The notes under the pieces were generated by a model. It was not told the origin of the DNA, did not search any database, and saw only the letters and a program-made list of their open reading frames with translations. Shown here one piece after another: positions 1 through 28,713 of a DNA stretch of 28,713 nucleotides (the first letter of the stretch is position 1; every line of letters starts with the position of its first letter). The stretch is from positions 1-28,713 of the IMG/VR virus record IMGVR_UViG_3300043420_001655; one strand, 5' to 3'. The position numbers were made by a program, and so were the translations under genes. The stretch is from a virus.

Positions 1-1048
1 TCCTGCTGGTCCTGCTGGTGAAACTGGTCCTGCTGGTCCTGCTGGTCCTGCTGGTGAAACTGGTCCTGCTGGTCCTGCTGGTGAAACTGGTCCTGCTGGT
101 CCTGCTGGTCCTGCTGGTGAAACTGGTCCTGCTGGTCCTGCTGGTGAAACTGGTCCTGCTGGTGAAACTGGTCCTGCTGGAGCAGATGCAATTAGCGGTT
201 TTTTGACAAAAGAAAGTCATGTTGTAACCGCTAATTCTTCTGGTACAGGGTATATTCTAACCAACTCCGGAGGTACATTCAAAGTATTTTCTGGCACAGT
301 AGATGTTACTACTAGTTCTGGCACTGTTTACTCTGTTGTAGGACTGTCGACAGTTAGTGGACTGACCATGTCGATTAATTCAAGCACAGGAGTTTATTCT
401 CTTTCGGGTACAAGTTGGATTTCAAACGATGCTGCATTTACCCTTAGGGCAGTTTATGACGGCGTAACAATAGATAAAGTTTATTCTATTTCCAAGTCAA
501 AGACTGGTGCAACGGGTCCAGCCGGCCCTGCAGCAACTGGTATAGCTTTTTTTGCATATCGCAACAAATCAAATCGTACAATAGCGGCTTTTACACCCAC
601 CACTTCGAAACTGGCTTTTGCTACAATATGTAGCAGCACGCTATATGATACTGCAAGCAGCTATAATCCAGTAGGTTATTATATTATACCATCTAGTGGT
701 ATATATGAGTTTTCATTCGGTGCGACTGTAAATATAGATTCTTCAAACCAAGGAGTACCCATATCAATGCAAGTGGGTCTTGATATCGATGGGTCAGTGA
801 CCGACGCCAAGGTGTCAATTATACCTGGAACGGTGAAGCCCGAGGTTGTCACTATCCCATCAGCCGGTGCTACTGACTACTATGTGTATTATATAGCGCA
901 AGTCTCTCTTAATTCAGGAGACAAGGTTACCCCAAAGCTATTGTTCTCTGATGTAGTAGTTTCCAAGTCGCTGGGGCCAATAGTGATTAAGTATGATAGC
1001 AAGGAGTCTGGCACAGCTACGTATTTCTCTGGCAAATTCCTGGGATAA
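1..1048 (+). CDS. Collagen-like phage fibre/adhesin with C1q-like C-terminal head (5' partial)
   Basis: The reading frame is open from the first base, so the gene starts upstream of the window. Bases 2-190 encode perfect Gly-Pro-Ala/Gly-Glu-Thr triplets in the same frame as the rest of the protein. A Ser/Thr/Gly-rich beta linker follows (about 200-505), then a second short collagen stretch (GATGPAGPA, about 505-535), then about 170 residues that resemble a C1q/TNF-like trimeric head: an early FFAYRN strand, a [19 protein letters not shown] segment and a final FSGKFLG strand. Proteins of this plan, such as phage tail fibres and Bacillus BclA, form trimeric stalks with a globular tip. The likely role is a virion fibre or receptor-binding protein; this is inferred, because no other tail gene is visible. 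The first in-frame start-like codon inside the window (TTG at 203) is not the true start. Confidence 0.85.
2..190 (+). repeat. Perfect in-frame tandem repeat encoding collagen triplets
   Basis: The repeat is built from 9-nt cctgctggt (Pro-Ala-Gly) blocks punctuated by gaaactggt (Glu-Thr-Gly). Spacing alternates between 27-nt and 36-nt units, giving a 63-nt higher-order unit, then ends with an 18-nt unit. I see no silent substitutions until the final degenerate block (gct gga gca), so the array has probably expanded recently. Unit loss or gain changes length in multiples of 9 and keeps frame. Confidence 0.95.
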
Positions 1049-1112
1049 AAACAATTACAAACTCACTATTAGAACTAAAAATAAAGTTTAGTGGTTCAAA
1101 CACAATATAATG

Positions 1113-1120
1113 CTATTTAT
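1113..1120 (+). promoter_or_regulatory. T4-late-like promoter motif next to a start codon
   Basis: CTATTTAT ends five bases before the ATG at 1126, where a -10-type late element would place the transcript start at or next to the A of the ATG. No Shine-Dalgarno sequence is visible. The same arrangement occurs at 6728 and 28198. The reverse complement of 1114-1121 is TATAAATA, the T4 late consensus, so the site could also read leftwards. Confidence 0.35.
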
Positions 1121-1125
1121 ATTGT

Positions 1126-1692
1126 ATGAATATAGAGCGCATAAAAAATCTTATTAGAGCATTTTATCCATTTGCAAAACAAAAATTAAGTTTTGAAGAA
1201 CCAGTGAAAATAAAATATATAACAAACGATGTAGGTAACTGGAATGATCCTTTTGGTAAAACTGCTTACTATAATCCACAAGAAAAATGTGTTACTTTAT
1301 TTATTTTGAATAGGCATCCAAAAGATATATTACGCTCCTTTGCCCACGAACTAACACACCACGCACAACATTGCCGTGGAGATATATCTCAAGATGTATC
1401 AACCGGTGAAGGATATGCACAAAAAGATCCACACATGCGTTCAATGGAAGAAGAAGCATACATGGAAGGTGGAATGCTTGTCAGAGACTGGACTGATACT
1501 TTACAGGAAAGTGAGAAACAAATGCTTTTTGAAAACGAAGATAAACAACACAAAGATGTTGAAAGAACTAAAAAAACTTTGCGTGACAACGAAGAAATAG
1601 TTGATATGTTTGAAGAAAGAAGAAATAGGTTGAATAAAAAACTTATGGATAAATTTATCAAACCAACCAAGAAAGAAGGAAACATAGAATGA
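1126..1692 (+). CDS. HExxH zinc metallopeptidase-like protein
   Basis: This 188-residue protein carries HELTH at residues 74-78 in the context SFAHELTHHAQH. An acidic EEEAY segment at about 108-112 could supply the third zinc ligand, as in gluzincin-type peptidases. The N-terminal half is a mixed alpha/beta domain. The C-terminal 70 residues are highly charged and probably helical. No signal peptide is seen, so it should act in the host cytoplasm or inside the virion. It is followed with a 4-nt overlap by a low-complexity gene. It may process proteins during assembly or attack host proteins; the substrate cannot be told from sequence. It is the first of three unrelated-looking HExxH proteins in the window. 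There is no clear ribosome binding site. Confidence 0.65.
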   Translation: MNIERIKNLIRAFYPFAKQKLSFEEPVKIKYITNDVGNWNDPFGKTAYYNPQEKCVTLFILNRHPKDILRSFAHELTHHAQHCRGDISQDVSTGEGYAQKDPHMRSMEEEAYMEGGMLVRDWTDTLQESEKQMLFENEDKQHKDVERTKKTLRDNEEIVDMFEERRNRLNKKLMDKFIKPTKKEGNIE

Positions 1693-1991
1693 CCTCACCA
1701 AGACAAAGAAAGAAAAGAGCAGCATTTTTAGCAAAACAAAAAACTGCGGAAATGGTAGAAACAAAACCTGTAGTTGCTGCACCAGTTGTTGTAAAGCAAC
1801 CCGAACAAGTGGTTGCAACACCGGCACCGCCTGTGGTAGTATCGGAGCCTGTCGCCGCAGAAACATCTGCGCCCAAGCCAAAAAAACTTGCAAAAAATGG
1901 TTTAGTTGAGATAAAAGAAAAAGCGAAAACATCAGTAGATCAAGTTGTAGAACAAACCAAAGCAGAAGTCAAGACTGAAACAAAGGAATGA
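1689..1991 (+). CDS. Low-complexity Pro/Val/Ala-rich hypothetical protein
   Basis: This is a 100-residue protein of unknown function. The first 18 residues are strongly basic (MTSPRQRKKRAAFLAKQK). The middle is Pro/Val/Ala-rich with alternating PVV and APV motifs, and the C-terminus is Lys/Glu-rich and probably helical. It has no membrane segment or recognisable fold and is likely disordered. The start overlaps the preceding stop in an ATGA junction and is preceded by an AGAAGGA ribosome binding site, so it is coupled to the peptidase-like gene. A DNA-binding or virion-internal role would fit the basic N-terminus, but this is speculation. Confidence 0.6.
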   Translation: MTSPRQRKKRAAFLAKQKTAEMVETKPVVAAPVVVKQPEQVVATPAPPVVVSEPVAAETSAPKPKKLAKNGLVEIKEKAKTSVDQVVEQTKAEVKTETKE

Positions 1992-1995
1992 AAAT

Positions 1996-4977
1996 ATGGG
2001 CGGAAAAGCCGGACACATGAAGCATTTATATGAAAATCCAGAACTGACTTTTGGAGAAATAAAACAAATCTTCAAAAAAATAAATGATGGAAAAATGCTT
2101 GTTACTGAAAAGATTGACGGACAGAATTGTCTTGTATCTTATTCTGTAACAGAAGGCAGGATAAAAGCCGCTCGCAATAACAGCCACCTTGCCAAAGGTG
2201 GTCTTCCTATTGAAAATATTTCAGAACTTACTGATGTTGCTGACTTTCAGCAATCACTTGCTGAAGCTCTTTCTTCTTTTGAAGAAACAGTAAAAAAACT
2301 TTCTATAGAAGAACAAATAGATATATTTGGACCTAATACAAACTATTATTACAATACTGAAATACAAGATCCAAATAATAAAAATATTCTTTTATATGAA
2401 AACAAAAGGATCTGTATTCATAGATCCGGTCATCTTCTAAATAATAAATATAATAATATTATAACAGAAGAGATCTTATCAGATCAGTTTAGAAAACTTG
2501 AAGAAACTATCAATAAACAAACTGTTATAAATGAAACTGTAACAGATAAATTTATTGTATCAATCAATCCTATCAGAAAACTTGAACCTGTAAAGAACAA
2601 AAATTGTTATACAGAAGCAGTAAACAAACTGAATAAAGAAATATTGACAAACAAACTTACTGATAGTAGTAGTTTGGCTGAATATATTCTATCAAGAATG
2701 GATAGTATTTTAGAAGAAAAGATACCAGAACTTCCAAAGGAAGCAAAAATAGTTCTTCTAAAAAGACTAATGAAAGTAAAAGAAATAACTGCTAAAAATG
2801 TTTATAAAATCCTAACTGAAACAAACAACTCTCACTTGATTGAGAAAGTAAAAAATATTATTGATAGTGAGAACAAGCTACACAAAGCCTGTATCAATCC
2901 AGTAGAAGAAATAGTAACTGAATATGGTGCCGGTGTTCTCAGTGAGTTTGTTTCATCAAATATCAAAGATACAATATCTGAATCAAATAGAATAAAAACA
3001 AGACTAAAAGAAATATTTGATATAGTCAATATGTCAAATGATCTTGCGGCAAAAGAGTTTGTAAATAAACAACTTTCAAGAATGAAAAACCTTGACAAAG
3101 TCAATATAACTTGTGAAGGTATTGTTTTCAAGTTCAATGGCGATGTTTATAAAATGACTGGTTTCTTTTCTCCACTCAATCAAATCCTTGGTATGACAAA
3201 GTTTGCTCGTGGTAATATACAGCCAATCAATATTGTTGCTGAAACTGTTGCTAATAAAACAGCAGTTCTTTCTTGGGGTCGCTTCAATCCTCCAACAATA
3301 GGGCACGAAATAGTCTTCAAAACAGCCAGCGATCTTGCGGAAAGCAATAATGCTGACTTTTTTATTATTCCATCAAAAACAGTAGACAAGAAAACCAATC
3401 CACTAACATTTGAAGAAAAAGTAAAATATCTAAACAAACTATTCCCAGAATATAAATCAAATGTTGTAACGGATGAAAGCATCAAAACTATTTTTGAAGC
3501 AGCAAAATATTTTCATCAAAATGGATATACAAATCTAAAAATAGTTGTTGGCTCTGATCGTAAAGAGCAATTTGAAGTTCTAAAAAAATATAATAATAAA
3601 GAATATGTTTTTGAAAATATTGAAATATTGTCAGCAGGTGAGCGTTTAGACGAAGGTGAAAGCGCTGCCAGTATGTCGGCAAGCAAAATGCGAGAAGCTG
3701 CAACACAAGGCGATATAGGCTTTTTTATGCGTGGTGTAGCTGGTCGGTTGGAACTCCAAGAAGGAGTTGAACTGATGAACCTTATTCGTTCTCGTTTAGA
3801 AGCCACAGGAGAAGATGGCAAAAAAAAAGTTTTGGAACCTATCTCCCCTTCTTCTCTAAATGAAGTGATAAGAAAATCTGGCTCAAAATGGTGTTTGTTT
3901 TCTAAAAAGAAAACCAAAGACGGAAAAAGAAAAAAACTTGGTTGCTATCCAACTCGTGCTGGTGCGGTAAAAAGAGAGAAACAAGTTCAGTATTTCAAGC
4001 ACATGAAAGAAGAACAAGAAATTGAAGAGATGTCAGCAGCCAGCGGCACTGGTGGTATTCATGGTGCTGCATTTGTTGATAAACAAGAAGAAACAATAAA
4101 TGTATTCAATCAAAGTCTAACTTCTCGTTTTGGCTCCTCCCCAAAACGAGATGATGACAATGTCGCAAAAGAAAAAATAAAAATACTATTTAGAGAAGAG
4201 GAACAATATATGGTTGATAGAAAAGAATTCCTGGAAGAAATACAACTTCGTAAAATAATAAGAGAAGGCATAAAGAAAAAAATAAAAGAAAGAGAAGAAA
4301 GTGTTCTAAAAGAAGAACAACAACTTCGCTTGGTTATTCGCAAGCTTCTCAACGAAAAACAAAAAGATGAACCAAGACATGCAAATACCGGTATCAATCT
4401 ACTAAAAGACCTACTAAAAACTATTGTTCCTTCAATAGAAGATGATTATAAAGATCTAACAACAAATCCAGAACAAGTAAAATCATTTAGAGCACATCTT
4501 CTAAATGGAGCAATAAATATTTTCAAATCTGCCGATGGACTTCAAGACCAGCCAGAAGCAGGAGCAGAAGAAATAACAGAGCAAGAAGTGGTTGATCCAA
4601 ACCAGCCAACCGATCCGCGTTTTATTCCAATCAAAAAACCACAAGTAGTAAAAAAAGAACCAGTAGATACATTTACTATACAAGGTTTGGATAGAACCGG
4701 TGCTAATGTTGCTAAAACAACTTTTAGAAAAATAGAAAATAAAATAAAAAATACATATGAAAACCTCACAGATCCAAAAGATCGTGAAATGTTCAAAGAC
4801 TATCTTATTACCAATCTAAAACTCCATATGGATATTTTTGATAACGATATGCAGGGCAATATGAAAGAGCCAACAACACCTGAATATGAAGAAGAAAAAG
4901 GTAAACTTGATACACAGCAAGACACGACTGCACCAGAAATGACTGGTTCCACAGAAGAACCACCTCCACAAATGTGA
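1996..4977 (+). CDS. Large fusion: ligase-type nucleotidyltransferase + HxGH adenylyl/cytidylyltransferase + virion-like tail
   Basis: This is a 993-residue multidomain protein. Residues about 1-400 carry hallmarks of the ATP-dependent DNA/RNA ligase superfamily: TEKIDG (nucleophile K39, motif I), a motif III-like YYNTEI around E122, EGIVFK at 374-379 (motif IV) and YKMTG with K386 as a possible motif V. A largely helical insertion of about 220 residues sits between motifs III and IV. Residues 425-585 form an HxGH nucleotidyltransferase: WGRFNPPTIGH at 427-437 and SASKMR at 561-566. Residues 628-669 form a small basic module (KWCLFSKK...LGCYPTR...QVQYFKH) also seen in other phage proteins. 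The rest is charged, helical and Pro-rich, with two QLRxxIR repeats at 750-756 and 776-782. It starts after an AAAGGA ribosome binding site. Nucleic-acid repair or NAD/nucleotide metabolism is possible, but the substrate is unknown. Confidence 0.75.
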   Translation: MGGKAGHMKHLYENPELTFGEIKQIFKKINDGKMLVTEKIDGQNCLVSYSVTEGRIKAARNNSHLAKGGLPIENISELTDVADFQQSLAEALSSFEETVKKLSIEEQIDIFGPNTNYYYNTEIQDPNNKNILLYENKRICIHRSGHLLNNKYNNIITEEILSDQFRKLEETINKQTVINETVTDKFIVSINPIRKLEPVKNKNCYTEAVNKLNKEILTNKLTDSSSLAEYILSRMDSILEEKIPELPKEAKIVLLKRLMKVKEITAKNVYKILTETNNSHLIEKVKNIIDSENKLHKACINPVEEIVTEYGAGVLSEFVSSNIKDTISESNRIKTRLKEIFDIVNMSNDLAAKEFVNKQLSRMKNLDKVNITCEGIVFKFNGDVYKMTGFFSPLNQILGMTKFARGNIQPINIVAETVANKTAVLSWGRFNPPTIGHEIVFKTASDLAESNNADFFIIPSKTVDKKTNPLTFEEKVKYLNKLFPEYKSNVVTDESIKTIFEAAKYFHQNGYTNLKIVVGSDRKEQFEVLKKYNNKEYVFENIEILSAGERLDEGESAASMSASKMREAATQGDIGFFMRGVAGRLELQEGVELMNLIRSRLEATGEDGKKKVLEPISPSSLNEVIRKSGSKWCLFSKKKTKDGKRKKLGCYPTRAGAVKREKQVQYFKHMKEEQEIEEMSAASGTGGIHGAAFVDKQEETINVFNQSLTSRFGSSPKRDDDNVAKEKIKILFREEEQYMVDRKEFLEEIQLRKIIREGIKKKIKEREESVLKEEQQLRLVIRKLLNEKQKDEPRHANTGINLLKDLLKTIVPSIEDDYKDLTTNPEQVKSFRAHLLNGAINIFKSADGLQDQPEAGAEEITEQEVVDPNQPTDPRFIPIKKPQVVKKEPVDTFTIQGLDRTGANVAKTTFRKIENKIKNTYENLTDPKDREMFKDYLITNLKLHMDIFDNDMQGNMKEPTTPEYEEEKGKLDTQQDTTAPEMTGSTEEPPPQM

Positions 4978-4979
4978 TA

Positions 4980-5008
4980 TTTACAGCCAATATTTTTTGT
5001 GATAAAAT
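4980..5008 (+). promoter_or_regulatory. Sigma70-type promoter (TTTACA, 17-nt spacer, TAAAAT)
   Basis: TTTACA at 4980-4985 and TAAAAT at 5003-5008 are separated by exactly 17 bases. Each differs from the host sigma70 consensus at one position. The predicted start, seven bases after the -10 element, is the A of the ATG at 5015, so the message would be leaderless. No Shine-Dalgarno sequence precedes that ATG. Confidence 0.55.
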
Positions 5009-5014
5009 CAGCAT

Positions 5015-5308
5015 ATGAAAGATTATGTTGGAATAGCAAAAGATATTGGCTTTCTTGTTGAACAAAAGCAAGAAGCATATGGTGATAGTTTCTCCAAGAG
5101 TGAAGAAATAATAAAAGTTTTATATCCAAACGGAGTAAAACCAGAAAACTATCGTGATCTCTTAACAATCACCAGAATAATAGATAAACTGTTTCGTATA
5201 GCGACCAGAAAAGATGCGTTTGGAGAAAGTCCTTATCGCGATATTGCTGGCTATGCTTTATTAGGGATAGCAAGTGACCTGGAAGAGAAAAAGAAAAGTC
5301 AAGGGTAA
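5015..5308 (+). CDS. DUF1599/MazG-like nucleotide-associated protein
   Basis: This 97-residue all-helical protein has the pattern AYGDSFSKS (about 22-30), then TRIIDKLFRIATRKDAFGESP and DIAGYALLG near the end. This resembles the DUF1599 (Nmad1) family, an all-alpha MazG-like fold often linked to nucleotide pools or modified-base chemistry. The acidic and Arg/Lys positions in GDSF, RIIDKL and ESPYRDI are candidates for metal and nucleotide binding. The family call is from motif recall and is moderate. The next gene overlaps its 3' end by 35 bases. A role in controlling nucleotide pools during infection is inferred. Confidence 0.55.
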   Translation: MKDYVGIAKDIGFLVEQKQEAYGDSFSKSEEIIKVLYPNGVKPENYRDLLTITRIIDKLFRIATRKDAFGESPYRDIAGYALLGIASDLEEKKKSQG

Positions 5309-5642
5309 ATACGAACACTATTCTTTCTCAAAAAAACTGAGGAGAGATAATAAAACATCAGATCAGTTTGAGATAATGCTAAATTCTCTAACATTAGAAG
5401 AATTGATAGCATTGAAACTTGAATTAGCAAACAAAGCAGCGGGAATGCCTATTTATGGTTTTCCAATATACAAGGCGATGAAGCATGTTGTCAAAGCAGC
5501 GGTCCTCATGTATGCTGCATCAGCAACCAGATCAGAACGGGAAGCCGCTGCTTTTCTGGGGATCACAAGGTTAGAATATAGAATGTATATAAGAGACTAT
5601 AATATTCTAAATTATTTTGAAGAGGATAATAAAAATGACTGA
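5274..5642 (+). CDS. Small HTH-like putative DNA-binding protein
   Basis: This 122-residue protein begins at GTG 5274, supported by an AGGGA ribosome binding site inside the upstream gene. The next in-frame ATG (5376) would discard a strongly basic N-terminus (KRKRKVKGK). The core LNSLTLEELIALKLELA is a helix conserved in small proteins of marine T4-like phages as I remember them. Near the C-terminus, SEREAAAFLGITRLEYRMYI looks like a Fis-type helix-turn-helix. The basic tail plus HTH suggests a nucleic-acid-binding regulator. This is inferred; no target is known. Confidence 0.55.
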   Translation: MTWKRKRKVKGKYEHYSFSKKLRRDNKTSDQFEIMLNSLTLEELIALKLELANKAAGMPIYGFPIYKAMKHVVKAAVLMYAASATRSEREAAAFLGITRLEYRMYIRDYNILNYFEEDNKND

Positions 5643-5910
5643 AACAACACAAACAGAATCCGTAAAAGAAACCGTAATCAGGCCAGATGATGTTGTGGTT
5701 CAACAACTATCAGAAACAGTTGTTGATGCTGGACCAGCAGAAGCTGCAGCAGAATCAGTTTCAACTGAAACTTCAACAGTAGAAGTCGTCGACGGAGATG
5801 CATCTGTCAAAGTTTCTGGTGATACACCAGTATCACTTGCCGTTGCTGCTGTTCTTGCCTTGGTAGTAGTTCTTGGATTATCAGCAAAGAAATTTTTAGA
5901 GAAACGATGA
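5635..5910 (+). CDS. Small acidic protein with one C-terminal membrane segment
   Basis: The protein has 91 residues if started at the ATG at 5635. A TTG at 5617 would add six residues but is less likely. The first 60 residues are acidic and rich in Thr, Val, Ser and Glu, probably unstructured. Residues about 65-85 (VSLAVAAVLALVVVLGL) form a single membrane helix, followed by a basic end (KKFLEKR). The predicted topology is a tail-anchored inner-membrane protein with most of the chain on one side. It overlaps the preceding gene by 8 bases. It could be a holin or superinfection-type membrane protein, but no family is recognised. Confidence 0.6.
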   Translation: MTETTQTESVKETVIRPDDVVVQQLSETVVDAGPAEAAAESVSTETSTVEVVDGDASVKVSGDTPVSLAVAAVLALVVVLGLSAKKFLEKR

Positions 5911-5919
5911 GCTAATAAT

Positions 5920-6085
5920 AGTTATATGATGAACCCTGTGCCGTAAGGAACAGGTCAGCGAGCTAGCAATAGTGATTCTAGAAAAAATTATTGTTACCAA
6001 ACCGAGGCGTAAGTGTTCTGCGCAGTTATAATGGCGATAGTGGTAGCCCTCCTATGAACACCCACTGTTTTTTGTGATACAAGAA
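5920..6085 (+). ncRNA. Candidate structured non-coding RNA upstream of tRNAs
   Basis: The 195-nt gap 5911-6105 has no credible reading frame and is more GC-rich than its surroundings. I can draw three helices: CCTGT 5935-5939 with ACAGG 5950-5954; TAGCAATAG 5964-5972 with 5988-5996 (nine pairs, two G-U); and GTGTTC 6013-6018 with GAACAC 6056-6061. An alternative AGTGG/CCACT pairing runs into a T6 tract at 6068-6073, which could act as a terminator. CGTAAG occurs twice (5942, 6008). I recognise no Rfam family. It may be a phage small RNA co-transcribed with the tRNAs. The ends are approximate. Confidence 0.4.
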
Positions 6086-6105
6086 TAAACATGAACTATA
6101 TTATT

Positions 6106-6178
6106 GCCGACATAGCTCAACTGGTAGAGCATCGCCCTTGTAAAGCGAAGGTTTCAAGTTCAATTCTTGATGTCGGCT
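6106..6178 (+). tRNA. tRNA-Thr (UGU)
   Basis: The acceptor stem GCCGACA pairs with TGTCGGC. The anticodon loop is CTTGTAA, giving anticodon TGT, which reads ACA. The T arm is TCAAG/CTTGA with TTCAATT. No CCA is encoded. The pair at the base of the anticodon stem (31-39) is a C-A mismatch. Confidence 0.93.
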
Positions 6179-6182
6179 TTGT

Positions 6183-6258
6183 GGCTCCATCGTCTAGTGG
6201 CCTAGGACGCAAGACTTTCAATCTTGCTACGCGAGTTCGAATCTCGCTGGAGTCACCA
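6183..6258 (+). tRNA. tRNA-Glu (UUC)
   Basis: GGCTCCA pairs with TGGAGTC. The anticodon loop is CTTTCAA, giving anticodon TTC, on a perfect CAAGA/TCTTG stem. The T arm is GCGAG/CTCGC. CCA is encoded. It lies four bases after tRNA-Thr and is presumably on the same transcript. Confidence 0.95.
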
Positions 6259-6278
6259 AATAGTAAGGTAATATAAAC

Positions 6279-6530
6279 ATGTCACAACTTATTCAATATG
6301 ATGAAAGTCTGCCTATCAACTTCAACATGGTAAAAGAGGGATTTGTTGATGGGCTTGTGTCAGAAAAGTTTCTAACCCCAGAGCAAGGGGATATGATAAA
6401 AAAGAACTATGCCATAACTATAGTAAAAAGAAACTGGCTTGGAAGATTAGTTGATGGTTTATTATGGGGAAAGGACAGTAAAGACGAATACAAACTAGTT
6501 ATTGTAAAGGTGGTATTTCCGAACAGATAA
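6279..6530 (+). CDS. Hypothetical protein, 83 residues
   Basis: No family is recognised. The protein is a soluble mixed alpha/beta chain with FLTPEQGDMIKKNYAI in the middle and a C-terminus ending in alternating hydrophobics (YKLVIVKVVF) typical of a beta strand. It sits between tRNA-Glu and tRNA-Ser, with 20 bases upstream and 10 downstream, and has an AAGGT ribosome binding site nine bases before the ATG. It is probably transcribed with the tRNAs, and RNA processing on both sides would release a very short message. Confidence 0.55.
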   Translation: MSQLIQYDESLPINFNMVKEGFVDGLVSEKFLTPEQGDMIKKNYAITIVKRNWLGRLVDGLLWGKDSKDEYKLVIVKVVFPNR

Positions 6531-6540
6531 AATAAACAAT

Positions 6541-6631
6541 GGATAGGTGGCCGAGCGGCTGAAGGCACCGGATTACTAACCCGGCATAGGTTAATAGCCT
6601 ATCGTGAGTTCGAATCTCACCCTGTCCGCCA
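6541..6631 (+). tRNA. tRNA-Ser with ACT anticodon
   Basis: This is a class II tRNA with a long variable arm (TAGGTTAATAGCCTA). GGATAGG pairs with CCTGTCC, the discriminator is G, and CCA is encoded. The loop TTACTAA gives anticodon ACT rather than the usual GCT, so position 34 is A. Position 31-39 is an A-C mismatch. It would read AGU, and more if A34 becomes inosine. Confidence 0.9.
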
Positions 6632-6636
6632 TATAT

Positions 6637-6712
6637 GGGCTTGTAGCTCAATTGGGAGAGCGCCAGATTTGCATTCTGGAGGTTGTGGGTTCGAACCCCG
6701 TCAGGTCCACCA
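6637..6712 (+). tRNA. tRNA-Ala (UGC)
   Basis: GGGCTTG pairs with CAGGTCC and includes the G3-U70 wobble that marks tRNA-Ala. The anticodon loop TTTGCAT gives TGC on a perfect CCAGA/TCTGG stem. The T arm is GTGGG/CCCGT with TTCGAAC. CCA is encoded. Confidence 0.95.
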
Positions 6713-6727
6713 ATATTTCACTTATGA

Positions 6728-6734
6728 CTATTTA
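6728..6734 (+). promoter_or_regulatory. T4-late-like promoter motif next to a start codon
   Basis: CTATTTA ends exactly six bases before the A of the ATG at 6740, the spacing of a T4 late element (-13 to -6) to its start site. No Shine-Dalgarno sequence is visible before this ATG, so a leaderless late message is predicted. Confidence 0.35.
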
Positions 6735-6739
6735 CTAAT

Positions 6740-7333
6740 ATGAAAAACTCGGTCCTCACTTTCTTGCAGTTGGTTCAAAAAGACTGTTTAGAAAACGGAG
6801 TAAACTTGGTTTTCCACCCAGATACAGAAATAAAACTTTCAAAAAGAATATCAGTATCTGGCTTCTGGTCAGATGGCGACAAAGAACTTCAAGTAGCAGT
6901 AAACCATCCAGAATGGCTGACTGTTCTCGCACATGAGTATGGTCACTTTTGCCAGTGGAAAGAAAAAAAGTTCATTGACGAAAAAACAATAGACGCATAT
7001 AGTATGTTTGACGAATGGATAGAAAAAGAAATAGAACTTGACGATCTAATGATAGAAGAAATGATTACTCTAATACAGAAATGCGAACTTGACTGTGAAA
7101 AGCGAGCATTGAAGTTTATAAAAAAATATAAACTTTATTTTGATTACGATCTTTATATACAAAAATCAAATAGTTATGTTTTAGGATATGAAGCAGCAAA
7201 AATAAAAAGAAAATGGTTTATGGTTTCTCCAACAAGGATAAAATCTATTTGTAAAAAAATGCCTAAAACATTTACAAAGACCCTGAAACCAACGAAAAAA
7301 CAACTCAAGCTAATGTTGAAAAATTGTTTTTGA
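6740..7333 (+). CDS. HExxH zinc metallopeptidase-like protein
   Basis: This 197-residue protein has HEYGH at residues 65-69 in the context VLAHEYGHFCQW. Downstream, CELDCEKRA (about 115-123) supplies a Glu suited to act as the third zinc ligand. The last 60 residues are strongly basic (KKMPKTFTKTLKPTKKQLKLM). There is no signal peptide, so it is predicted to act in the cytoplasm. The layout (strand pair, active-site helix, Glu helix) fits small SprT/IrrE-like peptidases, but no exact family is claimed. It follows the tRNA-Ala gene, lacks a ribosome binding site and shares the CTATTTA start-proximal motif with the peptidase-like gene at 1126. Confidence 0.65.
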   Translation: MKNSVLTFLQLVQKDCLENGVNLVFHPDTEIKLSKRISVSGFWSDGDKELQVAVNHPEWLTVLAHEYGHFCQWKEKKFIDEKTIDAYSMFDEWIEKEIELDDLMIEEMITLIQKCELDCEKRALKFIKKYKLYFDYDLYIQKSNSYVLGYEAAKIKRKWFMVSPTRIKSICKKMPKTFTKTLKPTKKQLKLMLKNCF

Positions 7334-7345
7334 AACGAGAAAATA

Positions 7346-7588
7346 ATGTATAGTTTATATGTGTTTATGGATAGATATACAAAGCCTATTCTTCCTCCTC
7401 TTTTAGTGGAAAAAGATTGTGGAAGATATTTTGTAGAAAATAATATTTCTGGTCGTGTTTATCTTGTGAGAGGAAGTTTTGAAGATATTTTCAAATTTAT
7501 CAAGGCTCACAGCCAAATATGGCTTGGCTTTCATGATGTATCCACAGAAGAAAATTTAGTTTTAGAAAAATGGGTAAGACCTCAATAA
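7346..7588 (+). CDS. Hypothetical protein, 80 residues
   Basis: This is a soluble protein of no recognised family. It begins with an aromatic-rich strand (MYSLYVFMDRY). A charged middle contains VEKDCGRYFVE, and a helix (FEDIFKFIKAHS) precedes a Trp-rich C-terminus (WLGF, EKWVRP). It lies 12 bases after the peptidase-like gene and 15 before the next small gene, so the three probably share a message ending at the terminator at 7855. A weak GAGA ribosome binding site precedes the ATG. Confidence 0.5.
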   Translation: MYSLYVFMDRYTKPILPPLLVEKDCGRYFVENNISGRVYLVRGSFEDIFKFIKAHSQIWLGFHDVSTEENLVLEKWVRPQ

Positions 7589-7603
7589 GAAAGAGAGCAG
7601 CAT

Positions 7604-7849
7604 ATGACAGAACAAGTAAAGCAAGAACACAAAGATGGACCACCTTGGACGTCAGCACGAGTTTTTTCAACTTTTGAAGAAGCACAAGTATTTAGGGCAA
7701 CTTGCCAGCAAAACCAACAACTACAAGTAAAAGTAAAAAAATATTTGAACAATGTTGGAGAAAATGTTTTTGTTGTCAAAACAAGGCGAGATCCAAGTTT
7801 GCTTGTAGAGACTGTAAAAGAAAAGAAAAAAAACAAAAATAAAAAATGA
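7604..7849 (+). CDS. Hypothetical protein, 81 residues, basic tail
   Basis: No family is known to me. The first 25 residues are polar. A compact alpha/beta segment follows, with ARVFSTFEEAQVFRATCQQ (a helix with possible capping) and two strands (LQVKVKKY, NVFVVKTRR). The last dozen residues are almost entirely Lys and Asn, which suggests nucleic-acid or acidic-surface contact. It is preceded by a GAGAG ribosome binding site and followed within six bases by an intrinsic terminator, so it is the last gene of its unit. Confidence 0.5.
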   Translation: MTEQVKQEHKDGPPWTSARVFSTFEEAQVFRATCQQNQQLQVKVKKYLNNVGENVFVVKTRRDPSLLVETVKEKKKNKNKK

Positions 7850-7854
7850 AAAAG

Positions 7855-7876
7855 AACCCGGATCACTCCGGGTTTT
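7855..7876 (+). terminator. Intrinsic terminator
   Basis: AACCCGG at 7855-7861 pairs with CCGGGTT at 7868-7874 around the loop ATCACT, and the stem merges into TTTT. It closes the unit ending with the gene at 7604 and isolates the following restriction-modification-like pair. Confidence 0.85.
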
Positions 7877-7883
7877 GTCTTAC

Positions 7884-7915
7884 TTGACTTCACAACGCAC
7901 ATCGTGTAGGTTGTG
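7884..7915 (+). promoter_or_regulatory. Possible sigma70 promoter overlaid with an inverted repeat
   Basis: TTGACT (7884-7889) is followed after 17 bases by TAGGTT (7907-7912), a weak -10. Over it lies an inverted repeat: CACAAC 7891-7896 with GTTGTG 7910-7915, and inner CAC 7898-7900 with GTG 7904-7906. It lies just upstream of the ribosome binding site GGAG (7919-7922). It could be an operator or a leader hairpin controlling the downstream pair. Confidence 0.4.
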
Positions 7916-7928
7916 AGCGGAGCGGTTT

Positions 7929-8498
7929 ATGATGACAGTAGAAAAAGTTGATTTATTACTAACAAATAGTGTTATAGAAGAAATAAAAAATCGCATTACA
8001 AAACATCACGAACTTTATGATAGCAAAATAACTTCTACACTGTGGGAAGAGATACTTCACAAATCGTTCATAAAAAATAATATGAACTCAAACTGGAATA
8101 TGTATGGACATCAGTCAGGTTCAGATGTGGAATGTGAAGGAGTGCAAATATCCTGCAAGTCCGGAATAATAAAAGGCAAGAAAATAAAAAAACTTTCCAT
8201 ATCTTCTTACAGAACAACTGCACTGAAAACGATAGAAGAAAAAATCGTTTACCTTGATAAACAACACGAAGACATAATATTTTCTCTTGTATTTGATAAT
8301 GAGAAATATAAAATATTTACATTCATTCAGCCAAAAGTTGGTTTATTAGAATGGACCGAGACAAAAAGTCAATGGAAGGCAATAGATAAAGAAATATGGA
8401 ATGAGTTCAAAATTTCCAAAAGTATGTCAGATCAGTTTTGGATGAATCTCAGCATGGATAACTGGGAAAAGTGGGGAATAAAAGTTTATGATCTATGA
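7929..8498 (+). CDS. Putative restriction endonuclease-like protein
   Basis: This 189-residue protein contains a segment that fits a PD-(D/E)xK-type nuclease core: an early helix with Glu pairs (LWEEILHKSF, about 38-47), then GSDVECEGVQISCKSG (64-79). D66 and K77 occupy the catalytic Asp and Lys positions, and the residue two before the Lys is Ser (S75), with E68/E70 as possible substitutes. The middle is rich in beta strands (IIFSLVFDNEKYKIFTFI). The gene overlaps the following DNA methyltransferase by 11 bases, which is the main reason to suspect a type II endonuclease. The start at 7929 or 7932 follows GGAG. Without structure comparison the nuclease call remains tentative. Confidence 0.45.
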   Translation: MMTVEKVDLLLTNSVIEEIKNRITKHHELYDSKITSTLWEEILHKSFIKNNMNSNWNMYGHQSGSDVECEGVQISCKSGIIKGKKIKKLSISSYRTTALKTIEEKIVYLDKQHEDIIFSLVFDNEKYKIFTFIQPKVGLLEWTETKSQWKAIDKEIWNEFKISKSMSDQFWMNLSMDNWEKWGIKVYDL

Positions 8499-9474
8499 TT
8501 TTCTAAATGTAAGAAATAGCCTTCGTAATCTCACAGACGCCGACTTTGAAAGCAAGGTAGAACAACTGGCAGAAGAACTTGTTGGTGTTGATTATAAAAC
8601 AAAATATTCAGAAGACCAACTAAAAAAAGATTGGGCTGCTCTAAAAGCATACAATACTGAAAGCGATAATACTGCTTCTACTGTGCGCGTTGGAATGAAA
8701 CTTTGCGAACATTTTTTTCCAAACTTTTATAACATCAAGAACTCAAAAGGCGTAAGTTTTGCAAGTTCATGGAATAAAGAAAACCTTATAAAGATCCTGA
8801 AATGGAATAGAAAAAGCCACTCAACTCCTTATCTGTCAGAAATAAAAAGAGGAATATATTTTTGCACTGGTCTTACTAAAAACACCATGTTCAGGCCACA
8901 TTTGGCAAAAACAGTTGTTTCGTATTTCCCAGGAAACACAGTGTTAGATCCGTGTGCTGGTTGGGGTGGTCGCATGTTGGGAACTCTTGCGGCAGGAAAA
9001 AAATATATTGGCTTTGAACCAAACCAAGAAACATATGCGGGTCTAAAAAACCTTGCTGATTTTCTTGGAGAAAAACCAACCCTGCACAACACAGGAGCGG
9101 AAAACATTTACAAGCATGTAGGTCAACTTGTTGATATTGTTTTGACTTCTCCACCGTATTTCAATCTTGAAGTTTATAGTGATGAAAAAACTCAATCAGA
9201 AAACATGTATTCCACATATGAAGAATGGAGAGACAAGTGGTTAGCCGATGTTATATATCAAGCAACTGATTGTCTGATGGAGTCAGGTGTTTCTTGCTGG
9301 AATGTGCACAATGTAGGAAAAATGAATATGATTGAAGATGTAAAAAAATTACACGAAAAATATAGATTTATTCCAGTAAAAACTTTTTCTCTCACTTCAT
9401 CAAAACGGCAAGCAAACCAGACTGTATCAAAGAATGAAAAAAATGCTGATGTAACTGTTTGCTATCGTCGCTGA
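8488..9474 (+). CDS. DNA methyltransferase (amino-MTase, TSPPY type)
   Basis: This 328-residue protein has the S-adenosylmethionine-binding motif LDPCAGWGGRMLG at 153-165, then IGFEPN at 174-179 (motif II region) and the catalytic TSPPYF at 220-225, the signature of N6-adenine/N4-cytosine DNA methyltransferases. The first 130 residues form a separate helical domain that may read the target site. GLTKNTMFRPHLAK just before motif I resembles motif X, giving a beta-like order (X-I-IV). It starts inside the upstream gene (11-nt overlap). It could protect phage DNA from host restriction, or be the modification half of a phage restriction-modification pair. Confidence 0.85.
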   Translation: MIYDFLNVRNSLRNLTDADFESKVEQLAEELVGVDYKTKYSEDQLKKDWAALKAYNTESDNTASTVRVGMKLCEHFFPNFYNIKNSKGVSFASSWNKENLIKILKWNRKSHSTPYLSEIKRGIYFCTGLTKNTMFRPHLAKTVVSYFPGNTVLDPCAGWGGRMLGTLAAGKKYIGFEPNQETYAGLKNLADFLGEKPTLHNTGAENIYKHVGQLVDIVLTSPPYFNLEVYSDEKTQSENMYSTYEEWRDKWLADVIYQATDCLMESGVSCWNVHNVGKMNMIEDVKKLHEKYRFIPVKTFSLTSSKRQANQTVSKNEKNADVTVCYRR

Positions 9475-9489
9475 TCCACACCGCACCGC

Positions 9490-9518
9490 TTGACACGCCA
9501 GCAGATCGGTGCTATGAT
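9490..9518 (+). promoter_or_regulatory. Strong sigma70 promoter for a tRNA cluster
   Basis: TTGACA (9490-9495, perfect) is followed after exactly 17 bases by TATGAT (9513-9518, one mismatch). The predicted start near 9525 is about 10 bases before tRNA-Ile. The promoter lies in a locally GC-rich patch (9470-9530) unlike the flanking coding DNA. Confidence 0.85.
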
Positions 9519-9534
9519 GGATGCATGGTTACGA

Positions 9535-9611
9535 ACTCCTGTAACTCAGTTGGTCAGAGTGTCGCTCTTATAAGGCGAAAGTCGTGGGTTCAAGTCCCAC
9601 CGGGAGTACCA
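9535..9611 (+). tRNA. tRNA-Ile (UAU)
   Basis: ACTCCTG pairs with CGGGAGT (one T-G pair). The anticodon loop CTTATAA gives TAT, which reads AUA directly without lysidine modification. The T arm is GTGGG/CCCAC and CCA is encoded. AUA is a common codon in the surrounding phage genes. Confidence 0.93.
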
Positions 9612-9615
9612 TTTT

Positions 9616-9692
9616 TGTCCGGTAGCTCAGTAGGTAGTAGCGCCTGACTGTTAATCAGGAAGTCGTTGGTTCGAACCCAACCCGGACAGCCA
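9616..9692 (+). tRNA. tRNA-Asn (GUU)
   Basis: TGTCCGG pairs with CCGGACA, with discriminator G and encoded CCA, as in bacterial tRNA-Asn. The loop CTGTTAA gives anticodon GTT on a perfect CCTGA/TCAGG stem. The D arm is slightly irregular, with only three good pairs. Confidence 0.93.
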
Positions 9693-9705
9693 AACAGAGA
9701 ATAAA

Positions 9706-9873
9706 ATGACAGAAAAAGAAAATAAAGTCCAAATCATATCAACAGACACTTGGGCTGGCGCAGCAAAAGAATTTGCCAGACAGTTTGGTAGTGTGGCAAC
9801 ATTGCTAATACTTGTTCTTACCGTGGGTCAATGCACCAATTGTATAGATATTTATCGGCTCTTGGGAAAATGA
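9706..9873 (+). CDS. Small single-span membrane protein between tRNAs
   Basis: This 55-residue frame lies between tRNA-Asn and tRNA-Arg. The N-terminal 25 residues are polar and charged, followed by a membrane helix (SVATLLILVLTV, about 29-40), a GQCTNC motif with two Cys and a short basic end. The codon pattern resembles that of neighbouring genes. The upstream AGAGA sequence offers a modest ribosome binding site. The product could sit in the inner membrane with its C-terminus outside, the Cys pair being available for disulphide formation. The function is unknown. Confidence 0.5.
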   Translation: MTEKENKVQIISTDTWAGAAKEFARQFGSVATLLILVLTVGQCTNCIDIYRLLGK

Positions 9874-9882
9874 AAAGGAGTT

Positions 9883-9959
9883 GCCCTGTTAGCTCAGTGG
9901 ATCAGAGCAAACCGTTTCTACCGGTCAGGTCGGGGGTTCGAATCCCTCACAGGGTGCCA
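9883..9959 (+). tRNA. tRNA-Arg (UCU)
   Basis: GCCCTGT pairs with ACAGGGT (G1-U72 wobble), with discriminator G and encoded CCA. The loop TTTCTAC gives anticodon TCT, which reads AGA. The outermost anticodon-stem pair (27-43) is an A-C mismatch. Confidence 0.93.
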
Positions 9960-9964
9960 AATAT

Positions 9965-10171
9965 ATGAATCAAAATAAAAAAGAAAGCAAAATACTGAAA
10001 GCCGCTTTGAAAGCACATCGTGCTCTATCAAAAGCAAACAGAACAACGATAAAAGATGTAGCAAAACTTTGTGATTGTTGTATGGACGAATGGACGTGGC
10101 TTTCAATAAAAGAAGAAAAACTGTGCGATGAGTGCTATAGGGAAAAATATGTCAAGACCAAAATGGGATGA
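9965..10171 (+). CDS. Small zinc-finger-like protein
   Basis: This 68-residue protein is basic and helical in its first 30 residues. It then has two CxxC knuckles (CDCC at 36-39 and CDEC at 54-57) spaced as in a treble-clef or zinc-ribbon fold. The ATG is only five bases after the CCA of tRNA-Arg, so the only ribosome-binding-like sequence (AGGG, 9951-9954) lies inside the tRNA acceptor stem. The 3' end overlaps the dCMP deaminase gene by 23 bases. It is likely a metal-binding nucleic-acid or protein adaptor; its partner is unknown. Confidence 0.55.
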   Translation: MNQNKKESKILKAALKAHRALSKANRTTIKDVAKLCDCCMDEWTWLSIKEEKLCDECYREKYVKTKMG

Positions 10172-10571
10172 AATATGGATAAGTTTGGCGCTTCATGTAT
10201 CACAACGCTCACCTGACACAAGACTAAAAGTAGGTTGCGTTGTTATTACAGAAGACAACTCATCAGTATTAAGTCTTGGATACAACGGAGATCAACATGG
10301 TGGAACTAATAAGCCTGATAGCATGGAGCCGGGTAAGAGTGGATTCATCCACGCAGAAGCAAACGCTCTCATCAAATTGAATTTTGCAGATCACAGACAG
10401 AAAAAGATGTATCTAACCCACTCACCTTGTCCTGTTTGTGCTCGTATGATAGTAAATGCTGGAATCAAAAAAGTTATATATTGCGACGAATATAGAGACA
10501 CAAAAGGCGTAGATATACTAAAAGATTCCGGTATAGTGGTAGAAAAGTACGAAATGTATATGGCCGATTAG
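10149..10571 (+). CDS. Deoxycytidylate (dCMP) deaminase
   Basis: This 140-residue protein of the cytidine/deoxycytidylate deaminase family converts dCMP to dUMP, the precursor for thymidylate synthesis. The zinc site is plain: HAEANAL (H68, catalytic E70) and SPCPVCARMIVNAG (C94, C97). Substrate-loop residues are present in LSLGYNGD. The start at 10149 follows AGGGA. A GTG at 10128 would add seven residues but lacks a better ribosome binding site. It corresponds to T4 gene cd in function and fits an AT-rich phage with high dTTP demand. It follows the zinc-finger-like gene with a short overlap. Confidence 0.92.
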   Translation: MSRPKWDEIWISLALHVSQRSPDTRLKVGCVVITEDNSSVLSLGYNGDQHGGTNKPDSMEPGKSGFIHAEANALIKLNFADHRQKKMYLTHSPCPVCARMIVNAGIKKVIYCDEYRDTKGVDILKDSGIVVEKYEMYMAD

Positions 10572-10599
10572 GTCACTTGCTAACAAAAGGAGTTATATT

Positions 10600-10914
10600 A
10601 TGTCAGATAAGCGTGAAATTGAACTAAATCTTGATCTTGAACTTCGTGCACGCGAAGATAATGAAGTTCTAAAACTTACCAAAACAGTTGAGGCAAACTT
10701 TGTTCCACAACATGGTATGGTTGTTATGGTAGATGAAATTCCGTTTCGTGTAAAAACAGTTGCACTTGCCAACTTGAGTGGTCTAAAGCATGTTGCTTTT
10801 CCAGTAACCACAAAAGGTATCAAGTTTATTTCTCGTAACGACACAGAAAAAGGAAAGCAGTGGTTTTCCAGTCGTTCAGAGCACTTCAAGCGGCTTGGCT
10901 GGCAACTTATTTGA
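10600..10914 (+). CDS. Hypothetical protein, 104 residues
   Basis: No family is recognised. The N-terminal third is highly charged (IELNLDLELRAREDNEVLKL), and the rest looks like a small beta-rich domain with GMVVMVDEIPFRVKTV and HVAFPVTTKGIKFIS, reminiscent of short SH3-like or OB-like folds. The protein ends WFSSRSEHFKRLGWQLI. It has one of the best ribosome binding sites in the window (AAAGGAG, seven bases from the ATG) and is followed by an intrinsic terminator, so it should be well expressed. Confidence 0.6.
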   Translation: MSDKREIELNLDLELRAREDNEVLKLTKTVEANFVPQHGMVVMVDEIPFRVKTVALANLSGLKHVAFPVTTKGIKFISRNDTEKGKQWFSSRSEHFKRLGWQLI

Positions 10915-10929
10915 TAGATATTTGAAAAG

Positions 10930-10956
10930 AACTGCCCGTTTTATCGGGCAGTTTTT
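10930..10956 (+). terminator. Intrinsic terminator
   Basis: AACTGCCCG (10930-10938) pairs perfectly with CGGGCAGTT (10945-10953) over the loop TTTTAT, and a T tract runs to 10956. It ends the unit containing the dCMP deaminase and the 104-residue protein. Confidence 0.92.
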
Positions 10957-10971
10957 CTAAATGGTGTAAAA

Positions 10972-11454
10972 ATGAAAATAAAAACCCTGCATGATGGAAA
11001 AGAAGTTTGTCTAAAAGAAGTTCTGCGGGACAAACACGGTGTAAAATATCGTGTTGGTTGCGATAGTCTAAATGTCAAAGAACACACTGTATTTATCACA
11101 ACTCTTGTCGGTATCCACCCAGAACGTCGTGGCGCTTTTATTCTTTATTCAAAAGAAAAAATAAAAAAGATTCAAGAACCACGCCTTCGTTTGTGGCAAG
11201 AAGTTGAAAAGGCAATAAGTTTTGCTACGCACCTACGGGAAGAAATTGGTGTTGAGATAGAGTGTATTGACTTTGATCTAAACACAGACACTACATATGA
11301 GTCCAGCCGGCTTGTTGCAAGTGCTCTTGGTTATGCTGAAGCAATGGGATTCAAGGCTTTTTGTAAGCCAAATGCACTGTATGCGATTTATGCTGCAGAT
11401 TTTATAACACATAAAAGTAACGATGCCTATAAAAGAAAAGGATTGGCAACATGA
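10972..11454 (+). CDS. DUF458/YkuK-like RNase H-fold protein
   Basis: This 160-residue protein resembles the DUF458 (YkuK) family, whose members have an RNase H-like fold. Visible signatures are RVGCDSLN near residues 27-34 (first strand with acidic D31), FITTLVGIHPERRGAFILYSKEK, RLWQEVEKAI, an acidic strand IECIDFDLN and the C-terminal SALGYAEAMGFKAFCKPNALYAIYAAD. In RNase H folds such acidic residues bind metal, but nuclease activity is not established for this family. It begins 16 bases after a terminator, with a weak ribosome binding site, and is coupled by an ATGA overlap to the Cys-rich membrane protein. Confidence 0.7.
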   Translation: MKIKTLHDGKEVCLKEVLRDKHGVKYRVGCDSLNVKEHTVFITTLVGIHPERRGAFILYSKEKIKKIQEPRLRLWQEVEKAISFATHLREEIGVEIECIDFDLNTDTTYESSRLVASALGYAEAMGFKAFCKPNALYAIYAADFITHKSNDAYKRKGLAT

Positions 11455-11816
11455 ATAAAGTAAAACATTTCTTTGTAAAAAATATCAAAAATATTCTAAC
11501 ACTTGTTAGTGGAATTATCGTAGGGGCATGTTCTATTGTTCTTGCTCTAACAATCCAACAGCGAGTATCGCAGCACCTATCGCAAAAAAACTCTAAAATA
11601 GCCTGCCATCAAGCATATAGAATGATGTGTGTTCAGGTCCATGCTTGCACCAGTTCGTCTGTTGCTTCTTGTGATAATTTTGTAGAGCAAACAAAACCAT
11701 GCGAAGAAGAAGACCTGCCAAGCGAAAAGATTATTGAGCGATGCACAGAGCAACTTCGCCATGTTGAGTGCACCGACGACCTTCCACCAAGTTGTGGAAC
11801 ATTCATGGAGCAATAA
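11451..11816 (+). CDS. Membrane-anchored protein with Cys-rich external domain
   Basis: This 121-residue protein has a basic start, then one membrane helix (about 15-36), then a domain of some 85 residues containing eight Cys (52, 60, 66, 74, 84, 98, 107, 115). The positive-inside rule places the Cys-rich part in the periplasm, where four disulphides could form. It ends with CTDDLPPSCG. The Cys spacing resembles small secreted Cys-rich domains common in predatory and social delta-proteobacteria, but no family is assigned. It sits between DUF458 and SpoU genes with tight junctions and an AAGGAT ribosome binding site. It could be a superinfection or envelope-interaction factor. Confidence 0.6.
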   Translation: MNKVKHFFVKNIKNILTLVSGIIVGACSIVLALTIQQRVSQHLSQKNSKIACHQAYRMMCVQVHACTSSSVASCDNFVEQTKPCEEEDLPSEKIIERCTEQLRHVECTDDLPPSCGTFMEQ

Positions 11817-12332
11817 ATGAGAACAGAAACTCGCCGAGAAAGATACAAGAACAAACAAAAACTCTCTGTTAGATTTCCAGTAGAGGTTGCTTGTATAAAT
11901 TTTAGACACGAACCAAATATTGGATATGTTGTGAGAGCAGCAGCATGTTTTGGAGCAAGCAAAGTAAATTTGATAGGTTCAGCACCGGAACCAAAATATC
12001 TGCGCGAGATCTCTGGAACAACAAGCGATTTTATTGATATTTCAACTTTTTCTACTCCACATGAATTTTTGGAATATGCAAGAAAAAATGATATTCATAT
12101 AGTTTCAGCAGAGATCACACAAGAGGCTAAAAATATTTATGATTACACTTTTCCAAAAAATAAAAAAGTTTGTATTGTCGTTGGTAACGAGCAAACTGGA
12201 ATCACAGCCGACATTCTCAAATACAGTGAAGTTGTGGAGATTCCAATGCCGGGAGTAGGCTACTGCCTAAACACCAGTCAAGCCTGCAACATTATGTTGT
12301 TTGAATACAGCAAGCAAATGTCAGTATCTTGA
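11817..12332 (+). CDS. SpoU/TrmH-family RNA 2'-O-methyltransferase
   Basis: This 171-residue protein shows all three SPOUT motifs. Motif 1 is EPNIGYVVRAAACFGA (N34 and R40), motif 2 VVGNEQTGI (121-129) and motif 3 IPMPGVGYCLNTSQACNIM (142-160), where Asn152 lies in the knot loop. Such enzymes methylate ribose 2'-OH groups in tRNA or rRNA using S-adenosylmethionine and dimerise. The length is close to the minimal catalytic unit. The first 20 residues are strongly basic, as expected for RNA contact. It follows the previous stop directly with a GGAG ribosome binding site and ends over the promoter of tRNA-Leu. A phage tRNA substrate is an attractive guess. Confidence 0.85.
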   Translation: MRTETRRERYKNKQKLSVRFPVEVACINFRHEPNIGYVVRAAACFGASKVNLIGSAPEPKYLREISGTTSDFIDISTFSTPHEFLEYARKNDIHIVSAEITQEAKNIYDYTFPKNKKVCIVVGNEQTGITADILKYSEVVEIPMPGVGYCLNTSQACNIMLFEYSKQMSVS

Positions 12333-12364
12333 CAAAAAACAAGATCAGTGTTATGCTGATCTTG
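12329..12364 (+). promoter_or_regulatory. Strong sigma70 promoter for tRNA-Leu, with palindrome over the -10
   Basis: TTGACA (12329-12334, perfect) and TATGCT (12352-12357) are 17 bases apart, with a predicted start near 12364 and the tRNA at 12370. CAAGATCAG (12340-12348) and CTGATCTTG (12356-12364) form a perfect 9-bp inverted repeat over the -10 region, suitable for a repressor site. The -35 element overlaps the stop codon of the SpoU gene. Confidence 0.8.
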
Positions 12365-12369
12365 CCAAT

Positions 12370-12455
12370 GCCCCGGTGGTGGAATGGTTTACACAGCAGA
12401 CTTAAAATCTGTCACTCGCAAGGGTTTGTCGGTTCGAGTCCGACTCGGGGCACCA
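12370..12455 (+). tRNA. tRNA-Leu (UAA)
   Basis: This is a class II tRNA with a variable arm. GCCCCGG pairs with TCGGGGC, with discriminator A and encoded CCA. The loop CTTAAAA gives anticodon TAA, which reads UUA. The T arm is GTCGG/CCGAC. UUA is heavily used in the AT-rich glycan cassette downstream. Confidence 0.94.
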
Positions 12456-12489
12456 CTTATATGCTATAACTGAATCCAATGATTCCTGT

Positions 12490-12528
12490 ATATTCCCTCC
12501 ATCACAAGATGGAGGGATATGCTTTTTT
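12490..12528 (+). terminator. Intrinsic terminator after tRNA-Leu
   Basis: TCCCTCCATC (12494-12503) pairs with GATGGAGGGA (12508-12517) over an ACAA loop. The ATAT flanks extend the stem with one bulge, and six Ts follow at 12523-12528. Reading the other way there is no T tract, so it serves the plus strand only. Confidence 0.9.
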
Positions 12529-12559
12529 GGCTATTGACTGTTAACAAGAACACGATTTA

Positions 12560-13306
12560 CTATTTAATGTTGTTTTTGATAATGTCAATAAGTTTTGTAT
12601 TTCTGTTCTCTAATACAACTTTTAGTTCTTCTTTGAAAGCAACTGTAAAAGTGTAATCAACAAACTGTTTTGTTCTCGTATAACTAACGCTCATCATTAC
12701 ATGTTGAAAACCAGTTATACCTCTGGATACTACCCCTATTATTTGCCACTTGCTATCAAACATGGGAGAGCCAGAACTTCCTCCCATGCCAGTTACGCTG
12801 TGAAGGTCAAGTGCATGTTTTTCTTCTTTTAGTTTGAGTTGTCCTTGGTAGTGTCCTTCAAAAGATAGCGACATGTTTGGTGCGTGTATTCCCATTGGTG
12901 CCGCTATATTATATACCTTATCACCTATTTCTGGCTCTGAATCGCTCATTTTTACAGCACGCCAAGCAATAAAGTCTGTAATCAATATACATAAATCATC
13001 TTCATTAGAGCGAACAAAGGTTATGATTTCATATTCTTTTTCATAGTGATCTAAAACTCTCATAGCAACTGTGTTATCTTTACAAATATGACCAGCAGTA
13101 AGAACAAGAGTTTTATCATCAATATGATTGACGATTACACCGGACCCGGTGCTGATGTAGTCTTCTGTGGCGACTTCAATCTTCACAAAAGAAGTTTTTG
13201 GAGCATTTTTCATGGTGATACTCTCACCAAGAGTGATACATCCACAACTGGCACAGAAAACCAGGAGTGCTATCATGCCAATGAGTTGTTTGAAAAACTG
13301 CGGCAT
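12560..13306 (-). CDS. Exported trypsin-like serine protease
   Basis: This 248-residue protein is the only clear minus-strand gene. It opens with a hydrophobic export signal (about 8-20) ending in CASCGC, which may be a lipoprotein cleavage site (C21 or C23). The chymotrypsin-fold triad is visible: H73 in LTAGHIC, D104 in NEDDLCIL and S178 in GGSSGSP. GDKVYNIAAPMG precedes the Ser segment as in trypsin/DegP-like proteases, and no PDZ domain follows. It should act in the periplasm or at the cell surface. Its opposite orientation and separation from neighbours are typical of cargo (moron) genes. The ribosome binding site is weak and no firm promoter is seen. Roles could include modifying host envelope proteins or blocking other phages. 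Confidence 0.82.
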   Translation of the reverse strand: MPQFFKQLIGMIALLVFCASCGCITLGESITMKNAPKTSFVKIEVATEDYISTGSGVIVNHIDDKTLVLTAGHICKDNTVAMRVLDHYEKEYEIITFVRSNEDDLCILITDFIAWRAVKMSDSEPEIGDKVYNIAAPMGIHAPNMSLSFEGHYQGQLKLKEEKHALDLHSVTGMGGSSGSPMFDSKWQIIGVVSRGITGFQHVMMSVSYTRTKQFVDYTFTVAFKEELKVVLENRNTKLIDIIKNNIK

Positions 13307-13366
13307 ATAAGTAACTATATTGCCACAGCCTAAAAGACAAAAACAATATAAAAAGTTAGGAATAAA

Positions 13367-14683
13367 ATGAAAAAAATATTTGTGTTAGATACAAGTGTAT
13401 GTCTTGCAAGTGCCAACGCTGTTTATAGCTTTGGCAAGGACGATGTTTATATCCCTCTAAAAGTGCTTGAAGAGGTTGATAAACACAAAAATCGTCAAGA
13501 TGGGGTGGGACAAAATGCTCGCATGTTTATCAAAATACTTGATGAACTGCGAGACAAGGGTTCTTTACAAGAAGGCGTAAGACTACAAAAGGGCAAGGGT
13601 TTTCTTCGCTCTGCTGCACTTACAGTATCAGATTTTCCAACAGACTTGGATCTTTCTGTTCCGGATCATGTCATTATCGCAACAGCTTCTGGTATAGCGA
13701 AAACGCACCAAGATAAAAGAGTTGTTGTTGTTTCACGCGATATAAATATGCGTGTTATTTGCGATTCTATTGGTCTTGGTTCACAAGATTATGACGCAAA
13801 TCAAGTTATAAATGACAGTTCGGAGCTTTATTCTGGTCTTTGCGAAATGGTTGTTGATGACGAGTTTATTGAAAGAATATACAAAGGAGAAGACCTCTTT
13901 CTTGAAGATAGCAAAACAGATAAACTATTTCCAAATCAGTTTATAACTCTTGTATCAAACAAAAATGTAAACAAAACAGCACTGGCAAGGTTTCTAACAA
14001 AAGAACAGCCACTTCGCCGCCTTGCCGAGTTCAAAGGCAGGCATAAAGTGTTCGGAGTAGAATCCAGAAATCGCGAACAAAGCTTTGCCATGGATCTGCT
14101 CATGGACCCAAGTGTTCCAATCGTCAGCTTGGTTGGTAAAGCAGGTTCTGGTAAAACTTTATCAGCAGTAGCAGCAGGATTGGCCCAGTTGCTTGAAAAG
14201 GGCAGCTACACCCGCTTGATAGTCTCACGACCAGTTCAGCCATTAGGACGCGATATAGGCTTTTTGCCAGGCACTCTTGAAGAGAAGATGATGCCTTGGC
14301 TAACTCCAATCCAAGATAACTTACAGTTCCTTCTTGGTAACGATAAGGCTACCTTACAGCAGTATATGGATACTGGAAAAATAGAAATAGAAGCACTTAC
14401 ATATATTCGTGGTCGTAGCATTGCCAAAGCATTTATGATAATAGATGAAGCACAAAATCTTTCATCACATGAACTAAAAACAATCGTTACTCGCGTTGGT
14501 GAAGGAACAAAAATAGTTCTTACAGGCGATATAGAACAAATAGACAATGTCTATGTCAATGATACAAGCAATGGTCTTGCTTATGCTGTTGAAAAGTTCA
14601 AACACTATTCACTTGCTGGTCATGTGACCTTGAGCAAGGGCGAAAGATCTGCCGTAGCAAGTCTTGCAGCAAAAGTTCTTTGA
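13367..14683 (+). CDS. phoH: PhoH-like ATPase with N-terminal PIN domain
   Basis: This 438-residue protein joins a PIN nuclease-like domain to a PhoH ATPase, as in PhoH2 proteins. PIN acidic residues are in place: D8 (VLDTSV), E35 (LEEVD), D100 (VPDHVI) and D125 (SRDINMR). The ATPase has Walker A GKAGSGKT at 257-264, SRPVQPLGRDIGFLPG at 287-302, Walker B IIDEAQN at 358-364 and TGDIEQID at 386-393. PhoH2 enzymes of bacteria have RNA unwinding and cleaving activity; phage versions are common in marine myoviruses but their role is unsettled. An AGGA ribosome binding site lies six bases before the ATG. It is followed closely by a small gene with its own GAGGAG. Confidence 0.93.
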   Translation: MKKIFVLDTSVCLASANAVYSFGKDDVYIPLKVLEEVDKHKNRQDGVGQNARMFIKILDELRDKGSLQEGVRLQKGKGFLRSAALTVSDFPTDLDLSVPDHVIIATASGIAKTHQDKRVVVVSRDINMRVICDSIGLGSQDYDANQVINDSSELYSGLCEMVVDDEFIERIYKGEDLFLEDSKTDKLFPNQFITLVSNKNVNKTALARFLTKEQPLRRLAEFKGRHKVFGVESRNREQSFAMDLLMDPSVPIVSLVGKAGSGKTLSAVAAGLAQLLEKGSYTRLIVSRPVQPLGRDIGFLPGTLEEKMMPWLTPIQDNLQFLLGNDKATLQQYMDTGKIEIEALTYIRGRSIAKAFMIIDEAQNLSSHELKTIVTRVGEGTKIVLTGDIEQIDNVYVNDTSNGLAYAVEKFKHYSLAGHVTLSKGERSAVASLAAKVL

Positions 14684-14692
14684 GGAGAAAAA

Positions 14693-14941
14693 ATGGAAGA
14701 CAGGGAAATAGAAGAAAAAATAGTGGAAAAAGATAATCCACTAAAAGAAATGTTCGTTCAGTATGTTGGAGAAAAACTAAAGCCAGAAAATGGCGAAGTA
14801 AATGTTGAAATGTGTGTGCAAGTATTGGCAGACGAGTTCCCAGACTTTTTATTACTTGTAGCGCAAGAAAACTTTATTAGAGGTTATCGTCAATGTCTAG
14901 TCGACATGGAGAATGCACCAAGTGAACAAAAAACAGAATAG
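14693..14941 (+). CDS. Conserved hypothetical phage protein, 82 residues
   Basis: This small acidic helical protein has the core VNVEMCVQVLADEFPDFLLLVAQENFIRGYRQCL, written here as adjoining parts: VNVEMCVQVLADEFPDF then LLLVAQENFIRGYRQCL. I remember a similar protein as a frequent unnamed companion in marine T4-like phages, but no function is established. It has an excellent GAGGAG ribosome binding site, follows phoH after nine bases and overlaps the next gene by 29 bases. It has no Cys cluster, no membrane segment and no known motif. Confidence 0.65.
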   Translation: MEDREIEEKIVEKDNPLKEMFVQYVGEKLKPENGEVNVEMCVQVLADEFPDFLLLVAQENFIRGYRQCLVDMENAPSEQKTE

Positions 14942-15608
14942 GTTTTTTAGATCTGGAAATCAGATCAAGTTGATTGAGCAAACAGTATTTGGCAGTGTCA
15001 ATGTTATCCAACAGGAAACACTGCCAGATAATGTAAATATAAACAATATATTGAAGAAACTTGAAATAGTCATCCCAGAACACTTTATACAAAACCTTGA
15101 TGGCATTTATATAGGAACATATAGTTTTTTATTAGACAGAGAACTGAATGCACAATATAAAGATGGTGTCATCTATGTTCTTGCCGACCAAGATAATGAA
15201 ATGGATATATACGACGATATCGTGCATGAAATAGCTCACTGCGTAGAAGAAACATATGGTCCAGATATATATGAGGACGGAGACTTGGAGCAGGAGTTTT
15301 TACGCAAAAGACGTCGTTTGTTTGACATTCTGCGCTCCTACGGCTATACTGATGGAATGCCCGAGGCCAAGTTTATGAACCCGGATTTTGATCACAAGTT
15401 TGATCAGTATCTGTATTCAACTGTTGGCTATCCTGTATTAGCTCAACTTGTACCGGATTTGTTTGTATCTCCATATGGTGCCACATCTTTGAGAGAATAT
15501 TTTGCAAATGCTTTTGAACACTATTTTGCTCACAGAGGATATAAAAGAGTTCAAAATGTTTCACCATCTGTTTATGAAAAGATAGAAATGCTATTGGGCG
15601 ATAACTGA
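14913..15608 (+). CDS. HExxH metallopeptidase-like protein (ATLF-like motif layout)
   Basis: This 231-residue protein has HEIAH at 105-109 in DDIVHEIAHCVEE and, 86 residues later, LREYFANAFEHYF (E195 or E202), a layout like anthrax lethal-factor-type and other gluzincins in which a downstream ExxA/ExF helix gives the third zinc ligand. It has no signal peptide. The ATG at 14913 lies too close to GGAG (14908-14911). A GTG at 14922 has better spacing to the same GGAG, so the true start may be there. It lies between the 82-residue protein and the Cas4-like nuclease, on one message. It could be a virion or anti-host protease; the substrate is unknown. Confidence 0.65.
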   Translation: MHQVNKKQNRFFRSGNQIKLIEQTVFGSVNVIQQETLPDNVNINNILKKLEIVIPEHFIQNLDGIYIGTYSFLLDRELNAQYKDGVIYVLADQDNEMDIYDDIVHEIAHCVEETYGPDIYEDGDLEQEFLRKRRRLFDILRSYGYTDGMPEAKFMNPDFDHKFDQYLYSTVGYPVLAQLVPDLFVSPYGATSLREYFANAFEHYFAHRGYKRVQNVSPSVYEKIEMLLGDN

Positions 15609-15622
15609 AAAGAGGTATCGTT

Positions 15623-16432
15623 TTGACAAGAGAAAATAAAAAACCAGACTATGTAAGTTTTTCTTCAATCAAAGATTGGAAGTTTTGTCCTTTTTACTAC
15701 AAGCTTACTCGCGTAGAAGGTATTGCTGCTGGCAGCGAATCAATACATACTGCCTTTGGAAAAGCGCTTCATTCAACTTTGGAAAAAGTTTTTGCACAAG
15801 AAAAAGAAGATTCTTTTGACTATTCAAAAGACTTTTCAAGCAACTTTCAAAAAGAAATATCTTCTCTTGCGGAAGAGGTAAGAAAAACAATATCAGAAAA
15901 AGATATAAACGATTTTGATGCACAGGGACGGGAGCTTGCCTATCTCGCACTTCCTGCTGCCAAAGAATATTTTGGTGATTTTGATTTCATTTCAGCAGAA
16001 GAAAACTTGATGGAAGATATTGAAGAATATAAAATAGATGATTTCAAGTTCAAAGGATATATTGATCTTGTTATTAGAACAAAAGCAGACAAAAAGTATC
16101 ATATTATTGACTGGAAAACTTGTAGCTGGGGATGGGAACCTCAAAAAAAGAGTGACGCCATGACAACATATCAACTTACCTACTACAAGCACTTCTTTGC
16201 AAAGAAGATGAATACCAGTCCTGACAACATTGAAACTCATTTTGGCCTTCTAAAAAGAACAGCAAAAAAAGATAAAGTAGAAATATTCCGTGTTAGTAGC
16301 GGTGAGAAAAAAGTAACCAATGCTCTTAAACTTTTACAAGAATGTGTGCATAATGTCGACCACGAAAGATTTGTGAAAAATAGACTATCTTGTTCAAGAT
16401 GTTCTTTTCACAGAACTCCACACTGTCCTTGA
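15623..16432 (+). CDS. Cas4/RecB-like PD-(D/E)xK nuclease with Fe-S cysteines
   Basis: This 269-residue protein starts at TTG with an AGAGGT ribosome binding site. The order of motifs is that of Cas4/AddB-type nucleases: SFSSIKDWKFCP (C22), FGKALH (H50), FKGYIDLV (D148), IIDWKT (D163, K165) and TYQLTYYKHFF (Q184, Tyr motif). Three further Cys follow at the end in CSRCSFHRTPHC (C257, C260, C268). The four Cys should bind a 4Fe-4S cluster that staples the N- and C-termini. Such enzymes trim DNA ends, usually as 5'-3' exonucleases in recombination. No CRISPR array or cas1/cas2 is nearby, so a recombination or DNA-processing role is more likely than spacer acquisition. Confidence 0.85.
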   Translation: MTRENKKPDYVSFSSIKDWKFCPFYYKLTRVEGIAAGSESIHTAFGKALHSTLEKVFAQEKEDSFDYSKDFSSNFQKEISSLAEEVRKTISEKDINDFDAQGRELAYLALPAAKEYFGDFDFISAEENLMEDIEEYKIDDFKFKGYIDLVIRTKADKKYHIIDWKTCSWGWEPQKKSDAMTTYQLTYYKHFFAKKMNTSPDNIETHFGLLKRTAKKDKVEIFRVSSGEKKVTNALKLLQECVHNVDHERFVKNRLSCSRCSFHRTPHCP

Positions 16433-16441
16433 GGAAGTTTG

Positions 16442-17707
16442 ATGAATAAAAAAATAAAAATACTAACCATAAGTGACCACATTATGAGTCCTTCTGGTGT
16501 TGCTACGCAGACAAAATATATTGTAGAATCAATGCTCAAAACAGGCAAATATCAGTTTGTTTGTCTTGGTGGTGCAGTAAAGCACAATGATTATAGGCCA
16601 CAAAAAACCCAAGAATGGGGAGACGATTTGGTCATAGTGCCTGTTGATGGGTATGGAACTCAAGACCTTATAAGACAACTACTAAAACAACAAAAACCAG
16701 ACATTCTTTGGTTTATGACCGATCCAAGATTCTATACTTGGTTATGGGAAATAGAAGACGAAATAAGATGCAATGTTCCAATGGTTTATTATCATGTGTG
16801 GGACAACTATCCATATCCAAAGTTCAATCGCGCATATTACGAATCAAACGATGTGATAGCAACAATATCAAAAGTAACAGACGATATTGTTAGAAATGTC
16901 GCTCCTTCAGTAGAACCACACTATATTCCACATTGTGTGAACATGGAGGTATTCAAAAAATACCCAGAAGATAAAGTAAGTCAATTTACAAAGATGGTTT
17001 ATCCAAATGCTGGAGGTAAAAAATTTACAGTATTTTGGAACAGCAGAAATGCTCGTAGAAAAAATCCCGGTTCAGTTATCTGGTGGTTTGCAGACTTTCT
17101 GAAACAAGTTCCAGCGGGTTCTGCTCGTCTGTTAATGCACACAGATCCAAAAGATGTGCACGGACCAGATCTTGAAGCCATAATAAATGAACTGGGCGTG
17201 AATAACGGCGAAATAATGTTTTCACCAGCAAGAATAGGACCACAAGATCTTGCAATGATGTATAATATGGCTGATGTAACTGTTAGTTTGAGTGATGCAG
17301 AGGGTTTCGGCCTTTCAACTATGGAAAGCCTTGCTTGTGAGACTCCAATAATTGTTCCAAGAACTGGTGGATTACAGGAGCAGGTAAAAGACAGCGACGG
17401 AAATCATTTTGGCATTGAACTGCCAATAGCATCACAAATGATTGTTGGCTCTCAAGAGGTCCCATTCATTTACGAAGATCGCGTTGCAAAAGAAGATTTT
17501 GTAAATGCTCTTTTGAAAATGTATAACATGTCTCAAAAAGAAAGAGATGCTCTTGGTGCAGCAGGAAGAGAACACCTAAATAAAAACTATAATATGGCAG
17601 TTCTTATGAACAAGTGGGATCAGCTCTTTACAAAGATACACGAACAACTTGGTTCATGGGAAAATAGAAAAGGTTATAGTCGCTGGACTCTAAAGGAGAT
17701 AGCATGA
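16442..17707 (+). CDS. Glycosyltransferase family 4 (GT-B)
   Basis: This 421-residue GT-B enzyme has an N-terminal Rossmann half opening with ILTISDHIMSPSGVATQTKY, in which the GVA/Gly loop binds the acceptor side. Its C-terminal donor half contains VTVSLSDAEGFGLSTMESLACETPII with the retaining E-x7-E pair. It transfers a sugar from a nucleotide donor with retention; donor and acceptor are not predictable. An ATG directly follows TTG at the junction, and the 16442 start has GAGGAA six bases upstream. Base and codon use match the phage core, unlike the cassette that begins in the next gene, so this looks like a resident phage gene. Confidence 0.88.
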   Translation: MNKKIKILTISDHIMSPSGVATQTKYIVESMLKTGKYQFVCLGGAVKHNDYRPQKTQEWGDDLVIVPVDGYGTQDLIRQLLKQQKPDILWFMTDPRFYTWLWEIEDEIRCNVPMVYYHVWDNYPYPKFNRAYYESNDVIATISKVTDDIVRNVAPSVEPHYIPHCVNMEVFKKYPEDKVSQFTKMVYPNAGGKKFTVFWNSRNARRKNPGSVIWWFADFLKQVPAGSARLLMHTDPKDVHGPDLEAIINELGVNNGEIMFSPARIGPQDLAMMYNMADVTVSLSDAEGFGLSTMESLACETPIIVPRTGGLQEQVKDSDGNHFGIELPIASQMIVGSQEVPFIYEDRVAKEDFVNALLKMYNMSQKERDALGAAGREHLNKNYNMAVLMNKWDQLFTKIHEQLGSWENRKGYSRWTLKEIA

Positions 17708-19698
17708 GAAAAAAAGTTATTGTTCGCGCCCCCGCCATGAGTTTATCTGGATATGGGGAACAAGCAAGATTTGCTCTTCGTTCTATGAGACAGCACGAAG
17801 ATAAGTTTGATATATATTTAGAAAATATTCCATGGGGAAAAACCGGCTGGCTGACTGAAGAATCCGAAGAAACCAGTTGGATACAAATGCTTATGGCCAA
17901 AACTCATCATGCAGTTCAGCAAAAACAAACTTTTGATATCAGTCTGCAGATAACAATCCCAAATGAGTTCCAAAAAATGGCACCTGTAAATATTGGTTAT
18001 ACAGCAGGCATAGAAACAACAAAAGTATCTCCACAATGGATTGAAAAATGCCGTCTTATGGACAAGGTTATTGTTGTATCAAATCATTCAAAACAAGTTT
18101 TTGACATGACTGAATATAAACTACAAAACCCACAAAACGGGCAAATAATAGACTTCAAAAATACAACTCCTGTTGAGGTAGTTCATTTCCCAGTAAAACT
18201 TGCAGAAAAGAAAGAGGCAAATCTTGAACTAAAAACCGATTTCAACTTTCTTTCTGTTGCTCAATGGGGACCAAGGAAAAATGTAGAAGCAACGCTTGTA
18301 TCTTTTTTGAAGGAGTTCAAAAATGATCCTGATGTTGGTCTTGTTCTCAAACTAAATGTGGCAAAAAACTGCGTTACTGACAGACTTGTTTGTGAAAAAA
18401 GAATAAATAATATTATCAAAAATCACAAAGAAGCAAAGTGCAAAGTATATCTACTACACGGGAATATGACAGAAGCAGAAATGAGAAGCCTGTATTGTCA
18501 TCCAAAGATAAAAGCATTTGTATCAACAACTCATGGCGAAGGTTTTGGTCTTCCAATGTTTGAAGCAGTAGTAGAAGGATTGCCAGTGATTGCTCCAAAG
18601 TGGAGTGGTCATGTTGATTTCTTGCTTGCCCCGGTAAAAGAAGATGGCAAAGTGCGAATGAGAAATCATTTTACAAGCATTGATTTTGATTTAGGTGTTG
18701 TAAACAAAGAGGCAGTTTGGGATGGGGTAGTGCAAGCAGATAGTCAGTGGTGTTTTGTAAAAGAACACAGTGTTATGGATGCCATGAGAAAAGTTCAAAA
18801 GAATCATGGTGCTGCTCTTGCTCAATCAAGAAAATTGAAAGAGCATGTATTGGAAGAGTTTGCAGAAGAAAAACAAGTAGAGAAATTTTTAGTTAATTTA
18901 GGAGTTTTTACAAAAAAAATTGAATTAACTCCCAAACAAGTAACTGGTTTAAGTTTTTGTATTCCAACTCACGGAAAAAGACTTGAAAAAACACTATTGA
19001 CAATCAATAGTATTAAGAAGCAAGACTGGAAAGATATTCCTCATGAAATTATAATTTGCGGTGATGTTGATAATTTTAAAGATATTGATGGAGTTATTCT
19101 AGTAGATAAGAAGGATGCAGCACATAGCAGAAAAGTTTCTGTATTAAGAAATTCAGCTGCAGATATGGCCAAATATGATGTTGTGTTCTGTGATGATGAT
19201 GTAATTTTAGATAAAAAATGGTTAGATGGTTTGAGTGAGTTTTCAAAAAATGAAGGCTGGGAAGTATTAGGAAATAAAGTATTAAATCCAGATGGAACTA
19301 GATACTGGGATCGCTCTCTGTTGAATCCTCATGTATTGGTTGATTATGATCATCCCAAAGAAGATAATAGACTCTATCAATCATCAGCTTTCTTTTTAGT
19401 TAGAAAAGAAGTTTTTGAAAAAGTAAGATGGGATGAAACAAAATTAGTCTTTGCTGACAAAGAAGGTGGTATTCCGGAAGATGTGCAATATTCTTTAGAT
19501 CTGGTAAAGAATAATATATTGCTTTCTTTTAATAAGAATAGTTTAGTATGGCATAATGATGATACATACACAGAGTTTAGTTCTGCTGAACAAAATCTGA
19601 CTTTGAAGAAATCTATATTAAAAGAAAAGCTTGGTTTTCATTTTTTTCTTCCAGAAGATCAAGAATATATTATTTTAGTACAGGATTTGAAACAATGA
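17704..19698 (+). CDS. Bifunctional glycosyltransferase: GT4 fused to GT2
   Basis: This 664-residue fusion starts with a GT-B GT4 domain (about 1-400; SLSGYGEQAR near the start, THGEGFGLPMFEAVVEGLP with E279 and E287). It then has a GT-A GT2-like domain (about 412-664; LSFCIPTHGKRLEKTL, the metal/donor motif FCDDDV at 496-500, and SAFFLVRKEVFEKV with later GGIPEDVQYSLDL as acceptor-side elements). Codon use changes sharply at the junction: Leu shifts from CTT/CTA to TTA after about 18,880. The GT4 half is therefore phage-like, while the GT2 half matches the AT-rich cassette. It overlaps both neighbours by 4 bases in ATGA junctions. It probably extends a glycan two steps at a time. Confidence 0.87.
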   Translation: MRKKVIVRAPAMSLSGYGEQARFALRSMRQHEDKFDIYLENIPWGKTGWLTEESEETSWIQMLMAKTHHAVQQKQTFDISLQITIPNEFQKMAPVNIGYTAGIETTKVSPQWIEKCRLMDKVIVVSNHSKQVFDMTEYKLQNPQNGQIIDFKNTTPVEVVHFPVKLAEKKEANLELKTDFNFLSVAQWGPRKNVEATLVSFLKEFKNDPDVGLVLKLNVAKNCVTDRLVCEKRINNIIKNHKEAKCKVYLLHGNMTEAEMRSLYCHPKIKAFVSTTHGEGFGLPMFEAVVEGLPVIAPKWSGHVDFLLAPVKEDGKVRMRNHFTSIDFDLGVVNKEAVWDGVVQADSQWCFVKEHSVMDAMRKVQKNHGAALAQSRKLKEHVLEEFAEEKQVEKFLVNLGVFTKKIELTPKQVTGLSFCIPTHGKRLEKTLLTINSIKKQDWKDIPHEIIICGDVDNFKDIDGVILVDKKDAAHSRKVSVLRNSAADMAKYDVVFCDDDVILDKKWLDGLSEFSKNEGWEVLGNKVLNPDGTRYWDRSLLNPHVLVDYDHPKEDNRLYQSSAFFLVRKEVFEKVRWDETKLVFADKEGGIPEDVQYSLDLVKNNILLSFNKNSLVWHNDDTYTEFSSAEQNLTLKKSILKEKLGFHFFLPEDQEYIILVQDLKQ

Positions 19699-20366
19699 AA
19701 AAGTTAGGAATAATAATTCCCTATAGAGATAGGGAGGAACATTTAAAAAAATTTGTTCCTCACATGATAAACTTCTTAAAAAATAAATTATCATATTCCA
19801 TTTTAGTTGTTGAACAAACCAATGATCTCCCGTTTAATCGTGCAAAATTGTTAAATATTGGGTTTGATCGTTTGAAGGATTGGTGTGATTACTTTTGTTT
19901 TCATGATATTGATATGCTTCCAATAAGTGAAGAATGTGATTATTCTGAAATAAATGGAGTCTGTAAATTATCTTATTATGTAAGTCAGTTTAACTTTATT
20001 CCAAGACCATCTGATGAATTAGGTGGAGTAACTTTGATTGATAAAGACAGCTTTTTGAGTGTCAATGGATATAGAAATGATTATTTTGGTTGGGGTTTAG
20101 AGGATAATGATTTTGCTTTAAGATGTAAAACGAAATCAATTCCTTTTAATTTGAGAATGGGAAGATATATGTCTATTTATCATAAACCAAATGGAGATAC
20201 TCATGGAGATCCGCCATCTAAAGAAACAATTCAAAATAGAATAAAATTTCATAATATTGTCAATTCACAAGGCGATTTATTTTTAAATGGGTATTCACAA
20301 TTAAAGTATAAAGTTTTAAATATTGAAGAAAAACAAAATTTTACTTTAATAAAAGTTGATATATGA
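19695..20366 (+). CDS. GT7-like beta-1,4-galactosyltransferase
   Basis: This 223-residue protein has the full signature of the GT7 (B4GalT-like) family, best known from animals: IIPYRDREEHLKKFVPH, FNRAKLLNIGF (47-57), the metal motif FHDIDMLP (D71, D73), GGVTLIDKDSFLSVNGYRND and FGWGLEDNDFALR (132-144). Family members transfer galactose or GalNAc from UDP-sugar to GlcNAc-type acceptors with inversion. No signal or membrane anchor is present, as expected for cytoplasmic assembly. It is translationally coupled to both neighbours. Together with the adjacent GT10 enzyme it suggests a fucosylated Gal-GlcNAc-like product; the exact sugars are inference. Confidence 0.82.
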   Translation: MKKLGIIIPYRDREEHLKKFVPHMINFLKNKLSYSILVVEQTNDLPFNRAKLLNIGFDRLKDWCDYFCFHDIDMLPISEECDYSEINGVCKLSYYVSQFNFIPRPSDELGGVTLIDKDSFLSVNGYRNDYFGWGLEDNDFALRCKTKSIPFNLRMGRYMSIYHKPNGDTHGDPPSKETIQNRIKFHNIVNSQGDLFLNGYSQLKYKVLNIEEKQNFTLIKVDI

Positions 20367-21244
20367 AAATAAAATTTGTTGCAAATTACGATAATGATTT
20401 GAATATATACAAAAGCATTCTAAATTGTTTTAAATTAACACAACAAGAAAAACAAATGCTCACATATGAAGAACATTATGAATACTTAGGAATATTTAAC
20501 GGATATCGTGGAGAGATAAAGACAAAAAGAGATAATGTTTTTGGTTTTTTGCAAGAACCCATAGGCAATATAAACTATGATAGAAATCTGCATCACTATT
20601 GCAAAAAAATATTTTGTCAATCTTCAGAAATGTTTAAGCCAAATACGGGCGTAATTGAGAATCATCTATGTATGTTCTATAGCAGCCATACCACTTATCA
20701 CCATACAAATTTTGATGATAACTTCAATAAGCCAAAAAACTTGTGTATTTTTATGTCTGGTATTTCATCCCCAAATAATTCAAAATGGGTAAATTCAAAT
20801 TATTCCAAAAGATTAAATTTACTAAATAAAATTTTAAGTTCAGATTTGGATATTGATATATACGGAAGAGGTCTAAACATAGCGGATAGTAGATATAAAG
20901 GAAGCCCAGATAATAAGCACGAAATATTAAAACAGTATCGTTATTCAATTGCTATAGAAAATTGTTGTGAAAACAACTATGTTAGTGAGAAATTCTTTGA
21001 TTGTATTCTTAACAATACAGTTCCACTATATTATGGTTGTCCAAATATTGATAAGATATTTAATAGTGCTTCTTATGAAACTTTAGATCTTGATAATAAA
21101 AATATTATACAAGACATAAAAAATTTAATTTTAAATGATAACTTTAAATATAAAAATTCTATATTAGAAGATAAAGAGAAGTATTTTACAAATTTCAATC
21201 CTCTTTACGCAATTCAAAAAAATATAAATCAAGGAAACATATGA
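20363..21244 (+). CDS. GT10-like alpha-1,3/4-fucosyltransferase
   Basis: This 293-residue protein matches the GT10 fold in its C-terminal donor half: DIDIYGRGLN, YRYSIAIENCCENNYVSEKFFDC (given as YRYSIAIENC then CENNYVSEKFFDC, with E199 and E209-K210), and NTVPLYYGCPNID. In GT10 enzymes this segment binds GDP-fucose. The N-terminal half is divergent, as is usual where acceptor specificity lies. The GDP-fucose synthase genes lie a few kilobases downstream in the same cassette, which supports the donor assignment. It overlaps its neighbours by 4 bases. The alternative is another GDP-sugar transferase of the same fold. Confidence 0.82.
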   Translation: MKIKFVANYDNDLNIYKSILNCFKLTQQEKQMLTYEEHYEYLGIFNGYRGEIKTKRDNVFGFLQEPIGNINYDRNLHHYCKKIFCQSSEMFKPNTGVIENHLCMFYSSHTTYHHTNFDDNFNKPKNLCIFMSGISSPNNSKWVNSNYSKRLNLLNKILSSDLDIDIYGRGLNIADSRYKGSPDNKHEILKQYRYSIAIENCCENNYVSEKFFDCILNNTVPLYYGCPNIDKIFNSASYETLDLDNKNIIQDIKNLILNDNFKYKNSILEDKEKYFTNFNPLYAIQKNINQGNI

Positions 21245-21981
21245 AATTTACTATTGGAATTACGACCTTTTCGAAAAGATTTAACATGTTAGAAGAATTG
21301 GTACAGCAGATAAGAGCAATATCTGATAACGATATTATCATATATGTTAATGGAGAAAAGCATGGTCTCTTTGATGAAGAGTATAGAAAAAAAGTATTAA
21401 ATTTGGCTTCTAAATTTAGTGCTATTTATCCTTCATTCTTTATAGAAACCAGAGGACTTGCGAAGATGTGGAATTCAATAATCATTTCATCTCCCACTGA
21501 ACATGTTGTCTTGTTAAACGATGATATAAAAATATTAAATAATAATTTTAATTCTGTTATAGAATCTGTGATAAATTCTCAAAATTTTTCGGGAATTTGT
21601 CTTATAAATGGTTCTTTTTCTCATTTTATTGTAGGAAAAACATTTATTGATAATATAGGATATTTTGATGAAAGATTACTTGGTTTCGGAGAAGAAGATG
21701 GTGATATCTCTTATAGGTGTGAAAAAAGAGGAATAAAAATCGGCAATCTCCTATTAAATGGAGTTATCAATATAACATCACAGGTGAGACACGATCATAT
21801 CCAACCGGGTATAGGAAAATATTCTAAATTTAATAGAGATTGGATTTTTACAAATAAATATATTTCAGATCCACAAGCAAACATAGAAGGAATGTTTGGT
21901 AAACCTCATAGACAGATCTTAGAAGATCAGAGTTTTTATCCATTTGAAAGTTTTTTTATAAACAATAAACATAAACTATGA
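21241..21981 (+). CDS. Glycosyltransferase family 2-like (GT-A)
   Basis: This 246-residue GT-A protein opens with FTIGITTFSKRFNMLEELV. The metal/donor motif is VVLLNDDIK (about 94-102), followed by the later elements IDNIGYFDERLLGFGEEDGD and SYRCEKRGIK, in which the acidic run provides the likely catalytic base. No membrane segments are present, so it works on a soluble or membrane-surface acceptor. AAGGAA precedes the ATG, which overlaps the stop of the GT10 gene. An 83-base gap with a late-type promoter motif follows, so this may end the first half of the cassette. The sugar is unknown. Confidence 0.8.
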   Translation: MKFTIGITTFSKRFNMLEELVQQIRAISDNDIIIYVNGEKHGLFDEEYRKKVLNLASKFSAIYPSFFIETRGLAKMWNSIIISSPTEHVVLLNDDIKILNNNFNSVIESVINSQNFSGICLINGSFSHFIVGKTFIDNIGYFDERLLGFGEEDGDISYRCEKRGIKIGNLLLNGVINITSQVRHDHIQPGIGKYSKFNRDWIFTNKYISDPQANIEGMFGKPHRQILEDQSFYPFESFFINNKHKL

Positions 21982-22038
21982 TTTTAATAATTCATGGTAA
22001 TAAATTTCTTGGAAATTAATCAATATTATTGTTATTTT

Positions 22039-22046
22039 TATAAATA
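22039..22046 (+). promoter_or_regulatory. T4-type late promoter (TATAAATA)
   Basis: A perfect T4 late consensus TATAAATA lies in the 83-base gap 21982-22064, one of the few gaps in the glycan block. The predicted start is near 22052, about 13 bases before the ATG at 22065. Since the region is very AT-rich, chance is possible, but a gp55-type sigma factor is encoded in the window. Confidence 0.5.
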
Positions 22047-22064
22047 ATTGGAGTAGAAATAAAA

Positions 22065-23015
22065 ATGAAATTAGCTTTTTATGAACCTCATTTATGTTTA
22101 AGGGGTACAACTGTTGCCGTATTTGACTATGCATATTATATTAGAGAATACTATAACATACAACCATTAATTATTAATGAAATTAATCACCCTGTTAATA
22201 ATTCTTCCGTAATAAGAAGATTCAAAAAAGAATTTGAATGTATATCTATAAATAATTTTTCTGAACTAGACAGAGTATTGACACAAGAAAAAGCAGACTA
22301 TGTTTATACAATTAAACAAGGGTTTAAGAGTGACGGAAAGATTGTAAATAATACAAAGATGTTAATACATGCAACCGGCACCCCAGGTCCAACTGAAAAA
22401 CACGGACATAAATATGCTTATGTTTCAAAGTGGTCAAGTCAATACTGCTCAAACCTAGAAATACCTTATGTACCACATATGATAAATTTACCAGAAGAAG
22501 ATGGTAATATAAGAACTGAATTGGGTATTCCTAAAGATGCCATTGTTTTTGGTAGGACAGGTGGCGTTGATTCGTGGGATATTTCTTTTGTCAATAATGC
22601 TATTTACGATTCTTTAAACACTAGAAAAGATATATATTTTATTTTTCAAAATACTAACTTACCATTTAAACATGAAAGAATTAAACATATAATGCCTTCT
22701 CAAGATCCAATTTATAAGGTTAAATTTATAAATTCTTGTGATGCATTTTTACACGCAAGATCTCAGGGAGAAAGTTTTGGTATTGCATGTGGTGAATTTT
22801 CTTCAAAAAATAAGCCAATTATTACGTGGACAGGAAGCAGAGAGAGAAGTCATATAGACATATTAGGCGATAAGGGAGTTTATTATAATAATAAACAAGA
22901 TGTATATAATATTTTATGTAATTTTGAAAAACAAGAAAAAGATTGGAATTGTTATCGAGAATTTAATCCCGAAGAAGTAATAAAAAAATTTAAGGAAGTT
23001 TTTTTAAATGAATAA
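22065..23015 (+). CDS. GT-B glycosyltransferase (GT4-like)
   Basis: This 316-residue protein resembles the GT-B fold. Its N-terminal part starts KLAFYEPHLCLRGTTVAVFDYAYY, the RGTT segment being a likely nucleotide-side loop. The C-terminal part has AIVFGRTGGVDSWDISF and DAFLHARSQGESFGIACGEFS, the last being the E-x7-E-like donor motif (ESFGIACGE). It is shorter than typical GT4 enzymes (about 370) and lacks the usual long linker. The ribosome binding site is GGAG about 13 bases upstream. The gene overlaps the following one by 8 bases. Donor and acceptor cannot be predicted. Confidence 0.75.
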   Translation: MKLAFYEPHLCLRGTTVAVFDYAYYIREYYNIQPLIINEINHPVNNSSVIRRFKKEFECISINNFSELDRVLTQEKADYVYTIKQGFKSDGKIVNNTKMLIHATGTPGPTEKHGHKYAYVSKWSSQYCSNLEIPYVPHMINLPEEDGNIRTELGIPKDAIVFGRTGGVDSWDISFVNNAIYDSLNTRKDIYFIFQNTNLPFKHERIKHIMPSQDPIYKVKFINSCDAFLHARSQGESFGIACGEFSSKNKPIITWTGSRERSHIDILGDKGVYYNNKQDVYNILCNFEKQEKDWNCYREFNPEEVIKKFKEVFLNE

Positions 23016-23850
23016 ATTACAATGTGTTAGTGCTTTTTATGATATTGGCAGAGCAAAGTGGGATAACTATCCACGAACATCAGAAAAATATATAAATGAT
23101 TTTTTTTCTTTTTATTCAAATGTTTCCGTTGATTTAGTTTTATTTTGCGAACAAATTTTTGGAGAGTATCTTAAAAAAAGAATTCAGGAATATAAAATAA
23201 ATAATATATTTTTATCTAATGTGCAAATTATAGACTATGATTTTTCTAATTTATATTTTTTTAAAAATATAAACACAATAAAGGAGGTTCAAGCAGGACA
23301 AAAAATGCAAAATATGGCCAATAAAACTAGATCTCCAGAATATTTTAAACCAGAATATGTAGCTCTTATGTGGAGTAAAATGCAATTTATTTTTAATGCT
23401 ACGGAACTTGGATTAATTAAAAACAATAAAGTTGCTTGGATAGATTTTGGCATAGCACATGGAATAAAAGAATATATTGATTTAGTTAGCGGAAATCTTC
23501 TAGTTGATACTGATTTATCAGATAAGAATGTCTTTTTTAAAAGACAAGAGTTGAATCTTTCTGAATCAATTGAATATTATTTATCTTTAGAAGATAATGT
23601 AATCACACCAGGTGGCTTTTTTATTTTAAATACAAAAGATATTAATTTAATTTTTTATAAATTTAAATCTATTTGTGAAGAGCTTTTAAAATTGGGGTAT
23701 TGTGATGACGATCAAACAATTTTATCTATTTTATGTAAAAACAATCCAGAATTGGTATACAATATAGACTCGAGTAAATATAGAGGAAATCCTCCCGAGG
23801 GAGATTGGTTTCCTATTTTTCAAAATTTGCAAAAACCGGAGAATAAATGA
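23008..23850 (+). CDS. HtrL/YibB-like (WlaTC) protein
   Basis: This 280-residue protein begins with SAFYDIGRAKWDNYPRTSEKY, the hallmark opening of the HtrL_YibB family found in lipopolysaccharide and capsule loci. An alpha/beta core follows with VDLVLFCEQ, WSKMQFIF, VAWIDFGIAHG and later GGFFILN and YCDDDQTILSIL, which look like glycosyltransferase-fold elements; IDFGIAHG takes the place of a DxD motif. The biochemical role of the family is not settled; it is usually treated as glycan-related. AAGGAAG precedes the ATG. Base composition is among the lowest in the window, typical of the cassette. Confidence 0.7.
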   Translation: MNKLQCVSAFYDIGRAKWDNYPRTSEKYINDFFSFYSNVSVDLVLFCEQIFGEYLKKRIQEYKINNIFLSNVQIIDYDFSNLYFFKNINTIKEVQAGQKMQNMANKTRSPEYFKPEYVALMWSKMQFIFNATELGLIKNNKVAWIDFGIAHGIKEYIDLVSGNLLVDTDLSDKNVFFKRQELNLSESIEYYLSLEDNVITPGGFFILNTKDINLIFYKFKSICEELLKLGYCDDDQTILSILCKNNPELVYNIDSSKYRGNPPEGDWFPIFQNLQKPENK

Positions 23851-24428
23851 AATATTTTATAGATTGTGGGACACACTTGTTTCAAGGGCTTCAAATGTTT
23901 GATAAAATATATAATTTTGATAATAATTGGACAATATATAGTTTTGAAGCAAACCCAATAACATTTCAAGAATCAATAAAATATAAACCAAATAAATTCA
24001 AAAATTTAATTCATGAAAATAAGGCTGTTTCAACGCAAAATAGTAGAATTAAAATTAATTGTGATATAAGAAATGACAATGGAATGGGTCAGGGTTCAAA
24101 TATATTAAAAAATCCTCCAAATATGGATATTACGTATGGTGGTATTTTTTCATATGTAGAAAAAGAAGTTGATAGTTTTGATTTTATAGAATTTATAAAA
24201 ACACTAAAAAATATTGAATTACTTATAGTCAAATTTGGTATAGAAGGGGAAGAATTTAATATACTAGAAAAATTAATTTCTTCTGATTCTTATAAAATAG
24301 TTAATAAATATTATATTGAATTTCATGAAAGATTTTTTATTAATCAATTAAGCGAATACCAAGAATTAAAAAATAAATATATTAAATATATAAAAGAAAA
24401 TGGCTGCCAATTAGAAGAATGGATTTAA
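23847..24428 (+). CDS. FkbM-family methyltransferase
   Basis: This 193-residue protein has a Rossmann methyltransferase opening (YFIDCGTHLFQGLQMF) in which the Gly-rich loop is altered from the usual DxGxxxG. It then has IYSFEANPITF (acidic end of strand 2) and VDSFDFIEF...IELLIVKFGIEGEEFNILEKL, the FkbM signature usually written VDxIKIDVEGxExxVL. Here K-F-G-I-E-G replaces K-I-D-V-E-G, so a conserved Asp is missing. The family O-methylates sugars and related hydroxyls with S-adenosylmethionine. It may cap or decorate the cassette's glycan. It has GGAG upstream and ATGA coupling. Confidence 0.75.
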   Translation: MKYFIDCGTHLFQGLQMFDKIYNFDNNWTIYSFEANPITFQESIKYKPNKFKNLIHENKAVSTQNSRIKINCDIRNDNGMGQGSNILKNPPNMDITYGGIFSYVEKEVDSFDFIEFIKTLKNIELLIVKFGIEGEEFNILEKLISSDSYKIVNKYYIEFHERFFINQLSEYQELKNKYIKYIKENGCQLEEWI

Positions 24429-24429
24429 A

Positions 24430-25356
24430 ATGATTATTATAACTGGCGGTTCAGGTTTACTTGGAAATGCATTTAAAAAAATATTACCAAATGCTAAATA
24501 TCCAACAAGCGAAAAGATTAATTTGACAAATCAAAAAGATGTAGCAGATTACTTAGCAAATCCGAATATAGAATCTGTTATTCATTTAGCTGCAAAAGTC
24601 GGCGGAGTAAAAGCAAATATTGATTATGTATCAGATTTTTATCAAATAAATACAGAAATTAATAATAACATTATTTCTTCTTGTGTTTCTAAAAATATAC
24701 CAAAATTAATTTGCTGTCTTTCTACTTGTATTTATCCGGATGAAAAATATGTACATTATCCATTAACAGAAGAACAATTACACAATGGACCGCCACATGA
24801 ATCAAACTTTGGATACGCATATTCCAAAAGAATGGTTGATGTACAAATAAAAGCAGTAAGAAAACAATACGGAGTAAATTATATTTCTGTTATACCAAAT
24901 AATCTTTATGGAGAACATGACAACTTTGATCTGGCAAATTCACATGTTCTGCCGGCTCTTATTAGAAAAATATGGGAGGCAAAATTAAATAATAAACCAT
25001 ATTTTGAAGTTTGGGGAGATGGTGAAGTATATAGAGAATTTACCTATGCACAAGATATAGCAAAAGCAATAGTATTTTGTTTAGAAAACTATAAAGATGA
25101 AAGTCCAATAAATATCGGTAACACAGAAGAGTTTTTATTAAAAGATATAATTTATATAATTAAAAAAGAATTAAATTATTCTGGTGAAATAGTATTTGAC
25201 ACAAGCAAACCAAAAGGTCAAATAAGAAAACCCACTTCTAATAAAAAGTTTCTTGATCTTGGCTGGAAAAAAGAATGGTATACTCCCTTAGAAATTGGCT
25301 TAAAAAATACATGTGAATGGTTTATAAAGAATTATCCAAATGTTAGGGGCATTTAA
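24430..25356 (+). CDS. fcl: GDP-L-fucose synthase
   Basis: This 308-residue short-chain dehydrogenase/epimerase converts GDP-4-keto-6-deoxymannose to GDP-L-fucose with NADPH. It has the nucleotide loop TGGSGLLG (5-12), HLAAKVGGVKAN (52-63), LSTCIYP (97-103; catalytic Ser98), YAYSK (Y129, K133), NNLYGEHDNFD and WGDGEVYREFTYAQDIA, all specific to the Fcl/WcaG/GER family rather than to general epimerases. Length is close to the E. coli enzyme (321). It directly precedes the Gmd gene with no gap, matching the pathway. Leu is mostly TTA, unlike the phage core. Confidence 0.92.
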   Translation: MIIITGGSGLLGNAFKKILPNAKYPTSEKINLTNQKDVADYLANPNIESVIHLAAKVGGVKANIDYVSDFYQINTEINNNIISSCVSKNIPKLICCLSTCIYPDEKYVHYPLTEEQLHNGPPHESNFGYAYSKRMVDVQIKAVRKQYGVNYISVIPNNLYGEHDNFDLANSHVLPALIRKIWEAKLNNKPYFEVWGDGEVYREFTYAQDIAKAIVFCLENYKDESPINIGNTEEFLLKDIIYIIKKELNYSGEIVFDTSKPKGQIRKPTSNKKFLDLGWKKEWYTPLEIGLKNTCEWFIKNYPNVRGI

Positions 25357-26337
25357 TTGAAGACGGCAATAATAACTGGAGTAACCGGTCAAGATGGTTC
25401 ATATTTAGCTGAATTATTATTATCCAAAGGATATAGAGTAATAGGCACTAAAAGAAGAACAAGTTTATTAAATACACACAGAGTAGATCACCTCTATAAT
25501 GATCCTAATTTTAAATTAGAATATTATGATTTAAATGATAACGGCTCCATATATCGCTTAATACAACAATATCAACCAGATGAAATATACAATATAGCTG
25601 CACAATCTCATGTAAAAGTTTCTTTTGAATTAGTTGAACACAGCATTGATAGCGTTGCAGTTGGTCCAGCAAGAATTTTAGAAGCAATTAGAAATACAAA
25701 GCCTGATACAAAATTTTATCAAGCTTCTTCATCCGAAATGTATGGAGATGCACCAACACCAGAAACAGGATATACTGAAAATAGTTTAATGACACCAGCT
25801 TCTCCATATGCTTGTTCTAAATTGTTTGCTCATAATCTGACAAGGAATTATAGATATTCATACCATATTCACGGAAGTAGTGGAATATTGTTTAATCACG
25901 AATCTCCAAGACGAGGAGAAACATTCGTAACAAGAAAAATAACTATTGCTGCTGCCAAAATTAAATTAGGATTAGAAGCAAAAATACAACTTGGTAATTT
26001 GGATGCAAAAAGAGATTGGGGCCACGCAAAAGATTATGTTGAGGCAATGTGGTTAATGTTACAACAAGAAATTCCAAGTGATTACGTAATTGCTACCGGT
26101 GTTTCAAAATCTGTTAGAGATTTCTTGGAATTAGTATTTGATTATGCCGGTTTAGATCCATATAAATATTTAGAAATAGATCCAAGATTATTTAGATCTC
26201 ATGAAGTTCCATTCCTTTTAGGGAATGCCGAAAAGGCAAAAAAAGTTCTTAATTGGCAACCTAAAACTGATATTAAACAATTAGCTAAAGAAATGTACGA
26301 AAGCGATTTAGAATATGTGAAAAGGAGTTATAAATGA
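25357..26337 (+). CDS. gmd: GDP-mannose 4,6-dehydratase
   Basis: This 326-residue protein starts at TTG immediately after the previous stop, with AGGGG as ribosome binding site. It has NADP loop TGVTGQDGSYLAE (7-19), the AAQSHVKVSFE segment (81-91) typical of Gmd, the catalytic set S125/S126-E127 (ASSSEMYG), Y151 and K155 (YACSK), and LFNHESPRRGETFVTRK, a hallmark stretch of the enzyme. It dehydrates GDP-mannose to GDP-4-keto-6-deoxymannose, which Fcl uses next. It is slightly shorter than cellular Gmd (about 345-370). The host must supply GDP-mannose, since no ManC guanylyltransferase domain or phosphomannomutase is visible here. Confidence 0.95.
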   Translation: MKTAIITGVTGQDGSYLAELLLSKGYRVIGTKRRTSLLNTHRVDHLYNDPNFKLEYYDLNDNGSIYRLIQQYQPDEIYNIAAQSHVKVSFELVEHSIDSVAVGPARILEAIRNTKPDTKFYQASSSEMYGDAPTPETGYTENSLMTPASPYACSKLFAHNLTRNYRYSYHIHGSSGILFNHESPRRGETFVTRKITIAAAKIKLGLEAKIQLGNLDAKRDWGHAKDYVEAMWLMLQQEIPSDYVIATGVSKSVRDFLELVFDYAGLDPYKYLEIDPRLFRSHEVPFLLGNAEKAKKVLNWQPKTDIKQLAKEMYESDLEYVKRSYK

Positions 26338-26672
26338 TAGAAACAAGACCATGGGGAACATTTCAAATTCTCCACGAAGAAGAAAGATGTAAAGTAAAAA
26401 AACTGGTTGTAAAACCAGGACAAAAATTTAGTTTACAATCTCATCAAAATAGAAATGAATTGTGGTCAGTTATAAGTGGAAATGGTGAAATAACTCTTAA
26501 TGATGAAATTACACCAACACAAGCAGGCATGATATATTATATTCCTGCTACAACAAAACATAGATTAGAAAATGTTGGTAATGATGACCTCGTTATAATA
26601 GAAGTACAAACAGGTTCTTCATTTGCAGAAGAAGATATAATAAGATACGAAGATTCTTACGGAAGGGTATGA
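26334..26672 (+). CDS. Mannose-6-phosphate isomerase type II-like cupin
   Basis: This 112-residue single cupin domain matches the C-terminal isomerase part of ManC/AlgA-type proteins: ETRPWGTFQIL, KPGQKFSLQSHQNRNELWSV (metal-binding His/Glu set in SLQSHQNRNELW), YYIPATTKHRLEN (final His) and IEVQTGSSFAEEDIIRYEDSYGR. It interconverts fructose-6-phosphate and mannose-6-phosphate and so feeds GDP-mannose. The guanylyltransferase half found in ManC is absent. It has AAGGAG six bases upstream and ATGA overlaps with both neighbours. It is the last cassette gene; the next gene has the codon use of the phage core. Confidence 0.85.
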   Translation: MIETRPWGTFQILHEEERCKVKKLVVKPGQKFSLQSHQNRNELWSVISGNGEITLNDEITPTQAGMIYYIPATTKHRLENVGNDDLVIIEVQTGSSFAEEDIIRYEDSYGRV

Positions 26673-26887
26673 AAATGGAAAAATTTAAATTATCAAATCA
26701 AGCACTTGGAGCAGTTATGTTGGCTCTACAAAACAGCCTACTAACACAAACAGATATTGTTCCAGTTCTAAAAGGTTTTGAACTACTTGTTGATCAAAGC
26801 GGAGAACTTGTTGTATCAAATCCGCCAACATTTCGTGCTTCGCCACCAGAAGACGAAGATGATATGCCACAGTTTGTAAGCGAGTGA
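26669..26887 (+). CDS. Conserved small phage protein, 72 residues
   Basis: It has the core LSNQALGAVMLALQNSLL followed by TQTDIVPVLKGFEL and NPPTF, which I recognise as a small protein recurrent in marine T4-like phages close to the late sigma gene. No function has been assigned to it that I know of. It is predicted to be helical at the N-terminus, with an acidic Pro-rich end (SPPEDEDDMPQF). GGAAGGG lies just before the ATG, with a second in-frame ATG at 26675. It marks the return from cassette to core composition. Confidence 0.75.
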   Translation: MKMEKFKLSNQALGAVMLALQNSLLTQTDIVPVLKGFELLVDQSGELVVSNPPTFRASPPEDEDDMPQFVSE

Positions 26888-26888
26888 T

Positions 26889-27143
26889 ATGCCAAGATAT
26901 CAATATCACTGTGAGAAGTGTAGTGGTAGTTTTGAATACTACCACTCTCTTTCTGAGAAAAAAACCGTTTGTGAAGTTTGTAATGAACAAACATTATTAA
27001 AAGTTCCCGCTTTTGGTGGTATCATAAAGAAAGAAGTTCAACAAAAAGTTGGCACAATAGTGGATAACTATATTGAAGAAGCGCGTGAAGAGATAAGGCG
27101 AGAAAAAGAAGAACTAAAAAAAGTTGAGTATAAACCTGAATGA
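26889..27143 (+). CDS. FmdB-like zinc ribbon protein
   Basis: This 84-residue protein has MPRYQYHCEKCSGSFEYYHS, then CEVCNEQ, giving two CxxC knuckles (C8/C11 and C28/C31) in the FmdB-type zinc ribbon arrangement, then a helical highly charged tail (EEAREEIRREKEELKKVEY). FmdB-like ribbons occur in many proteins of uncertain role, some of them transcription-related. Its place just upstream of the late sigma factor in a tightly packed unit would fit a transcription accessory role, but this is inference. The ATG is one base after the preceding stop. Confidence 0.8.
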   Translation: MPRYQYHCEKCSGSFEYYHSLSEKKTVCEVCNEQTLLKVPAFGGIIKKEVQQKVGTIVDNYIEEAREEIRREKEELKKVEYKPE

Positions 27144-27529
27144 CCTTATTGATATTATTATTGTTAGCATTTGTAGCATCAACCATTTTTCTTGGTTGGT
27201 ATTGTTATAAACTTGTAAATAAACTTCTTTTTCTTTCCGAAAATATGGATGATTTATACGAAAGACTTGAAGAGTTTGACGAACACATAAACTTTATTTA
27301 TGAGCTTGAAATGTATTATGGAGATGAAACTCTAAAAAATCTTATTCGTCATTCGCGTGATTTGAGAAACTATATGTCAAAATATAAAGATATTATTGAG
27401 CTTGCTGGCGAAGAGGAAAACGATGACACAACAGAACAAGACAGCGAAACCGAAACAGAGGATAACAAGGAGGAGCAAGAAAAGTTCATCTCCCCAGCAG
27501 GAAAAACAGTATTTTACCAAGGAACATGA
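27140..27529 (+). CDS. Membrane-anchored coiled-coil protein
   Basis: This 129-residue protein has an N-terminal membrane helix (LLILLLLAFVASTIFLGWY, about 3-21) followed by a long helical, probably coiled-coil, segment (about 30-95) and an acidic low-complexity end rich in Glu, Asp and Thr. With the short N-terminus outside and the rest in the cytoplasm, it would present the coiled coil to intracellular partners. It is ATGA-coupled to the zinc ribbon gene. Its last 107 bases overlap the late sigma gene in another frame, a long overlap that explains its odd charged tail. Its function is unknown, though I remember similar proteins beside gp55 in other phages. Confidence 0.65.
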   Translation: MTLLILLLLAFVASTIFLGWYCYKLVNKLLFLSENMDDLYERLEEFDEHINFIYELEMYYGDETLKNLIRHSRDLRNYMSKYKDIIELAGEEENDDTTEQDSETETEDNKEEQEKFISPAGKTVFYQGT

Positions 27530-28172
27530 AGAAGCAATAATAGCGTATGCTCTTACAACAGATCCAAAAGTAAGACAAGACCTTTATCGCAGTCTCATAG
27601 GGCCAGCATTCAATGAGATGGTAAATAAAATAGTTTTTACATACAAGTTCAATACTCTTCCAAACATAGAAGAACTAAAAGATGAATGTAAAATATGGAT
27701 CACCACAATATTAGACAAGTTTGATTCAGAAAAAGGCTCAAAGGCTTTTAGTTATTTTTCTGTAATAATAAAAAACTGGTTTATCCACAAAATCAAAAAA
27801 GTAAATCGTCAGAATAAAAAAGAAATGTTTCTTGACGAAATAACTGATAAAAACGAATACGAGAATGATAGTTTGCTCGTATATACAGAATACGAATCCA
27901 CAAGAGAAGGTGAGGAGTTTTGGACCTATCTGTGGAATGAAATAGAAGACTGGAAAGCATTAGAACTAAAACCAAATGAAAAAAAGATATTAGATGCTAT
28001 TTGCATATTGCTTGAGAATCCGGATGAAATAGAAATATTCAATAAAAAAGCAATATATCTTTATATGCGCGAGATAACTGGTCTAAACACCAAACAGGTT
28101 GTCAACAGTCTAAACAAGATAAGACAAAAATACAAAGAGTTCAAAAAAGAGTGGGACGACGGAGGAATGTGA
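27423..28172 (+). CDS. 55: Late transcription sigma factor (T4 gp55-like)
   Basis: This 249-residue protein starts at the ATG at 27423 (GAGGAA six bases upstream); a start at 27396 lacks support. After a basic unstructured N-terminus, residues about 32-125 resemble sigma region 2: a helix from FTKEHEEAIIAYAL, then PAFNEMVNKIV, LKDECKIWITTILDKFDSEKGSKAFSYF (written here as LKDECKIWITTILDKF then DSEKGSKAFSYF) and VIIKNWFIHKIKK, the part that recognises the late -10 element. T4 gp55 is 185 residues; here the extra C-terminal half ends in an HTH-like LYMREITGLNTKQVVNSLNKI that T4 lacks. With sliding clamp and co-activator elsewhere, it should direct host RNA polymerase to late promoters such as TATAAATA. 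Confidence 0.82.
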   Translation: MTQQNKTAKPKQRITRRSKKSSSPQQEKQYFTKEHEEAIIAYALTTDPKVRQDLYRSLIGPAFNEMVNKIVFTYKFNTLPNIEELKDECKIWITTILDKFDSEKGSKAFSYFSVIIKNWFIHKIKKVNRQNKKEMFLDEITDKNEYENDSLLVYTEYESTREGEEFWTYLWNEIEDWKALELKPNEKKILDAICILLENPDEIEIFNKKAIYLYMREITGLNTKQVVNSLNKIRQKYKEFKKEWDDGGM

Positions 28173-28197
28173 GAGAACAAATATTTTTGTTTAGGAA

Positions 28198-28204
28198 ATA
28201 TTTA
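28198..28204 (+). promoter_or_regulatory. T4-late-like promoter motif next to a start codon
   Basis: ATATTTA ends six bases before the A of the ATG at 28210, the same geometry as at 6728. No ribosome binding site precedes that ATG. A leaderless late message is predicted. Confidence 0.35.
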
Positions 28205-28209
28205 TTATT

Positions 28210-28509
28210 ATGAAAAAGAAACTCTCTCGCGATGAACTTATACAGGTAGCAATAGATAATATAAACCAAGATCGTGAATCGGCACAAGAACTGCTACAAG
28301 ATGTTGCATCTCATATTGGTCAACAAAAAGACAGATATGCTACTGTTGGCATGGTAGCAGCAAAATACCTTGAAACTCTGCAGAGATCAAACGAACAACT
28401 TGTGAAACTTATTGGCTTGATGAAGAAAAGCGAAGAAGATAAGTATGGCGACTTAGACTCAGCAGACAAAGAAAACCTCTATAAAGAAATAGAGGAGACA
28501 GGTGAATGA
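28210..28509 (+). CDS. Hypothetical helical phage protein, 99 residues
   Basis: This is a short all-helical protein: KKLSRDELIQVAIDNINQDRES..., a middle with QELLQDVASHIGQQKDRYATVG, written here in adjoining parts QELLQDVASHI and GQQKDRYATVG, then a coiled-coil-like stretch (YLETLQRSNEQLVKLIGLMKK) and an acidic end. Its size, helical content and place next to a late sigma gene are like small terminase-type or DNA-packaging accessory proteins, but nothing proves it. It has no ribosome binding site. It overlaps the following partial gene in an ATGA junction. Confidence 0.6.
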   Translation: MKKKLSRDELIQVAIDNINQDRESAQELLQDVASHIGQQKDRYATVGMVAAKYLETLQRSNEQLVKLIGLMKKSEEDKYGDLDSADKENLYKEIEETGE

Positions 28510-28713
28510 CAAGCACCATAAAAAGACATAAACCTAAAAAAACAACAAATACAGTTGTACCTGCTGAAATGCAGCATCCATATGCCGTACAAGATTCTGT
28601 TGTTCCTGGTGCTCGTAGTCTAAGCGAAACAATAAAACTTCTAAACCAAAAAGGTTTTTCCAAAATAGTGGAAAATGCTACTGTTTTGGAAATCATAAGT
28701 CCTCCTGGATCAA
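28506..28713 (+). CDS. Unidentified protein, 3' end beyond window
   Basis: This frame begins at the ATG at 28506, coupled to the preceding gene by ATGA and preceded by GGAGACAGG. It is open to the window edge, giving 69 residues so far. The N-terminus is basic (MTSTIKRHKPKKTT), followed by VPAEMQHPYAVQDSVVPGARSLSETIKLLNQKGFSK, shown as parts VPAEMQHPYAV, QDSVVPGARSL and SETIKLLNQKGFSK, and a hydrophobic stretch. No domain can be recognised in this fragment. A core structural or packaging gene would fit the position. Confidence 0.6.
   Translation, partial: MTSTIKRHKPKKTTNTVVPAEMQHPYAVQDSVVPGARSLSETIKLLNQKGFSKIVENATVLEIISPPGS

Follow-up and report, generated by a model that had tools for sequence, protein, structure and literature searches.

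The closest described counterparts of the phage protein considered here are RNA ligases, NMNAT-type nucleotidyltransferases and the internal head proteins of phage T4. T4 Rnl1, T4 Rnl2 and the Naegleria RNA ligase (Rnl superfamily, PF09414/PF09511) have a fold core with motifs I (KxDG), III and IV (EG), and phage NMNATs and cyanophage cytidyltransferases (phrog_395, phrog_3041; NadM, NadR, NadD) combine GRFxPPxxGH and S(A/G)(S/T)xxR motifs with a Rossmann-like fold. Fusions are known in the latter group, of NadM to Nudix and of NadR to a kinase (PMC9503650), and HIGH nucleotidyltransferases that add NMP to phosphosugars have been proposed for phage sugar clusters (PMC7824862). The T4 prohead protease gp21, whose cleavage site lies after L/I-X-E, strips virion proteins of N-terminal propeptides 7-65 residues long; for targeting, the first ten residues of IPIII are enough (PMC9026906). 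In cyanophage S-CREM2, mass spectrometry of virions showed the cytidylyltransferase ORF154 (3 unique peptides), and cytidyltransferases are often detected in cyanophage virions, with a caution from the authors about possible carry-over (PMC10665884). The protein described here joins a ligase-type to a HIGH-superfamily domain; both folds are known, and the pair is present in databases but unrecognised, its carriers being annotated by the second domain only, or as unknown. In the literature searched, we found no description of the ligase-like nature of the first domain, of its recurrent pairing, in either order, with several NMNAT subtypes, or of the LxE/GG junctions reported below (a slash before GG or a similar start marks the junction), and we found no mention of DUF6267 or of Microcystis phage Mel-JY01.

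Domains of the 993-residue protein

The window, which is the whole 28.7-kb stretch of the virus record that was analysed, contains an uninterrupted open reading frame at 1996..4977 (+ strand) for a protein of 993 residues, made up of a ligase-type nucleotidyltransferase domain (1-403), a HIGH-superfamily domain (420-607), a small module (624-672) and a helical C-terminal region. Full-length relatives are found at IMG/VR loci L001-L005 and L027 (55-100% identity), and the reading frame is under purifying selection, with dN/dS of 0.06-0.38 by domain where synonymous change is unsaturated. An assembly artefact was rejected, because the fusion is full length at several distinct loci and the reverse order is found at many more. 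A first-pass annotation, made from the letters of the sequence, had proposed two different AMP/NMP-transferring folds in one chain; it placed the motifs correctly (TEKIDG 37-42, EGIVFK 374-379, GRFNPPTIGH 428-437, SASKMR 561-566), and the predicted structure and fold matches bear the proposal out, residues 1-414 being modelled at pLDDT 89.8 with matches to polynucleotide ligases and residues 420-607 matching an HxGH Rossmann fold. Protease-type junctions, a module at about 624-672 common to other phage proteins and a helical C-terminal third are additions to that annotation.

The ligase-type domain (1996..3204, +) is recognised by its AlphaFold2 model, by structural matches and by invariant motifs, namely motif I (K39-x-D-G), R60, motif III (E122), motif IV (E374-G375) and motif V (YK386-x-T388). 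Across 75 distinct relatives K39, D41, G42, R60, E374, G375 and K386 are invariant, and E122 and T388 are each kept in 74 (E122 is replaced once, by D). Conservation in the motif IV and V columns is partly preselected, since these were in the search patterns, and motifs I and III are free of that; invariance over so many relatives shows that the motifs are no chance occurrence. The model of residues 1-414, built with 49 aligned sequences, reached a mean pLDDT of 89.8 and a pTM of 0.87. Foldseek against the PDB gave T4 Rnl1 as the top match at E 0.005, which is not significant alone, with none below 0.001, and the leading matches were almost all polynucleotide ligases. VIA-align returned T4 Rnl1 (Z 8.9, 176 residues, 3.8 A), Naegleria RNA ligase (Z 8.8) and T4 Rnl2 (Z 8.1), followed by DNA ligases and a capping enzyme at Z of about 6-7; each of the best 50 rows (Z 5.7-8.9) was a polynucleotide ligase or a capping enzyme. 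The top Z is moderate, and together with the invariant KxDG, E and EG motifs it makes the assignment of residues 1-403 to the covalent nucleotidyltransferase (ligase) superfamily firm at superfamily level.

The fold core and motifs I, III and IV are those of the Rnl enzymes, and the N-terminal segment adds to this likeness, aligning from residue 3 of T4 Rnl2. That alignment begins at residue 3 of both chains, and we therefore do not claim a LigA Ia-like NAD-binding segment in the N-terminal HxxH motif. Unlike in the Rnl ligases, the sequence match is weak: Pfam RNA_ligase (PF09414) is below its cut-off (residues 34-93, E 0.003, 18 bits vs 27), TIGR02306 scores far under its own, and a PDB sequence search with the domain gave nothing meaningful, with scattered WD40, ribosomal and dehydrogenase matches. 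A further difference is a helical insert of about 160 residues between motifs III and IV. The roughly 220-residue insert noticed in the first-pass annotation is thus real, with 252 residues from E122 to E374 and an all-helical stretch at about 203-361 in the model. The K-x-K of motif V in ATP-dependent RNA ligases is absent, K386-x-T388 standing in its place, which makes sealing activity uncertain, and the domain ends soon after motif V, so that it lacks the C-terminal ligase domain at that position.

Residues 420-607 (3253..3816, +) are a HIGH-superfamily (NMNAT/CTP_transf-like) nucleotidyltransferase, with [HT]xGH and S/T-x-x-R motifs (TIGH 434-437 within the first, SASKMR as the second) in a Rossmann-like fold. 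Pfam CTP_transf_like (PF01467, E 1.2e-7) is the sole Pfam match above cut-off in the entire protein, and the domain also matches phrog_3041 (E 9e-47) and phrog_395. By structure the best Foldseek match was NadD (E 1.6e-4), and VIA placed PPAT, NadD and NadM together at Z 12.8-13.8; this tie means that the fold does not tell the substrate, and the curated NadD model TIGR00482 stayed under its cut-off (22 bits vs 112). Motifs and fold agree with the phage NMNATs and cyanophage cytidyltransferases, but unlike in the NadM and NadR fusions the partner here is a ligase-like domain.

A search of the phage collection with the remainder, residues 611-993, gave no relative at E<0.1. This part includes the small module (residues 624-672, VIRKSGSKWCLFSKKK..GCYPTRAG..KREKQVQYFKHMKE; 3865..4011, +), directly preceded by SLNE623. 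Modules of this type (K.GSKWCL.SKK..K.LGCY.S..G...RE.QVQYFKHMKE) recur in unrelated phage proteins (L007-L012, L015, L016, L031, L103), among them a dual-specificity phosphatase, a Pol-beta nucleotidyltransferase plus NMNAT, and short proteins; they usually have [LIV]xE in front and may be a targeting or packaging tag. At L007 (771-3335), L008 (5941-9033) and L009 (5941-8913) the shared module is followed by a Pol-beta-type nucleotidyltransferase and then an NMNAT-like domain, without a ligase. From about residue 720 to the end the protein is helical. The helical part at 4225..4974 (+) contains repeats of amphipathic character (LRKIIREGIKKK, LRLVIRKLLNE) as well as two segments of about 50 residues that are related to each other and start TGINLLKDLL and TGANVAKTTF.

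Elsewhere, the window carries eight tRNA genes interspersed with small ORFs (6106-12455), near which lie a SpoU-type RNA methylase (11817-12332) and a dCMP-deaminase-like protein (10128-10571). Further on are a trypsin-like serine protease with a lipoprotein-like signal, which is the only large gene on the opposite strand (12560-13306, -), a fusion of a PIN domain with a PhoH ATPase (13367-14683), a zincin-type metallopeptidase-like protein with weak matches, under cut-offs, to peptidase M90 and a related domain (14913-15608), and a glycosyltransferase cluster with GDP-mannose 4,6-dehydratase and a fucosyltransferase-like gene (16439-26337).

Spread and order of the two domains

At least 588 confirmed ligase-domain stretches were found in IMG/VR by an alignment-based scan; tblastn against the reference phage collection found the domain in only three phage records, and 84,980 prokaryote genomes gave one fragmentary match, in a bacterial MAG. 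Where a judgement was possible, at least 54 distinct relatives carry an NMNAT-like domain in the same chain (NMNAT-first in 39, ligase-first in 14, plus L035 on its Pfam match), the order in most relatives being the reverse of that in the window protein, with NMNAT, linker and then ligase; 17 relatives are cut by contig ends. Five clear stand-alone ligases (L037, L038, L040, L041, L070) come from short contigs on which no PF01467 match was detected, and next to a sixth (L021) is a gene with an NMNAT domain at its C-terminus. In one 915-residue protein of a 484-kb phage (L022, 4462-7218), a ParB-like N-terminal segment, seen by eye, precedes the NMNAT-like and ligase domains, and the ligase domain lacks the GG start (STSHLRHPFED). 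The earlier view that no characterised enzyme has this order is right in part only: the ligase-NMNAT order belongs to one clade, and the pair recurs, mostly reversed, in dozens of environmental phages, and occurs in Microcystis phage Mel-JY01 and, in a probable remote version, in marine T4-like cyanophages.

The ligase tree joins the ligase-first proteins, the lineage of the window protein included, in one clade (100/99), and the NMNAT tree scatters them over several branches, with at least 4 changes forced by well supported branches; some NMNAT branches are long, so exact placements are unsure. Three NMNAT motif types occur among them: GRFNPPTxGH, as in the window protein and cyanophages, GGFKPPHxGH, and GRFQP(F/M)xxxH. 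One ligase clade spread over several NMNAT branches suggests that the pairing has been re-formed with NMNATs of different subtypes, and this speaks for a functional link between the two domains.

Like the window protein, the cytidylyltransferase-like protein of Mel-JY01 (WWT39297.1) has both domains, its ligase half being 28% identical over 402 residues; unlike it, the order is reversed, with a leader (MGKLINILLSELRLHIFSE) and IIAE/GG before the ligase domain. The cyanophage version is more distant. A 591-residue protein of S-PM2 (LN828717) consists of DUF6267 and CTP_transf_like, with phrog_455 spanning both; where this S-PM2d record has one DUF6267-NMNAT protein, the reference S-PM2 record has two ORFs (L023, L107). 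DUF6267 proteins of T4-like cyanophages have HLEHLED, KWDG and EGFV motifs, in the order HxxH (followed by ED), KxDG, EG and K of the window protein and likewise before an NMNAT domain. Unlike the window protein, they have D in motif III and are usually encoded next to the NMNAT in two adjacent genes. The window protein did not match DUF6267 (PF19782) in a Pfam search at E up to 1, and hhalign of the ligase family against DUF6267 was weak (E 0.01, probability 4%), so the relation is drawn from the shared motifs and from a BFVD match between the S-PM2 structure model and the ligase model (E 1.1e-4, prob 1.00), which make DUF6267 a probable remote homologue of the ligase domain. The DUF6267 region matches 471 phage records, mostly cyanophages; in the annotations examined it lies directly upstream of the cytidyltransferase in five further cyanophages; in some others, e.g. 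ACG-2014f and S-B05, the two are far apart.

Junctions, prohead proteases and virions

Ligase domains that are internal or follow a leader start GG..GHM.H, and [LIVMF]xE stands just before them in 57 of 61 distinct cases, the background of that triplet being 2.2% per position. After clustering at 60% identity the count is 17 of 18: position -1 is invariably E, position -2 varies among seven residues (T, L, N, M, A, E, R), and L, I or M stands at -3. The binomial value for the clusters is about 1e-28, which takes no account of remaining kinship. The exceptions are LLxC in three relatives (L042, L067, L078) and MS in one. Simple inheritance of LxEGG without selection was considered and is countered by the variable middle residue in the 17 clusters and by the proteins that begin at Met and have no LxE. 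Eleven proteins, the window protein among them, begin Met/GG or Met/GA (one, L049, also has LRE/GAMG), and removal of this Met would leave the same N-terminus as a cut at [LIVMF]xE/GG. Comparison with relatives accordingly predicts Gly2-Gly3-x-x-x-His7-Met-x-His10 as the mature N-terminus of the window protein once Met is removed (1999..2025, +); in relatives with an internal ligase domain this sequence follows [LIVMF]xE. Among NMNAT-first proteins with a complete start, 33/33 have a leader of 5-25 residues with [LIVMF]xE shortly before the first strand (MNKLVEQIIKELKLQIFNE, MNELSNFLIETILGE, MNLIKE).

By sequence, these [LIVMF]xE/GG junctions resemble the L/I-x-E motif of the T4 prohead protease, and a T4-type (gp21-type) prohead protease (PF03420) accompanies the gene on 9 of the 14 contigs tested, the contig of the near relative L004 being one of them; the window is a 28.7-kb fragment. 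In Mel-JY01 the gene belongs to the head and structural region, and the terminase, prohead protease and capsid genes follow a few kb further on; by our reading the Mel-JY01 capsid protein has QLISE/A at a depth similar to the gp23 propeptide. Short amphipathic leaders, L/I-x-E junctions and, on most of the 14 contigs, a prohead protease are likenesses of the relatives to T4 internal head proteins and Alt, with their capsid targeting sequence and gp21 processing; T4 internal proteins differ in carrying no ligase or NMNAT. The window protein, unlike them, has no N-terminal targeting leader and starts directly M-GG. A possible processing site is the linker NIVAE416 between its two domains (3229..3243, +), weak on its own, in which Glu416 follows [IVLM]-x in 5/5 relatives of its subgroup.

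Proposed packaging, NAD chemistry and other readings

Given the two folds with their catalytic motifs, the recurrent pairing, the junctions in relatives and the co-occurring prohead protease, we favor, at a probability of about 0.5, ligase and NMNAT modules that are packaged in the head, trimmed by the prohead protease and act early in infection. The pair would be made late and targeted into the prohead like T4 internal proteins, a T4-type protease would trim it at (L/I)xE junctions between modules, and both enzymes would be delivered with the phage DNA. The RNA-ligase-like domain would charge Lys39 with AMP and seal or adenylylate nucleic-acid ends, and the HIGH domain would move AMP/NMP onto a small phosphorylated substrate, with nicotinamide or nicotinate mononucleotide as the likeliest candidate and NAD or NaAD as the product, so that at the start of infection nicked nucleic acid, e.g. 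tRNA cut by host nucleases, could be repaired and NAD restored. For the window protein we infer packaging, cleavage, substrates and role in infection, packaging from its relatives. Against its packaging stand the missing leader and a ligase-NMNAT junction that reads VAE rather than L/I-x-E; L/I-x-E triplets are moreover common by chance (29 in the protein), and the virion detection concerns a cyanophage relative of the NMNAT half only. The first-pass annotation had suggested that end repair is coupled to adenylyl or NAD chemistry, of which the end-repair role fits the RNA-ligase-like fold and the NAD coupling is possible only. A phage NAD-salvage operon as a general partner was rejected, since a NadV-type NAPRTase is found in only 1 of 14 contigs and the full salvage route is thus not general.

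The absent leader would suit an ordinary bifunctional enzyme of RNA repair and NAD salvage that is made during infection, stays in the cytoplasm and never enters the virion, LxEGG being a structural feature of the domain's N-terminus, and the DUF6267 and cytidyltransferase genes of S-PM2 and other cyanophages do lie in a replication neighbourhood, by the gp41 primase-helicase and mazG. We regard this as possible but doubtful: most ligase-first relatives have no LxE and start exactly at Met/GG, so the fold does not need the LxE stretch, the Mel-JY01 gene sits among structural genes, and a cyanophage cytidylyltransferase was detected in virions. The recurrent pairing with NMNAT-like domains in both orders could also point to a self-contained NAD-dependent ligase that takes AMP from NAD and releases NMN, from which the attached NMNAT would remake NAD with ATP. 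This idea draws only on the pairing and on the single Lys of motif V (K386 in 75/75, T388 in 74/75), which departs from the K-x-K of ATP-dependent RNA ligases and is reminiscent of bacterial LigA; it is unlikely, as there is no recognisable NAD-binding Ia domain, the nearest structures are ATP-dependent RNA ligases, and PPAT scores as high as NadD for the HIGH domain, so that NMN is only a putative substrate. Similarly improbable is its combination with packaging, a virion enzyme polyprotein cut at LxE/GG by the prohead protease in the capsid, whose ligase and NMNAT are injected, the ligase taking AMP from NAD and the NMNAT regenerating it, with repair and NAD restoration preceding phage gene expression.

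A quite different role for the HIGH domain, the making of NDP-sugars for the phage's own glycosyltransferases with the ligase-like domain serving some unrelated function, is suggested by the cluster of glycosyltransferases with GDP-mannose dehydratase that spans about 16.4-26.3 kb in the window and by the action on phosphosugars already proposed for HIGH nucleotidyltransferases in phage sugar clusters (PMC7824862). The gene, however, lies about 11 kb from that cluster, with the tRNA cluster between, and HIGH domains of different subtypes are repeatedly paired with the ligase domain, an unexpected pattern for two domains without a common role, so we hold this reading to be very unlikely.

With the ligase-NMNAT pair, a large phage family that has lacked annotation, with at least 588 stretches in IMG/VR and three reference phage records only, receives an identity that can be tested, and so, more tentatively, does DUF6267, with about 470 phage records, mostly from cyanophages. 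Should the prohead protease indeed cut at the junctions, ligase and NMNAT would form an enzyme set delivered with the genome. Injected phage enzymes are few (T4 Alt, N4 RNA polymerase), and their range would then extend to nucleic-acid repair and NAD chemistry, which would bear on how phages meet tRNA-cutting and NAD-depleting defences.
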